Source of the DNA: an uncultured Ectothiorhodospiraceae bacterium
GTDB lineage: Bacteria > Pseudomonadota > Gammaproteobacteria > UBA6429 > Thiohalophilaceae
Direction: 5' to 3'
Assembly: GCA_947258695.1 (NCBI GenBank)
Contig: CAMYJG010000004.1
Coordinates: 1 to 64,000 of the forward strand
DNA: 64,000 bases
The position numbers and the translations under genes were made by a program. The stretch's first letter is position 1, and the number at the start of each line of letters is the position of its first letter. The notes beneath the pieces are model-generated. The model was not told the origin of the DNA and made no database searches. It was given only the letters and a program-made list of their open reading frames with translations. Shown here piece by piece: positions 1 to 64,000 of the stretch.

Positions 1-290
<290 letters not shown>

Positions 291-315
291 AAATAGTTTT
301 CTATTTTACAAATAT

Positions 316-351
316 AAAAACCCCGCCTTTGAAAAAAGTCGGGGTTTTTTT
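316..351. terminator. Bidirectional intrinsic terminator between guaB and the kinase gene
   Basis: An AAAAACCCCG arm and a CGGGGTTTTT arm flank a 14-base spacer. There is a T-run on the plus side and, read on the minus strand, another T-run from the A-rich left arm. It sits between two convergent genes and can end both transcripts. Confidence 0.85.
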
Positions 352-369
352 ATTTATCCGATTAATTAT

Positions 370-2994
370 TTAGTTACGCACTAAAAATGATTCAGATTTT
401 AAAGTTCGATTTTTTAATTTGAGCTCAATTTTGTATTGGTGGTTTTGAAATCCTTTAATCGGTAAATTTATTTCAAAGTACTGTTCACCAAACTGGCTGC
501 TTATGACTACCGGCTTTTGTGCGGCAATAGTATTACTGGTTTTATCAATTAAAATGGCATCCAGCCAGGTAGAGCCAACATCAAAATTAATAAAATTAAA
601 ACCAACATATAATGTTCTTTGTAACGTCAATGTTTTAATGTTTGCAGAAGGTTTACTGGTGATTAAACGATTTAAAGGTGTACTGCTTAAAACAAAGGTT
701 TCAATCTTAGGTGCAAGTGCAGCAAGAGCATCATTAAGTTTTAACTGCACATTTGCCAGTAACGATGAGCGACCATAGCGTTGTATAGCCGCATTTAAAT
801 ATTCTTCTGAAATTTTTAAATTTCCTTTTTGAATCCCGGCTGTTATTTTCTTCGCCAGTTGTTGGTGGATCGTTTTTAAAGCCGCTTTAGCTTCGAGGTT
901 ACCACTTTCCTGTTTGAGTATTTCTTTATATATATCATAGGCGTTGTATGACTGTGGTTTAATCAGTTGATCTGCAAGCATGTATTTATTTGCTTTTTTA
1001 AAGAGGGCTGAAATATTTTTATTGTGTTTTACTTCATCTTTTAATTGTTTTCGTTTATCGAGTAGCGCCTGGTTATTATTGAGTGCAGCTATACCTTCTT
1101 CAACCATCAAAATGGCGTTATGTGTATTACCTTGTTTTTGTAATTGCGTGGTTTTTTCCAGGTAAGAATTAACAATCTTTACTTTAAAGTTTTTTGCATC
1201 TTCATTATTAGGTGAGAGCAATAAGACTTTATTGATTTCATCAAGCGCATTTTGATTTATCGGTTTACTTAAGGCGCCTGCATTAAAATATTTTTCGGCT
1301 TGCACTAAATGTCCCTTAATACGTTCCAGTAAGGCGACTTTTTTCTCTAAACGAATAAAACGTTTGTTCTTAACTGCACGAGGAAAACTTTGCTTCATCA
1401 TATCAATATGTTGACGGGCTAACACCACATCTTCGGTAGCAAAAGCGATGCCGATTTGTTTTATGTACCACTCGCGTAAATCTTTTAATCCCTGGCGTGC
1501 ATCGGGATTCTTTTTATCTTTTAAAAGTGTTTCTTTATAGATTTTAGCAAGCTCAATCGCATTTTCTGGTTGACTATCTAAACCTGTTTTTAACTGCTCC
1601 AGGCGTTCGGCGGCAGTAAGCTCTTTGGTTGGTTTTGTTTGAGCTGGAGAGAGGCTTGCAGTGTCAGCACTTTGAATAGAAATATTTTCGTTAGCGCTAT
1701 TATCAGTTTGATTTCCCGGTGTGGTTTCAGTAGCTGGTGTCTTTGCTACTACAGCTGGGGTAGCTAGCTTTTCTGGTTTATCTTGCTTGAGCTTTTTATC
1801 TGCCCAAAACTGTATATATGATTGTGGAAATAAATCAGGGAAAACTGCAACGATTTCAGGTAATGCTTTGTACGCCCAAAATTCAGTGAGTTCTTTTTCT
1901 TTTTCAATTGCACCCCAGGCCAAAGTGACAATTAATAATAAAACCAACAGGTTTCTTCTTCGATTAGGGCGAGCTGGTACCTCCGGTTCTTCAGTGGTAA
2001 ATGTTTTGTTTTTTGTAGGAAATACAATATCCGGTATTTTTCTTTTTTGACTAATCGCAACTTCACTTATCTGGGTTTCTGCATTCTGATCGGCGCCGGC
2101 ATTTTTAAATACCGTGGCCTGGGTATTAATCTTTTCTAATTGCTCTTCTGTTATATTATCTAATGCTTCAATAAGTTCAGCCGCTTTTTGATAACGGTGT
2201 TGTGGTTGCTTTGATAAGCAGTGATTTATAATGGGTTGAAAAATTTCAAGTCCACCGGGTAATAAGGGAATGGGTGCGGTCAGGTGCTTGATACCAACCG
2301 CAACAGCAGAGTCAGCATCAAAAGGAAGATAGCCGGCTAATAATTGAAACAGCACAACACCTAAACTGTATATATCAGAACGATGATCAACCTGCAGTCC
2401 CTTGGTCTGTTCCGGGCTCATAAAATGCGGCGTGCCAATCGCTTTACCGGTTTGCGTCATACCCTGGGTAACATCATCACCGTGTGCAATACCAAAATCC
2501 ATCAAAATGACGCGGTTGTCAGATTGATGAATCATGATATTTTCGGGTTTAATATCGCGATGCACGATGCCTTTCTTACCGACAAAGTCGAGCGCACTGG
2601 CAACATCTTTCACTATACGAATTGCTTCTTCACGCGAGATGGAATCTTTTAATTGTTTAACATCCTTGCCCGGAATATATTCCATTGACATATAATGGTA
2701 TTTACCCTGTTTACCGGCATCATAAACAGTGACGATATTTGGGTGAGTTAGCTGACTCACTATGCGCGCTTCACGCAAAAAGCGTTTTGAAAATTGTTCA
2801 TCATCTGCCAGGTGAGGGGAGAGTACTTTTAAAGCGACTTCCCGACCAAAACTTTCCTGTACGGCTAGGTAAACGTGTGCCATGCCTCCATGGCCAAGCT
2901 CACGCAGGATTTTATAACCAGGAATTTCAATTTTTGCTTGCATTGAATCAGATGGCTCAGCCTGGGCGTCGATTTTTTTAGTTGTTGGTTCCAA
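370..2994 (-). CDS. Membrane-anchored Ser/Thr protein kinase with C-terminal repeat region
   Basis: Hanks-type (PknB-like) kinase of 874 residues. The kinase domain spans about 26-290: glycine loop GHGGMAHVY (34-42), ATP lysine K56 in VALK, E75, catalytic loop HRDIKPEN with D147, and DFG with D166. A basic stretch and one membrane helix (about 345-362, NLLVLLLIVTLAWGAI) follow. The remaining ~500 residues are lysine-rich, look helical and TPR-like, and end in a beta-rich tail; they probably face the periplasm. No PASTA repeats are seen. The start is TTG (2994) with a weak ribosome site; M18 is an alternative. It lies between guaB and guaA but on the opposite strand. Substrate unknown. Confidence 0.85.
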   Translation of the reverse strand: MEPTTKKIDAQAEPSDSMQAKIEIPGYKILRELGHGGMAHVYLAVQESFGREVALKVLSPHLADDEQFSKRFLREARIVSQLTHPNIVTVYDAGKQGKYHYMSMEYIPGKDVKQLKDSISREEAIRIVKDVASALDFVGKKGIVHRDIKPENIMIHQSDNRVILMDFGIAHGDDVTQGMTQTGKAIGTPHFMSPEQTKGLQVDHRSDIYSLGVVLFQLLAGYLPFDADSAVAVGIKHLTAPIPLLPGGLEIFQPIINHCLSKQPQHRYQKAAELIEALDNITEEQLEKINTQATVFKNAGADQNAETQISEVAISQKRKIPDIVFPTKNKTFTTEEPEVPARPNRRRNLLVLLLIVTLAWGAIEKEKELTEFWAYKALPEIVAVFPDLFPQSYIQFWADKKLKQDKPEKLATPAVVAKTPATETTPGNQTDNSANENISIQSADTASLSPAQTKPTKELTAAERLEQLKTGLDSQPENAIELAKIYKETLLKDKKNPDARQGLKDLREWYIKQIGIAFATEDVVLARQHIDMMKQSFPRAVKNKRFIRLEKKVALLERIKGHLVQAEKYFNAGALSKPINQNALDEINKVLLLSPNNEDAKNFKVKIVNSYLEKTTQLQKQGNTHNAILMVEEGIAALNNNQALLDKRKQLKDEVKHNKNISALFKKANKYMLADQLIKPQSYNAYDIYKEILKQESGNLEAKAALKTIHQQLAKKITAGIQKGNLKISEEYLNAAIQRYGRSSLLANVQLKLNDALAALAPKIETFVLSSTPLNRLITSKPSANIKTLTLQRTLYVGFNFINFDVGSTWLDAILIDKTSNTIAAQKPVVISSQFGEQYFEINLPIKGFQNHQYKIELKLKNRTLKSESFLVRN

Positions 2995-3274
2995 TTATCG
3001 CTTCACTTTATAATTATAAGGAAATTATTCATTTCTGACACGCGAGTTTATACCTTAATGTAATACATCTGTATTAAAAGTTATCGACCATAATCACAAA
3101 TATATTAGTCGTTATGAGTCGCATTTGGCTTGCGTAACATTTGCGCTTAAATAAAATGTGTAAATGAGCTGCTGATAAACCTGAGACCCAATCAAACCCT
3201 TGATTTTTATTAGGTTTTGCTTGATCATTGGCATCCTTTTATTAGCCTAATTCCAAATAGCAGAGAAAGTCCCC

Positions 3275-4852
3275 ATGTCCATGGATATTCATTCCGATCG
3301 TATTTTAATTCTTGATTTTGGCTCGCAATATACGCAGTTAATCGCTCGCCGCGTTCGTGAGGCAGGGGTCTATTCTGAGCTGTATAGCTGGGATATTACT
3401 GCACAAGAAATCCGTGATTTTAAGCCAAGCGGTATTATTCTTTCAGGTGGTCCGGAAACGACCACCGCCAATGACGCACCAAGTGCCGATCCCGTTGTTT
3501 TTGAATTGGGAATCCCTGTTTTAGGTATTTGCTATGGCATGCAAACCATGGCAATGCAGCTCGGTGGCAAAGTCGAGAATGCGGACCATCATGAATATGG
3601 CTATGCCAAAGTACGCGCTCGCGGCCACACCGCCCTGTTAAAAGATATTGAAGATGAAGTGAGTGAAGAAGGCTTCGGTTTACTTGATGTCTGGATGAGT
3701 CACGGTGACCATGTTATTGATATGCCTGCCGGCTTTAAACTTATGGCATCAACCGATAATGCCCCTATTGCTGGCATTGCGGATGAAGAGCGGAAATTTT
3801 ACGGTCTGCAATTTCACCCGGAGGTAACTCATACCAACCAGGGGCAACGTATTATTGAACGTTTTGTTCACGAGATTTGTGGCTGTAAAAATTTATGGAC
3901 TGCGGACAACATTATTGAAGATAACATTAAGCGAATTCAGAAAGATGTTGGCGACGAAGAAGTTATTTTAGGTTTGTCTGGCGGTGTTGATTCTTCTGTG
4001 GTGGCGGCTTTATTGCACAAGGCTATTGGCAAACAGTTGACCTGTGTTTTTGTTGATAACGGTTTGTTGCGTTACCAGGAAGGTGACAACGTAATGTCCA
4101 TGTTTGCTGAACACATGGGCGTAAAAGTTATTCGGGTTGATGCAGAGGATCGCTTCTTAGCAAAACTAAAAGGTGTCTCTGATCCTGAAGAGAAACGAAA
4201 AATTATTGGCAACTTATTTGTAGAAATTTTTGAAGAAGAATCAAATAAACTTACGAATGCCAGGTGGTTAGCGCAAGGCACGATCTATCCAGATGTCATT
4301 GAATCAGCCGGTGCAAAAACAGGTAAAGCACATTTGATTAAGTCACATCACAATGTAGGTGGCTTGCCAGAAAATATGAAACTCAAGTTATGCGAACCGT
4401 TACGTGAGCTCTTTAAAGATGAAGTACGTAAACTGGGTTTAGAGTTGGGATTACCCTATGACATGGTTTACCGTCACCCATTCCCGGGGCCGGGCTTAGG
4501 TGTGCGTATACTCGGTGAGGTGCAAAAAGAATATGCAGATATTCTGCGTTTGGCAGATTACATCTTTATTGATGAACTATATAAAAATGACCTCTATCAC
4601 AAAGTGAGCCAGGCTTTTACTGTTTTCTTACCAGTAAAATCTGTCGGTGTTACCGGTGATGGTCGGCGTTATCAATATGTTGTTTCATTACGCGCTGTAG
4701 AAACAATTGATTTTATGACTGCACGTTGGGCACATCTTCCATATGACTTCCTTAGTCACGTATCGAGTCGTATCGTGAATGAGGTAGAAGGTATTTCGCG
4801 TGTAGTTTATGACGTAACCGGTAAACCACCGGGTACGATTGAGTGGGAGTAA
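3275..4852 (+). CDS. guaA: GMP synthase (glutamine-hydrolysing)
   Basis: Converts XMP to GMP using ATP and glutamine in the cytoplasm. At 525 residues it matches the E. coli enzyme in length. The class I glutamine amidotransferase domain is N-terminal, with nucleophile C86 in GICYGMQ and the histidine region FHPEVTHT. The ATP-pyrophosphatase P-loop SGGVDSS starts near residue 235, and the dimerisation domain ends PPGTIEWE. The start aligns with known GuaA proteins ([11 protein letters not shown] begins near residue 12). serB follows after 3 bases, suggesting co-transcription. Confidence 0.97.
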
Positions 4853-4855
4853 CTC

Positions 4856-6103
4856 GTGTCAGACGTTGTACTCATTACTATTTCGGGGCAGGATCGTTTA
4901 GGTTTAACTTCAGCGTTAACAGGCATACTGGCAAAGTATGATATTAATGTTTTAGATATTGGCCAATCGGTTATTCATGAAAGTTTATCACTCGGTATTT
5001 TAATAGAATCGCCTCATGATGATAAAACTTCAGATGTTCTAGAGCACAGCGTGTTTAAAGCTCTTTCTCTGAAAGCGAATGAATTAAATCTTAGTGCGAG
5101 TTTTTCACTGATTTCTAAAGATGAGTATGAACATTGGGTCACTGCTCAAGGTAAAGCAAAACATATCGTTACTTTACTTGGCCGAAAAATTACCGCACGT
5201 CATATAGCACGTATCACTGAAGTTGTTTCTGCACATGGTTTTAACATTGAGCAGATCACTCGATTATCGGGTCGTTTGTCATTAACTAAATCAAATGATT
5301 CACGAGCGGCATCGGTACAACTGTCTTTAAGTGGCGATGTAGAGGATATTGCGGCCATGCATGCAAAGTTCTTGCATATATCGCAGGAGCTTGATCTTGA
5401 TGTCGCTGTTCAGGAAGATAATCTTTATCGCCGTAGTCGCCGTTTAGTTTGTTTTGATATGGACTCAACCTTAATCCAGGTAGAAGTGATTGATGAGTTA
5501 GCAAAGGCGGCCGGAGTTGGTGATCAAGTTGCGGCAATTACAGAGTCAGCGATGCGAGGTGAAATTGATTTTTCTGAAAGTTTTCGACAACGAATGGCTT
5601 TGTTAGAAGGAATGGATGAATCCGTTTTAAAAGGTATTGCTGAGAGTTTACCTGTTACAGAAGGGGCTGCGCGTTTAATTTCTCACTTACGTCATTTCGG
5701 TTATAAAGTAGCTATTCTATCCGGCGGTTTTACTTACTTCGCTAACCATCTCAAAGAAAAACTGGGTATTGATTATGTTTACGCTAATCAACTTGATTTT
5801 GATAACGGCAAACTGACGGGTAAGGTCAAAGGTGAAATCATAGATGGTCAGATGAAAGCAAAATTACTGACTAAGATCGCAGAACAAGAAGGTATTAGTA
5901 CCGAGCAGGTGATCGCTGTCGGTGATGGTGCTAATGACTTACCAATGCTGGCAATCGCGGGTTTAGGTATCGCGTTTCATGCCAAACCTGTTGTCAAAGA
6001 ACAGGCTAAACATTCCATTGCAAATCTTGGCCTGGATGCAATTTTATACCTGTTAGGTATGCGAGATCGTGAACTAGCTGAGCTTGATAGCCAGCCAGAC
6101 TAA
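4856..6103 (+). CDS. serB: Phosphoserine phosphatase with ACT domains
   Basis: Hydrolyses O-phosphoserine to serine, the last step of serine synthesis. Two ACT-like domains fill about residues 1-185 (VVLITISGQDRLGLTSAL; HIVTLLGRKITARHIARIT). They precede a HAD phosphatase with D201 and D203 in DMDST and the C-terminal GDGANDLPML motif. The long 415-residue form with paired ACT domains resembles the Pseudomonas type rather than the shorter E. coli enzyme. The GTG start has GGGAG upstream and lies 3 bases after guaA. Confidence 0.95.
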   Translation: MSDVVLITISGQDRLGLTSALTGILAKYDINVLDIGQSVIHESLSLGILIESPHDDKTSDVLEHSVFKALSLKANELNLSASFSLISKDEYEHWVTAQGKAKHIVTLLGRKITARHIARITEVVSAHGFNIEQITRLSGRLSLTKSNDSRAASVQLSLSGDVEDIAAMHAKFLHISQELDLDVAVQEDNLYRRSRRLVCFDMDSTLIQVEVIDELAKAAGVGDQVAAITESAMRGEIDFSESFRQRMALLEGMDESVLKGIAESLPVTEGAARLISHLRHFGYKVAILSGGFTYFANHLKEKLGIDYVYANQLDFDNGKLTGKVKGEIIDGQMKAKLLTKIAEQEGISTEQVIAVGDGANDLPMLAIAGLGIAFHAKPVVKEQAKHSIANLGLDAILYLLGMRDRELAELDSQPD

Positions 6104-6118
6104 TTACCTTTTTGAATA

Positions 6119-6610
6119 ATGGATTATACTGAAGAACAACATTCATTAGATGTATTCTGGATGCAACATGCCCTGGATTTAGCCAATCGAGCTGAATCAG
6201 AAGGGGAAGTTCCTGTGGGTGCGGTGGTTGTATTAAATGATGAGATAGTTGGCGAAGGCTGGAACCGTCCGATTATTGATAATGATCCGACTGCGCATGC
6301 TGAAATTATGGCATTGCGTTCTGCGGCTAAAAAATTAAATAACTACCGATTATTAGATACCACGCTCTATGTTACCTTGGAACCTTGTATTATGTGCTCG
6401 GGCGCCATTATTCACTCAAGAGTGAAACGTGTTGTTTATGGTGCTCAAGATCCTAAAGCCGGCGCAGTAAATAGTGCGTTTACAATCTTAGGGACGGATT
6501 GTCTGAATCATAAAGTGAATGTTGATTCGGGAACAATGGCAGAAGAATGTGGTCAAGTATTAACAGAGTTTTTTAAAAATAAACGGCAAGAGAAAAAACG
6601 GAAAATCTAA
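6119..6610 (+). CDS. tadA: tRNA-specific adenosine deaminase
   Basis: Makes inosine at the wobble position of tRNA-Arg(ACG). The 163-residue protein shows the zinc and catalytic motifs of the deaminase fold: H60-A-E62 in DPTAHAEIMAL and P-C90-IM-C93. It follows E. coli TadA closely through VPVGAVVV, GEGWNRPI and YVTLEPC. The start used (ATG 6119) keeps the usual short N-terminal extension before the first helix. It lies 15 bases after serB; the next gene overlaps its stop by one base (TAATG). Confidence 0.95.
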   Translation: MDYTEEQHSLDVFWMQHALDLANRAESEGEVPVGAVVVLNDEIVGEGWNRPIIDNDPTAHAEIMALRSAAKKLNNYRLLDTTLYVTLEPCIMCSGAIIHSRVKRVVYGAQDPKAGAVNSAFTILGTDCLNHKVNVDSGTMAEECGQVLTEFFKNKRQEKKRKI

Positions 6611-7566
6611 TGCGTCTAGGGTTACTTTTTATTATTAGCACAATAGTCATTGGTTGTGACAACTCAGCTAAAACTGTTTATCCAAAAACCGATGTTGTAA
6701 TGGAACTTAAACAAGTTTCGGAAAATGCATACTACGTTCAAGGTGAGGCCGGTATTGCGACAGATAACGAAGGTTTTATTTCAAACGCGGGCTTTGTTGT
6801 TACCGATGAAGGTGTTGTTATTTTTGATGCTTTAGGTACGCCTTCTTTAGCGAATTTATTACTAGAAAAAATTCGCACAGTCACCGATAAGCCTGTCATT
6901 AAAGTGATTGTCAGTCATTACCATGCAGATCATATTTATGGTTTACAGGTATTTAAAGAATTAGGAGCACAAATCATGGCGCCTAAAGGTGCGATGGATT
7001 ATTTAAGTTCACCTTCTGCAGAAGAACGTATTGAAGAACGACGTTTTTCTTTAGAGCCCTGGGTAAACGAATCGACTTACCTGGTAAGCCCGGATATTAT
7101 TATTGATAAGCCGATGAAATTTAAACATGGTGAAATCAACTTTACACTTGATGTGCTTGGTGCGGCCCACTCAGAAGGAGACTTAACCTTATATGTTGAG
7201 CCCGATCGTGTTTTATATTCCGGCGATATTATTTTTGAAGGCCGGGTTCCCTATTTAGGTGATGCGAATACGAAAGTATGGTTGGAAACATTAACCCAAA
7301 TGGAAACAGGAAAAATTACTGCACTTATTCCAGGACACGGTCCTGCAGCAAAAAATCCTAATCGAGCTATTAGTGCCACGCGGAATTATTTATTGAAGAT
7401 ACGGGCTGTGATGGCGGATGCGGTCAATAACCTTGATGATTTTGCAGAGACTTATGATAAGACCGACTGGAGTGAATTTGAAAAGCTTCCGGCATTTGAA
7501 GAAGCAAATCGACGAAATGCTTACCAGGTTTTCTTATCGATGGAAGAAGAGTTGCTAAATAAATAA
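6610..7566 (+). CDS. MBL-fold metallohydrolase lipoprotein
   Basis: A 318-residue metallo-beta-lactamase-fold protein. The N-terminus is a lipoprotein signal (hydrophobic stretch ending IVIGC), so it should be anchored to a membrane facing the periplasm. The zinc motif is H103-Y-H105-A-D107-H108. Later motifs GAAHSEGD, LYSGDIIFEGRVPYLGD and LIPGHGP supply the other metal ligands. The general look (GFVVTDEGVVIFDALG) recalls SoxH or quinoprotein-associated hydrolases. The substrate cannot be told from sequence. Start codon overlaps the tadA stop. Confidence 0.8.
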   Translation: MRLGLLFIISTIVIGCDNSAKTVYPKTDVVMELKQVSENAYYVQGEAGIATDNEGFISNAGFVVTDEGVVIFDALGTPSLANLLLEKIRTVTDKPVIKVIVSHYHADHIYGLQVFKELGAQIMAPKGAMDYLSSPSAEERIEERRFSLEPWVNESTYLVSPDIIIDKPMKFKHGEINFTLDVLGAAHSEGDLTLYVEPDRVLYSGDIIFEGRVPYLGDANTKVWLETLTQMETGKITALIPGHGPAAKNPNRAISATRNYLLKIRAVMADAVNNLDDFAETYDKTDWSEFEKLPAFEEANRRNAYQVFLSMEEELLNK

Positions 7567-7592
7567 AATATTTTATTAAATAATATTTTATT
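7562..7592. terminator. AT-only hairpin between convergent genes
   Basis: Perfect 11-bp inverted repeat (AATAAAATATT and AATATTTTATT) with a 9-base loop. It overlaps the stop codon of the hydrolase gene and sits just beyond the end of mltF. It lacks G:C pairs, so it would be a weak terminator in either direction. Confidence 0.4.
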
Positions 7593-8988
7593 ATAGCGCA
7601 GGTGAAACGTAAGCCACTTTTTCTGACTGGCGATTATCTTTTGCCAGGTGCCAATGCAGAATATCGTAGTAACTACGAATATTCTCGACATACTTAACCG
7701 GTTCATTACCTCGAGCATATCCAAAGCGGGTTTTTTTATACCAGCGTTTAATACGTAATAATGGCAGGCTTTGCTTTACATCAACCCATTTATCCGGGTT
7801 ACCACCACGGCGTTTAGTTATAATGCGGGCATCCTGGACATGACCATAGCCAACGTTATACGCGGCGAGGGTAAACCAGAGTCGATCTTTTTCATCCAGT
7901 TCACTGGAGAATTTTTCAGATAACTCACGAATATATTGTGAGCCGCCTTTAATGCTTTGTTCAGGTACGGTGCGGTCTTTAATGCCTAAATCACTGGCTG
8001 TAGCATTAGTCAGCATCATGATGCCTCTGACACCGGTTGGTGACACGGCGCGAGGGTTCCAGTGTGATTCCTGGTAGGCAACCGCAGCAAGGAGTTGCCA
8101 GTCTAAATTATTGACTTCACCTTCACGTTCAAATAATTCCTGGTAACGCGGTAAACGATATCGAACATGAGCCAGGTAAGTGGTTGTTCCTGCATAATCA
8201 TAATTGCTGGCATGCTCGTAATGACGTTTCAACAGTTTCGCGAGTTGTCCGGACTTTTTGTACTGCGCAATGAATTTATTGGCTTCTTTATATAATGAAT
8301 CGTCACCATCTTTAGAAAACGCCCAGGCAAGAGGTTGTGGTTTTGAAATATTAAAGGCGCTGCGCAAGTTTGAATGGAAGCGACGGGTTAACAGGTATTC
8401 ATTAGAGTCAGCAATGGTAAAGTCAATCAGGTTCTCTGCCACTAACGATAGAAGTTCTGCACTACCGGCATCTATATTCTCACTCCAGCTCAGTTCAGGG
8501 TGTTTGCTTTTTAGTTCCTTCAGCTTCTCTACATGACTACTATTAGCCATAACTTCCAGCATACCTTGCGTAGTTTGATTTAAGTTCTTCGGCCGTGGGT
8601 AACTACGGTTGTAGATAAGTTGTTGCGTAATCGACTGGTAACTCTCTGAAAAACGGAGAGTTTTTTCTCTATCTGCAGTTACGGTTAAGCCTGCAGCAGC
8701 AAAATCAACTTCATTTTCCTGGACCCGGTTGAGCATGGTTTTTAAATTATCTTCGGTGCTTATTTTTAGTGAAACACCAAGATAGTCGGCAAACGCTTTT
8801 ACCAGGTCATATTCAAGACCGACAGGGCCGTTCGGGCCAGTATAATAAGTGGTGGCAGCATTTCGGGTTAATACATGCAGAACACCCGCATCACGAATGT
8901 GCTGTAAAGCCGGCTTTTGAGGGGCGCAGGCATTCAAAGTGATAAGAATGACTGAAATTCCGGCTATGTAGGGTAAAAACTTTCGCAT
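7591..8988 (-). CDS. mltF: Membrane-bound lytic murein transglycosylase F
   Basis: Outer-membrane lipoprotein that cleaves peptidoglycan glycan strands. At 465 residues it has the MltF layout. A lipoprotein signal ends in LNAC. A family 3 solute-binding-like regulatory domain covers about 35-265 (VLTRNAATTYYTGPNGPVG). The SLT catalytic domain follows with the glutamate in YQESHWNPRAVS and the conserved GVRGIMMLT and AAYNVGYGHV. The nearest upstream control element is a perfect CRP/Vfr-like site about 140 bp before the start. Confidence 0.92.
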   Translation of the reverse strand: MRKFLPYIAGISVILITLNACAPQKPALQHIRDAGVLHVLTRNAATTYYTGPNGPVGLEYDLVKAFADYLGVSLKISTEDNLKTMLNRVQENEVDFAAAGLTVTADREKTLRFSESYQSITQQLIYNRSYPRPKNLNQTTQGMLEVMANSSHVEKLKELKSKHPELSWSENIDAGSAELLSLVAENLIDFTIADSNEYLLTRRFHSNLRSAFNISKPQPLAWAFSKDGDDSLYKEANKFIAQYKKSGQLAKLLKRHYEHASNYDYAGTTTYLAHVRYRLPRYQELFEREGEVNNLDWQLLAAVAYQESHWNPRAVSPTGVRGIMMLTNATASDLGIKDRTVPEQSIKGGSQYIRELSEKFSSELDEKDRLWFTLAAYNVGYGHVQDARIITKRRGGNPDKWVDVKQSLPLLRIKRWYKKTRFGYARGNEPVKYVENIRSYYDILHWHLAKDNRQSEKVAYVSPAL

Positions 8989-9129
8989 CTTAATTCCTGC
9001 TGTACGTTATATCGTTTAGCGGTTGGAAATTGTAAAGCTGAAGTATTATTTTTAGTGCGGCAATACTTTTTTACATTTGATTCATAAAAACTCAATGCCA
9101 CATTAGCCGAATATTATAACATGCTTATA

Positions 9130-9145
9130 TGTGACGGACATCACA
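9130..9145. promoter_or_regulatory. CRP/Vfr-type binding site
   Basis: TGTGACGGACATCACA is an exact match to the CRP consensus TGTGA-N6-TCACA. It lies about 140 bp upstream of mltF (leftward) and about 85 bp upstream of a possible promoter reading right toward the tRNA-Ser region, so the target gene is uncertain. An unrelated 9-bp hairpin with a T-rich tail follows at 9180-9204. Confidence 0.6.
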
Positions 9146-9213
9146 CAAAAGGGCTATTTTTAAAACTGTATTTACCGCTATAACCATATTTATATTATGG
9201 TTATTTTATCAGA

Positions 9214-9242
9214 TTGCTAAAGAAGACCATCTGGTTTAATCT
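9214..9242 (+). promoter_or_regulatory. Possible sigma-70 promoter for the tRNA-Ser region
   Basis: TTGCTA and TAATCT are separated by 17 bases, about 25 bases before the first piece of the broken tRNA-Ser copy. This is the position expected for the promoter of an original tRNA gene. It could still drive the intact tRNA downstream. Confidence 0.4.
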
Positions 9243-9266
9243 TGCGCGTCCTCAAATTGAGGAAAT

Positions 9267-9440
9267 GGAGAAGTGGTCGCATTTAATCACCTCCTTGTGC
9301 AATGCGACACTAGAGCATCCATGCTCTTTGTCCGAGCGGTTGAAGGAGCACGCCTGGACGAAGCACAGGAAGTGCGAGTGTCGCGAGAGGCAGGAAGCCG
9401 GAAGCGGCAAGTGTGTTTTGCCCGATAGGGCAAACTGTTT
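9267..9440 (+). pseudogene. tRNA-Ser copy broken up by small hairpin inserts
   Basis: Pieces of tRNA-Ser appear in the right order but are separated. GGAGAAGTG (9267-9275) equals the acceptor 5' strand of the intact tRNA downstream. After a 53-base insert, 9329-9358 matches the D arm and the 5' side of the anticodon arm with one mismatch in 30. After a further 50-base insert, AAGTGTGT (9409-9416) matches the 3' side of the anticodon arm, followed by a variable-arm-like hairpin TTTGCCC/GGGCAAA. No T arm or 3' acceptor strand follows. The inserts consist of hairpins: GTCGCATT/AATGCGAC, GAGCAT/ATGCTC, GCAC-AGGAA-GTGC and GGC-AGGAA-GCC. It cannot fold as a working tRNA. Confidence 0.7.
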
Positions 9441-9458
9441 GAAATATGAAAAGTTTTT

Positions 9459-9548
9459 GGAGAAGTGTCCGAGCGGCTGAAGGAGCACGCCTGGAAAGTG
9501 TGTATAGGTTTATCCCTATCGAGGGTTCGAATCCCTCCTTCTCCGCCA
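9459..9548 (+). tRNA. tRNA-Ser (anticodon GGA)
   Basis: Complete 90-base class II tRNA with encoded CCA. Acceptor strands are GGAGAAG and CTTCTCC, with discriminator G. The D arm begins TCCGAGCGG, the anticodon stem is CACGC/GTGTG with loop CTGGAAA (anticodon GGA at 9493-9495), the variable arm is long (ATAGG...CCTAT), and the T arm contains GGTTCGAATCC. It closely resembles E. coli tRNA-Ser reading UCC and UCU. Confidence 0.97.
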
Positions 9549-9553
9549 ATAAA

Positions 9554-9590
9554 TAAAAAAGCCCCCTAAGATTTTTAGGGGGCTTTTTTA
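9554..9590 (+). terminator. Intrinsic terminator after tRNA-Ser
   Basis: GCCCCCTAA and TTAGGGGGC arms with a short loop and flanking A-run and T-run, immediately after the tRNA. It could act in both directions. Confidence 0.9.
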
Positions 9591-9616
9591 TTTATTAGGG
9601 TTGGAGTTGGTGAGAA

Positions 9617-9709
9617 CACTCCGGTTCGAAAAAATTGTCAGGAACAATTTTTCGTGAGCGTAGCGAATCCGAAGGATGAGGCACAGGGAAGTGCCTCACA
9701 ATCCCTCCA
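9617..9709. repeat. Split T-arm-like sequence with hairpin insert
   Basis: GGTTCGA (9623-9629) and ATCCCTCC (9701-9708) together reconstitute the T-arm sequence of the tRNA-Ser just upstream, separated by 71 bases. The insert holds two hairpins: AAAATTGT-CAGGA-ACAATTTT and GAGGCAC-AGGGAA-GTGCCTC. Their AGGA-containing loops resemble those in the broken tRNA copy on the other side of the intact gene. Confidence 0.5.
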
Positions 9710-9710
9710 C

Positions 9711-10010
9711 CTATATCAGCTCCCCCTCAAACCCCTCAGGCACTTTCCCTTTCAACATATAGGCAAACGCGATGACTTCCGCGACAGCGAGGTAAAGCAT
9801 TTCAGGTATTTCGTCACCCAACTCAAGAGTGGAGAGCAAGGTTACCAGCTCCTTATTTTCTGTTAACGGAACATTATGTTTTTTTGCCAGCGCAATAATT
9901 TGTTCAGCCAGTTCCTGGGAGCCTTTTGCAGTGACGGTTGGTGCATTTTCCCCATCATATTTTAAGGCAACCGCGAGAGACGACTCTGTTTGTCCGTTTT
10001 GCTGATTCAT
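9711..10010 (-). CDS. FlhB C-terminal-domain-like protein (FlhX type)
   Basis: A 99-residue protein matching only the cytoplasmic C-terminal domain of the flagellar export switch FlhB: AVALKYD, AKGSQELAEQII, ALAKKHNVPL and ELGDEIPEMLYLAVAEVIAF. The NPTH self-cleavage motif that precedes AVALRYD in full FlhB is absent, as are membrane helices. Its start overlaps the end of the upstream FliK-like gene by 4 bases. Such stand-alone proteins can stand in for the cleaved FlhB domain in export specificity; that role here is inferred. Confidence 0.8.
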   Translation of the reverse strand: MNQQNGQTESSLAVALKYDGENAPTVTAKGSQELAEQIIALAKKHNVPLTENKELVTLLSTLELGDEIPEMLYLAVAEVIAFAYMLKGKVPEGFEGELI

Positions 10011-11305
10011 ATCCGCTCATCCAGGGAAGGTGAATTAACTGGTGGAGCATCAACAGATAGGTTCGCTTTTGCACACTCAATATCGCCGACATTGAGGCCG
10101 TTGTAGCTTAAGCGGTTACGTAGGAAGTCAAAATGTTGCTGGAACAAGGATAATACTTGCGGCTTTTCACTAAAAAATTGAGCAGAAACAAATTCATTTT
10201 GCATCTTGATGTGCGCTTTAATTTTGCCTAAACCGGTTAAATTAAACATTAAAGTCACGTTCCAGATTTTTTTAGTTTCTTCTTCTGATTGTGCCGTTTC
10301 TTCTTCATTGATACGTAACTCAAACAAGTCGATGTCCTGTCCATCTTTAATCGGAATTTCCATTAACCACATAGGCCGGCCCGCTTGTGATTCATTTAAA
10401 TTTTGTAGCTGGGTTTGTTGCAGGTGAGATAAGCTGGACTCAATTTGCCGCAAAAAACTTTGCATGGCTTCTTCTCGCTGAGTAATGGTTTGTAGACTGG
10501 CTTGATTTGTTGAAGAACGTGGGGTTGCCTGGTTCGACTCTTTACTACTGGTTGGGATATTTGGCTGGTTGGTTTTATTTTGTATCGCCGGATTTATATC
10601 ATTCGCAGCAACAAGCTGTGTTCTGATTAAGTTTGCCAGTCGGTGTAGTTGAGTTCCAAGATCTGAATCCAAATTAGTTTTAAGGATTGATTCAGCCTGA
10701 GTTTTTATATTAGTTGTTTTGTGTAAGCTATTATTTTGGATTAAGTTGAAGATATGATTCTTAAGTTTGTTCTCAACAAACAAGCCACTATTTTGTAATT
10801 GTTCTTTTACTTGCTCACCGGTTTTTAAATTTAGTGGGGAAGGGAGTTGTTTAAATAGCTCGCGTACAGTGGCATTTACATCCGCAGCGAGTGGCGAAGG
10901 TCGTAAAGAAGGCCTGGAAGCAACATAACTGATATTTTTTAATAACGGGGTTATTTGCGGATTTTGTACTGAAATATTTTTTAATGCCTCGGCGATAATA
11001 TTACTTGCTGCTCCTTTTTGCACACTGATGATACGAAATTGAGGGATGGGTTTAAGTTGATCAATTTGTAATTTTAAGCTGTCACCCACTTGTAAATTAG
11101 GGATAGCAGGCTTCGCGGTATTGGTGTTGATACCCTGGATATTAAGAAATAATTTATTATCGGTAATTTGTGTGATCACGGCCTGAATTAGTTGAGATAC
11201 TTTCCAGTCAGGCGGCGCAGTATTAGTTATATTCGCCTGGGTGGAACTGGCGACACTGCGGGCGATGGCAGTATAGAGGTCATTTGCTGGTGGTTTTATA
11301 TCCAT
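10007..11305 (-). CDS. Flagellar hook-length control protein (FliK-like)
   Basis: A 432-residue protein with a variable, Gln/Asn/Ser-rich first part and a more conserved C-terminal part (about 325-410): MWLMEIPIKDGQDIDLFELRI, LMFNLTGLGKIKAHIKM and VSAQFFSEKP. This resembles the FliK C-terminal domain that contacts the export switch. Hook-length control proteins vary in sequence, so the call rests on this domain and on translational coupling to the FlhB-like gene. No other flagellar genes are in the window. Confidence 0.7.
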   Translation of the reverse strand: MDIKPPANDLYTAIARSVASSTQANITNTAPPDWKVSQLIQAVITQITDNKLFLNIQGINTNTAKPAIPNLQVGDSLKLQIDQLKPIPQFRIISVQKGAASNIIAEALKNISVQNPQITPLLKNISYVASRPSLRPSPLAADVNATVRELFKQLPSPLNLKTGEQVKEQLQNSGLFVENKLKNHIFNLIQNNSLHKTTNIKTQAESILKTNLDSDLGTQLHRLANLIRTQLVAANDINPAIQNKTNQPNIPTSSKESNQATPRSSTNQASLQTITQREEAMQSFLRQIESSLSHLQQTQLQNLNESQAGRPMWLMEIPIKDGQDIDLFELRINEEETAQSEEETKKIWNVTLMFNLTGLGKIKAHIKMQNEFVSAQFFSEKPQVLSLFQQHFDFLRNRLSYNGLNVGDIECAKANLSVDAPPVNSPSLDERI

Positions 11306-11442
11306 AATTTTAAAATTTCAGCCATACAGGTGTAATTCGCTGCGCTGAGTATTGTTATCACCTGAATTTATGCATACTCTTTATATTAGCGGACAAATAA
11401 CAGTTTCCTATACTTAATTGAGGAAAAACAGGTTCAAATGTG

Positions 11443-12312
11443 ATGAATACGAGTAATGCGTGGTATATCCGTAGTCAATCAAGTGGTGAAATTAGAGGCC
11501 CTTTTCCCGGTGGCCAGATTTCACAGGAAATGCTGCTTGGCCGTTATAAGCTGAATGATGAAGTCAGTCATGACAAGGAAGAGTGGTTCTCTATTCGTGA
11601 AGTTCCCGAACTTGTGCCAGAAATCTTTTTTGAAAACAGGGATGATCCAGGTTTTAATGATCGACTTGCAGCTGCGCGGCGTTGGGCTGATGAGCGACGC
11701 GGGATTGCTGAGATTGATAAAGAAAATGATCGGCGTGCCGGTGATGATTCTTATGAAAGTGAAGAGATTAAACGACTGCATCGTTTAGCCAATGAGGCTA
11801 AAAAAGAAACTAATCCTTTTTCGACGATTATTCAATTAAGCCTGGTATTTGTTCTTGTTGTTGCAATTGTTGTTTTGGCTTTTCAGTATTCACCTGAAGA
11901 CGAAAGTGTCGTTGATTGTTCTTCGCCAGCCAAACAAGCGGTTAATTGGAGTGGCTGTAATTTGAGTGGAGCCCAGTTATTAAAAGAAAAGCTGGTTGCA
12001 GCAAATTTAATGAATACGAATTTACAAACTGCCAATCTCTATGCATCAGATTTATCGCATGCAAATTTAAAATTTTCCCAGTTACACCTGACAAATTTAA
12101 AGTATGCCAATTTTACTAAAGCCAACCTAACCGGGGCGAGTTTAATGGGGGCAGATTTAACGGGGGCCAATTTTAGTCAGGCAGATTTAAGTTATGCCAA
12201 TTTCAGGGATGCCATTATCATTTCGGCAAATTTTTCTGGTGCACGACTGGACAATGCGATCTGGATTGATGGCCGAACCTGCCGGGTAAATTCAGTTGGT
12301 GACTGTAATTAA
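11443..12312 (+). CDS. GYF-like domain, membrane helix and pentapeptide-repeat protein
   Basis: About 289 residues in three parts. The N-terminal 60 residues look like a GYF_2 domain (WYIRSQSSGEIRGPFPGGQIS ... WFSIREVPEL). A charged linker leads to one membrane helix (about 127-150, IIQLSLVFVLVVAIVVLAF). The C-terminal half is a pentapeptide-repeat helix of A-N/D-L-x-x units (ANLMNTNLQTANLYASDL; GADLTGANFSQADLSYANF). The start could also be the GTG three bases earlier. Function unknown; the repeat region probably binds a partner. Confidence 0.75.
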   Translation: MNTSNAWYIRSQSSGEIRGPFPGGQISQEMLLGRYKLNDEVSHDKEEWFSIREVPELVPEIFFENRDDPGFNDRLAAARRWADERRGIAEIDKENDRRAGDDSYESEEIKRLHRLANEAKKETNPFSTIIQLSLVFVLVVAIVVLAFQYSPEDESVVDCSSPAKQAVNWSGCNLSGAQLLKEKLVAANLMNTNLQTANLYASDLSHANLKFSQLHLTNLKYANFTKANLTGASLMGADLTGANFSQADLSYANFRDAIIISANFSGARLDNAIWIDGRTCRVNSVGDCN

Positions 12313-12429
12313 TTTTTCTAAAGTTTTAAAGCAGAAATTATATTTGCTGAGAATAGCGAGTTCTTGCCGTGATTCGTTTAAAATACGTTGGTTTTGAAAT
12401 AAAGTAATTGAATTTTATCAGGGGTAACA

Positions 12430-12981
12430 ATGACAAAGGCGGTACGAATTGGTTTTGTAACTGTTTCAGACAGGGCAAGCCGTGGTGAATATGAAGATTT
12501 AGGTGGTCCTGCTATGCAGGACTGGTTATCCCAGGCGCTGACAAATGAATGGCAAGCTGTGGCGCGCATTGTTCCTGATGAACAAGATCAAGTTGAAGCG
12601 GCATTAAAAGAATTAGCGGATGAGCAAGACTGTTGTTTGATAGTGACTACCGGTGGTACGGGTCCGGCTAAACGTGATATTACTCCAGAAGCAACCGTTG
12701 CAGTTAGCGATAAAATACTGGATGGCTTTGGCGAGCAAATGCGGGCGGTATCATTAAAGTTTGTACCGACTGCCATTCTTTCCAGGCAAATTGCTGCAAT
12801 ACGTGATCAGTCTTTAATTATTAACTTACCGGGAAAGCCATCGGCGATTGCAGATTGTTTAGAAGCTGTTTTTCCCGCAGTACCATATTGCATTGATTTG
12901 CTTGAAGGGCCTTATCTAGAAACTGACGAATCATTTATAAAAGCGTTTCGTCCTAAGCATGCCAAGAAACCAAGCTCGTAG
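12430..12981 (+). CDS. mog: Molybdopterin adenylyltransferase
   Basis: Adenylylates molybdopterin before metal insertion in molybdenum cofactor synthesis. The 183 residues track E. coli MogA: VSDRASRGEYED, the nucleotide loop TTGGTGPAKRDITPEAT, GFGEQMRAVSLKFVPTAILSR and NLPGKPSAI, ending SVPYC-like VPYCIDLLEGPY. The cofactor it helps make would be needed by the nitrate reductase whose gene begins at the end of this window. prmB overlaps its stop by one base. Confidence 0.9.
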   Translation: MTKAVRIGFVTVSDRASRGEYEDLGGPAMQDWLSQALTNEWQAVARIVPDEQDQVEAALKELADEQDCCLIVTTGGTGPAKRDITPEATVAVSDKILDGFGEQMRAVSLKFVPTAILSRQIAAIRDQSLIINLPGKPSAIADCLEAVFPAVPYCIDLLEGPYLETDESFIKAFRPKHAKKPSS

Positions 12982-13922
12982 TGGAAAAAACAATTGCAGC
13001 GTTATCGCAAGTAAAAAGCTTGCGGGATATGATTTACTTTGGTGCTAACGCATTTGAAGATGCGTCCCTGTACTTTGGTCATGGAACAGATAATGCCCTA
13101 GATGAAGCCGCTTACCTTGCCTTTTTTGCTTTAAAAGAGAAGCCAGACTTTAGCGATGAAAAACTGGATAGTCCTGTAACGCAAGATAAGATTGTATTAA
13201 TTAATGATTTGTTTCAACAGCGGATTGACACTCGTAAACCAGCGGCGTATTTGACACATCAAGCCTGGTTTGCCGGGCTTGCTTTTTATGTCAATGAAAA
13301 TGTCCTGGTACCGCGTTCCCCTTTTGCTGAATTAATTGCAGAACAGTTCCAGCCATGGGTAAAACAAGATAAGGTGCATCACATCCTGGATTTATGCACG
13401 GGCAGCGGATGTATAGCGATTGCCTGCGCTTATGCTTTTCCAAATGCAGAAGTTGATGCCGCTGATATTTCTAAAGAGGCGCTTGAAGTTGCAAAGAGAA
13501 ATCGTGAACAACATCAACTTGAAGAACGGTTAAATATTATTGAATCGAATTTATTCAGTCAGTTACAAGGTCGCCGTTATGATTTGATTGTCAGTAATCC
13601 ACCCTATGTCGATGCTGAAGACATGGCGAACCTGCCCGATGAATATCGATGTGAGCCTGAGTTAGGCTTAACCGCCGGTGAGAACGGGCTTGATTTAGTC
13701 ATTCCAATGTTGCGCGATGCAAAAGATCACCTGAGCCCGGATGGTGTGATCATCGTTGAAGTCGGCAATAGCGAGGAAGCATTAGCTGAACTCTTTCCCC
13801 AGGTACCATTTATGTGGCTGGAATTTGAATATGGCGGACATGGTGTGTTTATGCTGGATGCCAATGAAATAATAAAACATCATAAAACCTTTTCTGCAGC
13901 AGCAGAAAATATATCGAGCTAA
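12981..13922 (+). CDS. prmB: Ribosomal protein L3 glutamine methyltransferase
   Basis: S-adenosylmethionine-dependent N5-glutamine methyltransferase acting on ribosomal protein L3. At 313 residues it has the PrmB/HemK layout: a helical N-terminal domain, the SAM-binding LDLCTGSGCIAIACAYAFP and the catalytic NPPY motif (VSNPPYVDAED). The YLTHQAWFAGLAFYVNENVLVPRSPFAELI stretch before the SAM domain distinguishes PrmB from PrmC. GTG start overlaps the mog stop codon. Confidence 0.9.
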   Translation: MEKTIAALSQVKSLRDMIYFGANAFEDASLYFGHGTDNALDEAAYLAFFALKEKPDFSDEKLDSPVTQDKIVLINDLFQQRIDTRKPAAYLTHQAWFAGLAFYVNENVLVPRSPFAELIAEQFQPWVKQDKVHHILDLCTGSGCIAIACAYAFPNAEVDAADISKEALEVAKRNREQHQLEERLNIIESNLFSQLQGRRYDLIVSNPPYVDAEDMANLPDEYRCEPELGLTAGENGLDLVIPMLRDAKDHLSPDGVIIVEVGNSEEALAELFPQVPFMWLEFEYGGHGVFMLDANEIIKHHKTFSAAAENISS

Positions 13923-13959
13923 TTAAAAAACCTCTAACAAAAGCAGAATATGATTTTTC

Positions 13960-13973
13960 TTGATCTGAATCAG
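13960..13973 (+). promoter_or_regulatory. FNR/Anr-type site upstream of hemN
   Basis: TTGATCTGAATCAG matches TTGAT-N4-ATCAA at nine of ten defined positions. A TAGTAT -10-like box lies about 25 bases downstream, which would place the site near -41.5, the usual activating position for FNR. Oxygen-independent hemN is a known FNR-family target. Confidence 0.75.
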
Positions 13974-14032
13974 ATAAAATAGTCACAAATTTAGTAGTAT
14001 CAGTTTTTTAAATTTTCCAGGGATCCATTTTT

Positions 14033-15412
14033 GTGACAGAGCTCGTTTTTAATAATGATTTAATTAAAAAATATGATAAGTCCGGCCCACGCTATACTTC
14101 ATATCCAACCGCTATCCAGTTTACTGAAAACTTTACTGAACAAAGTTACCTTGAGCAGGTAAAGCTGAGCAATCAAAGAAATACGCCTTTATCCTTGTAT
14201 TTCCATATACCCTTTTGCGATACGATTTGCTTTTACTGTGGCTGTAATAAAATCGTAACTAAGAACCGGCGTCATGCAGAACCCTATCTCGCAGCTGTCT
14301 ATAAAGAACTGGCCTTACAGGGTTCGCTGTTTAAAGCAACGCGTATTGTGCAGCAGTTACACTGGGGAGGAGGGACGCCTACCTTTATTAGTCATCAGCA
14401 AATGACGGAGTTAATGCAGCAAACTCGTAAACACTTTACCTTGCTTGATGATGATAGTGGTGAATATTCTATTGAACTTGATCCGCGTGAAGTTAATAAA
14501 TCATCTATAAATTTACTCAGAAAACTGGGTTTCAACAGAATTAGTTTAGGTGTTCAGGATTTTAATCTGCAGGTTCAGAAGGCAGTTAACCGCATTCAAA
14601 GTTATCAAGAAACCCGTGATGTCATTGTTGCTGCACGAAATAATAATTTTCACTCAATAAGTTTAGATTTAATTTATGGTTTGCCCTTTCAAACTGTTGA
14701 GTCGTTTAGTGAAACGGTAGACAGGGTGCTGGAATTAGAGCCGGATAGATTATCTGTTTTTAATTATGCACATTTACCGGAAATGTTTAAAACTCAACGA
14801 CAAATAAACAGTAAAGATCTTCCTTCAGCCGAATCTAAGCTAGCAATTCTACAACAGGTCACTAATAAAATTATTGATGCAGGCTATGAATTTATTGGTA
14901 TGGATCACTTCGCCAAACCAACAGATGAACTTGCTATTGCGCAAAAAGAAAGAAAGTTGTATCGAAATTTTCAGGGTTATTCAACGCATTCCGATTGTGA
15001 TCTTATCGCTTTGGGCATTACTTCAATTGGTAAAATAGCTGATAGCTATAGCCAGAACATTAAAACCATTAAAGAATATACTGAGGTTATTGAACAAGGT
15101 CATTTGCCCGTGCTTCGTGGTGTTACCCTATCTGAAGATGACATATTACGGCGTGAAGTAATAACTCAGCTGATTTGTCATTTCGAGTTATGTTTTCAGG
15201 ATATAGAAAAAGAGTTTTCGATTGTGTTTTCTGATTATTTTGCCGATGAGATTATTAAGTTACAAGAAATGCAAACGGATTTATTACTTGAAATTAATGA
15301 CGATAAAATTTTAGTGTTGCCAGAAGGGAAGCTGTTAATAAGAAATATTTGCATGGTGTTTGATATTTATCTAAATAAGGATGAAAAGCAACGTTTCTCT
15401 AAAACCATTTGA
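14033..15412 (+). CDS. hemN: Oxygen-independent coproporphyrinogen III dehydrogenase
   Basis: Radical SAM enzyme that decarboxylates coproporphyrinogen III without oxygen in heme synthesis. The 459 residues show SGPRYTSYPTA, YFHIPFC and the CDTICFYCGC cluster motif (Cx3Cx2C plus the extra cysteine typical of HemN), then HWGGGTPTF. The C-terminal HemN domain is present (DILRREVITQLICHF). GTG start follows a CCAGGGA ribosome site. The FNR-like box upstream suggests induction at low oxygen, and the window contains a heavy heme demand from its cytochrome operon. Confidence 0.95.
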   Translation: MTELVFNNDLIKKYDKSGPRYTSYPTAIQFTENFTEQSYLEQVKLSNQRNTPLSLYFHIPFCDTICFYCGCNKIVTKNRRHAEPYLAAVYKELALQGSLFKATRIVQQLHWGGGTPTFISHQQMTELMQQTRKHFTLLDDDSGEYSIELDPREVNKSSINLLRKLGFNRISLGVQDFNLQVQKAVNRIQSYQETRDVIVAARNNNFHSISLDLIYGLPFQTVESFSETVDRVLELEPDRLSVFNYAHLPEMFKTQRQINSKDLPSAESKLAILQQVTNKIIDAGYEFIGMDHFAKPTDELAIAQKERKLYRNFQGYSTHSDCDLIALGITSIGKIADSYSQNIKTIKEYTEVIEQGHLPVLRGVTLSEDDILRREVITQLICHFELCFQDIEKEFSIVFSDYFADEIIKLQEMQTDLLLEINDDKILVLPEGKLLIRNICMVFDIYLNKDEKQRFSKTI

Positions 15413-15434
15413 TGAACTAAACAGCTTGCTGGTA

Positions 15435-17825
15435 TCAAACTACTGCTGTTTTTGCCTGGGGTTGTTCCAGCAAGGTTTTAACCGGCAGAGGTTTAGAGAT
15501 ATGGTAACCTTGTGCATAATCGATGCCGATACTTTTTATACAGTTCAATATCTCTTCATTTTCAACATATTCAGCGGTCGTTTTAATCCCCATGGTTCTG
15601 CTTATATTGTGAATGGATTCAACAAAAACTTTATTGGTTGAATCCGTATGAATTTCCCTGATGAAAGCACCGTCAATTTTAATGTTGTCAACCGGCATAT
15701 TTTTTAAATATGAAAATGAACTCAGCCCACTGCCAAAATCATCCAGCGAAAAATTACATCCCATTTGTTTAATGTAAGTAATAAACTCAACGGCTTTTGT
15801 CATATTTGCTATTGCTGCTGTTTCAGTAATTTCAAAACAGATAAGTTCTTTTTTTATCGCTTTGTTTTTTCTTAATTTATCAGTAATTAAATTTAATACC
15901 GAGTTTTCTGATAAGGATTGCCCTGAGAGGTTAATAGCCACCCGTATATCTGAGTGATGTTTTTGTTGATACTCTTTTAAAAATTCAACGGTATTACTAA
16001 TTACCCATTCATCAATAAGTGGCATCAGGTTATAACGTTCAGCTGTAGGTATAAATGAATCGGGTGTCACCACTTTTCCCTGATCATTTAACCTGACGAG
16101 AATTTCCACTGTTTTAGGGGTTGGGTATTGAGGGTTTATATTACGCAGCTCCTGGAAATACAGTTCGAACTTATCATCTTTGATGGCATCTTTAATCTTT
16201 TGTATCCATGATGTTTCCAATTGATGTTTAACGAACTCGGCGTCATTTGGCTCAAAGACCTGGATTCGGTTACGTCCTTTATCTTTGGCTTCATAACAAG
16301 CAGCATCGACGGTACTCATTACTTCAGAAGTTGATACTGTCAGGTTTGTGATTGGTACAATGCCAATACTGGCACCTGTTTCGAAAGAGTTATTTCCCCA
16401 GTTAAACCGGGTATCTTTAATAGTTTTAATAATAAGGTTGCAGATTTGTTTCGCTTTCTTGATTGAGCAACCATCAAGAAGTATTGCAAACTCATCACCG
16501 CCAAGACGCGCCAACACGTCCGTTTGCCTTAACAATGAATGAATAGTTTTAGAGATCTGTTTTAAAAACTCATCGCCGGCAGCATGTCCGGAGGTATCGT
16601 TAATGATTTTAAATTTATCAAGATCAAGAAAACAGATAGAGTGTTTCGTGTTCTCAGTCTGAGCTTTGCGTATGATTTGGTTAAGTCTTACTTCAAATTC
16701 TCTTCGGTTAATAAGGCCAGTTAGAGAGTCATGCGATGCCTGGTAGCTCAGGCGTTTCTCCATTGTTCTGACTTTAGTAACATCACGTAAAATTATAACA
16801 GCACCAAGCACAGTGTTGTCGTGATCAATAATTGGGGCGATGGTATGTTCAACTTCAAATTTTTCACCATCTTTTTTCGTTAAGGTAAAGTCAAACAAAG
16901 ATCGTTGTATGTTTGAACCAGATAAATTGTCATTGATTTCTGTACGTTGTTTGCCATTTTCATTTTCATAGATAGTAAGAATGCTTTTACCTATAACATC
17001 TTTGCTTTTTACATCAGCCAGTAATTCAGCAACCGGATTAATGGTTTTAATGTTGTAATTTTTATCAACGGTAATAACACCATCACCAATTGAGTGTAAT
17101 GTTATTTGTGCCAGTTCTTTTTCAAAAAACAGTTGCTTTTCAGTGTTCGTTATCTGTCGTATGGCATAAGAGGATGCCAGTACAGTCAGAAAAAAGATGA
17201 CAATTGAAATAACAATGATAAGAACAATATTGTTGTCTAGTCTATTCTGCAGCTTTTCGACAATGTATTCGTTATTTTTAGTCTGAAGATCTATAGTTTT
17301 AGCAATATGCGATAGCACCGCATTTTGTGATGGGATTGCCTGGTTTATTAGTATATCGATTGCAGACTTGAAACGTTGCTTATCAATGAATTTAATAATT
17401 TTATTTTGTAATGAAAGGACATACCGGCTTAATTCACCTTGTTTATCAATCATTGCTCTTTCAGTATCTGAAAGTGGCATTGATAATATCGTTTCCCTGG
17501 CTTTAATAAAAATTCCCGCATAGCTTTGATATTTCATACGGGTTTCATCATATTCAAATGGGTCTTTAATATTAATCAGGCTGTAAAGTGCCAGGCTTCT
17601 TTCACGTGCCGCTTGCTGCATATCAACTAACAAGCCTGTCTTCTTATTGTTGTCAGTAACAATTTCATTGATTTGTAACTGGGTTTCTTTTATTTGATGA
17701 GAAATAATTGCCAGAGCAGCAAAAGTCACTAGCAATATAAAACTAAAACTGAAGATCAGAAGTAATGAGCTCTTACTCAGATTGAGGTCTTTAATTGATG
17801 CTAATTTAGTCAGTATCTTTGCCAT
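15435..17825 (-). CDS. Membrane GGDEF-EAL protein with PAS domain
   Basis: A 796-residue cyclic-di-GMP protein. Two membrane helices (about 18-40 and 200-222) enclose a periplasmic helical sensor of about 155 residues. A PAS domain follows (ITLHSIGDGVITVDKNYNI), then GGDEF with an intact ARLGGDEFAILL motif (about 445), and an EAL domain beginning EILVRLND in place of the usual ExLxR. EAL residues such as NLSGQSL, FEITETAAI, LDDFGSGLSSFSYL and KIDGAFI are kept, so both activities are possible. Ends 22 bases from the hemN stop, convergent. Confidence 0.9.
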   Translation of the reverse strand: MAKILTKLASIKDLNLSKSSLLLIFSFSFILLVTFAALAIISHQIKETQLQINEIVTDNNKKTGLLVDMQQAARERSLALYSLINIKDPFEYDETRMKYQSYAGIFIKARETILSMPLSDTERAMIDKQGELSRYVLSLQNKIIKFIDKQRFKSAIDILINQAIPSQNAVLSHIAKTIDLQTKNNEYIVEKLQNRLDNNIVLIIVISIVIFFLTVLASSYAIRQITNTEKQLFFEKELAQITLHSIGDGVITVDKNYNIKTINPVAELLADVKSKDVIGKSILTIYENENGKQRTEINDNLSGSNIQRSLFDFTLTKKDGEKFEVEHTIAPIIDHDNTVLGAVIILRDVTKVRTMEKRLSYQASHDSLTGLINRREFEVRLNQIIRKAQTENTKHSICFLDLDKFKIINDTSGHAAGDEFLKQISKTIHSLLRQTDVLARLGGDEFAILLDGCSIKKAKQICNLIIKTIKDTRFNWGNNSFETGASIGIVPITNLTVSTSEVMSTVDAACYEAKDKGRNRIQVFEPNDAEFVKHQLETSWIQKIKDAIKDDKFELYFQELRNINPQYPTPKTVEILVRLNDQGKVVTPDSFIPTAERYNLMPLIDEWVISNTVEFLKEYQQKHHSDIRVAINLSGQSLSENSVLNLITDKLRKNKAIKKELICFEITETAAIANMTKAVEFITYIKQMGCNFSLDDFGSGLSSFSYLKNMPVDNIKIDGAFIREIHTDSTNKVFVESIHNISRTMGIKTTAEYVENEEILNCIKSIGIDYAQGYHISKPLPVKTLLEQPQAKTAVV

Positions 17826-18016
17826 GTTGGATATGCAATGTTGCCTGAATTAATTTTGCTAAAGAAAGAGGGGGGATGATTTCTTTTAAGCTCAATACGT
17901 TAAGTCGGCATAGTTAGATATTTCTTTAATATCTGCGTATCATTAATAAGAATAATTTCTAAACCCCTTAAATTCTTGTTAGAATTGATTAAATTAACAA
18001 AAAGTAAACGCATAAT

Positions 18017-19117
18017 ATGTCGGGAAATACCTTAGGAAAGCTTTTCACGGTAACCAGTTTTGGTGAGAGTCATGGTGCAGCAATTGGCTGTATTGTTGAT
18101 GGTTGTCCTCCTGGTTTATCTTTATCTGAAACAGATTTACAGGGCGATCTTGAGCGTCGTCGGCCGGGTAAAACACGCCACACGACACAACGCCGTGAAA
18201 TGGATGAAGTGCAAATTTTGTCGGGTGTGTTTGATGGTAAAACAACCGGATCGCCTATCGCATTAATTATTCATAATACTGATCAACGTTCAAAAGACTA
18301 CTCAGATATTATGGACCGTTTTCGTCCCGGCCATGCTGATTACACTTATCATCATAAATACGGTTTACGTGATTACCGTGGCGGTGGTCGTTCTTCTGCG
18401 CGTGAAACAGCGATGCGGGTAGCTGCCGGTGCGATAGCCAAAAAATATTTAAAAGAAAATTGTGGTATAGAAATCCGTGGTTATATGGCGCAGCTGGGAC
18501 CGATTAAATATGAAAACTTTGACTGGGATGAAGTGGAAAATAATCCTTTCTTTTTTCCAGATGCCGGAAAGGTCAAAGAACTTGAAGAGTACATGGATGC
18601 CTTGCGTAAAGAAGGTAACTCAATTGGTGCGAGGATTAATGTTGTTGCAACAGGAATGCCGACGGGATTAGGTGAACCAATTTTTGATCGACTCGATGCT
18701 GATATTGCACATGCCATGATGTGTATTAATGCGGTGAAAGGTGTTGAAATTGGTGCAGGCTTTGATTGTGTTGAACAAAAGGGCACAGAGCACCGTGATG
18801 AACTTACCATTGATGGTTTTTTATCTAATAATGCCGGTGGTGTTTTAGGTGGTATTTCATCGGGCCAGGATATTACTGTCAGTATGGCACTCAAAGCGAC
18901 TTCCAGTATTCGCCTACCGGGTAAAACAATTAACTTGCAAGGCGAAGCAACTGAAGTAATCACTAAAGGCCGTCATGATCCCTGTGTCGGGATTCGTGCA
19001 ACACCTATTGCCGAAGCAATGCTTGCGCTTGTTTTGATTGATCATTTATTACGAAACCGCGGGCAGAATGCTGACGTGAAAGTCGATACTCCCGTTATCC
19101 CTGCAAGCAAAAAATAA
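18017..19117 (+). CDS. aroC: Chorismate synthase
   Basis: Converts 5-enolpyruvylshikimate-3-phosphate to chorismate with reduced FMN, last step of the shikimate pathway. The 366 residues carry all three family signatures: [16 protein letters not shown], the [10 protein letters not shown] stretch, and [17 protein letters not shown]. Start agrees with the family's conserved [10 protein letters not shown] beginning. An MFS transporter gene follows after 4 bases, so the two are likely co-transcribed. Confidence 0.97.
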
Positions 19118-19121
19118 CTTC

Positions 19122-20249
19122 ATGCCATATTGGCGCCTTTCTGGCTTTTACTTCTTTTACTTCGCCAGTCTCGGCGCATTAGCCCCTTACTGGGGCTTAT
19201 ATCTTAAGTCCCTTGGTTTTACCGCAACCGCCATCGGCACCATGATGGCCGTGATTATGGCAACCAAGATTGTCTCACCAAATATCTGGGGTTGGGTTGC
19301 CGATCACACCGGTAAACGGATGGCCATTGTCCGCCTGGGTGGTTTGTTATCCGTCATTTCTTTTGCTGGTGTTTTTGTCCACCAGGACTACTGGTGGTTA
19401 CTATTGGTGATGATGGTGTTCAGTTTTTTCTGGAATGCGACCTTGCCGCAATTCGAAGCGACCACCTTTAATCATTTAGGTGATCAGACTCACCGTTACA
19501 GTTCTGTGCGTTTATGGGGCTCGATTGGCTTTATTGTTGCGGTCTGGCTTATTGGTCAGCAGTTAGAAGGTTCAAAAATCTCGTATTTACCAATGATTTT
19601 AATGGGCCTGTTTATCAGCATCTGGGCCAGTAGTCTTGTTGTACCTGAAGAAGCCGCGGGTCATTTAAAACTTACTCATGAACCTTTAAGAGCCGTGTTA
19701 AAACGACCAGAAGTTGTTGGTTTACTTGCGGTTTGTTTTTTAATTCAAATGGGACATGGACCTTATTATACTTTTTACTCGATCTATATGCAGGATCATG
19801 GTTACTCATTATCCTTTATTGGCTTTTTATGGGCACTCGGAGTTTTATCTGAAGTTTTTATTTTTATGCGCATGCATAAATTGGTACCACGTTTTGGATT
19901 AAAACGGTTACTTGTCGCGAGCTTGCTGATTGCTGCCAGCCGCTGGATTATTATTGCCTTATTTCCCATGAGCGTACCATTAATCGTGTTGGCGCAAGTC
20001 TTTCACGCCGCTTCATTTGGCATCTATCATGCCGTTGCGATTCAGTTGATTCATAATTACTTTGTCGGGCAACACCAGGGCAAAGGTCAGGCTTTATACA
20101 GCAGCGTTAGTTTTGGCGCCGGTGGTGCAATTGGCAGTCTCTATGCAGGTTATACCTGGGAATCACTGGGTACTACTAGTACTTTTATTATTGCAGCGGT
20201 GGTCAGTTTATTGGCTGCTTTCATTGCTTATAAGAAAATTCCGGCCTAA
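19122..20249 (+). CDS. MFS transporter (MFS_1-like, HcaT/LacY-related)
   Basis: A 375-residue protein with about 12 membrane helices and no soluble domains. It has the short MFS_1_like layout (PYWGLYLKSLGFTATAIGTMMAV; WGWVADHTGKRMAIVRLGG, with the D-x-x-G-K-R-M loop between helices 2 and 3). Relatives include 3-phenylpropionate and nucleoside-type permeases. The substrate cannot be assigned. Translationally close to aroC, an arrangement that does not itself show a link to aromatic compounds. Confidence 0.8.
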   Translation: MPYWRLSGFYFFYFASLGALAPYWGLYLKSLGFTATAIGTMMAVIMATKIVSPNIWGWVADHTGKRMAIVRLGGLLSVISFAGVFVHQDYWWLLLVMMVFSFFWNATLPQFEATTFNHLGDQTHRYSSVRLWGSIGFIVAVWLIGQQLEGSKISYLPMILMGLFISIWASSLVVPEEAAGHLKLTHEPLRAVLKRPEVVGLLAVCFLIQMGHGPYYTFYSIYMQDHGYSLSFIGFLWALGVLSEVFIFMRMHKLVPRFGLKRLLVASLLIAASRWIIIALFPMSVPLIVLAQVFHAASFGIYHAVAIQLIHNYFVGQHQGKGQALYSSVSFGAGGAIGSLYAGYTWESLGTTSTFIIAAVVSLLAAFIAYKKIPA

Positions 20250-20322
20250 ATTCAAATAAGAACATTCAGTTTTAGCTTATGCTGCCGATAGAAAATGTGT
20301 AACGAAACAAAAGGAATTTAGT

Positions 20323-21642
20323 TTGGAAAAAACACATACACAAGATGTAATAATTATTGGTGGTGGCGTTTCTGGCACGGCTTTATTGTACTTGCTGGCA
20401 GAATACACTGATATCAAGAATATTATGTTGCTGGAGAAATATGGTGAAATCGCAAACGTAAATTCTCACGGGCGAAATAACAGTCAAACATTACATTGCG
20501 GGGATATTGAAACAAATTACACGCTTGATAAGGCGCTTCAGGTTCAGGCCTCTGCAAACATGGTGACGCGTTATGCAGAAGATTTAAAAAATAAAGATAA
20601 TATTCTATATAAATTTCCCAAAATGGTTATTGGTGTCGGTGATAAGGAAGTCAGCCAACTTCGCGAACGCTTTAAAGAATTCAGTCCACATTATCCTGGT
20701 ATGAAATTATTAGAGCGCGAGCAAATTGCCAAGGTTGAACCTGAAGTGATTAATGGACGCAGTGAAGATATTGTTGCTTTAGCTGTTCTCGATGAATATA
20801 CCGCGGTTAATTTTCAGGCCTTATCAAAATCATTTGTAGAACAGGCGACAGCTGTCAGCAATAAAACTGTTAATGTAAAACTCAATTGTCATGTTTCTAA
20901 AATTAAAAAGTCGGATGATGGATACGCAGTGAAAACATCTGCTGGCACTCATCATGCTAAATTTGTTGTCGTATCATCCGGTGGCCATAGTTTGTTATTT
21001 GCTCATCGCATGGGTTATGGCCTGGAGTTTTCCTGCTTACCCATGGCGGGTAGTTTTTATTATGCACCGGATGTTTTAAAAGGAAAGGTATACACGGTAC
21101 AAAATGACAAACTTCCATTTGCCGCTATTCATGGTGACCCTGATGTACTGGTGCCCGATAAAACACGCTTTGGCCCCACAGCATTAGCACTGCCTGTGCT
21201 TGAACGCTATAACTGGAAAACATTACCGGAATTTTTATTTATTTTTAAACTTGATTTTAATGTTATTAAAACACTTTGGGGTTTATTACGTGTTTCAGAG
21301 ATTCGTAATTACCTGTTTAAAAATTTCCTTTTTGAAATCCCGATGGTTCGTCGTCGTTTGTTTTTAAGTGACGCACGTAAAATTGTACCTGCTATGCAAT
21401 TAAAAGAATTAACCTTTGCTAAGAAAACAGGTGGTATTCGTCCGGTGATGATTGATAAGAGAAATCATTGCCTGCATCTTGGCGAAGCAAAATTAAGTCC
21501 GGGTAATGGTTTAATTTTTAATATGACACCTTCTCCAGGAGCAACCAGTTGCCTGGGGAACGCAGAAAAAGATATGGATATAATTGTTGAGTACTTAGGG
21601 GCTAATATTGATAAAGACAGGCTAGCTGCAAACTTAAAGTAA
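20323..21642 (+). CDS. FAD-dependent oxidoreductase, malate:quinone oxidoreductase-like
   Basis: A 439-residue flavoprotein with an N-terminal dinucleotide fold (VIIIGGGVSGTALLYLLAEY). The NSHGRNNSQTLHCGDIETNYT stretch corresponds in position to the NAGTGHxxxxELNYT region of Mqo, and the end TPSPGATSCLGNAEKD recalls the Mqo C-terminal FAD site. It is about 50 residues shorter than typical Mqo. A role as membrane-associated dehydrogenase feeding quinone is plausible; malate as substrate is not proven. TTG start with AAGGA upstream. Confidence 0.65.
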   Translation: MEKTHTQDVIIIGGGVSGTALLYLLAEYTDIKNIMLLEKYGEIANVNSHGRNNSQTLHCGDIETNYTLDKALQVQASANMVTRYAEDLKNKDNILYKFPKMVIGVGDKEVSQLRERFKEFSPHYPGMKLLEREQIAKVEPEVINGRSEDIVALAVLDEYTAVNFQALSKSFVEQATAVSNKTVNVKLNCHVSKIKKSDDGYAVKTSAGTHHAKFVVVSSGGHSLLFAHRMGYGLEFSCLPMAGSFYYAPDVLKGKVYTVQNDKLPFAAIHGDPDVLVPDKTRFGPTALALPVLERYNWKTLPEFLFIFKLDFNVIKTLWGLLRVSEIRNYLFKNFLFEIPMVRRRLFLSDARKIVPAMQLKELTFAKKTGGIRPVMIDKRNHCLHLGEAKLSPGNGLIFNMTPSPGATSCLGNAEKDMDIIVEYLGANIDKDRLAANLK

Positions 21643-21648
21643 CCTGCT

Positions 21649-22026
21649 TTAAATTAGCTTGTTGATCGCATCAAGGAATTCTTGCGCCTTGATTGGTTTG
21701 CGTAATATATCATCAGCACCTAGCTGTGATGAAATATCGAGAAACTCTTCCATTCGACCATGCACATTACCGGTCATTGCGATAATAGGAATGGCTTTAT
21801 TATGACTACGTAATTCACGAATAAAGCTAATTCCTTCCATCTCTGGCATGATGATGTCTGTTATGACTAAGTCAGGTGTGTTTTCCTTAAATTTTTTCAG
21901 GCCAGCTTTACCATTCGAGGCTTCAGTAATTTTAAAATCATTAATTTCTAATAATTCTTTAACAAAAGCACGCATCATGTCGTCGTCGTCGACAACTAAA
22001 ATATGTTTACCTGTACCCAAAGACAT
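21649..22026 (-). CDS. Single-domain response regulator (CheY-like)
   Basis: A 125-residue receiver domain with no output domain. Acidic pocket VVDDDDMM, phospho-acceptor aspartate in LVITDIIMPEMEG, threonine in AMTGNVHG and lysine in ILRKPIKAQEF are all present, so it should be phosphorylated. No kinase is adjacent. It ends 7 bases from the convergent oxidoreductase gene. Confidence 0.9.
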   Translation of the reverse strand: MSLGTGKHILVVDDDDMMRAFVKELLEINDFKITEASNGKAGLKKFKENTPDLVITDIIMPEMEGISFIRELRSHNKAIPIIAMTGNVHGRMEEFLDISSQLGADDILRKPIKAQEFLDAINKLI

Positions 22027-22090
22027 AGTTCCACCTGCATTTACAACTATCAGTATTGTAGTTGAATCTCAGTATAAATGCTAAGGCTAT

Positions 22091-22966
22091 TTATTGATTA
22101 ACATTTGCTGACAACATCGATGACATCGCCTTAGCTGCATTGGACAAAGTATGACCAGAATGCCAAACAATACCCAGCCTTCGTTCAAGTTTAATTCCTT
22201 CGATATTCAGAATCTTTAATTCCTTGTTAAGCATACTACGTGGCAAAACACTCCAACCCAGTCCAACACTCACCATCATCTTAATGGTTTCTAAATAGTT
22301 GGTTGCTAAACCGACTTTTAATTTCAGTTTATGTTTACGCATCGTCTGTTCAAATATCTGTCGGGTGTATGTTCCAGGTGTAGGCAGTATTGCAGGGTAT
22401 TCCGATAACTTTTTTGGCGTGATTTTATTTACTTTGGCTAAAGGGTGAGACTGGTTCACCGCGATATCTAACGGATCGGGCCATACTTGTATTGTGTGCA
22501 GTACTTTTGCCGGTTGTAAAGGCAAGGTGACGATGCCTAATTCAAGATCACCATGCTCGATTGCATGACAGGCTTCTTCAGAATCCATGAAGTGAAGATC
22601 CAGCTCAACTTCAGGGTGAGTGTGAGTAAATGCACGAAGTATCGGTGGTAACCGGTGCAAGCCGATATGATGGCTGGTACCGATACTGAGCTTTCCTGAA
22701 ACGTGGCCAGAAAGATTTTTAATTGCACGCTTACTGTCTTCAACTTGTTGCAGAATACTACGAGCCCTTGTTAAGAGGGCACTCCCTGCTTCGGTCAAAG
22801 TCACTTTACGTCCTATGCGATCAAACAGCTGAACATCAAGTTCCGACTCTAAAGCTGATATCCGTTTACTGATTGCGGGCTGGGTTAGAAATAACTGTTC
22901 TGAGGCGTGCGAAAAAGAGCCGCTTTCGGCGACAGAGACAAATGCTGTGAGGTTAGCAATATCCAT
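22091..22966 (-). CDS. LysR-family transcriptional regulator
   Basis: A 291-residue LTTR: N-terminal winged helix (NLTAFVSVAESGSFSHASEQLFLTQPAISKRISALE) and an effector-binding domain (KLSIGTSHHIGLHRLPPILRAF). It is divergent from leuC, and a candidate operator lies in the shared intergenic region, so control of leuC and of itself is a reasonable inference. The ligand is unknown. Confidence 0.92.
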   Translation of the reverse strand: MDIANLTAFVSVAESGSFSHASEQLFLTQPAISKRISALESELDVQLFDRIGRKVTLTEAGSALLTRARSILQQVEDSKRAIKNLSGHVSGKLSIGTSHHIGLHRLPPILRAFTHTHPEVELDLHFMDSEEACHAIEHGDLELGIVTLPLQPAKVLHTIQVWPDPLDIAVNQSHPLAKVNKITPKKLSEYPAILPTPGTYTRQIFEQTMRKHKLKLKVGLATNYLETIKMMVSVGLGWSVLPRSMLNKELKILNIEGIKLERRLGIVWHSGHTLSNAAKAMSSMLSANVNQ

Positions 22967-22985
22967 AAGATAAACCTTTATCTAT

Positions 22986-23002
22986 AACTATTAGGAATAG
23001 TT
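22986..23002. promoter_or_regulatory. Candidate LysR operator in the lysR-leuC gap
   Basis: AACTATT-agg-AATAGTT is a 7-bp inverted repeat 20 bp upstream of the lysR start. It fits the T-N11-A style dyad used by LysR regulators, which usually bind between their own gene and a divergent target. Confidence 0.45.
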
Positions 23003-23121
23003 TATATGAAAATAATGAATTTGTGTAATAGGTGAAATGGGTCTATATTTGCGGCACCTGGATAAAAGCCTCAGCGGGTGTGGTTGGGGTTTAAGTGGTT
23101 GTGTAATTGAAGGAAAAGATA

Positions 23122-24525
23122 ATGGCAGGCAAGACCTTATACGAGAAAATTTGGGATCAACACGTGGTACGTGACAATGGTGATGGCACGGCACTCTTAT
23201 ATATTGATCGTCAATTAGTACATGAAGTGACTTCACCGCAAGCTTTTGAAGGCTTGCGCCTGGCTGACAGAAAGTTATGGCGAGTTGATGCGAATTTAGC
23301 GACCCCCGATCACAATGTACCGACCACTGATCGTAGTAAAGGCATTGAAGATCCCATTTCACGTTTGCAGGTTGAAACACTGGATCAGAATTGTTCTGAC
23401 TTTGGTATTACAGAATTCAAAATGGATGATATCCGTCAGGGAATTGTGCATGTCATTGGCCCTGAGCAAGGTGCCACATTACCGGGTATGACGGTTGTCT
23501 GTGGTGATTCACATACTTCAACCCACGGTGCCTTTGGTGCTTTAGCGCATGGAATTGGAACATCTGAAGTTGAGCATGTTATGGCGACGCAGTGTTTGGT
23601 ACAGGCCAAGTCGAAAACCATGTTGGTAAGTGTTGATGGTGAAGTCAATGCGGGTATCACCGCTAAAGACATCGTGTTAGCCATTATTGGTGAGATTGGT
23701 ACGGCTGGTGGCACAGGCTATGCGATTGAGTTTGGTGGTGATGCCATTCGCGCCTTATCAATGGAAGGGCGCATGACCGTATGTAACATGGCAATTGAAG
23801 CGGGGGCCCGTGCGGGTATGGTGGCGGTAGATCAAAAAACCATCGATTTCGTTAAAGGTCGTCCTTACTCACCAAAAGATGAGCAATGGCAACAAGCGGT
23901 AAAAGCATGGAATGAATTACACAGTGATAGCGATGCTCAGTTTGACACAAGCGTAAATATTGATGCCGCTACAATTAAACCACAGGTTACCTGGGGCACA
24001 TCACCAGAGATGGTGGTGGGTGTAGATAACAAGGTACCTGATCCTGATAATGAAACTGATGATGTTAAACGCGAAGGTATGATCGCAGCATTAAATTACA
24101 TGGGATTAACGGCTAATACACCGATGAATGAGATTGAAGTGGATAAAGTATTTATTGGTTCATGCACCAATTCACGTATCGAAGATATTCGCGCTGCTGC
24201 TGAAGTGGCCAAGGGCCGTAAAGTTGCAAGTAACATTAAACTTGCGATGGTTGTTCCGGGCTCTGGTTTAATTAAGCAACAGGCTGAACAAGAAGGTCTG
24301 GACAAAATTTTAACTGAGGCAGGTTTTGAATGGCGCGAACCGGGTTGTTCAATGTGCTTGGCCATGAATGCAGACCGCTTAGAGCCGGGCGAACGTTGTG
24401 CTTCAACTTCAAACAGAAATTTTGAAGGGCGACAAGGACAGGGTGGTCGGACACATTTAGTCAGTCCAGCTATGGCAGCGGCAGCAGCCATTAAAGGTCA
24501 CTTTGTTGACGTTACTACATTATAG
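23122..24525 (+). CDS. leuC: 3-isopropylmalate dehydratase large subunit
   Basis: With LeuD isomerises 2- to 3-isopropylmalate in leucine synthesis. The 467-residue aconitase-family protein has the [4Fe-4S] cysteines in IGSCTNSR and [10 protein letters not shown]. The ATG at 23122 is chosen because [16 protein letters not shown] is the conserved beginning and AAGGAAAAG lies just upstream; a TTG 15 bases earlier would overlap that ribosome site. First gene of the leuCDB-asd-usg run. Confidence 0.96.
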
Positions 24526-24531
24526 AGATTG

Positions 24532-24605
24532 AACCACTGGGGGCACGGGGAAACAGGGAAATAGTATTGATGTCTCCCCGGTGCGCCCAGTGTTCCCCGT
24601 GGTTT
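24532..24605. repeat. Intergenic palindromic repeat, family C (leuC-leuD gap)
   Basis: Imperfect inverted repeat with arms AACCACTGGGGGCACGGGG and a right arm ending CCAGTGTTCCCCGTGGTT, around an AT-rich centre. A second member of the same family is at 63738-63817 in the nirD-nasA gap. It fills nearly the entire leuC-leuD spacer and would form a long RNA hairpin without a T-run. Confidence 0.75.
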
Positions 24606-24621
24606 GTGTGAGGAATATAAG

Positions 24622-25260
24622 ATGGAAAAATTTACAAAATTAAAAGCAATCGTGGCACCCATGGATCGACCCAATGTTGATACCGATGCCATTATTCCAA
24701 AACAATTTTTGAAATCAATTAAACGCAGTGGTTTTGGTCCAAACTTATTTGATGAATGGCGATACTTGGATCATGGCGAGCCGGGTATGGATAATAGCCA
24801 ACGTCCATTAAATAAAGAGTTTGTTCTTAACCAGGATCGTTACCAGGGTGCACAGATTCTACTGGCTCGTGAAAATTTTGGTTGTGGTTCCAGTCGTGAA
24901 CATGCGCCATGGGCATTATTGGATTATGGCTTCCGTGTTGTTATTGCTCCAAGTTTTGCAGATATCTTTTTTAGTAATAGTTTTAAGAATGGCATTTTAC
25001 TTATCAAATTAGATACTCAAGTCATTGAGCAATTATTTTCTGATGTTGCGGCAAACCAAGGTTATGAATTGAGTGTTGATTTAGAAAATCAAACAATTAC
25101 CAAAGCAGATGGCAGCGTTATAAAATTTGATGTTGATGAGTTCAGAAAACACCGGTTGTTAAATGGTTTAGATGATATTGGATTAACCTTGCAACATGTT
25201 GATGATATTAAGGCATATGAACAACGCCGTAGTGTAGAAGCACCGTGGTTATTTAACTAA
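24622..25260 (+). CDS. leuD: 3-isopropylmalate dehydratase small subunit
   Basis: Small (swivel) subunit of isopropylmalate isomerase, 212 residues. Family motifs: [40 protein letters not shown] and [18 protein letters not shown]. The start at 24622 ([10 protein letters not shown]) is preferred over the GTG 18 bases upstream because the GAGGA ribosome site lies between them. Partner LeuC is immediately upstream. Confidence 0.96.
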
Positions 25261-25268
25261 AACATATT

Positions 25269-25338
25269 GCCACCAAGGTCACGAAGAACACAGAGAAATA
25301 AATTTTTATCTTTGTGCCCTTAGTGTTCTTCGTGGCCG
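25269..25338. repeat. Intergenic palindromic repeat, family A (leuD-leuB gap)
   Basis: Left arm GCCACCAAGGTCACGAAGA and right arm ending GTGTTCTTCGTGGCC around an AT-rich centre. The 20 bases starting at its left flank (AAAACATATTGCCACCAAGG) are identical to the copy at 63297 in the nirB-nirD gap. A third member lies at 27687. Confidence 0.8.
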
Positions 25339-25363
25339 AAATTTTATTGTAGGATGTACAAAG

Positions 25364-26434
25364 ATGACTAAAAAAATTGCAGTATTACCAGGTGATGGTA
25401 TTGGCCAGGAAATAGTGGCTGAAGCAGTTAAGGTAATTAAAACACTTCAAGCAGATGGTCTTGATGTCGAAATGACAGAAGGTTTAGTAGGCGGCACCGC
25501 ATATGATGCAACCGCTACACCTTTACCCGAAGAAACCTTAACACTAGCAAAAGAAGCTGATGCGATTTTATTAGGCGCAGTAGGCGGTTATAAATGGGAG
25601 TCACTGGACATAGCCGTAAGACCTGAGAAGGGCCTGCTAGGTTTGCGAGCTGAATTGGATCTATTCGCAAACTTACGCCCAGCAATTCTTTATCCACAAC
25701 TTGCCGATGCATCTACCCTAAAACCAGAAGTCGTTTCAGGTTTGGATATTATGATTGTGCGTGAATTAACCGGTGGTATTTATTTTGGTCAGCCACGTGG
25801 TGTTCGCACTTTGGATAATGGTGAACGCCAGGGTTATAACACCCTGGTTTATAAAGAATCTGAAGTGAAGCGAATTGCAGAAGTTGCGTTTGATATTGCT
25901 CGCAAACGTGATAGCAGAGTATGTTCAGTTGATAAAGCTAACGTTTTAGAAGTCACTGAGATGTGGCGTGAAGTAGTGAATGAGTTGCACGAAGATAATA
26001 AAGATATAGATTTATCACATATGTATGTTGATAACGCGGCCATGCAACTGGTGCGTGAACCGAAACAGTTTGATGTAATGGTAACTACCAATATGTTTGG
26101 TGATATTCTTTCGGATTGTGCCGCAATGTTAACCGGCTCTATTGGTATGTTACCTTCAGCTTCTTTGAATTCCAAAGGCCAGGGTATGTATGAGCCGATA
26201 CATGGCTCTGCACCTGATATAGCTGGACAAAATATTGCAAATCCATTAGCAACCATTCTTTCTGTTGCCATGATGTTGCGTTATTCATTAGATGAAAGCG
26301 CAATGGCGGATCGTATAGAGAAAGCGGTTGATAAAGTACTGGATCAAAATTTACGTACAGCTGATATTTATTCAGATGGCATGCAAAAAGTCAGCACGTC
26401 AGAAATGGGTGATGCGGTAGTAGCTGCATTATAA
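25364..26434 (+). CDS. leuB: 3-isopropylmalate dehydrogenase
   Basis: NAD-dependent oxidative decarboxylation of 3-isopropylmalate, 356 residues. Family features: [12 protein letters not shown] at the start, LLGAVGG, arginines in [22 protein letters not shown], the metal-site aspartates in [26 protein letters not shown], and the NAD loop [21 protein letters not shown] start preceded by TAGGATG. Confidence 0.97.
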
Positions 26435-26445
26435 ATAATTTATTT

Positions 26446-26534
26446 ACCGCAGAGACGCAAAGAACGCAGAGTTTTTTATTTTAAGAGGTCTTATGAGTTT
26501 GTTTTTCTTTGCGAACTCTGCGTCTTTGCGGTGA
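26446..26534. repeat. Intergenic palindromic repeat, family B (leuB-asd gap)
   Basis: Left arm ACCGCAGAGACGCAAAGAA and right arm CTCTGCGTCTTTGCGGTGAG flank an AT-rich centre of about 40 bases. Related in style to family A (same length, same palindromic plan) but with different arm sequence. Confidence 0.75.
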
Positions 26535-26565
26535 GATATTCAAAATTTATTCAGGAGTGTTTAAG

Positions 26566-27678
26566 ATGAAAAGGGTAGGGTTTATAGGTTGGCGTGGCAT
26601 GGTTGGTTCTGTGTTGATGCAACGTATGCGTGATGAAAATGATTTTAACGATATCGATCCTGTTTTTTTTACCACCTCACAGGCTGGTCAGGCAGGTCCT
26701 AATGTAGGTAAAGATGTACCTGCATTAAAAGATGCGAAAGATATTAACGAGTTAAAAGCCATGGATGTAATAGTTACAGCACAGGGCGGCGACTATACCA
26801 AAGCAGTATATGAAGATTTACGTAAAGCAGGCTGGGATGGTTACTGGATAGATGCCGCTTCATCACTGCGTATGGTTGATGAAAGTATTATCGTACTCGA
26901 CCCAGTGAATAAAGATGTCATTAAAGATGGTTTAACTAACGGTGTTAAAACATTTGTTGGTGGGAACTGCACGGTAAGTTTAATGCTAATGGCCGTCGGT
27001 GGTTTATTTGAAAGAGATTTAGTTGAATGGATTACACCAATGACCTACCAGGCGGCATCGGGTGCGGGTGCGAGAAATATGCGTGAGCTAATCAGCCAAA
27101 TGGGTGCGATTAATGATAACGTGAAAGCGCTTAACGAAGATCCAGCCTCAGCTATTTTAGAAATTGATAAAAGTGTCACTGACTTTATGCGCAGTGATGC
27201 TTATCCAACCGAACAGTGGCCAGCACCATTAGCGGCAAGTTTAATTCCCTGGATAGATGTACCGCGTGATACTGGCCAAACAAAAGAAGAATGGAAAGCT
27301 GAAGTTGAAACCAATAAAATTTTAGGCCGTTCTAATAATCCTGTTCCTATTGATGGTTTATGCGTACGCATTGGTGCCATGCGTTGTCATTCACAAGCGT
27401 TAACCATCAAAATGAAACAAAATGTACCGATGGATGAAATCAGTGACATGTTAGCCAGTCACAATGACTGGGTTAAGGTCGTTGCTAACGAGCCTGAAGT
27501 CACCATTAAAGAATTAACCCCTGCGGCTGTTACAGGTACCTTAACCGTGCCGGTTGGGCGACTACGTAAACTTTCTATGGGGGATGATTACTTGTCAGCA
27601 TTTACAGTGGGTGATCAATTACTCTGGGGTGCAGCTGAACCTTTACGTCGCATGCTACGGATCCTTTTAGAAAATTAA
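26566..27678 (+). CDS. asd: Aspartate-semialdehyde dehydrogenase
   Basis: NADPH-dependent reduction of aspartyl phosphate, branch point for lysine, threonine and methionine. The 370-residue protein matches the gammaproteobacterial type: [18 protein letters not shown], the catalytic cysteine in [12 protein letters not shown], and [16 protein letters not shown] near the C-terminus. The start at 26566 follows a CAGGAG site; an earlier in-frame start would read through the palindromic repeat upstream and is rejected. Confidence 0.95.
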
Positions 27679-27686
27679 AGACCTTA

Positions 27687-27747
27687 GCCACGAAGGACTC
27701 GAAGGTCACCAAGAATAAAATTTAAAATTCTTTGTGTTCTTCGTGGC
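27687..27747. repeat. Intergenic palindromic repeat, family A (asd-usg gap)
   Basis: Shorter family A member: left arm GCCACGAAGGACTCGAAGG, right arm ending GTGTTCTTCGTGGC. It occupies most of the 96-bp spacer between the two aspartate-semialdehyde dehydrogenase-family genes. Confidence 0.7.
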
Positions 27748-27774
27748 AAAATTATTTTTGTTTTGGTGGAATAA

Positions 27775-28788
27775 ATGATTAAAGAAGTAGACATTGCGAT
27801 AATCGGCGCAACCACGTCAGTCGGTGAAACACTGCTGGAAATTTTAGAAGAAAGAAAATTTCCAGTTGGGCAAATATATTTACTCGACAGTGAAGCCTCT
27901 TCAGGTAGTCGTATGGAGTTTAGTGGTTATGCACTAAAAATTGGTGATATTGCATCATTTGATTTTTCCCGGGTACAAATCGCATTCTTTGTTTCTAGCG
28001 AAGCACTGTCAAAAGAGTATGCAAACACGGCAGCAGCACAAGGCTGTTTTGTGATTGATCGCACCCCGGCATTCAGGAACGATCGGGATGTTCCGTTGGT
28101 TATTCCTGAAGTTAATCCAGATGCAATGGAAGATATTCAAAAACGTAAAATTGTATCCAGCCCGAGTTGTAACAGTATTCAAATGCTACTGGCATTAAAA
28201 CCAATTTATGATGCGGTGGGTATTAAGCGCATCAATGTTTCGACCTATCAATCGGTATCCGGTGCAGGCAAGGACGGCGCTGAAGAGTTAGCTACACAAA
28301 CAACCTCGTTGTTAAATTTTCGTGATGTAAAAAGTAAGACCTTTGCAAAACAAATTGCATTCAATGTTTTACCACAGGTAGGCGATATCCTGGATAATGG
28401 TTACAGCGCTGAAGAAATGAAGCTGGTTTGGGAAACGCAAAAAGTATTAAGTGATGAATCTGTCCAGGTAAATGCAACCGCTGTTCGTGTCCCGGTTTTT
28501 ATCGGGCATGCCGCTTCTCTTCATGTAGAAACAAATGAGAAAATTTCTGCGGCGAAAGTTAATGAATTACTAAGCAAAGCCGATGATCTAAAAGTGTTAG
28601 TTAATGATGACTGGCCGACACCTGTGACTGAAGCTGCGGGCCAGGATTCCGTTTTTGTTGGCCGGATTCGTGAAGATATTTCTACAAATAACGGAATTAA
28701 TCTGTGGGTAGTCACGGATAATATGCGTAAAGGAGCAGCAACAAATGCTGTTCAAATAGCAGAAATTTTGGTAAAACTTTACATATAA
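27775..28788 (+). CDS. usg: Aspartate-semialdehyde dehydrogenase paralogue (USG-1 type)
   Basis: A 337-residue member of the same fold as Asd, typical of the usg gene between asd/leuB and fimV or truA in gammaproteobacteria. Visible features: DIAIIGATTSVGETLLEIL dinucleotide start, a cysteine in SSPSCNSIQM at the catalytic position, and VRVPVFIGHAASLHVE near the C-terminus. The E. coli homologue has no proven function, but here the cysteine is kept. Whether it is active is open. Confidence 0.85.
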   Translation: MIKEVDIAIIGATTSVGETLLEILEERKFPVGQIYLLDSEASSGSRMEFSGYALKIGDIASFDFSRVQIAFFVSSEALSKEYANTAAAQGCFVIDRTPAFRNDRDVPLVIPEVNPDAMEDIQKRKIVSSPSCNSIQMLLALKPIYDAVGIKRINVSTYQSVSGAGKDGAEELATQTTSLLNFRDVKSKTFAKQIAFNVLPQVGDILDNGYSAEEMKLVWETQKVLSDESVQVNATAVRVPVFIGHAASLHVETNEKISAAKVNELLSKADDLKVLVNDDWPTPVTEAAGQDSVFVGRIREDISTNNGINLWVVTDNMRKGAATNAVQIAEILVKLYI

Positions 28789-28895
28789 GCTATAGTTACT
28801 GCATACTTATAAAGAATTTTCGAGCTATATTTAGGTAAGTTGTTGAAAAATAAGAAAATACACCTAAATTTGGCTGTTGCGTTGAGGGACGCTAA

Positions 28896-31800
28896 ATGAA
28901 GTGGAGAGTTGTTATGCTGCGTAAGCTGGCTGTTTTTATTATATCTGCTGGTCTAACGATGTCGCCTTTGTCGGTCCAGGCGATGGGGTTTGGTGGAATT
29001 AAGTTAAAGTCTTCTTTAAATGAGAAGCTCAATGCGGAAGTGGCTTTATTGTCAGCAACCGAAAATGATATTCAAAGTCTGACAATTAAACTGGCGACTG
29101 AAGAAGCATTTTTGCGAGCAGGTATAGATAGGACTGCTCTTCTTAATAAACTTAAATTCAAAGTGAAAAAACGTGCAAATGGTGATCATTATATTCATGT
29201 CACCACGACGGAAACGGTACGTGAACCTTTCATGAATTTCCTCCTGGAATTGAACTGGAAAAATGGTCGCATGCTGCGTGAGTACACCATGCTCATCGAT
29301 CCACCTGGACGTGCTCCTAAACTCGTAGCTGAGCCAGCACCTGTCGTGGCTGAAACTACAGCCCCAGAACCCGTTGTCGAAGAGCCGGTTGTTGCCGCAG
29401 TTGATGAGCCCTCGCCGTTTGTTGAACCTGTCGTTGATATTGAACCCGTTGCTGAACCCGCACCAATGCCAGTATTAATGCCAGAACCGGTGGTTGAAGC
29501 TCCCGTTGAGTCTGATGAGCCGGTTGTTGCGATAGAACCTGAACCTGCACCAGAGCCTGAAGTTGCCATGGCTCCGGTTGAAGAAGTTGAGCCTGTTATC
29601 GATATTGAACCGGTTGTCGATATTGAGCCGGTAGTAGATATTCCTGCACCGGTTGAAGCTGAATCTGAAATGGTAACTGAAGCACCCGTTGATGAAGCGC
29701 CAGAAGTGTTTGATCCTGAGTCAGCTTTTGTCGAAGAAGATACCGGCGAGTTATGGCCACGTATTCCATTAACAGCGTATAGTGAATCTGGTGATGAACC
29801 TGTCGACGTTGATGAAGAAGTCGTTCAGGGTGAGATGGGTGATTTAGATTATGGAATCGTTAAGAAGAACGACAACCTGTGGGACATTGCTGAGAAACTT
29901 CGCCAGGGTGATGAAAGTGTTAGTGTTTACCAGGTCATGATGGCGTTATTGCAAAGCAATCCAGATGCTTTCGTTGATAACAATGTACATCGTTTAAAAG
30001 TCGGGCATGTTTTACGAATTGATGATCCTTCAGTGTTAACTTCATTGACGCGTCAAGAAGCCGCAAACTCTTTTATTGAACAAACTGAAAGCTGGAATAG
30101 TTACCGTCAACAAGTCGCTGAGGCTGCTGGCGTACAACCTATTATGGCTGGAGAAACCATTGCTGATGGTACAACGGATACAACAGGCACTTCAGGTGAA
30201 TTAACATTAGCCGCGCCTGATGGTGAAAGTTTGACTGCTGGTGGGGGTGCTAATGAAGAAACATTAAGTAACGACCTGGCAACCATGCAAGAACAGTTAC
30301 GCCAGGCTAAATCGGATGCAGGTACCATGCGTAGCCGTAATGTTGAATTAAATAACAAGCTTCAATCGCTTGAAGATGAGTTAAACCGCTTACAACGCTC
30401 TATCTCTGTAAAAGATGATGAGCTGGCAGCGTTGCAACAACAACTTTCTGATTTGAATCAACAACCTGTTGCTGTGCCTGAGCCAGAACAAGTCGCTACA
30501 CCAGAACCTGTTATTGAAACACCACAACCAGAAGTTGCTGAACCGGTTGTTGCGGAAACGCAGCCCGTAACAGAAGAACCTACTGCAGCAGAGCCAGCAC
30601 AAGTAGAAGTTACTCAGCCAGTTGGGGAACAACCTAAACCTGAGAAATCACCGGTTGAACTTGCTGAAGAAATTGCAGATAAAGAAGAAACAACAGCAGG
30701 CACAGAACAAGGTATTATGGATACCGTGATGGGAGTGGTTGCTTCAATTACTGCAGCCGCGACAGGGATAATTGCTGGGCTAAATCTCGGTGGTAATGCT
30801 TTATTATATATTGCTGCACCTATTGCGCTAATCTTACTCATTATCGTCATTATTGTTATTAAACGCCGTAGTCAGGGTGATAACTTCCAGGAGAGCATTC
30901 TCACAGGAGCAGCCACGGCAAATGAAGGTGCAGAAGAGGCAGCGGGTGTGCCAAGTAGTGACTCTACCACTTTCTCTGAAGAATCATCCTTCTTAAGTGA
31001 CTTTGCCATGAGTGGCGCCAGTGCGATTGAAGCGGATGATAGTGAAGTGGATCCTTTGACTGAAGCTGACGTCTTTATGGCTTATGGCCGGTATGAAGCA
31101 GCAGAAGAACGATTAAATGAAGCAATTCAAAATGAGCCTGGTCGCATGGAATTACGTGCCAAGTTACTTGAGTTGTATCATGCGACACAAAACAAAGATG
31201 CCTTTGAATCATCGGCAGAAGATTTTTATGCCAGCCTCGGTGGTAATGAAGCCGAAAGCCCATTATGGACAAAAGTGGTTAGTATGGGAGCAGAAATTGC
31301 ACCGGGCAATCCATTATTTAGTGGAGCTGGCGGCGCAGGTGGTACTGCAGCTGATATTCCAGCTACAAGTGAAGTTCCAATCATCGATGATCCGGGCATG
31401 GCGATGACTGATAGCCAGGTGATGGATATTGGATTAGAAACCGGTGTGTTTGCGGCGGCTGATTTAGGTGGTGCGGCTGAACCTGCCGCTGATGACATGG
31501 ACTTTAATTTGGACCTTGGTGAAAGTATAGAAACTGCTGATACTGCTTCAGCTGATGATATGGACTTTAATCTCGATATTGGTGGTGCAGAAGAACCGGC
31601 AGCAGCAGAAGAACCCGCAGCCGATCTTGATTTCAACCTTGATACGGGAACAGACTCTAGTGACGAACTTGTAACAGAGGATGCTGGTCTTGATTTCAAT
31701 TTAGACATCGGTGGCGGAGATGAGCCTGCTGCAGATCTTGATATGAACCTGGATATGGGAACCACTGAAGCTGCTGCAGAAGATAGCGGTGGACTGGATT

Positions 31801-32075
31801 TTGATCTTGATATTGGTGGTGATACAGCTGATGCCGGCTTAGATTTTGATACCGGTGGTGGTGACGAGTCACTGGATTTAAACCTGGATGCTTCTGATAC
31901 AGCTGATGCAGACATTGGCGGTGGTGATGAAGTTGGAACTAAACTCGACCTTGCTAAAGCTTATATTGATATGGGCGATCCAGAGGGTGCTCGCAGTATT
32001 CTGGACGAGGTAATGGATGAGGGAAGTAGTACACAAAAAGAAGAAGCGCAATCGCTATTGGGACAAATTGCGTAA
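28896..32075 (+). CDS. fimV: FimV-type pilus assembly/polarity protein
   Basis: Large inner-membrane protein (1059 residues) with the FimV plan. A signal peptide (IISAGLTMSPLSVQA) precedes the conserved N-terminal domain (GFGGIKLKSSLNEKLNAEVALLS). A long Pro/Glu/Val-rich linker leads to a LysM-like segment (YGIVKKNDNLWDIAEKLRQ), a coiled coil near 455-525, and a membrane helix (LLYIAAPIALILLIIVIIVI, about 650-670). The acidic cytoplasmic tail carries repeated DFNLDxG units and ends in the FimV TPR-like motif KLDLAKAYIDMGDPEGAR. It binds peptidoglycan and affects type IV pili and cell polarity in relatives. Start at 28896 has GAGGGA upstream; ATG 28914 is also possible. Confidence 0.92.
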   Translation: MKWRVVMLRKLAVFIISAGLTMSPLSVQAMGFGGIKLKSSLNEKLNAEVALLSATENDIQSLTIKLATEEAFLRAGIDRTALLNKLKFKVKKRANGDHYIHVTTTETVREPFMNFLLELNWKNGRMLREYTMLIDPPGRAPKLVAEPAPVVAETTAPEPVVEEPVVAAVDEPSPFVEPVVDIEPVAEPAPMPVLMPEPVVEAPVESDEPVVAIEPEPAPEPEVAMAPVEEVEPVIDIEPVVDIEPVVDIPAPVEAESEMVTEAPVDEAPEVFDPESAFVEEDTGELWPRIPLTAYSESGDEPVDVDEEVVQGEMGDLDYGIVKKNDNLWDIAEKLRQGDESVSVYQVMMALLQSNPDAFVDNNVHRLKVGHVLRIDDPSVLTSLTRQEAANSFIEQTESWNSYRQQVAEAAGVQPIMAGETIADGTTDTTGTSGELTLAAPDGESLTAGGGANEETLSNDLATMQEQLRQAKSDAGTMRSRNVELNNKLQSLEDELNRLQRSISVKDDELAALQQQLSDLNQQPVAVPEPEQVATPEPVIETPQPEVAEPVVAETQPVTEEPTAAEPAQVEVTQPVGEQPKPEKSPVELAEEIADKEETTAGTEQGIMDTVMGVVASITAAATGIIAGLNLGGNALLYIAAPIALILLIIVIIVIKRRSQGDNFQESILTGAATANEGAEEAAGVPSSDSTTFSEESSFLSDFAMSGASAIEADDSEVDPLTEADVFMAYGRYEAAEERLNEAIQNEPGRMELRAKLLELYHATQNKDAFESSAEDFYASLGGNEAESPLWTKVVSMGAEIAPGNPLFSGAGGAGGTAADIPATSEVPIIDDPGMAMTDSQVMDIGLETGVFAAADLGGAAEPAADDMDFNLDLGESIETADTASADDMDFNLDIGGAEEPAAAEEPAADLDFNLDTGTDSSDELVTEDAGLDFNLDIGGGDEPAADLDMNLDMGTTEAAAEDSGGLDFDLDIGGDTADAGLDFDTGGGDESLDLNLDASDTADADIGGGDEVGTKLDLAKAYIDMGDPEGARSILDEVMDEGSSTQKEEAQSLLGQIA

Positions 32076-32126
32076 AGTACCATTGAGTTGATTACGCTTT
32101 AATGTAATACAATCAACTTCTTCTCA

Positions 32127-32160
32127 GGGCCACACCATACTTGGTGTGGCCTTCTTGTTT
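32127..32160 (+). terminator. Intrinsic terminator after fimV
   Basis: GGCCACACC and GGTGTGGCC form a 9-bp stem with a 6-base loop, followed by a T-rich tract (TTCTTGTTT). Confidence 0.8.
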
Positions 32161-32192
32161 ATATAAATAGGAAATAAGTTAAATACATTACT

Positions 32193-32972
32193 ATGAGAAT
32201 TGCTTTGGGCGTAGAGTACGATGGCCGCGCATTTTGTGGATGGCAGTTTCAGGATCATTCACCTTCAGTACAAGAAGCGGTTGAAAAGGCATTAAGCAAA
32301 GTCGCCAATCATTTTGTACGCGTGGTGTGTGCCGGACGTACAGATACGGGTGTGCATGCAACAGAGCAGGTTATCCATTTTGATACCGAAGTGACACGAG
32401 AAGCACATCAATGGATTAGTGGTGCTAATGCTAATTTACCTGAAGGCGTTTCTATTTTATGGGCGCAGCAAGTGAGTGATGATTTTCACGCCCGCTTTAA
32501 AGCTTTTCGCCGCGCTTACCGCTATATTATTTTTTCCCGTAATGTCAGGCCATCTTATTTAAATGGCTTGGTTACATGGGATTATCGTAAGCTGGATGAG
32601 CAACGTATGCAGCAAGCGGCAAATTATCTGCTTGGTGAACATGACTTTTCTTCTTACCGGGCATTGGGTTGCCAGGCCAAGTCACCGGTACGCACACTTC
32701 ATCAATTTGATGTAAGCAGGCAGGGCAACTATATTTTTTTAGATATTGAAGCCAATGCCTTTTTACACCACATGGTGCGAAATATGGCCGGCGTATTGAT
32801 GTCTATCGGTGCAGGTGAACAGGAACCGGAGTGGGCAAAAGAAGTACTGGAGCTAAAAGATCGTACCCTGGGTGGTATTACCGCACCACCACATGGTTTA
32901 TACCTGGTCAGGGTGGATTACCCTGAAGAATTTGTTTTGCCTAAAGTGATTAATCTGCCATTATTTGGTTAA
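32193..32972 (+). CDS. truA: tRNA pseudouridine(38-40) synthase
   Basis: Isomerises uridines 38-40 in the tRNA anticodon stem. 259 residues. Catalytic aspartate in the CAGRTDTGVHA motif, preceded by GVEYDGRAFCGWQFQ; RAYRYIIFSR and NAFLHHMVRNMAGVLMSIG are also family-typical. No pseudouridine is made without that aspartate. fimV upstream is the usual neighbour in pseudomonad-like genomes. Confidence 0.95.
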   Translation: MRIALGVEYDGRAFCGWQFQDHSPSVQEAVEKALSKVANHFVRVVCAGRTDTGVHATEQVIHFDTEVTREAHQWISGANANLPEGVSILWAQQVSDDFHARFKAFRRAYRYIIFSRNVRPSYLNGLVTWDYRKLDEQRMQQAANYLLGEHDFSSYRALGCQAKSPVRTLHQFDVSRQGNYIFLDIEANAFLHHMVRNMAGVLMSIGAGEQEPEWAKEVLELKDRTLGGITAPPHGLYLVRVDYPEEFVLPKVINLPLFG

Positions 32973-33003
32973 TCCATTTTCATTATTCAGCTTGTAAAAA
33001 TTT

Positions 33004-33612
33004 TTAGTTCTTAAATTTTCGCAACCACCGCGGTGAATATAGTAAGCCGAGAATAACACCACAGACCAGCCCAATGGTATGCGCCATATTGGCAATATTG
33101 CCAACTAAGCCAAGCCAACAGACAATAAACCAAATTAACATCATAACTGTGGTACTTTGATTAAGCCCTATTCCTGAACGCGGGTTATATTTTCCCTGGG
33201 CCCATACATATCCGAGTAAACCGTAAACAACACCTGACATACCACCGAAGATAGGACCGCTCCAAAGATATTGAGCCAGGTTAGACAAAATGGCAATAAT
33301 GATAACCAGGGTAAACATGCGATCAGAGTTCTGTCGTTGTTCAACAGCACTGCCTAACTGATATAGCCAAAGCATATTAAAAACAATATGTAGAATACCA
33401 AAGTGAATAATAATGGGTGTAAGCAAACGCCATAGCTGGCCTTTTAGAATTTCAGGAAGTCCCTGGCGGTATTCTGAAATAAATAAAACATGAAGAAACT
33501 GGAAGTCTCTGCCTAGCTTGGAAAACAGGGCAACAATCAGGCTAAGCGCAATTAAGCTAGCGGTTACTTTGTTGTAACGTGCCCACAGTTTTAATTGTTC
33601 AAATCCATTCAT
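33004..33612 (-). CDS. Rhomboid-family intramembrane protease
   Basis: A 202-residue membrane protein with about six helices. The catalytic serine is in GGMSGVVYGLLGYVW (GxSG), and the partner histidine is in MAHTIGLVCGVILGLLY. The conserved His-Asn pair of the oxyanion region is seen in HFGILHIVFNMLWLYQLG. Catalytic residues are therefore complete. Substrate unknown. It shares orientation with hppA but lies downstream of the latter's terminator... on the minus strand it is read after hppA, separated by 93 bp. Confidence 0.88.
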   Translation of the reverse strand: MNGFEQLKLWARYNKVTASLIALSLIVALFSKLGRDFQFLHVLFISEYRQGLPEILKGQLWRLLTPIIIHFGILHIVFNMLWLYQLGSAVEQRQNSDRMFTLVIIIAILSNLAQYLWSGPIFGGMSGVVYGLLGYVWAQGKYNPRSGIGLNQSTTVMMLIWFIVCWLGLVGNIANMAHTIGLVCGVILGLLYSPRWLRKFKN

Positions 33613-33655
33613 AATGTTTTAAGTCTGTATTCAATATCGCTGTGATTTTAGGCAT

Positions 33656-33685
33656 AAAAAAAGGGGTTTTAAAACCCCTTTATTC
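33656..33685. terminator. Intrinsic terminator after hppA
   Basis: AAAGGGGTTTTAAAACCCCTTT is a near-perfect palindrome with a T-run on the minus strand (A-run AAAAAAA on the plus strand left side). It follows the hppA stop and lies before the rhomboid gene on the same strand. Confidence 0.85.
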
Positions 33686-33705
33686 AACAATCCAAAATTA
33701 AAATT

Positions 33706-35745
33706 TTAGAGTAATGGTACGATTAATAACGCAACAATATTCATAATTTTAATCAATGGATTTATTGCAGGGCCTGCAGTATCTTTGTACGGGTCACCCA
33801 CCGTATCACCGGTTACGGCTGCTTTATGTGCATCTGAACCTTTGCCGCCATGATTACCATCTTCGATATATTTTTTCGCGTTATCCCAGGCACCACCACC
33901 GGTTGTCATCGATATAGCGACGAATAAACCGGTAACGATAGTACCGATTAGAACACCACCTAATGCTTCAGCGCCTAAGGTTAAACCGACAATGATTGGC
34001 ACGGCGACCGGTAATAAAGAAGGAATAATCATTTCTTTAATCGCGGCCTTGGTTAACATATCGACTGCTTTTGAATAGTCAGGTTGTTGTGAGCGATCCA
34101 TGATACCTGGCATTTCTTTAAACTGACGACGTACTTCGTTAACGATATCACCAGCAGCACGACCGACCGCTTCCATTGCCATTGCTCCAAATAAGTAGGG
34201 AATCAGGCCACCAATGAACAGACCGATGATGACCTTGTGGTTAGACAGTTCGAAAGCCAAAACTTGGCCGCTAGCGGCTAATGTATTGGTGTAATCAGCA
34301 AACAAGACTAACGTGGCCAGACCTGCTGAACCAATCGCGTAACCTTTGGTTACTGCTTTGGTTGTATTACCGACGGCATCGAGTGCATCGGTAGTGTTAC
34401 GAACATCTTCAGGAAGCTCTGCCATTTCAGCAATACCACCGGCGTTATCGGTAATCGGACCGTATGCATCAAGCGCTACAATGATACCGGTCATCGATAA
34501 CATTGAGGTTGCTGCAATAGCAATACCGTATAAACCTGCAAAGTGATAAGCACCATAAATAGAAGCACAAACTGAAAGTACCGGTAGAGCAGTAGAACGC
34601 ATTGATACACCCAAACCGGCAATCACGTTAGTACCGTCACCGGTAGTTGATGCTGCGGCAATGTGTTTGACAGGAGCGTACTCAGTTGCCGTGTAGTATT
34701 CAGTAATCACGATCATGGCCACAGTTAACGCTAAACCAATCAGAGATGAATAATAGAACTCTACTGCACCGGCCGTTGCACCGTTATCCAGTGTTAGCGT
34801 TACTTCTGCCATCATATTATTGGTAACAAAGTAAAAGGCAATTGCTGAGAAAACGGCGGCAATCCCTGTTGCCTTATAAAGGGCATTCATGATTTTGGCA
34901 CCATCTGAGGTACTGACAAAGAAGGTACCGATGATCGAACCAATAATTGAAACACCACCAAGAACCAATGGGTAAGTGACTGCAAGTTCACCAATGTCTT
35001 TTAATAACAAGCCTCCGAGTAACATGGTTGCAATAATGGTCACCGCGTAGGTTTCAAATAAATCAGCGGCCATACCGGCACAGTCGCCGACGTTATCACC
35101 GACGTTATCTGCAATAACGGCCGGGTTACGTGGATCATCTTCAGGGATACCGGCTTCCACTTTGCCAACGATGTCAGCACCAACGTCTGCGCCCTTGGTG
35201 AAGATGCCGCCACCTAAGCGAGCAAAAATGGAAATCAGTGAGCCGCCAAATGCTAAACCCACTAATGCATGAAGCGCATCATCTTGTGTGACACCCATAC
35301 TGTGTAAAGCGGTGTAATAACCCGCAACACCTAACAGGCCAAGACCGACCACTAACATACCGGTGATAGCGCCGCCTTTAAATGCGACGTGTAAAGCCGG
35401 GTTAATGCCATCTTTCGCTGCTTCGGCGGTACGTGAATTGGCACGAACGGAAACATGCATACCAATGTAACCCGCTGCACCAGAGAGAATGGCGCCAATA
35501 GCAAAACCAATGGCGGTGTGTGCACCTAATGCAAACCACATTGCGATGAATAAAATAATACCGACGACTGAGATGGCTTTATATTGTCTTGCCAGGTAGG
35601 CAATCGCACCTTCTTGTACGGCATTAGAAATGCGTTGCATTTCTTCATTACCTTGAGATTTGGATAAAATATTAAAAATTGAAATAACGCCATAAGCTAT
35701 ACCGGCGAGGGCACAAACTAGAGCAATGATTAGACCCGTGGACAT
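33706..35745 (-). CDS. hppA: Membrane-bound H+-translocating pyrophosphatase (K+-independent type)
   Basis: Pumps protons using pyrophosphate hydrolysis. The 679-residue protein is composed of about 16 membrane helices. Active-site motifs are [41 protein letters not shown], and the C-terminal [21 protein letters not shown]. The [10 protein letters not shown] segment has lysine where K+-dependent enzymes have alanine (GNTTAA), so it should not need K+. A strong ribosome site (AGGGAGAAAGC) precedes the ATG. Monocistronic with its own terminator. Confidence 0.95.
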
Positions 35746-35820
35746 GATGCTTTCTCCCTTTAGTACTTGGAACTAATTAGCGATTCGAATTGTTATTTCT
35801 TCATGCTAACGGGTTTTTGT

Positions 35821-35834
35821 TGATGACGTCATCA
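35821..35834. promoter_or_regulatory. Perfect palindrome between hppA and trpF
   Basis: TGATGACGTCATCA is a 14-bp perfect palindrome 76 bp upstream of the hppA start. It may be a dimeric regulator site; no specific regulator is recognised. Confidence 0.3.
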
Positions 35835-36030
35835 TGTGTTTTTATTGGTCTATCTCAGCATTTAATACCCCTAAAAGTCATATTGATACATGTTTTTTTG
35901 TCTTAATTAAGATTAAGCAAATGACATTATTGTAAATACAAAAGCATTACTCATTGAGTTAGCGGAATTCGCTAAGTTACTGTAAAATAAGCTTCTTCAC
36001 TACGATTTTCATGGTTATTAGGGCATTCTG

Positions 36031-36654
36031 TTGCATACACGTATTAAAATCTGTGGGATTAAACATCTCGATGATGCGCTTAAGGCAATTGAATATGGCG
36101 CGGATGCGATTGGATTAATTTTTGTAGAAAAGAGTCCGCGCTTTGTTAGCCTGACAGATGCCCGGGTAATAGCTGAATCACTGCCGCCATTTGTGACAGT
36201 GGTCGGTTTGTTTATGGACGCTGCAGAAGAAACAATAAGAGAAGCCTTGAAGGTGGTACCGATTAATTTATTGCAGTTTCATGGCGATGAACCCCCTGCA
36301 TTTTGTGAGCAATTTGGACTGCCATATATTAAAGTGTTAAGAATGCGCGAAAACGTCAATGTGGTGGCATTTGCTCAGGAACACCCAAACGCTTCAGGAA
36401 TTTTGCTCGATACCTATAGTAAAGGCGGTGCCGGTGGTGGAACAGGACAAACGTTTGACTGGAGTATGATTCCAGACCATGTACCATTACCGCTGATTTT
36501 GGCAGGTGGCTTAAATCCAGATAATGTTGCCGCTGCAGTCGAAAAGGTGAAGCCTTACGCAGTAGATGTGAGTAGTGGTGTTGAGTCCGAACCAACAATT
36601 AAAGATCACAATAAAATAGAACAGTTTATTAAAGAGGTACAGCGAATTGGCTGA
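36031..36654 (+). CDS. trpF: Phosphoribosylanthranilate isomerase
   Basis: TIM-barrel enzyme of tryptophan synthesis, 207 residues. The N-terminal KICGI motif carries the catalytic cysteine, [14 protein letters not shown] follows, and [10 protein letters not shown] and GVDVSSGVE-like [10 protein letters not shown] near the end bind phosphate and supply the catalytic aspartate. The start is TTG, only a few residues before RIKICGI as usual. trpB begins within its last codons. Confidence 0.95.
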
Positions 36655-37858
36655 AGCAGAAACAAAGTATCAACAACCCGATGATAAGGGGCATTTTGGT
36701 GTTTATGGCGGTCTTTTTGTCGCAGAAACACTAATGGAACCTCTTACCGAATTACGTCTAGCCTATGAAAAGTACATGGTTGATAAAGATTTTTTAGCCG
36801 AGCTGGATTGGGAATTACAAAATTACGTTGGCCGACCTTCACCACTATATTTAGCTGAGCGTTGGTCTAGAGAACTCGGTGGGGCAAAGATTTATCTTAA
36901 ACGCGAAGATTTAAATCATACCGGTGCACACAAAATCAATAACACGGTTGGCCAGGCTTTGCTGGCAAAGCGTATGGGTAAAACCCGTATTATTGCTGAA
37001 ACTGGAGCAGGTCAGCATGGTGTTGCCACTGCTACCGTATGTGCACGTTTAGGGCTTGAGTGTATCGTTTATATGGGGCAGGTTGATATTGAACGCCAAG
37101 CTGCAAATGTTTATCGAATGAAGTTATTAGGCGCCAAAGTCGTGCCAGTGACGGCAGGTTCAGCCACGCTAAAAGATGCTTTAAATGAAGCCATGCGTGA
37201 CTGGGTGACCAATATTGATGACACCTTTTATATCATCGGTACCGTTGCGGGACCCCATCCTTATCCGGCGATGGTACGTGATTTTCAAACCATTATTGGC
37301 CGTGAAGCACGTGATCAGATTCAACAGCATGAAGGTCGATTGCCCAATGCATTAGTGGCCTGTGTGGGCGGTGGTTCAAATGCGATTGGTTTATTCCATC
37401 CTTTTATCGATGATAAAGATGTCGCAATTTACGGTGTTGAAGCGGCAGGCGATGGGATTGAGACAGGTAACCATGCTGCTCCACTTTGTGCGGGCAAACC
37501 GGGTGTTTTACACGGAAACCGCACCTACCTGATTGAAGATAATGATGGTCAGATAATAGAGACTCACTCAATTTCAGCTGGGCTTGATTACCCGGGCGTT
37601 GGTCCAGAGCATGCCTGGTTAAAAGATATTGGCCGTGCGGAATACGTTGCCATCAGTGATACAGAAGCGTTACAAGCATTCCATGATCTAACTAAGATTG
37701 AAGGTATTATCCCGGCTCTCGAATCCAGCCATGCTCTGGGTTATGCCGCAAAATTAGCACCAACAATGGATAAAGATAAAATTATTATTGTTAATCTCTC
37801 TGGGCGCGGTGATAAAGATATTCATACCGTGGCGACGCTTGAGGGGATCAACGTATGA
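36647..37858 (+). CDS. trpB: Tryptophan synthase beta chain
   Basis: PLP enzyme joining indole and serine. 403 residues; the PLP lysine is in HTGAHKINN, the carboxylate loop is ETGAGQHG, and the phosphate-binding loop is VGGGSNAIG. The TTG start at 36647 overlaps the trpF end by 8 bases and is preceded by AGAGGTA; the N-terminal extension before GHFGVYGG is ordinary. Translationally coupled to trpA through an ATGA overlap. Confidence 0.96.
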
Positions 37859-38673
37859 GTCGAAATGACATGAATAGAATCGCGACAAGATTTGAGCTGC
37901 GTGCCAAAGAGGGACGTAAATTGTTGATCCCCTATTTTACCGCAGGCGATCCAAAACCAGAAAACGCGGTGCCGATGATGCATGCCATGGTTGAGGCAGG
38001 TGCTGATCTTATCGAATTAGGTGTGCCTTTCTCCGATCCGATGGCAGAAGGCCCGGTAATTCAAAAGGCGATGGAACGAGCATTAGAACATCATGTCAGT
38101 TTGAAAGATGTCATGGAAATGGTGGCAGAATTTCGTCAAAAAGATACAGAAACACCAGTAATATTAATGGGTTACCTTAACCCGGTGGAAATCATGGGTT
38201 ACCAGGAATTTGCCCAATCTGCGAGTAAAGCGGGTGTGGATGGTATATTAACCGTTGATATTCCCCCTGAAGAAGCCTCTGATTATGTAAAAGCCATGAA
38301 AAACGAGGGAATTGACCGTATTTTTCTTATTTCCCCAACCACCACTGAACAAAGAATTAAGGCAATAAATGATGCCAGCGGCGGCTTTTTGTACTATGTT
38401 TCATTAAAAGGGGTGACTGGTGCAGGTCATTTAGACATAAATGCGGTACAGGATCGCGTTTCGACGATACGCTCGTTGACAGATTTACCGGTCGGGGTAG
38501 GCTTCGGTATCAAGGATGCTGAATCAGCCGCCAGCATAGCCAATGTTGCGGATGCCGTTGTAGTCGGTAGTGCTATTGTGAAACGTATTGAGGAAAATCT
38601 TGATTCGGCCGATAATGCAATGAAAGCCGTTTGCGAATTATTAACCGAGATGCGGCAAGCTCTCGATAGTTAA
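37855..38673 (+). CDS. trpA: Tryptophan synthase alpha chain
   Basis: Cleaves indole-3-glycerol phosphate and channels indole to TrpB. 272 residues; catalytic glutamate and aspartate are in [19 protein letters not shown] and [21 protein letters not shown] and the phosphate-binding [11 protein letters not shown] are typical. Start overlaps the trpB stop (ATGA). Confidence 0.96.
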
Positions 38674-38739
38674 ATTGAGATGAAAAAATAAACGCTTACA
38701 ATTACGAAAAAGCATAAATAATAAGATAGGGTTTGATTA

Positions 38740-39600
38740 ATGAATTGGTTTAGCAAATTATTACCAGAGCGTATTCGAATTGATGGTGAGTCACGTAAAA
38801 GTGTGCCAGAAGGGCTATGGACCAAATGTACTGCCTGTGGCGCCGTATTATACCGTGCTGAAATGGAACGTAATCTGGATGTTTGTCCAAAGTGCGATCA
38901 ACATGCCCGAGTCGGTGCACGCTGGCGCCTGGAACGTTTCCTCGATGACGAAGGGCGTACTGAAATTGCTGAAAATCTGAAACCTGTTGATGCGCTTAAA
39001 TTTAAAGATTTAAAAAAGTATAAAGATCGACTATCCCAGGCACAAAAAGCGACAGCTGAAAATGATGCCTTAATTGCTATGAAAGGCACAGTGAAGGGTG
39101 TACCTGTTGTTGCCGCTGCGTTTGAATTTAAATTCATGGGTGGTTCAATGGGTTCAGTGGTAGGGGAACGTTTTGTCCGTGCAGTTAATATTTGTTTAAA
39201 AGAAAATTTACCGCTAGTTTGTTACTCAGCAAGTGGTGGTGCCCGGATGCAGGAAGCCTTGTTCTCGTTAATGCAAATGGCTAAAACCAGTGCCGCTTTG
39301 GCGCGTATGCGTAAGCAGTCTTTACCTTTTATTTCTATTATGACCGATCCTACTATGGGTGGTGTCTCAGCCAGTTTAGCGATGTTAGGTGATATTAATA
39401 TCGCTGAGCCAAATGCGTTAATTGGTTTTGCTGGCCCTCGTGTAATCGAACAAACCGTTCGTGAAGTCCTTCCTGAAGGTTTTCAACGTAGTGAGTTTTT
39501 ATTAGAGCACGGCGCGATTGATATGATTGTTGATCGACGTGATATGCGGGATAAGGTCGTCAGTTTAATTACTATGATGATGCATAAACCAGCAGCATGA
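38740..39600 (+). CDS. accD: Acetyl-CoA carboxylase carboxyltransferase subunit beta
   Basis: Beta subunit of the carboxyltransferase in fatty acid synthesis, 286 residues. The N-terminal zinc ribbon has four cysteines (CTACG and CPKC, residues about 30-55). The crotonase-fold part contains [28 protein letters not shown] and PTMGGVSAS. trpA-accD-folC is the standard gammaproteobacterial order. Confidence 0.96.
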
Positions 39601-39610
39601 TTCATCTTTT

Positions 39611-39702
39611 CCGCTCTGGCGGCGTTAAAAATCATCTCAAAATACTCATTTACTAAATGTAAATTCCGTTTTTTCGATAATTTTTGCCTTGCCAGAACGA
39701 AA
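39611..39702. repeat. Intergenic repeat, family D (accD-folC gap)
   Basis: Contains CTCATTTACTAAATGTAAATTCCG, matching the copy at 43975 in its core (CTCATTTACT..ATGTAAA.TCCG). The ends form an inverted repeat (CTGGCG/TGCCAG). The inner dyad is CATTTAC/GTAAA. Extrapolation from general knowledge: similar motifs are common between genes in many gammaproteobacteria. Confidence 0.6.
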
Positions 39703-39738
39703 AATCTTTCTCATGTTTTGCTTGTGTAGTTTTGATTT

Positions 39739-39772
39739 AAAGGGGTGGTTGAAAAACCACCCTTTTTATTTT
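39739..39772. terminator. Intrinsic terminator before folC
   Basis: GGGGTGGTT and AACCACCC arms with a GAAAA loop, then a T-run. It closes the trpFBA-accD unit, about 140 bp after accD and beyond the family D repeat, just before folC. Confidence 0.85.
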
Positions 39773-39785
39773 TGAGTTTGTAAAA

Positions 39786-41066
39786 ATGCGCTTTTCCTCT
39801 CTCCAAGAATGGTTAAACTGGCAAGAAGGTTTGCATCCTTCCACCATAGAGCTAGGCCTTGAGAGAGTCAGCGAGGTTTTTAAGCAGCTACATCCAATAA
39901 AAGCACCATGTCCTGTTATTACTGTTGCCGGTACCAATGGCAAAGGCTCCAGTGTGGCTTTACTGGAGTCAATCTACCAAAGTGCAGGCTATCAAACGGC
40001 TGTTTATAGCTCGCCACATCTATTGCGTTATAACGAGCGTATTCATCTAAATGCTGAAGAAGCCTCCGATAAAGCTATCTGTGAGGCATTTGAACGCATT
40101 GATCAGGCTCGCCTTCAGGGCGGTAATGAAATTTCGTTAACTTATTTTGAATTTGGCACGCTTGCAGCTTTAGATATTTTTTTCCGGGCTAAACCCGATG
40201 TGATCATTCTTGAAGTCGGTCTTGGAGGACGACTCGATGCGGTAAATATATTAGATGCTGATGTTGCTATGATTACTTCAATTGCAATCGATCACACCGA
40301 GTGGTTGGGCAATGATAGGGAAAGCATTGGCAAAGAAAAAGCCGGTATTATGAGAAATAACCGTCCGGTGGTTTTTAGTGGTGCCGATATGCCAAATAGT
40401 ATTGCTGAGCATGCAAAAGAAGTCGGTGCTATTTTATACCGACGAAATTCTGATTTTGAGTGGAACAAGGGGGTGAGTCCTGCCTCATGGATCTGGAAAT
40501 CATGCTCTCAGCAACGAACCGCCTTACCTCAATCAAATTTACGCGGTGATCATCAGCTTGATAATGCAGCAGGCGTATTAATGGTTGTTGAATGCCTGGC
40601 CGATAAATTAAGTGTAAATCAAAAACAGATTAAAACAGGTTTGTTGTCAGTCAGTGTGGCGGGACGTTTTCAATGTCTTATTGGCAACCCTATGCATATC
40701 CTGGATGTCGCGCATAACGAAGCAAGTATTGCTTGCCTGGCTGAGCTACTTAGCCAACAGGTCTGCGGCGGAGACAATGTTGCAGTGCTCGGTATGCTGG
40801 CGGATAAGTCACATCTAGAGGCTTTATCCGCGATGCTACCGCATATAAAAAAGTGGTACATCGCAGACCTGGATGTACCAAGAGGTGAAAAGGCAGCGAA
40901 TTTAGCAGAGGTAATACTGGAGCTGGATAGCAGTGCAAATGTGAGCTGTTTCAAAAGCGTAGAAAAGGCGATTAATGCGGCAGATTCAGAAGCCCGGCAA
41001 GATGATAGAGTTATAGTGTTTGGGTCTTTTTATACTGTAGAATTCGCCATGCAGCTGGGAATATAA
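39786..41066 (+). CDS. folC: Bifunctional folylpolyglutamate/dihydrofolate synthase
   Basis: Adds glutamate to folates and dihydropteroate. The 426-residue Mur-ligase-like protein has the P-loop TVAGTNGKGSSVALLE, the omega-loop SSPHLLRYNERI, and DHTEWLGNDRESIGKEKAGI. GDHQLDNAAG and DVAHNEAS lie in the later domain. Start at 39786 gives the usual short lead (LQEWLNWQEGLHPSTIELGLERV). Confidence 0.95.
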   Translation: MRFSSLQEWLNWQEGLHPSTIELGLERVSEVFKQLHPIKAPCPVITVAGTNGKGSSVALLESIYQSAGYQTAVYSSPHLLRYNERIHLNAEEASDKAICEAFERIDQARLQGGNEISLTYFEFGTLAALDIFFRAKPDVIILEVGLGGRLDAVNILDADVAMITSIAIDHTEWLGNDRESIGKEKAGIMRNNRPVVFSGADMPNSIAEHAKEVGAILYRRNSDFEWNKGVSPASWIWKSCSQQRTALPQSNLRGDHQLDNAAGVLMVVECLADKLSVNQKQIKTGLLSVSVAGRFQCLIGNPMHILDVAHNEASIACLAELLSQQVCGGDNVAVLGMLADKSHLEALSAMLPHIKKWYIADLDVPRGEKAANLAEVILELDSSANVSCFKSVEKAINAADSEARQDDRVIVFGSFYTVEFAMQLGI

Positions 41067-41140
41067 TACGCTCTTGGAAAGGGAGCGTTGAGTCCCATAC
41101 TGCTTAATAATTAATCACTATTTAAGAATCTGGAGAAAAG

Positions 41141-41710
41141 GTGGAACAAGGTCGCTTAAAACAACGCTTAGTCGGTGCAGTCGTATTGATAGCGTTAGCA
41201 GTGATCTTTATTCCGATGTTGCTGAGTGGTGGACGGGAAATGGAAATGCCGGTGTTTGGTAGCAATGTTCCTGACAGAAGTGAAGAAATTACCAATATAA
41301 AGCATATCGATATTGAAGAAATGCAAAAAGTAGAATCACGGCCGACAAAAGCAAAAATCATCCCGGTAGCTCCGGCGTTACCTGAGCCAAAAATTGTAAA
41401 GGAAACAAACAGTCAAGCCATCGTTGAATCAATTACTTCCAAAACAGAAAAAGAAACAAAATCAGCAATAAAGAAAACTGTATGGGCAGTGCAAGTAGGT
41501 AGCTTCAGCAAAAAAAGTAATGCCTTAGGTTTAAAAGAGAAGTTACGCAAGAAAAAGATTCATGCTTTTGTTGAAAGAATAACAAAAGACAATAAAGCTG
41601 TTTACCGGGTTCGGGTTGGGCCGGAAATATCGCGTGATAAAGCAATCGTACTTAAAAAGAAACTGCATAAAGAATTTAATCTTAGTGGTTTAGTGGTAAA
41701 ACATCCTTAA
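41141..41710 (+). CDS. dedD: SPOR-domain cell division protein (DedD-like)
   Basis: A 189-residue inner-membrane protein: a short cytoplasmic start (EQGRLKQRLVGA), one membrane helix (VVLIALAVIFIPMLLSG), a Lys/Glu-rich linker, and a C-terminal SPOR domain (WAVQVGSFSKKSNALGLKEKL ... YRVRVGPE) that binds denuded peptidoglycan at the septum. GTG start preceded by GGAGAAAAG. Its place between folC and cvpA is the standard one for dedD. Confidence 0.88.
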   Translation: MEQGRLKQRLVGAVVLIALAVIFIPMLLSGGREMEMPVFGSNVPDRSEEITNIKHIDIEEMQKVESRPTKAKIIPVAPALPEPKIVKETNSQAIVESITSKTEKETKSAIKKTVWAVQVGSFSKKSNALGLKEKLRKKKIHAFVERITKDNKAVYRVRVGPEISRDKAIVLKKKLHKEFNLSGLVVKHP

Positions 41711-41728
41711 GGTGGAACAGAACTTATA

Positions 41729-42217
41729 ATGGTTGTTGCAGATTTAATAATTCTTAGCATAATTGTTCTCTCAGTTATTGTTAGTTTGATGCGTGGCTTT
41801 GTTAAAGAGGCATTGTCTTTAGCTGGTTGGTTAGTTTCTTTATGGATTGCAATGACCTTTTCATCAGGTATGGCAGAGTTATTTGGCACTTCAATCAAAG
41901 ATCCAACCTTACGCTTGTTAGCGGCATTTATCAGTTTGTTTGTTTTATCGTTAATCGTTGCTGCCATTATTAATTTTTTCGCTACTCAGTTTGTACAAAG
42001 AGCAGGACTTACCGGGGTTGATCGTACTATCGGTGGGGTGTTCGGCTTGTTACGCGGCATATTGTTAGTCACTATTATTGTAATGCTGTTAGGTTTAACA
42101 ACATTACCCAAAGAACCCTGGTGGGATGAATCGTTTTTAATGTTCCGCTTTGAAGTTATTGCAACATGGTTAAAAGATTTATTGCCGGACGATATTGCCC
42201 GGTATTTTAAGTATTAG
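41729..42217 (+). CDS. cvpA: CvpA family membrane protein
   Basis: A 162-residue protein with four predicted membrane helices (VADLIILSIIVLSVIVSLMRGF; LSLAGWLVSLWIAMTF; LAAFISLFVLSLIVAAIINFF; GGVFGLLRGILLVTIIVMLLG). The GFVKEALSLAGW and DRTIGGVFGLLRG motifs identify CvpA, associated with colicin V production and purine repression in E. coli; its molecular role is not settled. It precedes purF as usual. Confidence 0.92.
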   Translation: MVVADLIILSIIVLSVIVSLMRGFVKEALSLAGWLVSLWIAMTFSSGMAELFGTSIKDPTLRLLAAFISLFVLSLIVAAIINFFATQFVQRAGLTGVDRTIGGVFGLLRGILLVTIIVMLLGLTTLPKEPWWDESFLMFRFEVIATWLKDLLPDDIARYFKY

Positions 42218-42257
42218 TTTTTTATTTAAACCGTATTAATACACAGGAAAAAATATT

Positions 42258-43772
42258 ATGTGTGGAATCATTGGTCTTGTTGGTCATACTCCCGTTAATC
42301 AACAACTTTATGATGGTTTAACCGTATTACAGCATCGTGGACAAGACGCAGCAGGTATCGTTACTTGTGAAGGTGACCGCATGTTTCTACGTAAAGATAA
42401 CGGTTTAGTCAAAGACGTGTTTCATACTCGCCATATGATAACCCTGAAAGGTAATATCGGTATTGGTCATGTTCGTTATCCAACCGCAGGCTGTTTTTCT
42501 TCGGCCGAAGCACAACCTTTTTATGTTAATTCACCATATGGTATTGCTTTAGCGCATAATGGAAATTTAACCAATGCGGATGAGTTGAAAAAAGATCTGT
42601 ATATTGAAGATCGTCGTCATATAAACACTAATTCTGACTCTGAAATTCTGCTAAACATCTTTGCTCATGAATTACAAAAAACAGTAAACCCAAAACTGGA
42701 TATTACTGCAGATAATGTTTTTGATGCCATAGAATACGTACATAAGCGTTGTAGAGGTGCCTATGCCGTTGTGGCAATGATTACTGGTCGAGGTATCGTG
42801 GCTTTTCGTGATCCTTATGGTATTCGCCCTGTTGCGTTTGGTAAGCGGCAAACAGATAAGGGTATAGAGCATGTTGTTGCTTCGGAGTCGGTAGCCATTG
42901 ATTCGCTGGGTTTTGAAATGGTCAGAGATATCGAGCCGGGAGAAGCGATCTTTATTAATAACGACGGTGAAATATTTTCTCGTCAGTGTGCAAAAAATCC
43001 AAAATTAAGCCCCTGTATTTTTGAACATGTTTATTTTGCCCGCCCCGATTCAATTATTGATGGTATTTCTGTTTATAAAGCGCGTTTACGTATGGGAGAC
43101 TATTTAGCAAAAACAATTTTAAAACAGTTCCCTGATCATGATATTGATGTAGTGCTGCCTATTCCGGATACCAGTCGTACTTCAGCACTGGAGCTTTCTT
43201 ACACATTAGGTGTGAAATATAGCGAAGGCTTTATTAAGAACCGCTATATAGGCAGAACGTTTATTATGCCCGGACAAAAACAACGGAAAAAATCGGTACG
43301 ACAAAAGCTCAATGCGATTGATTTAGAGTTTAAAGGTAAAAATGTATTGTTGGTTGACGATTCTATTGTTAGGGGAACGACATCACAGCAAATTATCCAG
43401 ATGGCTCGAGATGCAGGTGCGAATAAAGTATATTTTGCATCTGCCGCGCCTGCAGTTCGTTATCCAAATGTATACGGTATTGATATGCCTGCGGCTGATG
43501 AGCTAATTGGGCATGGGCGAGATATCGATGAAATTGCAAAGGAAATAGGCGCCGATAAATTATTTTACCAGGAACTGGATGATTTAATTGAAGCTGTTCG
43601 CAAAAAAGTGCCTAATATTACAGAATTCGATACTTCAGTTTTTGATGGTAAGTATATTACCGGGGATATAGATCAGGGCTACTTACAACATATTGAATCG
43701 TTGAGAAATGATGCCAGCCGAAAAGATAGCGATGCCGATAATGAAGTCATCGAAATTCATAACAATGCTTAG
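42258..43772 (+). CDS. purF: Amidophosphoribosyltransferase
   Basis: First committed step of purine synthesis: PRPP plus glutamine gives phosphoribosylamine. 504 residues; the N-terminal nucleophile cysteine directly follows the start (MCGIIGLVG), the glutamine-site RYPTAG motif is present, and the PRPP loop is [15 protein letters not shown]. No propeptide is present, as in the E. coli type. Confidence 0.96.
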
Positions 43773-43805
43773 TTTAAGTTATTGTTAGTGAGTAGGGTGG
43801 GTGTA

Positions 43806-43834
43806 TTGACAATGAGTTTATCATCACCTAATCT
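43806..43834 (+). promoter_or_regulatory. Probable sigma-70 promoter for the metZ leader
   Basis: A consensus TTGACA box is followed after 17 bases by TAATCT. Transcription would start near 43842, about 25 bases before the SAM-II aptamer. Confidence 0.55.
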
Positions 43835-43861
43835 CTTAATACCTGGTACGTATACTAACTT

Positions 43862-43917
43862 ATCAGGTGGCGCCGATTTGATATCAGCTTGCGGGCGCAA
43901 TAAAAATACAGCTAAAG
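43862..43917 (+). ncRNA. SAM-II riboswitch upstream of metZ
   Basis: Matches the SAM-II (metA motif) aptamer. P1 is GCGCC (43868-43872) paired with GGCGC (43892-43896). The first loop opens with GATTT and ends with TTGC. The 3' strand is an A/T-rich AATAAAAATA followed by AGCTAAAG, the conserved GCTAAA of the pseudoknot. Found directly ahead of a methionine-synthesis gene and followed within a few bases by an intrinsic terminator, which fits SAM-dependent attenuation. The exact pseudoknot pairing was not verified by covariance search. Confidence 0.75.
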
Positions 43918-43948
43918 TGAAAGCCTGCTTTAGTTGAAGCGGGTTTTT
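43918..43948 (+). terminator. Intrinsic terminator linked to the SAM-II riboswitch
   Basis: CCTGCTT and AAGCGGG form a 7-bp stem with a 6-base loop, then seven Ts. It lies 160 bp before the metZ start, and no gene ends just before it, so it acts in the metZ leader. Confidence 0.85.
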
Positions 43949-43974
43949 TTGTGCCCGAATTAAGCTACTAAAGC

Positions 43975-44061
43975 GGCGCTGACGTCGTTATAAACGTTAT
44001 TCGAAATGCTCATTTACTTTATGTAAACTCCGCTTTCTCATAACATTTATGCCTAGTCAGC
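43975..44061. repeat. Intergenic repeat, family D (metZ leader)
   Basis: Second copy of the family seen at 39611: core CTCATTTACTTTATGTAAAC followed by TCCGCTTT. The outer arms GCTGAC and GTCAGC pair, as do CGTTAT and ATAAC further in. It separates the riboswitch terminator from the metZ start. Confidence 0.6.
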
Positions 44062-44110
44062 CCCACTTTATTAACTTAATTATAATGAATATGTGATTTT
44101 GGAGTTATTG

Positions 44111-45289
44111 ATGTCAGATTATGATGAAACATGGGCACTTGAAACCTTAGCTGTAAGATCAGGGCAAACCCGTACAGCTGAAGGGGAACATAGTGAACCT
44201 ATTTTTCCTACATCAAGTTATGTTTTTCCCAGTGCTGCCGAAGCGGCGGCTCGGTTTAAAGGTGAAAGTCAGGGTAATATTTATTCCCGTTTTACGAATC
44301 CAACAGTGCGCACGTTCGAACAACGTTTAGCGGCATTAGAAGGTGGTGATAGTTGTGTTGCCACGGCGTCCGGGATGTCGGCTATTTTAAGCACTTGTAT
44401 TTCATTATTGAAGTCAGGTGATCATATTGTTTCTTCTCGTTCGATTTTTGGTACTACAGTAGTCCTGTTTAACAAGTATCTTCAGCCTTTTGGTGTGAAT
44501 ACAACTTTTGTCGATTTAACTGATCTGGACGCATGGAAAAAGGCGATTAAACCTGAAACAAAAATACTATTTTTAGAAACACCATCTAACCCGTTAACCG
44601 AAGTCGCGGATTTGAAAGCACTGGCAGATTTAGCGCATGAAAATGACTGTTTATTAGTCGTTGATAATTGTTTATGTACACCCATTTTGCAACAACCATT
44701 AAAGTTTGGCGCCGACATTGTCATCCATTCTGCCACTAAATATATTGATGGCCAGGGGCGAGCAGTGGGTGGTGCAGTAGTGGGCAATAAAGAAATCGTC
44801 GGTGAGATGGTTTTTGGTTTTCTGCGAACAGCAGGTCCGAGTTTAAGTCCCTTTAATGCCTGGATTTTTCTTAAAGGCTTAGAAACACTGTCTCTTAGGA
44901 TGAAGGCACATAGTGCAAATGCATTGGAATTAGCGCAGTACCTGGAACAGCACCCCTCTGTCAATAAAGTATACTACTCAGGGTTGGAGTCGCATCCACA
45001 ATATCAATTAGCCAGTCAACAACAGTTTGCCGGCAGTGGTGTTTTATCATTTGAAGTAAAAGGTGGCAAAGAAGCGGCCTGGAAAGTAATCGATTCAACC
45101 AGTTTATTGTCAATAACCGCGAATTTAGGTGATGCAAAAACAACAATTACTCATCCTGCCACCACAACGCATGGTAGATTAACAGATGAAGAACGCCAGC
45201 AAGCTGGCATTAGTGATGGTCTAATTCGTATATCGGTTGGTCTTGAATCGATAAATGATATTAAAGCAGATATTGAAAAAGGGTTGTAA
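44111..45289 (+). CDS. metZ: O-succinylhomoserine sulfhydrylase
   Basis: PLP enzyme making homocysteine from O-succinylhomoserine and sulfide. 392 residues of the Cys/Met metabolism family: YSRFTNPTVRTFEQRLAALEGG, the substrate-site SGMSAI, and the PLP lysine in HSATKYIDGQGR. The ATG at 44111 is preferred because a TTGGAG site lies upstream, while the earlier GTG would overlap it. The SAM-II riboswitch in its leader supports a methionine-pathway role. purF-metZ is a common pairing. Confidence 0.93.
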   Translation: MSDYDETWALETLAVRSGQTRTAEGEHSEPIFPTSSYVFPSAAEAAARFKGESQGNIYSRFTNPTVRTFEQRLAALEGGDSCVATASGMSAILSTCISLLKSGDHIVSSRSIFGTTVVLFNKYLQPFGVNTTFVDLTDLDAWKKAIKPETKILFLETPSNPLTEVADLKALADLAHENDCLLVVDNCLCTPILQQPLKFGADIVIHSATKYIDGQGRAVGGAVVGNKEIVGEMVFGFLRTAGPSLSPFNAWIFLKGLETLSLRMKAHSANALELAQYLEQHPSVNKVYYSGLESHPQYQLASQQQFAGSGVLSFEVKGGKEAAWKVIDSTSLLSITANLGDAKTTITHPATTTHGRLTDEERQQAGISDGLIRISVGLESINDIKADIEKGL

Positions 45290-45294
45290 GTTTA

Positions 45295-46503
45295 ATGGAT
45301 GAGAATATATTTATTGCCCGACAGCCGATCTATGATAAGAATAATCAGTTAGCCGGTTATGAATTATTATATAGAGCATGTGATACCACGGTTGCTGAAT
45401 TTAGTGATGGAAAACTGGCATCGTCACAAGTTATATTAAATAGTTTTTTAAATATAGGCTTTGACGGACTGGTTGGAAGTAGTCAAGCTTTTATAAATAT
45501 CACCGAAGATTTTATATTGGATGATTCATTAACTCCCATGTTTGAAAAACCGACGGTGCTGGAAGTACTTGAAGATATAAAACCAACAGCAGAAGTAATC
45601 AAAGGTGTTAAACGACTTAAAAAGAACGGTTACAAAATTGCTTTGGATGATTTTCAATATTCGCCGGAGTATGATGAATTACTATTGCTTGCTGATTACG
45701 TGAAGATAGATGTTATTAAGTTAACGCCGAATCAGATAATTAAAGAGTTGGAAAGATTAAAAAAACTCCCTGTTCAACTGGTTGCCGAAAAAGTTGAAAC
45801 CCCGGAAATGTTTGCTTTTTGTAAAGAACATGAGTTTGATTATTTTCAGGGCTTTTATTTTTGCAAACCTCAACTGGTTAATTTAAAAAATATTCCTGCT
45901 AACAAGTTAGTTATTCTTAATTTACTCAAACTCTTGAGTAAACCAGATTATGATTTTAATGAAGTTGAAAAGGCAATTTCTCAGGACGCAGTATTGACCT
46001 ATAAATTATTACGCTATGTCAATAGTGCTGCATTTTCTGGTCGTAAGGAAATTGACTCTATTCGCGAAGCCTTGGCGCTGGTAGGTGGCGACAAAATTAA
46101 AAAGTGGATCACCTTATTCTTAATGGTGAAGCTTACAGAAGGTAAACCTCAGGCATTACTAATAACCGCCTTGGTTAGAGCAAAGATGTGTGAGTTACTG
46201 GAACAAGTCAGTGTTCACAATGACGGTGAAATGTTTACTATAGGCCTGTTCTCATTACTTGATGCAATTATGGATACTCCGCTTGAAGATCTCCTTGATG
46301 ATTTAGCACTATCGACCGAAGTTAAGTTAGCGATACTCGATCATGAAGGTGAGAAGGGTGAGTTACTGGAAAATGTCATTAATTATGAAAAAGGTCAATG
46401 GGTTTATTTAACCAGCCAGGGTGTTGATGCTGAAGCCTATTTTTCCTGTTATATGGAAGCAGTAAAATGGACGGAGTCTACCATCGAGGCATTAGATAAT
46501 TAA
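45295..46503 (+). CDS. EAL-HDOD signalling protein
   Basis: A 402-residue protein with an EAL-like domain (about 5-200) and an HDOD domain (about 205-400). The EAL motif is altered: ARQPIYDKNNQLAGYELLYRA has ELL where active phosphodiesterases have ExLxR, and LDDFQYSPEY replaces the DDFGxG motif. It is therefore likely a c-di-GMP sensor or inactive relative (YuxH/CdgJ-like). HDOD features include ISQDAVLTYKLLRYVNSAAF. Starts 5 bases after metZ, so probably co-transcribed. Confidence 0.88.
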   Translation: MDENIFIARQPIYDKNNQLAGYELLYRACDTTVAEFSDGKLASSQVILNSFLNIGFDGLVGSSQAFINITEDFILDDSLTPMFEKPTVLEVLEDIKPTAEVIKGVKRLKKNGYKIALDDFQYSPEYDELLLLADYVKIDVIKLTPNQIIKELERLKKLPVQLVAEKVETPEMFAFCKEHEFDYFQGFYFCKPQLVNLKNIPANKLVILNLLKLLSKPDYDFNEVEKAISQDAVLTYKLLRYVNSAAFSGRKEIDSIREALALVGGDKIKKWITLFLMVKLTEGKPQALLITALVRAKMCELLEQVSVHNDGEMFTIGLFSLLDAIMDTPLEDLLDDLALSTEVKLAILDHEGEKGELLENVINYEKGQWVYLTSQGVDAEAYFSCYMEAVKWTESTIEALDN

Positions 46504-46524
46504 TCTTTGTGGCTTTGGTTAGAT

Positions 46525-47181
46525 TCAAAAGTCCGCTTCAGATAACACTTCAATAGTTTGATTGGTTACCGGATGTTGTAATGACAGGTAACTTGCATGA
46601 AGTAATAATCTCGTGGCTTTATCTATCACCGGTTTTTCTGCATATAATTCATCTCCCAAAATAGCATGGTTAATCAGTTTCATGTGAAGACGAAGTTGAT
46701 GGGTACGACCAGTAACAGGAGTTAACTCAATCCGACTACTGTTTGTTTTACTATCAAAAGATAAAACGTGGTAGCTTGTAATCGATCTTTTTCCGGTTTC
46801 AAAATCCATTTTTTGCCTGGGCCTGTTAGGCCAGTCAGTAATAATAGGTAAATCAATTTCACCAGATAGAGGATTTACTTCACCGTTAACAATGGCAGTA
46901 TATTTTTTATTCACTTTTCGCTGCTGAAAAAGAATACTTAAGCATCGCTCCATCTCTTTACCTTTTGCCAGTATGATTAAACCTGAGGTTGACATATCCA
47001 GGCGATGGACGATAAGGGCATCGGGAAACTCTTCTTGAGCCCGTGATATTAAGCAGTCTGTTTTATCATCACCACGGCCGGGAACGGATAACAGTCCCGC
47101 AGGTTTATTCACAATTAATAAGTAGTCATCCTGATAGCGGATGTCAAGCGCAGTATGTATGGGAGGCTGGTATCTTGTCAC
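46525..47181 (-). CDS. rluA: RluA-family pseudouridine synthase
   Basis: A 218-residue RNA pseudouridine synthase for 23S rRNA U746 and tRNA U32 in E. coli. The catalytic aspartate is in the HRLDMSTSG motif, with VNKPAGLLSVPGRG before it and LTPVTGRTHQLRLHM after. There is no S4 domain, matching RluA rather than RluC or RluD. Substrate assignment rests on this layout. Confidence 0.88.
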   Translation of the reverse strand: MTRYQPPIHTALDIRYQDDYLLIVNKPAGLLSVPGRGDDKTDCLISRAQEEFPDALIVHRLDMSTSGLIILAKGKEMERCLSILFQQRKVNKKYTAIVNGEVNPLSGEIDLPIITDWPNRPRQKMDFETGKRSITSYHVLSFDSKTNSSRIELTPVTGRTHQLRLHMKLINHAILGDELYAEKPVIDKATRLLLHASYLSLQHPVTNQTIEVLSEADF

Positions 47182-47375
47182 ACCAGTATTATATTAGTTA
47201 TAGGAAGCATTTTAAAGAAAGAGATAATGACTACGATGTTATTACAGAATAATCGATACCAAAATTAACAGGTGTAGAATTATCTAAGTCAGTTATTGAA
47301 ATTAAACTGATATTTTTATTATTATATGGTAGTTAATATTTAAGTCGATAACGAATCAAGTACGAGGCCCGATTT

Positions 47376-47732
47376 TTAATTTAAAATTTGGTAGCCGCGG
47401 TTACGCAGACAATTTTTAACTACGCGTGTACGTTCACGTTTCGTTGCAGCGCCACCGACAACACCACCTTTTAGTGCTCCTAACCCCGCACCAATCTCGG
47501 TACTTCTTCGACCACCGATAATTTCACCCGCTATCGCTCCAACTATAGCTCCACCAACAGCACCTTTCGCGGCTTTGGGATCTACTTGTTCAGATAGTTG
47601 TTTGCATTGGGCTAAATCGGCCTGGTATTGCGCCATATCGACGCCTTGTGGATCGATAATAATTTTTGAATGTCGTGCGCAGCCAGTGATGGCTAGTGAT
47701 AGTAGCAATAGTGAAATAAGAGCTTTTGCCAT
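47376..47732 (-). CDS. Glycine-zipper lipoprotein
   Basis: A 118-residue small envelope protein. A lipoprotein signal ends LAITGC. Two alanine/glycine-rich segments follow (GAVGGAIVGAIAGEIIGG; GAGLGALKGGVVGGAA), the pattern of glycine-zipper proteins that insert into or line membranes. The C-terminus VVKNCLRNRGYQILN is a common tail of such proteins. Function not known. Confidence 0.8.
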   Translation of the reverse strand: MAKALISLLLLSLAITGCARHSKIIIDPQGVDMAQYQADLAQCKQLSEQVDPKAAKGAVGGAIVGAIAGEIIGGRRSTEIGAGLGALKGGVVGGAATKRERTRVVKNCLRNRGYQILN

Positions 47733-47881
47733 AGGTTTTTCACCTTATTATCTATTTGTCTTGAATGTAATTGTGTCTCGTCATACTTAAGTTGTCTAGC
47801 TTGTTTAAGGTATTTATATCAAAATAGTATAGACTATTATATAGGTATAGCGATTCTATCTTTAGAATTTTCATAGTAATA

Positions 47882-48118
47882 ATGGGCCGCATATTGATAA
47901 GAAAAGTTGAAATTATTAAAGAACCGGTCGAATTGTATAAAATACTTAAATTTGAAGGCCTGGTTTCAAGTGGCGGTGAGGCCAAACTTGTCATCGAACA
48001 AGGACGGGTATTGGTTAATCATGTTGTTGAAACTCAAAAGCGCAAAAAAATCGTGCCGGGCGATTTTATTGAGTTTGGAGGACAAAAAATCGCTGTCAAA
48101 CTATCTGCAAAGGAATAA
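47882..48118 (+). CDS. S4-domain RNA-binding protein (YbcJ-like)
   Basis: A 78-residue protein consisting of one S4-type RNA-binding domain: ELYKILKFEGLVSSGGEAKLVIEQGRVLVNHVVETQKRKKIVPGD. This matches the YbcJ/YaaA small S4 family. No fused catalytic domain. RNA target unknown. Confidence 0.85.
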   Translation: MGRILIRKVEIIKEPVELYKILKFEGLVSSGGEAKLVIEQGRVLVNHVVETQKRKKIVPGDFIEFGGQKIAVKLSAKE

Positions 48119-48193
48119 TGAGCGGATTGAACCATTTGTTTATCAAACTGTCATTATTATCACTATGGATTTTGACAATTTCGAGAGTGAACA

Positions 48194-48787
48194 ATGAATA
48201 AATATAAATGGGTGCTACTTTTATTTGCAGGTATATTTTCTTATATGCCAAATGCTTCCGCAGATAAGGCCATATTTGCCGGTGGCTGTTTTTGGTGTAT
48301 GGAGGCAGATTTTGAAAAACTAAAGGGTGTCTCTACTGTTATTTCCGGATTTACAGGTGGTACAGCAAAAAATCCAACTTATCGAGGTGACCATAGTGGG
48401 CATTATGAAGCCGTTGAGGTAACTTATGATCCACAAATAGTCAGTTATAAACAACTGCTTGATCACTACTGGGTGAATATTGATCCCTTTGATGCAAGGG
48501 GACAGTTTTGTGATAAAGGTTTCGAGTATTTAAGTGCTATTTTTGTCAGCAACAATCAACAGAGAAAACTGGCAGAAGCATCCAGAAAAAAAGTGGTCGA
48601 GCAATTTCCACAGCAAAAAGTGGTTACGCCTATTTTAAATACTGCAACATTTTATCCGATAAAAGGTGATGAAAGTTACCATCAGGACTATTATAAGAAT
48701 AATTCGGTACGTTATAACTATTACCGTTGGCGTTGTGGTCGAGATCAGCGTTTAAAAGAAATTTGGGGCGATAAAACAACTCATTGA
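48194..48787 (+). CDS. msrA: Peptide-methionine (S)-S-oxide reductase, exported
   Basis: Reduces methionine-S-sulfoxide in proteins. 197 residues: the signal peptide (WVLLLFAGIFSYMPNASA) directs it to the periplasm, unlike the usual cytoplasmic enzyme. The catalytic cysteine is in GGCFWCMEADFE, and GFTGG, GDHSGHYEAVEV and HQDYY are conserved. The resolving cysteine is probably the one in RWRCGRDQR near the C-terminus. Confidence 0.92.
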   Translation: MNKYKWVLLLFAGIFSYMPNASADKAIFAGGCFWCMEADFEKLKGVSTVISGFTGGTAKNPTYRGDHSGHYEAVEVTYDPQIVSYKQLLDHYWVNIDPFDARGQFCDKGFEYLSAIFVSNNQQRKLAEASRKKVVEQFPQQKVVTPILNTATFYPIKGDESYHQDYYKNNSVRYNYYRWRCGRDQRLKEIWGDKTTH

Positions 48788-48802
48788 AAACAGGTGTGTC
48801 TG

Positions 48803-49222
48803 ATGCAAGAAGAAAAGTTTACTGGCAGCTGTTTATGTGGCGAAGTTAGTTATGAGTTTGTTGGCCCAGTTAAAGTTTTTCAATATTGTCATTGTAGCCG
48901 TTGTCAAAAAATTACTGGTTCAGCTCACGCATCCAATATTATTATTAACCCTTCACATTTTGATTGGGTTAGGGGTGAAAATAATGTTGCTCGGTATGAA
49001 CTTGCAGAAGCAAAACACTTCGCCAGTTCTTTTTGCAAAACATGTGGCTCATCATTACCCTGGCTGACACAAAGTGGTAAAGCTTATATTATTCCCGCGG
49101 GCTCTCTTGATGACGACCCTAACGTTAAACCACAACATAATATCTATTACGCCGATAAGGCACCGTGGTATGTGAATTCCGATGATTTAATTAAATACGA
49201 TGAGTTACCCATTAAAAAATAG
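48803..49222 (+). CDS. GFA family (CENP-V/GFA domain) protein
   Basis: A 139-residue zinc-binding domain protein. Metal ligands: SCLCGEVSYE, CHCSRCQK and CKTCGSSLPW, all present. The family is named for glutathione-dependent formaldehyde-activating enzyme, but most members have unknown substrates. The ATG at 48803 is preferred over a GTG nine bases earlier; both follow CAGG. The downstream sugar dehydrogenase start overlaps its end by 23 bases. Confidence 0.82.
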   Translation: MQEEKFTGSCLCGEVSYEFVGPVKVFQYCHCSRCQKITGSAHASNIIINPSHFDWVRGENNVARYELAEAKHFASSFCKTCGSSLPWLTQSGKAYIIPAGSLDDDPNVKPQHNIYYADKAPWYVNSDDLIKYDELPIKK

Positions 49223-50342
49223 CTTATTGCTTCTTCTTTTTGTGACAGGTTTATTTTCCATTGCTACCCTGCAAGCGGAAAATTCTCGTTTTACTTTTTC
49301 TAGTGAAGGAATGCAATTAAAAGTTGAACGAGTTGCCGATGGTTTTGCAATTCCCTGGGGGCTGGCATTTTTATCAAAGAATAAGCTCCTTATTACTGAA
49401 CGTTCTGGTTCAATATTTCTTCTCAATATCGAGAAACGATCAAGAATTAAAATTAGTAATTCACCTCTGATTAAGCATGAAGGGCAAGGTGGTATGCTGG
49501 ATGTTGCTGTACCTCCCGACTATAAACCCGGCGGCTGGATATATTTTACTTATGTAAAAGATGAGGATGGGGAAGGTGTGACAGTGCTGGCCCGTAGCAA
49601 GTTACAAAATAAACGGTTTATTGAATGGCAGGAGTTGTTAGTCTCAGAATCAGCAACAGACACGAGTTATCATTTCGGCAGTCGCATAAGCTTTGATAAT
49701 GCTGGCCATGTGTATTTTGGTATAGGTGATCGTGGAGAACGTCCCAATTCACAGGATTTATCAAATCATGCTGGAAGCATTATCCGTTTAAATCTTGATG
49801 GTTCTGTACCAGGTGATAATCCATTTATAAATAGAAAAGATGTTTTACCTGAAATATGGAGCTATGGGCATCGTAACCCACAAGGTCTGGCTTTTGATGC
49901 TGAATTTAAGCGGCTCTGGGAAATAGAACACGGGCCGCGTGGTGGCGATGAAATCAATCTTATTAAGAAAGGAAAAAATTATGGTTGGCCGGTAATTTCT
50001 TATGGAAAAGAATATTGGGGACCAATTGCGGTTGGTGAAGGAACACACCGAGAAGGAATGGAACAACCGCTTAAAGTCTATATTCCTTCTATTGCACCGG
50101 GTAGTTTAATTCTCTATACAGGCAGCGCCTTTCCAAAATGGAAAGGTAACTTATTTGCAGGCGCTTTAAAATTACGACACATAAACCGTATTGTATTAAA
50201 TCGAAGTGGTAAACCTGTTAAAGAAGAACGATTATTTGAATCTTTTGGTCAACGTATTCGAGCATTAGCACAAAGCCCTGAAGGCGGGATATATTTTTCA
50301 ACAGATAGTGGGCATATATACAGGCTCAGAGCTAAAAAGTAA
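49200..50342 (+). CDS. PQQ-dependent aldose sugar dehydrogenase-like protein
   Basis: A 380-residue exported beta-propeller. Signal peptide LLLLLFVTGLFSIATLQA, then IPWGLAFLSKNKLLITERSG, HEGQGGMLDVAV, FGSRISFD, YGHRNPQGLAFD, EHGPRGGDEINL and the end GGIYFSTDSGHIYRL. These are the PQQ and calcium motifs of soluble YliI/Asd-type dehydrogenases that oxidise sugars in the periplasm. No PQQ synthesis genes are in the window. Start overlaps the preceding gene. Confidence 0.88.
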   Translation: MSYPLKNSLLLLLFVTGLFSIATLQAENSRFTFSSEGMQLKVERVADGFAIPWGLAFLSKNKLLITERSGSIFLLNIEKRSRIKISNSPLIKHEGQGGMLDVAVPPDYKPGGWIYFTYVKDEDGEGVTVLARSKLQNKRFIEWQELLVSESATDTSYHFGSRISFDNAGHVYFGIGDRGERPNSQDLSNHAGSIIRLNLDGSVPGDNPFINRKDVLPEIWSYGHRNPQGLAFDAEFKRLWEIEHGPRGGDEINLIKKGKNYGWPVISYGKEYWGPIAVGEGTHREGMEQPLKVYIPSIAPGSLILYTGSAFPKWKGNLFAGALKLRHINRIVLNRSGKPVKEERLFESFGQRIRALAQSPEGGIYFSTDSGHIYRLRAKK

Positions 50343-50395
50343 TTTCATTATTTCTCTATTTCAAATTAAATCTAGATATTTATCCCTGTAATTTG

Positions 50396-50412
50396 TGCAC
50401 TTAATAAGTGCA
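50396..50412. promoter_or_regulatory. NtrC binding site 1, upstream operon
   Basis: TGCACTTAATAAGTGCA matches the NtrC dyad TGCACY-N5-RGTGCA exactly. Its centre lies about 146 bp before the -24 element of the sigma-54 promoter at 50548, an ordinary enhancer distance. Confidence 0.8.
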
Positions 50413-50421
50413 AAAGTAAAG

Positions 50422-50442
50422 TAATCACTAATAAAGTGATTA
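50422..50442. promoter_or_regulatory. NtrC-like site 2, upstream operon
   Basis: TAATCACT-aataa-AGTGATTA keeps the CACT-N5-AGTG core and spacing of site 1. The two centres are 28 bp apart, close to three helical turns, so NtrC dimers could stack on the same face. Confidence 0.6.
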
Positions 50443-50547
50443 ATCTTGGTGCGTTTGTCGAATTATTTGTTTCCCGTTTCTATAAAAATTTCATTTCTTT
50501 TCGTCATTTATCGCCATTTTTGTACCTAAATAGCCAGATATGGTGTG

Positions 50548-50564
50548 TTGGCATTCTTTTTGCT
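50548..50564 (+). promoter_or_regulatory. Sigma-54 promoter of the flavo-cytochrome operon
   Basis: TTGGCATTCTTTTTGCT has GG and GC exactly 10 bases apart, as required for the -24 and -12 elements. Transcription would start near 50576, just ahead of the first leader hairpin. Confidence 0.8.
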
Positions 50565-50578
50565 CTAAAGAAATAAAC

Positions 50579-50626
50579 TAATCGTCACCGATTGTTGAAA
50601 GTAGGCATTAGCTAAAGACGGCTGAT
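50579..50626 (+). ncRNA. ANTAR (NasT) two-hairpin leader element
   Basis: The second hairpin (50607-50626) is ATTAGCT paired with GGCTGAT around the hexaloop AAAGAC, which has the A at position 1 and G at position 4 that ANTAR antiterminators recognise. The first hairpin (50580-50593, AATCG/CGATT) does not show that loop signature. The element lies between a sigma-54 promoter and an intrinsic terminator, and nasT is encoded about 4.7 kb downstream. Confidence 0.7.
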
Positions 50627-50664
50627 TTTACTTTATTACTACAGATTATTTTATTGGGCAAAGG

Positions 50665-50714
50665 CGCCTACATGTATTCCAAATGCATTTGGAGTGCATG
50701 TAGGCGTTTTTTTT
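50665..50714 (+). terminator. Leader attenuator terminator before the flavo-cytochrome gene
   Basis: Ten-base-pair stem (CGCCTACATG and CATGTAGGCG) capped by the palindrome CCAAATGCATTTGG and followed by eight Ts. It ends 12 bases before the start codon of the first gene, so transcription must read through it for expression. Confidence 0.92.
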
Positions 50715-50725
50715 GGAAACAGGTT

Positions 50726-52708
50726 ATGAATTTATTGAAAAAAACAACGGTACCATTAAGCGTAGCCGACAATGAAGCGGTTATCGTAATAGGAACAGGT
50801 CCTGTTGGTATCAAGTTTGTTCAAACATTGCTGGAAAATGAAAATACGCCTGTCATTAAAATATTTGGTAATGAGCCCTGGGAACCCTATAACCGGGTAA
50901 AGCTCTCTTCATTTTTTGCCGGACAGGTAGAGATGGATGAATTGGCTATCGGTAAAAATTTAGAAGATAAAAATCTTGTTCTGCATAATAATTGTGAAGT
51001 CATATCAATTGATCCTGTAAGTCGCACAGTAACCGATGAGCTCGGTAATACACACCGGTACTCAAAACTTATTATTGCTACTGGTTCCAGCCCCCATATA
51101 CCAAATATCAAAGGTGTAAATCTTGACAACATATTTACTTTCAGAAATATGTCAGATATTGAGAGCTTGATGTCGAGACGTACACGTTCAAGAAAAACGG
51201 TTGTTATTGGTGGAGGTGTTTTAGGTATAGAAGCGGCTAAAGCTATGACACGTCAAAATACGGAAGTCACTATTATTGATCACTCTTTATCTTTAATGAG
51301 TAACCAGCTGGATGAGACTGCATCAGAGATGTTGCGTGATTACATACTCTCACTTGGGATTAAGGTATACCTCGGGCAAATAATAAAAGAATTTAAAGGT
51401 GATACAAAAGTAGAGAAAATTTTATTGTCTGATGGTCGTGAAATTGAATATGACACGGTTATTTTGTCTACCGGGATAAAACCAAATATTGATTTGGCAA
51501 GAAAAGCACATCTCAGTGTTGGTAAAGGTATTCGTGTAAATGATGCTATGCAAACGTCTAATCAAGATATATATGCGATTGGAGAGTGTGCAGAGCATCG
51601 GGGAAAAGTTTACGGAGTTGTTAAACCAGGTTTAGAACAAGCGAAAGTTGCTGCATATAGTTTGCATGGAAAAAAAGAAAACTATACCGGCTCACTTTCT
51701 GCCACTCAAATAAAGGTTATCGATAAACAAGTATTCTCAATGGGCGACACCTATGAAATATCATCTGTTGGGCTAAGAAAAGAATACGTCTACCGGGATG
51801 ACACAAAAGGTATTTATAGAAAAATAGTGATTAAAACACATGGTATTGTTGGCGCAATTGCCATTGGTGAATGGGATGAGTTAGGACGAATTCAGGAATC
51901 TATCCTGAAAAAACGCTTTGTTCCGCCGTGGGTGTTACTAAAATTTAAAAAAACAGGAAATCTATGGCCAGAAGAAGACTCGAAAAATATCAATGAATGG
52001 CCGGCAGCAACAGTAATATGTAATTGTACGGGTGTAACTCGGGGGCAACTGTCTTCTGAAATATCAAATGGAATTACCACGTTAGCAGACATCGGAACCA
52101 GTACCGGGGCCTCTACCGTATGTGGAGGGTGTAAACCGTTAGTCGCTCAGATGCTGTCAGGCAATGTTCAGGTCGACCCCGTTAAAGGTTCGCGTAATAT
52201 ATTTGTAATGGGATTCTTAACAACACTGATCACATTGTTAGCGATTTTCTTACCGAGCATTCCGTTTGCAAACACTGCCGAAGTCGTTTGGCAATGGGAC
52301 ACAATATGGCGTGATTCTACATACAAACAAATATCCGGTTACAGTCTGCTAGCCTTATCAGTTGTTGCACTATTACTGTCTTTAAGAAAGAGAGTAAAGA
52401 AGTTTTCTTTTTCAAGCTTTCCAGTATGGCGGATTATTCATGTTGCAGTAGGTTTTGCCACAGTTTTTGGGCTTGCCATTCATAGTGGTTATCGTTTAGG
52501 TGAAGGGATTAATTATTACCTGGCACTCAGTTTTATAGCCGTGTTAATTGCGGGTGCTGCATCATCAATTGTAGTAGCCGTTGAGCATAAAATAGATCTT
52601 TCTTTATCACGAAAACTGAAAAATAAATTTGTCTGGCTACATATCCTGGCATTTTGGCCACTACCTGCTTTATTAGCAGTCCATATATTTAAAAGTTATT
52701 ACTTTTAG
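50726..52708 (+). CDS. NirB-like NAD(P)H/FAD oxidoreductase fused to [2Fe-2S] and diheme-b membrane domains
   Basis: A 660-residue fusion. Residues about 17-400 are a NirB/rubredoxin-reductase type FAD and NAD(P)H module (VIVIGTGPVGIKFVQ; VVIGGGVLGIEAAKAM; IYAIGECAEHRGKVYG). A BFD-like [2Fe-2S] domain has C432xC434 and C466xxC469. Five membrane helices follow. Helices 3 and 5 each hold two histidines 13 residues apart (H572/H586 and H639/H653), the HX13H pattern of ferric reductase/NADPH oxidase diheme proteins. NirB's siroheme domains are absent. Predicted path: NAD(P)H to FAD to [2Fe-2S] to two b-hemes across the membrane. The start is ATG 50726 after GGAAACAGG; the longer TTG start lies inside the terminator. 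The electron acceptor is inferred to be the next gene's cytochrome. Confidence 0.85.
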   Translation: MNLLKKTTVPLSVADNEAVIVIGTGPVGIKFVQTLLENENTPVIKIFGNEPWEPYNRVKLSSFFAGQVEMDELAIGKNLEDKNLVLHNNCEVISIDPVSRTVTDELGNTHRYSKLIIATGSSPHIPNIKGVNLDNIFTFRNMSDIESLMSRRTRSRKTVVIGGGVLGIEAAKAMTRQNTEVTIIDHSLSLMSNQLDETASEMLRDYILSLGIKVYLGQIIKEFKGDTKVEKILLSDGREIEYDTVILSTGIKPNIDLARKAHLSVGKGIRVNDAMQTSNQDIYAIGECAEHRGKVYGVVKPGLEQAKVAAYSLHGKKENYTGSLSATQIKVIDKQVFSMGDTYEISSVGLRKEYVYRDDTKGIYRKIVIKTHGIVGAIAIGEWDELGRIQESILKKRFVPPWVLLKFKKTGNLWPEEDSKNINEWPAATVICNCTGVTRGQLSSEISNGITTLADIGTSTGASTVCGGCKPLVAQMLSGNVQVDPVKGSRNIFVMGFLTTLITLLAIFLPSIPFANTAEVVWQWDTIWRDSTYKQISGYSLLALSVVALLLSLRKRVKKFSFSSFPVWRIIHVAVGFATVFGLAIHSGYRLGEGINYYLALSFIAVLIAGAASSIVVAVEHKIDLSLSRKLKNKFVWLHILAFWPLPALLAVHIFKSYYF

Positions 52709-52716
52709 GGTAGCTA

Positions 52717-54105
52717 ATGATGAAGTTATTTAATAACATATGGACTCTTTGGCTGCTTTCCACATTACTGATCCTTGGTTACCTGACTTATATCTTTAAT
52801 GTTGAAGAAAAAGGTATTTTTTCACCGGGAAAATTAACGCATGGTCATCATCAAATAGAGATGGCTTGTTCTTCCTGTCATACCGAACCGCTTGGTGGCG
52901 GTGAGGTGATTCAGGATGCATGTGTTAACTGCCATAAAGAAGAATTAAAGATATCCGACGATTCTCATCCAAAATCTAAATTTACTGATCCAAGAAATAT
53001 ATCCAGGGTTAAGGAGCTTGATGCGCGTGTATGTGTGACCTGTCATACCGAGCATAGAACTAAAATAACAAAAAGTATGGGGGTAACTATTCCTGAAGAC
53101 TTTTGTGTTAAATGTCACTCTGAGATTGCAGAAGATCGGCCAAGCCATAAAGGAATGGAGTTTACTTCATGCGCATCTGCTGGTTGTCATAATTACCATG
53201 ATAATCGTGCCCTGTATGAAGATTTCCTTGAAAAACATATCGATGAACCTCATCACTTGCCTGAAGGTAAAATTAAGAGTGTGAGTTCTCTGGAGGAAAT
53301 TACAACTTCAGCCGGTTATCCTATTAGTAAATACCCAGTAAAAAAATTAACCGGTACAGACATAGAGCTACATCCAGGGATTAAAAAGGACGCCTTGATT
53401 ACAGAAGAGTGGTCAATAACTGCACACGCTCAGGCTGGAGTCAGCTGTAATGCATGTCATAAAGTTAAAGATGATAAAGGTGTCGTAAATTGGGTTGAAA
53501 AGCCTTCACATGATAGTTGCAAAACCTGTCATAAGAGCGAAGTTAAAGGCTTTCTTACTGGTAAGCATGGTATGCGTTTAAATCAAGATTTAAGTGCGAT
53601 GACGCCAGCTATGTCCAGGATTTCAATGAAGTCAACTGCCCATGATAAAGAACTAACCTGTTCAAGTTGCCACAGCTCTCATAAATTTGATGTTAAGCAT
53701 GCAGCAGTCGATGCTTGTTTGAATTGTCATAACGATCAGCATAGTCAATCATACAAAGACTCACCTCACTTTTTGTTATGGCATAAGGAGACATCAGGTC
53801 AGGGTGATAAAAACACAGGTGTCTCGTGTGCAACCTGTCACATGCCAAGAGAAGAAAAAGAACTGGGTGATCAAACCTTAATTCTCACTGAACATAATCA
53901 GAACATGAATCTGCGTCCTAATGAAAAAATGTTACGTTCGGTATGCATGAATTGTCACGGCTTAGGTTTTTCAATTAATGCGCTGGCAGATAAAAAATTA
54001 ATTCAAAATAACTTTAAAGGTTTACCAAAAGTTCACAACCAAAGTATTGATTTGGTGAAGCAACGTTTATTAAAACGTGGGAAACCAAGGGAGGGTAGTC
54101 CATGA
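52717..54105 (+). CDS. Membrane-anchored multiheme c-type cytochrome (11 potential hemes)
   Basis: A 462-residue protein with one N-terminal membrane anchor (LWLLSTLLILGYLTYIF) and a periplasmic domain with ten CXXCH motifs (CSSCH, CVNCH, CVTCH, CVKCH, CNACH, CKTCH, CSSCH, CLNCH, CATCH, CMNCH) plus one CX4CH (CASAGCH) between the fourth and fifth of these. Many extra histidines could be axial ligands. Three-heme clusters recall cytochrome c3/NapC-NrfH relatives, but no named family was recognised. It starts 8 bases after the diheme flavoprotein and is its likely redox partner. Terminal acceptor unknown. Confidence 0.85.
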   Translation: MMKLFNNIWTLWLLSTLLILGYLTYIFNVEEKGIFSPGKLTHGHHQIEMACSSCHTEPLGGGEVIQDACVNCHKEELKISDDSHPKSKFTDPRNISRVKELDARVCVTCHTEHRTKITKSMGVTIPEDFCVKCHSEIAEDRPSHKGMEFTSCASAGCHNYHDNRALYEDFLEKHIDEPHHLPEGKIKSVSSLEEITTSAGYPISKYPVKKLTGTDIELHPGIKKDALITEEWSITAHAQAGVSCNACHKVKDDKGVVNWVEKPSHDSCKTCHKSEVKGFLTGKHGMRLNQDLSAMTPAMSRISMKSTAHDKELTCSSCHSSHKFDVKHAAVDACLNCHNDQHSQSYKDSPHFLLWHKETSGQGDKNTGVSCATCHMPREEKELGDQTLILTEHNQNMNLRPNEKMLRSVCMNCHGLGFSINALADKKLIQNNFKGLPKVHNQSIDLVKQRLLKRGKPREGSP

Positions 54106-54162
54106 CGATAATTTGATTTTTATTGTTAATTAATTACTTAATCTATAAATTAGGAGAATATT

Positions 54163-54735
54163 ATGAAATTTAAATTACTTGCACTAACCAGCTTTATTGG
54201 ACTATCAACAGTTTTATCTGGCTGTGGCGAAACTAAAACAACCGGTATTGAACCACAAACGATGACTGATGCGTTATTTAAAGTAATGGAAGCTGATCGT
54301 ACAGTATATACAAAGCTTATTATTGGACGCTTAGCTAAAAAAGAAAAAGTGATCAAAGCATCTGAGCACTGGAAAGATGAAAAAGCATTAGTGTTACCAG
54401 CACAAATGTTCCGTTATGGCGCTGAACGTGTGGCGGAAAAAACATCTGACTTTAGTTACTCATTATTATCACTATGGCCGGTAAATGCGCAAAATAAACC
54501 AAAAACAGATATCGAGAAAGCTGGTTTAAAATTTATCGCGGAAAATCCTGGTCAAAACTATTATGGTAAAGAAACTTTAGGTGATACCACTTACTTTACT
54601 GCCGTTTATCCGGATGTTGCAGTAGCTGAAGCCTGTATTTCATGCCACAACAAACATAAAGACAGCCCACGTACAGACTTTAAATTGGGTGAAGTTATGG
54701 GTGGTGTAGTTATACGTCTTCCAATCAAAAGTTAA
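54163..54735 (+). CDS. DUF3365 (Tll0287-like) c-heme lipoprotein
   Basis: A 190-residue lipoprotein (signal ends VLSGC) with a DUF3365-type domain: EPQTMTDALFKVMEADRTVYTKLI, FRYGAERVAE, TYFTAVYPDVAV, and a single CISCH heme motif followed by NKHKDSPRTDFKLGEVMGGVVIRLP. Such domains bind one c-heme and are found alone or as sensor modules. It could pass electrons or sense a small ligand in the periplasm. Strong AGGAG site; part of the upstream operon. Confidence 0.8.
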   Translation: MKFKLLALTSFIGLSTVLSGCGETKTTGIEPQTMTDALFKVMEADRTVYTKLIIGRLAKKEKVIKASEHWKDEKALVLPAQMFRYGAERVAEKTSDFSYSLLSLWPVNAQNKPKTDIEKAGLKFIAENPGQNYYGKETLGDTTYFTAVYPDVAVAEACISCHNKHKDSPRTDFKLGEVMGGVVIRLPIKS

Positions 54736-54765
54736 TTATTACTGATTAAGAAAGGAGAAAATATT

Positions 54766-55182
54766 ATGACACCTAGACAAATAGGTTTAATTGGTAGCTC
54801 ATGGGATAAAGTACTGCCTATTCAAGAAAAAGCGGCAGAACTTTTCTATGGTAAATTATTTGAGATTGATCCAGCTTTAAAACCGTTATTTAAAGGCGAT
54901 ATGACAGAGCAGGGCAAAAAGCTTTTTACGATGCTCGATACTGTTGTTAAAAGCCTGGATAATCTTGAAGCAGTTGTTCCTGCAGCCCAGGCATCAGGTA
55001 AACGCCATGCTGGTTATGGAGTTAAAGATAAGGACTATGACACTGTGGCAGAAGCCTTTCTCTGGACCATGGGCCAGGGGCTGGGCGATGATTTTACTGA
55101 TGAAGTAAAAGAAGCCTGGGTAGTGGCATATACAATCCTTGCGGACACAATGAAAGCAGCAGCGAAGGAAGACGCAGCTTAA
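54766..55182 (+). CDS. Single-domain bacterial globin (VHb-like)
   Basis: A 138-residue cytoplasmic globin without reductase domain. The E-helix region DMTEQGKKLFTML carries a glutamine at the distal position as in Vitreoscilla hemoglobin, and the proximal histidine is in SGKRHAGYGV. WTMGQGLGDDFTDEVKEAWVVAYTILADTM matches the G and H helices. Flavohemoglobins and such globins are often tied to nitric oxide or oxygen handling. Its co-transcription with heme electron carriers under nitrogen control suggests NO or nitrite protection, which is inference. AAGGAG ribosome site. Confidence 0.88.
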   Translation: MTPRQIGLIGSSWDKVLPIQEKAAELFYGKLFEIDPALKPLFKGDMTEQGKKLFTMLDTVVKSLDNLEAVVPAAQASGKRHAGYGVKDKDYDTVAEAFLWTMGQGLGDDFTDEVKEAWVVAYTILADTMKAAAKEDAA

Positions 55183-55199
55183 TCATGGTGTAATCCTGT

Positions 55200-55231
55200 T
55201 TCAGGAGAAGGGGATATCTCCTTCTCCTGAA
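55200..55231. terminator. Strong hairpin after the globin gene
   Basis: Perfect 12-bp stem (TTCAGGAGAAGG and CCTTCTCCTGAA) with an 8-base loop. It lacks a T-run on either side, so it may protect the 3' end of the operon mRNA or depend on other factors rather than act as a classical intrinsic terminator. Confidence 0.55.
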
Positions 55232-55344
55232 CATAATTGCAAACAGATCTGCCTGAAAAAAATTACTGAAGTTGTTGATTCGGACGCCATGTATGCATAC
55301 CATTTGTATATATTCCGATGAACTTTGGTATTTAACAGGCATTA

Positions 55345-55929
55345 ATGAAAAAGCTACATGTAACTATAGTTGATGACGATAGTGGTCGTTCGATAATCCT
55401 GGAGCGTGCATTGAAAGATGCAGGTTACGAGATTGTTGACGTTTTGAGTTCAAAAGACAATTTGCTACTGCATATAGAGCAAAGACAGCCAGATGTCATA
55501 ATTGTCGATCTTGAATCGCCAAATCGTGACTCACTTGAGTCAATGCGTATTGTTACCCAGCATAATCCTAAACCGATCGTGATGTTTACTAATGACAGTG
55601 ACCATTCGATGATTGGTGAAGCAATTAATGCGGGAGTGAGCGCCTACGTCGTTGACGGTTTTAGTGAAAACCGAATAAAACCAATTATGGATGTTGCTAT
55701 AGCGCGTTTCAGGGAGTTCCAGGCATTACGTAGTGAGCTGGAAAAAACCAAGAATACCCTGGAAGAACGCAAACTAATTGATAAAGCAAAAGGCATTGTT
55801 ATGGTTCAAAGAAATTGTAGTGAAAATGAGGCTTACAATATACTTCGCAAACTTTCTATGGAGAATAATAAACGTATTGCCGAAGTTGCAGAGCAGCTGA
55901 TTTCTATCACGGATGCTCTCAGTAATTAA
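55345..55929 (+). CDS. nasT: NasT-type ANTAR response regulator/antiterminator
   Basis: A 194-residue protein: receiver domain (1-120) and C-terminal ANTAR RNA-binding domain (LIDKAKGIVMVQRNCSENEAYNILRKLSMENNKRIAEVAEQL). The receiver keeps TIVDDDS and a central aspartate in IIVDLESPNRDS, but the conserved lysine region reads AYVVDGF, suggesting it is not controlled by phosphorylation; in known systems NasS holds NasT until nitrate or nitrite binds. It should release the terminators in the two leaders of this locus. nasS follows after 17 bases. Confidence 0.92.
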   Translation: MKKLHVTIVDDDSGRSIILERALKDAGYEIVDVLSSKDNLLLHIEQRQPDVIIVDLESPNRDSLESMRIVTQHNPKPIVMFTNDSDHSMIGEAINAGVSAYVVDGFSENRIKPIMDVAIARFREFQALRSELEKTKNTLEERKLIDKAKGIVMVQRNCSENEAYNILRKLSMENNKRIAEVAEQLISITDALSN

Positions 55930-55946
55930 ATACTGTCGGAAAGACT

Positions 55947-57173
55947 ATGAGTAAAGAACAGAATAATCATGATCAAGATTTACTTGAAAAAGAAAAGTTG
56001 ACCATTGGTTTTATCCCATTAACTGATTGTGCCACGCTTGTTGTCGCTAAAGAACTAAATTTTTTTGAAAAATATGGCCTCGATGTCACTTTATCAAAAG
56101 AAGCTTCATGGGCCAATATTCGAGACAAACTAGCCTACGGGGTACTGGATTGTGCACAGATGTTGGCAACCATGCCAATAGACACGACATTAGGTCTGGG
56201 CAGCTGGAAAAAAGAAACGGTTACCGCGCTTGTGCTTGGTGTAAATGGCAACGCGATTACTATTTCCAATAAGCTCTACCAGGAACTAAAACACCTTGAT
56301 CCCCATTTTGATGATCAGCGCCCGGTAACCGCGGATGTGCTTAAACAGCTTGTAGAAATGAGGAAGTCTGAAGGCAAGGAACCTCTGACTTTTGCCCATG
56401 TATTTCCTTCCTCAACACATAATTACTTTCTCCGTTACTGGCTTGCTTCTGCGGGTATCGATCCGGACAATGATGTCACCTTAAGTGTGATTCCTCCTCA
56501 ACAAATGGTGAAAAACCTCGAAGCAAATATTGTTGATGGATTTTGCGTCGGTGAACCCTGGAACCAGTATGCGGTACAAAAGGGGATAGGACACGCACTA
56601 ATCACGAGTTATGAAATTTGGAACAATGCGCCCGACAAGGTCTTGGGAGTGAATAAAGAATGGGCATGCAGCCACCCGAATACACACAAGGCCTTAATCA
56701 AGGCGTTAATTGAAGCTGCGGCATGGGCCGATAAAGATGAAAATCGTGAAAAAGTCGCAGAACTCCTGTCTCGCGAGGAATATATCAATGTTCCTGTAGA
56801 AATTATTTCTTCGCCGTTGAAAGGACAGTACAAATACAATGCTGATGGCAAAATGGAGTCATTACCCGATTTTAATGTGTTCCAACGCTATAATGCAGGA
56901 TTTCCATGGTTTTCACATATTGGCTGGTATTTATCCCAAATGATTCGCTGGAAGGATATTTCAGCTTCGCAGGATCCAATAAGTATTTTAAAAGATATTT
57001 ACTGGGTAGATTTCTATCGACAAGTTGTTGATGAAATGGGCCTTGCTTACCCGCTACAAAACAGCAAGGCTGAAGGGACACACTCGGGTCATTGGCAATC
57101 AGAATCAAATACAGGTACTCAGACCATGTCTTCAGACTTATTTTTTGATAAGAAAACCTTCGACTTCATTTGA
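55947..57173 (+). CDS. nasS: NasS-type cytosolic nitrate/nitrite sensor
   Basis: A 408-residue protein of the NrtA solute-binding fold ([49 protein letters not shown]) that lacks a signal peptide, so it stays in the cytoplasm. This is the hallmark of NasS, which binds nitrate or nitrite and controls NasT. Aligns along its length with the exported NrtA encoded next. The order nasT then nasS is used here. Confidence 0.9.
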   Translation: MSKEQNNHDQDLLEKEKLTIGFIPLTDCATLVVAKELNFFEKYGLDVTLSKEASWANIRDKLAYGVLDCAQMLATMPIDTTLGLGSWKKETVTALVLGVNGNAITISNKLYQELKHLDPHFDDQRPVTADVLKQLVEMRKSEGKEPLTFAHVFPSSTHNYFLRYWLASAGIDPDNDVTLSVIPPQQMVKNLEANIVDGFCVGEPWNQYAVQKGIGHALITSYEIWNNAPDKVLGVNKEWACSHPNTHKALIKALIEAAAWADKDENREKVAELLSREEYINVPVEIISSPLKGQYKYNADGKMESLPDFNVFQRYNAGFPWFSHIGWYLSQMIRWKDISASQDPISILKDIYWVDFYRQVVDEMGLAYPLQNSKAEGTHSGHWQSESNTGTQTMSSDLFFDKKTFDFI

Positions 57174-57223
57174 ACGAAATTTTTGCATCAATTCAGGGCA
57201 GATTATAAGCAAATACTAATATT

Positions 57224-57240
57224 CGCACCAAAAAAGTGCA
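57224..57240. promoter_or_regulatory. NtrC binding site, nrt operon
   Basis: CGCACCAAAAAAGTGCA matches TGCACY-N5-RGTGCA at all but the first base. Centre about 98 bp before the -24 element at 57329. Confidence 0.7.
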
Positions 57241-57328
57241 GAAAAATATGTGGTTATTGCCTTCAACACTCCCTGGAAATGCAAGAAATTCTAAGATAAA
57301 CAATGAGATAGCTATGCTTTTCTGAGTA

Positions 57329-57344
57329 TGGCATAGAATCTGCT
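57329..57344 (+). promoter_or_regulatory. Sigma-54 promoter of the nrt-nir-nas operon
   Basis: TGGCATAGAATCTGCT has GG and GC 10 bases apart; the -12 box is CTGCT instead of TTGCW. Transcription would start near 57355. Confidence 0.7.
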
Positions 57345-57352
57345 TTGTATGT

Positions 57353-57383
57353 GATAGCAGTGGCCGATGCAGGTCATACTATT
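57353..57383 (+). ncRNA. First leader hairpin of the nrt operon (candidate ANTAR target)
   Basis: TGGCC (57361-57365) pairs with GGTCA around the hexaloop GATGCA; outer GATAG and CTATT could extend it. The loop has G at position 4 but not A at position 1. A second hairpin with the sequence AAAGTC at its tip (57421-57435) sits at the apex of the following terminator and resembles the AAAGAC loop of the upstream leader. Assignment is by analogy. Confidence 0.45.
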
Positions 57384-57404
57384 TTAGTTAAATTGATATT
57401 GGAT

Positions 57405-57458
57405 AACGGCGTCCATCTATACAGAAAGTCTCTGTCTGGGTGGGCGCCGTTTTATTTT
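57405..57458 (+). terminator. Leader attenuator terminator before nrtA
   Basis: Eleven-base-pair stem beginning AACGGCGTCCA, closed by TGGGCGCCGTT, with an internal ACAGA/TCTGT hairpin and the tail TTTTATTTT. It ends 11 bases before the nrtA start codon. Confidence 0.9.
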
Positions 57459-57469
57459 GGGAGAAAAAA

Positions 57470-58885
57470 ATGAGTGTCATTGAAAATAAACGGTTAGGCA
57501 AAAGACGTTTTCTTAAACGTAGCCTCTTTTCACTAGGAGCTGCTGTTTTAGCAACCACTTTGTTATCACCGTTAACAGCATCAAACGTTATCGCTGAAGT
57601 TGGCGAACCTGAAAAAGAAGAGTTGAAGTTTGGTTTTATCAAACTAACTGATATGGCACCTCTGGCGGTTGCATATGAAAAAGGATTCTTTGAAGATGAA
57701 GGGCTTTATGTCACTTTAGAACCTCAGGCAAACTGGAAAGTATTGCTGGATCGGGTTATCGATGGTGAACTCGATGGTGCCCACATGTTAGCCGGTCAAC
57801 CACTCGGCGCTACCATCGGTTTTGGTACACAAGCTCACATTATTACCGCATTCAGCATGGATTTAAACGGTAATGGTATTACTGTTTCTAACAAAATCTG
57901 GTCTGAAATGAAGAAACATATACCACATAAAAATGGTAAACCGGTACATCCAATCAAAGCTGATTATTTAAAACCTGTTGTTGATAAATATAAATCAGAA
58001 GGTAAGCCATTTAAAATGGGTATGGTTTTCCCAGTATCGACTCATAACTATGAATTACGTTATTGGTTAGCTGCTGGTGGTATTCACCCAGGTTACTACG
58101 CACCGCATAAAGGTGATACTTCTGGTCAAATTAAAGCAGATACACTTTTATCAGTAACGCCACCACCACAAATGCCTGCAACAATGGAAGCCGGTACGAT
58201 CTACGGTTACTGTGTAGGTGAACCATGGAACCAACAAGCGGTATTCAAAGGTATTGGTGTACCTGTTATTACTGACTACGAAATCTGGAAAGATAATCCT
58301 GAAAAAGTATTTGGTGTAAGTAAGAAATGGGCTGATAAAAATCCTAACACTCACGTTCGTGTTGTGAAAGCGATGATTCGTGCTGCACAATGGTTAGATG
58401 CAAATAATAATGCTAACCGTCCTGAAGCAGTAAAAATCTTATCAAAATCTCAATACGTAGGTGCAGACTACGATGTTATTGCAAATTCAATGACAGGTAC
58501 ATTTGAATACGAGAAAGGTGACAAACGATCAGTGCCTGATTTCAATGTGTTCTTCCGTTATAATGCAACTTACCCATATTACTCAGATGCAATCTGGTAC
58601 TTAACGCAAATGCGTCGTTGGGGCCAGATTTCAGAGAAGAAATCTGATAGCTGGTACAAAGATATTGCGAAGAAAGTATATCGTCCTGATATCTATGCAG
58701 TTGCTGCAAAAGAGTTGCTTGCTGAAGGTAAAGTAAAAGCAAAAGACTTCCCTGATTTTGCAACTGAAACAGGTTTCAAAAAACCACAAACTGAATTTAT
58801 CGATAAAGTTACTTACGATGGAACTAAACCAAATGCCTATTTGAAGAAATTCAAAATTGGTTTGAAAGGTAAAGAGAAACTGTAA
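57470..58885 (+). CDS. nrtA: Nitrate/nitrite ABC transporter substrate-binding protein
   Basis: A 471-residue periplasmic nitrate/nitrite-binding protein. The N-terminus looks like a Tat signal: basic GKRRFLKRS followed by [19 protein letters not shown]. Mature-domain features ([67 protein letters not shown]) are those of NrtA/NasF. The ATG at 57470 follows TTGGGAGAA; the GTG 30 bases earlier lies inside the terminator stem and is rejected. First gene of the transporter and reductase operon. Confidence 0.94.
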
Positions 58886-58894
58886 GCGAGATAT

Positions 58895-58918
58895 CCCTCC
58901 ATGTATAAACATGGAGGG
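58895..58918 (+). other. Intercistronic hairpin between nrtA and nrtB
   Basis: Perfect 10-bp stem CCCTCCATGT/ACATGGAGGG with a 4-base loop and no strong T-run. A hairpin in this place is typical after binding-protein genes and would stabilise nrtA mRNA or partly stop transcription, giving more NrtA than NrtB. Confidence 0.7.
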
Positions 58919-58944
58919 TTCATCTTATAACGAGGTAAGGAACA

Positions 58945-59964
58945 TTGAATACACGAGTGCTTAATCTGATGGAAAATAAAGTATTATCAAAATTAACATC
59001 TATACCTAAGTTTAATGAAATTAACTGGGCAAATTTATCTGTACAGTTAGTACAAAAGTTAGGTGTACCTTTAATTGCAATCGGAATTTTCCTTGCTCTA
59101 TGGGGTGCGACTGCATCGCAAATACAGACATCATTAGGTGCAGTACCAGGACCGGTAAAAGTATGGCAACAGACGGTTGTACTCTATGATGAACATGTTG
59201 AAGAAAGAACAAAAGAAGTTGCGTTTTATGAGCGTCAGGAAAAACGTAACGCAAAGAAATTAGAAAAAAATCCTGATGCAAAGATTAAAGTCAGAAGCTA
59301 CACAGGAAAGCCAACATTTTTTGATCAAATAATCACCAGTATTATTACGGTACTCACAGGTTTTATTATTGCATCTTTAATTGCAATTCCTGTTGGTGTT
59401 ATTTGCGGTTTGAATACGACTATTTATAATGCGTTAAATCCTCTAATTCAGACCTTTAAACCTGTCTCACCATTAGCCTGGTTACCTATTGTTACCATGA
59501 TTGTGAGTGCAATGTATATCTCTGATGATCCGATGTTTTCAAAGTCATTTTTGAACTCAGCAATTACAGTAACTTTATGTTGTATGTGGCCAACTATCAT
59601 TAATACTACCGTTGGCGTTTCATCTATCGACAAAGATTTAATCAATGTAAGCCGTGTTTTACGATTGCACTGGCTTACTCATGTTTTTAAAATCGTTTTA
59701 CCTTCATCGGTACCAATGATGTTTGCAGGTCTGCGAGTTTCATTTGGTATAGGTTGGATGGTACTTATCGCTGCAGAAATGCTGGCTCAAAATCCTGGCC
59801 TGGGGAAATTTGTCTGGGATGAATTCCAAAACGGAAGCTCTAACTCATTAGCAAGAATTATGGTAGCTGTATTTGCCATTGGCTTGGTTGGTTTCTTTTT
59901 AGACCGTGTAATGTTGATGTTACAGCGTAGTGTCTCGTGGGACAAAAATGCGGTATTACGTTAA
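58945..59964 (+). CDS. nrtB: Nitrate/nitrite ABC transporter permease
   Basis: A 339-residue membrane protein of the NrtB/SsuC permease type. The EAA-like loop is VSRVLRLHWLTHVFKIVLPSSVPMMFAGLRVSFGIGWMVLIAAEML. An extra charged segment of about 50 residues (EERTKEVAFYERQEKRNAKKLEKN region) lies between the first helix and the transport core; shorter homologues lack it. TTG start after GAGGTAAGGA; ATG at 58969 is possible. Confidence 0.9.
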   Translation: MNTRVLNLMENKVLSKLTSIPKFNEINWANLSVQLVQKLGVPLIAIGIFLALWGATASQIQTSLGAVPGPVKVWQQTVVLYDEHVEERTKEVAFYERQEKRNAKKLEKNPDAKIKVRSYTGKPTFFDQIITSIITVLTGFIIASLIAIPVGVICGLNTTIYNALNPLIQTFKPVSPLAWLPIVTMIVSAMYISDDPMFSKSFLNSAITVTLCCMWPTIINTTVGVSSIDKDLINVSRVLRLHWLTHVFKIVLPSSVPMMFAGLRVSFGIGWMVLIAAEMLAQNPGLGKFVWDEFQNGSSNSLARIMVAVFAIGLVGFFLDRVMLMLQRSVSWDKNAVLR

Positions 59965-60009
59965 TACAAACTACCTTAGCAGATAAGAAAAGAATTCAGG
60001 AGAAGTGAA

Positions 60010-60810
60010 GTGAGTACAAAACATTTAGAGATTAGCCAGGTTTCGATTGAGTTTCCAACTCCCTCAGTCCCATTTAAAGCCTTGGATCAAATTGATTTAT
60101 CAATTAAACAAGGAGAGTTTGTTTCATTAATTGGACACTCCGGTTGTGGTAAATCTACAGTTTTAAATATTGTTGCTGGTTTATACCAGGCAACTGAAGG
60201 CGGCGTTATTCTTGATGGAAAAGAAGTCAATGAACCCGGACCGGATCGTGCTGTTGTATTTCAGAACCATTCATTGTTGCCATGGTTAACTGCCTATGAA
60301 AATGTTGAATTAGCCGTCAACCAGGTTTTTAAAGGTAAAAAATCCAAAGTTGAAATGAAAGAATGGATTGAGCATAACCTGCACCTTGTTCATATGGATC
60401 ATGCTATGCACAAGCGTCCTAGCGAGATATCCGGGGGGATGAAACAACGCGTTGGGATTGCTCGAGCATTGGCTATGGAACCAAAAGTATTGCTAATGGA
60501 TGAACCGTTTGGTGCATTAGATGCGTTAACACGTGCACATATGCAGGATTCATTAATTGAAATTCAACAACGTTTAAATAATACCGTCATTATGATTACG
60601 CATGACGTTGATGAAGCCGTATTGTTATCTGACCGTATCGTTATGATGACAAATGGGCCTGCGGCAACGATAGGAGAAATTCTGGATGTTGATCTTGATA
60701 AGCCACGTAATCGTGTTGAGTTGGCAGATAATGAAGACTACAACCACTTACGTGCACAGGTATTGAAATTCCTGTATGAACGCCAACGTAAGCCTGAAGA
60801 AGCGGCTTAA
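60010..60810 (+). CDS. nrtD: Nitrate/nitrite ABC transporter ATP-binding protein
   Basis: A 266-residue ATPase. Walker A GHSGCGKST, signature SGGMKQRVG, Walker B VLLMDEPFGALD and the switch histidine in MITHDVDEAV are all present. It lacks the NrtA-like C-terminal sensor domain of cyanobacterial NrtC, so it corresponds to NrtD/NasD. GTG start after AGGAGAAG. Works with NrtA and NrtB. Confidence 0.9.
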   Translation: MSTKHLEISQVSIEFPTPSVPFKALDQIDLSIKQGEFVSLIGHSGCGKSTVLNIVAGLYQATEGGVILDGKEVNEPGPDRAVVFQNHSLLPWLTAYENVELAVNQVFKGKKSKVEMKEWIEHNLHLVHMDHAMHKRPSEISGGMKQRVGIARALAMEPKVLLMDEPFGALDALTRAHMQDSLIEIQQRLNNTVIMITHDVDEAVLLSDRIVMMTNGPAATIGEILDVDLDKPRNRVELADNEDYNHLRAQVLKFLYERQRKPEEAA

Positions 60811-60848
60811 TAAAAATAAACTTGATTAACTAAGTACTGGGTATAGAT

Positions 60849-63284
60849 ATGAGTGAAAAATTAGTAGTAATTGGAAATGGCATGGCAGGTATTCGTACTA
60901 TTGAAGAACTGTTGAAAATTGATCCTTTAGCCTATGATATTACTGTTTTTGGCGCTGAGCCTTACGGCAATTACAACCGTATTATGTTATCGCCTGTTCT
61001 GGCTGGTGATAAAACTATCGATGAAATCATGCTTAATGATGAGCAATGGTATATTGATAATCATGTTACCTTGCATAAAGGTAAAGAAGTAACGTCTATT
61101 GATCGTGTTAATCGTAAAGTGATTGCTTCAGATGGTACCGAAGAGTCATATGATCGCTTATTGATAGCCACAGGTTCTGATCCTTTTATTATTCCTGTTC
61201 CTGGTAATGACTTGGATGGTGTTATTTCATTTCGTGACATCAAAGATGTTGACGCCATGATGGAGGCATCGAAAAAGCATAAACATGCCGTTGTAATTGG
61301 TGGTGGTTTATTAGGATTAGAAGCCGCAAATGGTTTAATGCAACAAGGTATGAGTGTCACCGTGGTTCACTTGATGGATAAACTTATGGAACGTCAAATG
61401 GACGCTCCAGCGGCGGCAATGTTGAAAGAGTCACTGGAGGAACGTGGCCTGCATTTCTTAATGGAAGCCTCTACTGAATCAATTATCGGTAAAGACCGGG
61501 TTGAGAAAGTACGTTTTAAAGACGGTTCAGAAATTTATGCTGACTTAGTCGTTATGGCAGTTGGTATCAAACCAAATATTAAACTTGCACAGGATGCAGG
61601 TATTCATTGCGAACGCGGAATCGTTGTAAACGACACGTTGCAAACTTATGATCCTTCAATCTATTCAGTGGGCGAATGTGCTCAGCATCGTGGTATTGCA
61701 TACGGTTTAGTTGCGCCATTGTTTGAAATGGCAAAAGTTTGTGCAAACCATTTAGCAAAAATGGGTATTGGTCGTTATGAAGGCACCATGACCTCAACCA
61801 AATTAAAAGTTACCGGTATTGATTTATTCTCTGCCGGTGATTTTAATGGCGATGATACTACTGATGAACTCGTTTTCCAGGATAAAGCACGCGGTGTTTA
61901 CCGTAAGATTGTTGTTAAAGATAACAAAATTCTTGGTGCGGTCATGTATGGCGATACCATCGACGGTACATGGTATTTCGATCTCATGCGTGATGAAACC
62001 GATATTTCTGAGTTCCGTGAAAATTTACTGTTTGGCCAGGCACATTTAGGTGATTCAGGCCACGGTGATGATAATCGTGTTGCTGCCATGTCTGATAATG
62101 CAGAAATATGCGGTTGTAACGGTGTTACTAAAGGTGAAATTGTTAATGCTATTACTGTAAATAAAATATTCACATTAGATGAAGTACGTGCACATACTAA
62201 AGCGTCTAGTTCTTGTGGTTCATGCACAGGCCTGGTTGAATCTTTAATGTCTCACACATTAGGTGGTGATTATTCAACGGCGCCGCATTTAAAACCGATA
62301 TGTGGTTGTACCGATAAATCACATGACCAGGTGCGTGAAGCCATTGCAGAAAATGGTTTTAAATCTATTCATACCGTTATGGAAGCCATGGAATGGAAAA
62401 CACCAGATGGCTGTAGTAAATGTCGTCCTGCGATCAACTACTACTTAGTGTGCAAATTCCCGGAACTTAATCTGGATGATAGTCAGTCACGTTTTATCAA
62501 TGAACGTGCGCATGCGAATATTCAAGGTGATGGTACTTACTCTGTAATTCCTCGTATGTGGGGTGGAATGACAACCCCGCAAGAATTACGTGCTGTTGCA
62601 GATGCCGCTGAAAAGTTTAATGTTGATACCGTTCATGTCACCGGTGGTCAACGTATCGGTTTATATGGTCTTAAGAAAGACGAGTTACCTGAAATTTGGG
62701 ATGACCTTAATAAAGCAGGCATGGTTTCAGGTCATGCTTATGGTAAAGCACTACGTACGGTTAAAACCTGTGTCGGTAAAGAATGGTGTCGTTTCGGTAC
62801 ACAAGATTCGACAGGCATCGGCATTAAGCTTGAAAAAATGAGCTGGGGCTCATGGATGCCACATAAATTTAAAATGGCGGCATCAGGTTGTCCACGTAAC
62901 TGTGCAGAAGCCACCATTAAAGATTATGGTGTCGTTTGTGTTGATTCAGGTTATGAAATTCATGTCGGTGGTAACGGTGGTATAAAAGTTCGCGCGACTG
63001 ACTTGTTGTGTAATGTTGAAACAGAAGAAGAAGTGCTTGAATACAGTGCAGCTTATATTCAGTTATACCGTGAAGAAGCGCATTATCTTGAGCGTACTGC
63101 ACCCTGGATAGAGCGTGTGGGTTTAAGTCATGTTAAAGAAGCTTTGGTTGATGATTCTCAACGACGTAAAGAGCTGGCTGAACGTTTTAATTATTCACAA
63201 ACCTTTATGCAGGATGATCCTTGGCAAGAACGTGCAAAAGGTGGTGAAGCCCATGAGTTCACACCACTAAAAGTGATCGGCTAA
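60849..63284 (+). CDS. nirB: Assimilatory NAD(P)H nitrite reductase large subunit
   Basis: Reduces nitrite to ammonia in the cytoplasm; 811 residues. The N-terminal FAD/NAD(P)H module (VVIGNGMAGIRTIEELL; VIGGGLLGLEAANGL) is followed by two BFD-like [2Fe-2S] segments (ICGCNGVTKGE with SSCGSCTG; PICGCTDKSH with CSKCRPA). The siroheme/[4Fe-4S] domain has cysteines in TVKTCVGKEWCRFG and MAASGCPRNCAEA. The first ~470 residues are homologous to the flavoprotein at 50726. nirD follows. Confidence 0.95.
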   Translation: MSEKLVVIGNGMAGIRTIEELLKIDPLAYDITVFGAEPYGNYNRIMLSPVLAGDKTIDEIMLNDEQWYIDNHVTLHKGKEVTSIDRVNRKVIASDGTEESYDRLLIATGSDPFIIPVPGNDLDGVISFRDIKDVDAMMEASKKHKHAVVIGGGLLGLEAANGLMQQGMSVTVVHLMDKLMERQMDAPAAAMLKESLEERGLHFLMEASTESIIGKDRVEKVRFKDGSEIYADLVVMAVGIKPNIKLAQDAGIHCERGIVVNDTLQTYDPSIYSVGECAQHRGIAYGLVAPLFEMAKVCANHLAKMGIGRYEGTMTSTKLKVTGIDLFSAGDFNGDDTTDELVFQDKARGVYRKIVVKDNKILGAVMYGDTIDGTWYFDLMRDETDISEFRENLLFGQAHLGDSGHGDDNRVAAMSDNAEICGCNGVTKGEIVNAITVNKIFTLDEVRAHTKASSSCGSCTGLVESLMSHTLGGDYSTAPHLKPICGCTDKSHDQVREAIAENGFKSIHTVMEAMEWKTPDGCSKCRPAINYYLVCKFPELNLDDSQSRFINERAHANIQGDGTYSVIPRMWGGMTTPQELRAVADAAEKFNVDTVHVTGGQRIGLYGLKKDELPEIWDDLNKAGMVSGHAYGKALRTVKTCVGKEWCRFGTQDSTGIGIKLEKMSWGSWMPHKFKMAASGCPRNCAEATIKDYGVVCVDSGYEIHVGGNGGIKVRATDLLCNVETEEEVLEYSAAYIQLYREEAHYLERTAPWIERVGLSHVKEALVDDSQRRKELAERFNYSQTFMQDDPWQERAKGGEAHEFTPLKVIG

Positions 63285-63296
63285 TAAAAACATATT

Positions 63297-63367
63297 GCCA
63301 CCAAGGACACGATGAACACCAAGAAAAAATTATTAGTATTACTTTGTGTACTTCGTGTCCTTGGTGG
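63297..63367. repeat. Intergenic palindromic repeat, family A (nirB-nirD gap)
   Basis: Left arm GCCACCAAGGACACGATGA, right arm CTTCGTGTCCTTGGTGGC around an AT-rich centre; the best-paired member of the family. Its left flank is identical to that of the copy at 25269. Confidence 0.85.
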
Positions 63368-63397
63368 CTTAAATGAAAATATAGATGGTATAAGATT

Positions 63398-63733
63398 ATG
63401 AGTGATTGGATTGAAGTAGGCACATTAAACGATATTCCTAAGTTAGGCGCACGTGTTGTAAGTCGAGCAGAAGGCGATATCGCGGTATTTAGAACCGCTG
63501 AAGATAAAGTTTTCGCACTACGTGATAAATGTCCGCATAAAGGTGGTCAACTTTCACAAGGTATTGTCCATGGCGATAGAGTGGCATGCCCATTACATGA
63601 TTGGAAAATCGGTTTAGATACTGGTACTGCTGTAGCACCAGATGAGGGTTGTGCTGCAAGTTTCCCGATTAAAATGGAAGGTGAAAAAATTATGTTGTCT
63701 TTGACGCCAGAAGAAGGTTGCCCTAATAATTAA
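63398..63733 (+). CDS. nirD: Nitrite reductase small subunit (Rieske-type)
   Basis: A 111-residue Rieske [2Fe-2S] protein: ligands in CPHKGGQLSQG and CPLHDWKIGL. It pairs with NirB in assimilatory nitrite reduction. The NirD family is somewhat larger or similar in size and usually adjacent, as here. Confidence 0.92.
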   Translation: MSDWIEVGTLNDIPKLGARVVSRAEGDIAVFRTAEDKVFALRDKCPHKGGQLSQGIVHGDRVACPLHDWKIGLDTGTAVAPDEGCAASFPIKMEGEKIMLSLTPEEGCPNN

Positions 63734-63737
63734 TAAT

Positions 63738-63817
63738 AAACCACAGGGAGCACTGGGAGCACAGGGTGTTTATAGTTATAAATATTCCCCAGTGAACCCC
63801 GTGTTCCCCGTGGTTTT
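63738..63817. repeat. Intergenic palindromic repeat, family C (nirD-nasA gap)
   Basis: Left arm AAACCACAGGGAGCACTGGG, right arm CCCCGTGTTCCCCGTGGTTT. Same family as the leuC-leuD repeat at 24532. It fills most of the spacer before the nitrate reductase gene. Confidence 0.75.
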
Positions 63818-63838
63818 ATAATTTAAGAGAATTTTTAA

Positions 63839-64000
63839 ATGCTGTTCGGTCGAAATAAAAAGAATCCCATAAAGATTGCTGATAAAGGTGTCGTTGAATG
63901 GAAATACACGACATGTGGTTATTGTTCAACCGGCTGTTCAATAGAAGTGGGGCTGGATGACAAGGGTGAAGCGGTTGCTTCACGTGGTGTCGGTGGTGCT
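63839..64000 (+). CDS. nasA: Assimilatory nitrate reductase catalytic subunit, N-terminal fragment
   Basis: The first 54 residues of a molybdopterin oxidoreductase, cut by the window end. WKYTTCGYCSTGCSIEVG shows the first three cysteines of the N-terminal [4Fe-4S] site (Cx2Cx3C), as in NasA/NarB. Its position after nirBD and a nitrate transporter supports nitrate reductase rather than another family member. Start ATG 63839 after TTAAGAGAAT. Confidence 0.85.
   Translation, partial: MLFGRNKKNPIKIADKGVVEWKYTTCGYCSTGCSIEVGLDDKGEAVASRGVGGA

Follow-up and report, generated by a model that had tools for sequence, protein, structure and literature searches.

To our knowledge, most periplasmic multiheme chains described so far draw their electrons from the quinol pool. 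NAD(P)H-driven paths across a membrane occur in ferric reductases and NADPH oxidases, and ferric reductases carry paired HX13H helices. Nitrate-reductase flavoproteins use an FAD/BFD module, and heme 4 is the catalytic heme in octaheme HAO.

In Bradyrhizobium, the narK-bjgb-flp-nasC genes are reported to combine the assimilation of nitrate with the removal of NO, both being controlled by NasT (PMC4724949). As in the locus described here, a single-domain globin appears together with an FAD/NAD(P)H flavoprotein under NasS-NasT in a nitrate setting. In contrast, Flp is presented there as a 418-residue protein of cytoplasmic type, and its operon has neither a membrane di-heme part nor a multiheme cytochrome nor a Tll0287-like lipoprotein. 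The Uet undecaheme complex of Tenderiales also contains an 11-heme cytochrome. A porin is described along with it, as are triheme cytochromes and NHL proteins (PMC10734462), but no NirB-like membrane flavoprotein or globin; the comparison concerns these described components. In the locus studied here, a single polypeptide appears to join NAD(P)H directly to a periplasmic multiheme wire. Three features are new: a nitrate-antitermination leader, a cytochrome devoid of octaheme heme 4 and a heme-Cache protein devoid of the axial cysteine of its family.

A conserved four-gene set

The window, i.e. the whole stretch of 64,000 nucleotides that was analysed, contains four intact genes within positions 50726-55182:

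50726..52708, + strand: FRD, 660 residues, FAD/NAD(P)H module, Fer2_BFD [2Fe-2S] domain and five membrane helices
52717..54105, + strand: MHC, N-terminal membrane anchor, five-heme cytochrome c3-like part and six-heme octaheme HAO-like part
54163..54735, + strand: TLL, Tll0287-like (heme-Cache) lipoprotein with one CXXCH, lipobox C21 and no further Cys
54766..55182, + strand: GLB, single-domain globin without N-terminal hydrophobic segment

The intergenic gaps are 8, 57 and 30 bases, respectively. The architecture, coordinates, single direction and 8-57 base gaps given in the preliminary description are thus confirmed, as are its assignments of an 11-heme cytochrome c, a c-heme lipoprotein and a globin, detailed below. 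No published description of the gene set was found in the literature searched.

The preliminary description proposed a survey of co-occurrence in other genomes. In the 80 best related loci, FRD adjoins MHC in 78, across several phyla, and TLL adjoins MHC in 74, showing that the genes widely travel together. According to record titles, carriers include Gammaproteobacteria, Burkholderiales, Alphaproteobacteria, Planctomycetes, Verrucomicrobia, Lentisphaerae, Polyangium and others. A ferredoxin-type reductase is present in 10 of the 80 loci. The gene set is widespread and, here at least, apparently nitrate-switched.

A membrane flavoprotein with two histidine pairs

The domains Pyr_redox_2, Rubredoxin_C and one Fer2_BFD were found in FRD, each above its Pfam cut-off. 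Membrane helices are predicted at residues 489-508, 531-553, 565-587, 595-618 and 625-659. Helices 3 and 5 carry the HX13H pairs H572/H586 and H639/H653, which are predicted to form two b-heme sites. H572, H586 and H639 are conserved in 69/69 sequences and H653 in 68/69; Cys432, Cys434, Cys466, Cys469 and R569 are invariant in the same 69. These data bear out the fusion, recognized earlier, of a NirB-like flavin and [2Fe-2S] module to five helices with two HX13H pairs. A third pair, H110/H124, is spaced identically; it is part of the soluble domain and was set aside. The TM2-TM3 loop has five positive and no negative residues, and the TM1-TM2 loop one positive and three negative, which places the flavin side in the cytoplasm.

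The best curated match of FRD is NirB (TIGR02374; 399.9 bits, below the cut-off of 578), limited to profile positions 2-479 of 794, hence to the N-terminal FAD/NAD(P)H and BFD module. Unlike NirB, FRD has no siroheme part: the NIR_SIR siroheme/4Fe-4S domains, which the NirB gene at 60849 does encode, are absent, and in their place stand five membrane helices that bear two His pairs. The fold of the flavin part is of the ferredoxin-reductase type, like that of toluene dioxygenase reductase (Z 38.7, rmsd 2.4, 389 aligned residues). The preliminary description had asked whether a characterized family shows the same domain order; among the Pfam and NCBIfam matches listed (for NCBIfam, the best 25 of 57), none covers both the soluble and the membrane part of FRD.

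Like ferric reductases and NADPH oxidases, FRD has two HX13H helices and a probable NAD(P)H-driven transmembrane path. It differs from them by having Pyr_redox_2 domains of ferredoxin-reductase fold with a [2Fe-2S] cluster instead of an FNR-type FAD/NAD(P)H domain, by a membrane part only weakly similar to theirs and by its multiheme neighbor. Among 51 members, weak Pfam matches of the membrane part were to DUF4405 in 21 (best 3.6e-5), to the b561-type Ni_hydr_CYTB in 16 (best 2.1e-6) and, at E up to 1, to Ferric_reduct (PF01794) in 8 (best 0.019). These matches and the paired HX13H helices would suit a chain that reduces a metal, Fe(III) or Cu(II), or dumps surplus electrons outside, FRD resembling a ferric reductase or NADPH oxidase and MHC and TLL an extracellular relay. 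The word “Biocath” in the record titles of two of the 80 loci points the same way. However, no porin-cytochrome partner was recognized by eye among the recurring neighbor clusters, and the nitrate switch and the globin partner would be left unexplained. We consider metal reduction or discharge to the outside unlikely.

An eleven-heme cytochrome without octaheme heme 4

MHC contains ten CXXCH sites and one CX4CH site, i.e. 11 heme sites, a pattern retained in 80/80 related sequences. In 81/81 sequences, the 11 heme histidines are accompanied by exactly 11 further invariant histidines, distributed as five plus five in the N-terminal part and six plus six in the C-terminal part. One further invariant His per heme suggests a wire rather than an enzyme, a pairing derived from counts; the structure models contain no hemes. 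Low-confidence stretches of the model are mainly in the five-heme part.

The C-terminal half aligns with three octaheme cytochrome groups (profile alignment probabilities 99.6, 99.1 and 97.3). The three alignments agree in matching MHC hemes 6-11 with octaheme hemes 2, 3, 5, 6, 7 and 8 and in skipping heme 4, MHC heme 11 falling outside the HAO alignment. At the position expected for heme 4 from the alignments, CXXC[HK] occurs in 0/81 sequences, and the CXXCK motif was found in none of 80.

These similarities raise the question of whether MHC itself, supplied with electrons by FRD, acts as a reductase of the HAO/NrfA kind on nitrite, NO or hydroxylamine. Profile matches in the PDB to NrfA (4.5e-10) and octaheme nitrite reductase (9.2e-10), added to those with the three octaheme groups, argue for this, as does a middling match of residues 214-435 to the HAO fold (Z 7.4, rmsd 3.7, 189 aligned residues; below the secure level of the tool). 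Moreover, heme 9 aligns in one sub-threshold stretch (6.4 bits) with the Lys-ligated heme of octaheme nitrite reductase, contrary to the pairing that we prefer. On the other hand, the NrfA match consists of two segments whose order is reversed, and each heme has a spare invariant His. Because octaheme heme 4 has no counterpart, it is improbable that MHC itself reduces nitrite or NO, and we give this reading little credence. MHC also differs from the HAO, octaheme nitrite reductase and NrfA superfamily by its five-heme c3-like part and membrane anchor. The earlier idea of a heme chain serving nitrite or NO probably does not hold for MHC as the enzyme; the periplasmic electron path is supported.

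The Tll0287-like lipoprotein and the globin

TLL matches PF11845 (Tll0287-like; 3.5e-20, 73.3 bits, cut-off 24.1) and shares with the heme-Cache family its CXXCH heme site, the Cys and His of which are invariant in 30/30 aligned sequences. A lipobox-like site is found in 66 of 82 TLL sequences, with Asp at +2 in only one. Residue +2 of a lipoprotein bears on its outer-membrane destination; the lipobox data hint at sorting of TLL to the outer membrane, which would also fit electron discharge to the outside. Unlike Tll0287, TLL lacks the axial Cys (after residue 30, the only cysteines in 66/66 sequences are the two of CXXCH) and belongs to a conserved operon with a multiheme cytochrome.

In a preprint (PMC12889525), a signalling-type protein of the Tll0287 family without axial Cys released NO slowly. 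A stand-alone Pseudomonas putida protein bound NO weakly even when its axial Cys was changed to Ala, so TLL does not have to be an NO site just because this Cys is missing. Stand-alone Tll0287-like domains were judged redox-like in that study. This view is consistent with TLL being a mere carrier, FRD keeping a periplasmic c-cytochrome pool reduced for a peroxidase, a terminal oxidase or an NO reductase. A small monoheme cytochrome c, present in 33 of the 80 loci and as a rule directly after TLL, could then be a second carrier; the one member scanned is a Cytochrome_CBB3/Cytochrom_C protein. However, no peroxidase or oxidase was recognized by eye among the recurring neighbor clusters. Also, mean identity on the same 31 loci is higher for TLL (59%) than for MHC (49%) and FRD (40%), a degree of conservation that seems to exceed the needs of a generic carrier. 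Supply of a cytochrome pool therefore appears rather improbable. TLL is slightly ahead of GLB in conservation (59 vs 56%).

GLB matches PF00042 (Globin; 6e-17). Tyr28, Gln49 and His81 are found in 41/41 sequences; we take His81 to be the proximal His and Tyr28 and Gln49 to belong to the distal pocket. In the related loci, the position after TLL is filled by one of two distinct globin families. Counted anywhere in the locus, a single-domain globin is present in 42/80 and a truncated globin in 12/80. A globin lies at most 2.5 kb downstream in 50 loci and elsewhere in 3; a contig end cuts 7. The remaining 20 have none despite their flank, an observation that counts against the NO reading.

A NasT-type leader upstream of FRD

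The region preceding FRD and the genes that follow GLB contain the following elements:

50607..50626, + strand: leader hairpin P1, 7-bp stem, hexaloop AAAGAC (A1/G4)
50655..50670, + strand: leader hairpin P2, 5-bp stem, hexaloop AAAGGC (A1/G4), overlapping the 5' arm of the terminator
50660..50714, + strand: intrinsic terminator, 24-bp helix 50660-50711 in the predicted fold, T run to 50714
55345..55929, + strand: NasT-like antiterminator (receiver and ANTAR), presumed regulator of the leader
55947..57173, + strand: NasS-like nitrate sensor (NMT1_2), presumed NasT partner, named by position and family
57400..57453, + strand: second NasT-type leader element before nrtA, P2 hairpin loop AACGGC and terminator

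The leader at 50607-50714 was absent from the preliminary description. The FRD start codon comes 11 bases after the T run, and the predicted fold of 50570-50725 has -52.6 kcal/mol (z -6.15). An alternative FRD start, TTG at 50654 (684 residues), would begin inside the leader and was rejected. The rule for ANTAR target RNAs (PMC3369931) calls for two hexaloop hairpins with A1 and G4. The FRD leader fits this rule, with two such hairpins before a terminator, and its sequence suggests that NasT would bind there. Rfam families gave no match at E up to 1 in 50200-60900. Before nrtA, a P1 with A1/G4 was looked for and not found; the element at 57400-57453 indicates an nrtA start near 57470 rather than 57440.

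A1/G4 hexaloop stems of at least 7 bp occur upstream of FRD in 14/67 regions, compared with 3.8% of the 420 controls, and the A1/G4 class is the clear outlier among 16 loop classes. The form with P2 overlapping the terminator is found in this leader and in 7/66 other loci, two of which are near-identical Porticoccus leaders (L061, L069). Nine of the 420 controls also have it, eight being nrtA or porin genes of nitrate loci. In this genome, the gene set is very likely under NasT control.

Proposed electron path

We propose that, when nitrate or nitrite is sensed, NasT would bind the leader and stop termination. In the cytoplasm, FRD would take a hydride from NADH or NADPH. Electrons would then pass from FAD to the [2Fe-2S] cluster, to a heme b bound by H572/H639 and to another bound by H586/H653, across the inner membrane. 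The anchored MHC would carry them over the periplasm via eleven bis-His c-hemes to the TLL heme; the small cytochrome c, found in about four in ten loci, may be a further recipient there. As the likeliest end use, the TLL heme would reduce NO or another reactive nitrogen species related to it, and the globin would remove NO in the cytoplasm. The chain may thereby disarm NO that forms as nitrate is assimilated. We give this whole reading, a nitrate-switched exporter of electrons from NAD(P)H to the periplasm with both NO functions, a probability of about 0.4.

Its parts differ in strength. An outward NAD(P)H-driven chain, as put forward in the preliminary description, is likely, given the invariant [2Fe-2S] and di-heme ligands and the 11-heme cytochrome beside FRD. 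Reactive nitrogen as its target is tentative. The sequence itself shows the domain composition, the invariant residues, the conserved gene set, the leader and the lack of octaheme heme 4, whereas the direction of flow, the heme pairing, the binding of NasT and, most of all, the acceptor are inferred. In the boldest form, which we doubt, TLL would be the terminal enzyme, a catalytic Cache domain: its open c-heme would reduce periplasmic NO (or nitrite) with electrons from NAD(P)H, via FRD and an MHC wire made from a disarmed HAO-type enzyme, under the nitrate switch. If the proposal is true, nitrate assimilation has an unrecognized cost or safety valve, a stand-alone heme-Cache protein gains a function, and a multiheme enzyme fold was made a wire through loss of its catalytic heme.

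Nitrate setting and genome distribution

The nitrate neighbors of the gene set are NasT/NasS-like, NrtABC, NirB and NirD genes. Its placement inside a nitrate-assimilation locus, claimed earlier, holds here but not for most copies, nitrate genes being near 11 of the 40 loci having at least 7.5 kb on both sides. The tie to nitrate is supported by the NasT-type leader and by genome association. Among 276 genomes of the class, ANTAR proteins are found in 20 of the 23 with MHC versus 71 of the 253 without (p 3.4e-8), and NirB in 19/23 versus 116/253 (p 8e-4), in Fisher tests that treat genomes as independent. In MHC genomes taken as other classes, only 13/27 have an ANTAR protein.

This association and the NirB-kind FAD/BFD module could also favor the alternative of the preliminary description, namely that FRD is a membrane-tethered donor for the assimilatory nitrate reductase, like the NasB/NasC flavoproteins. 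Such a donor would not need MHC, which is nearly always present beside FRD. Moreover, the molybdoenzyme of the locus has its own 4Fe-4S/DmsC-like (DmsB/DmsC-like) membrane partner, and genomes with this subunit are weakly linked to MHC (7/23 versus 38/253, p 0.07). A donor role is therefore very improbable. For the molybdoenzyme gene, at 63839, the formate dehydrogenase score (TIGR01591) exceeds that of NasC, both being below cut-off, so the name nitrate reductase is not certain.

One genome carries MHC twice, with no match to NirB, ANTAR or NasA-like proteins. The gene set is found in 0/7 other genomes of the genus of the window and in 4/29 of the family, and is thus dispensable for the lineage.

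Organization and conservation of the gene set

The genes FRD, MHC, TLL and GLB encode, in this order, a 660-residue protein with a NirB-like flavin and [2Fe-2S] module and membrane helices, an 11-heme cytochrome c, a one-heme Tll0287-like (heme-Cache, PF11845) lipoprotein and a single-domain globin. The four genes are intact and separated by gaps of 8, 57 and 30 bases; as stated in the preliminary description, they run in one direction. TLL has a lipobox and a single heme site, and GLB contains no hydrophobic segment. A NasT-like ANTAR regulator and a NasS-like sensor are encoded downstream, as are NrtABC, NirB and NirD. The features discussed are as follows.

50726-55182, forward strand: four-gene set FRD-MHC-TLL-GLB
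within 50570-50725: FRD leader with hexaloop hairpins AAAGAC and AAAGGC, a 24-bp terminator, then a T run
57400-57453: nrtA leader with a NasT-type second hairpin (P2) and a terminator
63839-64000, and on the same contig up to 67902 (L098): downstream of nirBD, a 726-residue molybdoenzyme and then a fused DmsB(4Fe-4S)-DmsC-like membrane subunit

A scan of one genome per species (84,980 species) identified 233 relatives of MHC, and the best 80 loci were kept (two of them, L049 and L087, share one contig). These best 80 of 233 span Gammaproteobacteria, Burkholderiales, Alphaproteobacteria, Planctomycetes, Verrucomicrobia and Lentisphaerae among others, with further carriers in Polyangium, Acidobacteriota, Binatia and Dadabacteria; many come from metagenome-assembled genomes, and culturable carriers include Alcanivorax nanhaiticus, Hahella ganghwensis, Pseudomonas benzenivorans and a Marinobacter sp. 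Within the same best 80, MHC is adjacent to FRD in 78 loci (one FRD lies elsewhere and one locus is cut by a contig end) and to TLL in 74 (of the rest, four have it elsewhere and two are cut). Downstream, 50 loci have a globin within 2.5 kb, and 3 have one at another place; none is present in 20 and a contig end cuts 7. Counted over the whole locus, a single-domain globin is present in 42/80 and a truncated one in 12/80. A monoheme cytochrome c accompanies 33 of these 80 loci and a ferredoxin-type reductase 10. The four genes form a conserved set. In the clustering of neighbouring genes, eleven clusters were excluded, being judged by eye to be apparent non-coding reading frames.

Among near relatives the distribution is patchy, the set being found in 0/7 other genomes of the genus and 4/29 of the family (matches below 1e-100). 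A tblastn search of MHC against PLSDB plasmids gave no match, and no account of the gene set was found in open-access papers. FRD is 1252-1297 residues long in the Polyangium loci L068, L079 and L084; in two of these, L068 and L079, the BFD part is set apart from the membrane part by a low-complexity linker several hundred residues long. In L043 (12293-13099), a tandem fusion of two truncated globins occupies the globin position of the operon.

Predicted electron path through FRD

FRD is composed of a NirB-like FAD/NAD(P)H module, one BFD [2Fe-2S] domain and five predicted membrane helices (model pTM 0.67, mean pLDDT 87.8). H572 and H586 are on helix 3, H639 and H653 on helix 5. In an alignment of the window protein with the 68 of 80 loci that pass an 85% coverage filter, Cys432, Cys434, Cys466, Cys469, R569, H572, H586 and H639 are kept in 69/69 sequences and H653 in 68/69. 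Ferric reductases and NADPH oxidases carry two b-hemes stacked across the membrane. Pairing of H572 with H639 and of H586 with H653 would create the same arrangement in FRD. A strong positive charge marks the loop that joins helices 2 and 3, and not the one that joins helices 1 and 2, which argues for a cytoplasmic flavin and places the end of helix 5 outside.

The membrane part gives weak matches to DUF4405, b561 and Ferric_reduct, each in a minority of 51 members (51 of the 69 aligned FRD sequences). The alignment of this part alone retrieved no PDB sequence at E up to 10, and the matches listed in fold searches with FRD were those of the flavin domain.

MHC as a probable wire

With a membrane helix at its N terminus, MHC carries 11 heme sites. 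The N part gives matches to cytochrome c3 families and the C part profile matches to NrfA and octaheme nitrite reductase. Residues 214-435 resemble the HAO fold (Z 7.4, rmsd 3.7, 189 aligned residues), under the secure level of the tool; Foldseek alone gave nothing at E <= 0.001, the best match being HAO at 7.9e-3. Profile comparisons gave probabilities of 99.6 over 201 columns with six octaheme cytochromes, 99.1 over 186 columns with five others and 97.3 over 138 columns with four strong members of Pfam Multi-haem_cyto, which we take to be HAO. In all three alignments octaheme hemes 2, 3, 5, 6 and 7 correspond to MHC hemes 6-10, and in two of them octaheme heme 8 corresponds to MHC heme 11.

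In HAO, heme 4 is the catalytic heme. Octaheme heme 4 is skipped in the profile alignments, and CXXC[HK] occurs at that place in 0/81 MHC sequences. Two observations count against this pairing: one sub-threshold stretch (6.4 bits) overlays the Lys-ligated heme of octaheme nitrite reductase on MHC heme 9, and the NrfA match is split into two stretches whose order is reversed. Besides the 11 heme histidines, MHC has exactly 11 other invariant histidines, of which the N part contains 5 and the C part 6. As a count made on sequences, this is the number that eleven bis-His hemes would need. MHC is therefore probably better described, on its sequence, as a wire. Of the NAD(P)H-to-periplasm conduit proposed earlier, the electron path is retained; MHC is probably not itself a reductase, given the skipped heme 4 and its absence from all 81 sequences.

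A NasT-type leader RNA

The region 50570-50725 is predicted to fold at -52.6 kcal/mol (z -6.15), and the second leader hairpin overlaps the 5' arm of the terminator. The antiterminator defined for ANTAR proteins consists of two hairpins with A at position 1 and G at position 4 of the hexaloop (A1/G4), features also noted there in the NasR target nasF (PMC3369931). By its sequence, the FRD leader is of this type. Because a search of Rfam gave no match for the leader, the motif was tested by script in the 66 loci with enough upstream sequence, against controls unmatched for first-in-operon position. With 5-bp stems, A1/G4 loops were found in 28/66 FRD leaders versus 84/421 controls, and terminator-like sites in 10/66 versus 23/421. 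With stems of at least 6 bp, the figures are 18/67 FRD upstream regions versus 10.7% of controls; when the minimum stem is raised to 7 bp, they are 14/67 versus 3.8% of 420 controls, A1/G4 being the clear outlier among the 16 loop classes that served as internal control.

The form in which P2 overlaps the terminator is found in the FRD and nrtA leaders of the window and in 7/66 other FRD leaders. It also matches 9/420 control genes, of which five are nrtA-like and three are porins of nitrate loci; that the control matches are mostly such genes supports the motif. Of the seven other FRD loci with this form, five (L056, L061, L062, L069, L081) show no ANTAR gene in the stretch covered; other nitrate genes are present in L056 and L062. 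Before nrtA, a first hairpin (P1) with A1/G4 was not found by the 5-bp-stem scan. The listed GTG start of nrtA (57440) lies inside the terminator, so that ATG 57470 is the likelier start. The three porins with NasT-type leaders (L020:14203-15438, L028:12303-13544, L034:13097-14326) are candidate nitrate porins; that of L020 matches Pfam Alginate_exp.

The probable end point of the chain

Over the same 31 loci, those having all four proteins, mean identity is highest for TLL (59%), followed by GLB (56%), MHC (49%) and FRD (40%). In GLB, Tyr28, Gln49 and His81 are found in 41/41 sequences (40 references and the window); we assume that they form the pocket of NO-removing globins. TLL is a stand-alone domain whose axial Cys is absent in 66/66 references (from the 80 loci), and its heme may possibly be open for this reason. 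An alignment of 29 of these references with the window protein retrieved no PDB sequence at E up to 1.

A 2026 preprint redefines the Tll0287-like family as heme-Cache domains (PMC12889525). There, a signalling-type member without axial Cys releases NO slowly, a stand-alone member binds NO weakly both with its Cys and after Cys-to-Ala replacement, and stand-alone members are judged redox-like (PMC12889525).

The best-supported account is an outward electron chain driven by NAD(P)H and controlled by NasT in this genome; such control probably extends to some other genomes. Electrons would pass from NAD(P)H through FRD and the MHC wire to TLL as likely end point, with reactive nitrogen as the favoured acceptor. 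Four points speak for reactive nitrogen: nitrate or nitrite is what the switch senses, the same position is taken repeatedly by two globin families, TLL is a heme-Cache protein without axial Cys, and there is a precedent in Bradyrhizobium, where nitrate assimilation and globin-based NO removal under NasT form a tested case (PMC4724949). To the full statement, a nitrate-switched electron exporter with reactive nitrogen as likeliest target, we assign a probability of about 0.43. That TLL is itself a terminal enzyme reducing NO or nitrite, fed by FRD and MHC and switched on by nitrate, appears unlikely. Both estimates are lowered by the Cys-to-Ala result (PMC12889525) and by the 6.4-bit pairing, from which two of the rival accounts gain slightly. 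Live rivals for what the chain does are the reduction of a metal and the task of keeping a cytochrome pool reduced.

The downstream molybdoenzyme

FRD had alternatively been proposed as a tethered donor for the assimilatory nitrate reductase; this is disfavoured. The molybdoenzyme after nirBD, with its fused subunit, is possibly a quinol-linked assimilatory nitrate reductase. It scores 596 bits with formate dehydrogenase alpha and 533 with NasC, both under cut-off, and as a query it finds NasA-, NapA- and formate dehydrogenase-like enzymes without distinction. A match at E <= 1e-110 was counted by hand in 20/23 genomes with MHC versus 119/253 without; at the laxer E <= 1e-90, it was found in 26/27 genomes of other classes, with no control. 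We give this co-occurrence little weight. The fused DmsB/DmsC subunit is present in 45/276 genomes and its link with MHC is weak (7/23 versus 38/253, p 0.07). Some genomes, such as G203 and G045, have a second homologue with an open frame of ca 885 residues on the same contig.

The nitrate link across genomes

Of 276 genomes surveyed in the class of the window, 23 have MHC, 135 have NirB and 91 have ANTAR proteins. ANTAR proteins are present in 20/23 genomes with MHC versus 71/253 without (p 3.4e-8), and NirB in 19/23 versus 116/253 (p 8e-4). Within NirB genomes, ANTAR proteins still accompany MHC (17/19 versus 60/116, p 0.002). Against a strict tie to nitrate, nitrate genes are nearby in only 11 of the 40 loci with long flanks, and ANTAR proteins occur in only 13/27 MHC genomes taken as other classes (27 of 29 loci taken as outside Gammaproteobacteria proper, L091 and L095 being left out). 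The same is argued by G199, a 1.7-Mb genome with two MHC copies (contigs C23 and C31), in which NirB, ANTAR and NasA-like matches are all absent at the limits used. A search for a use of the set that does not depend on nitrate could well begin with this genome.
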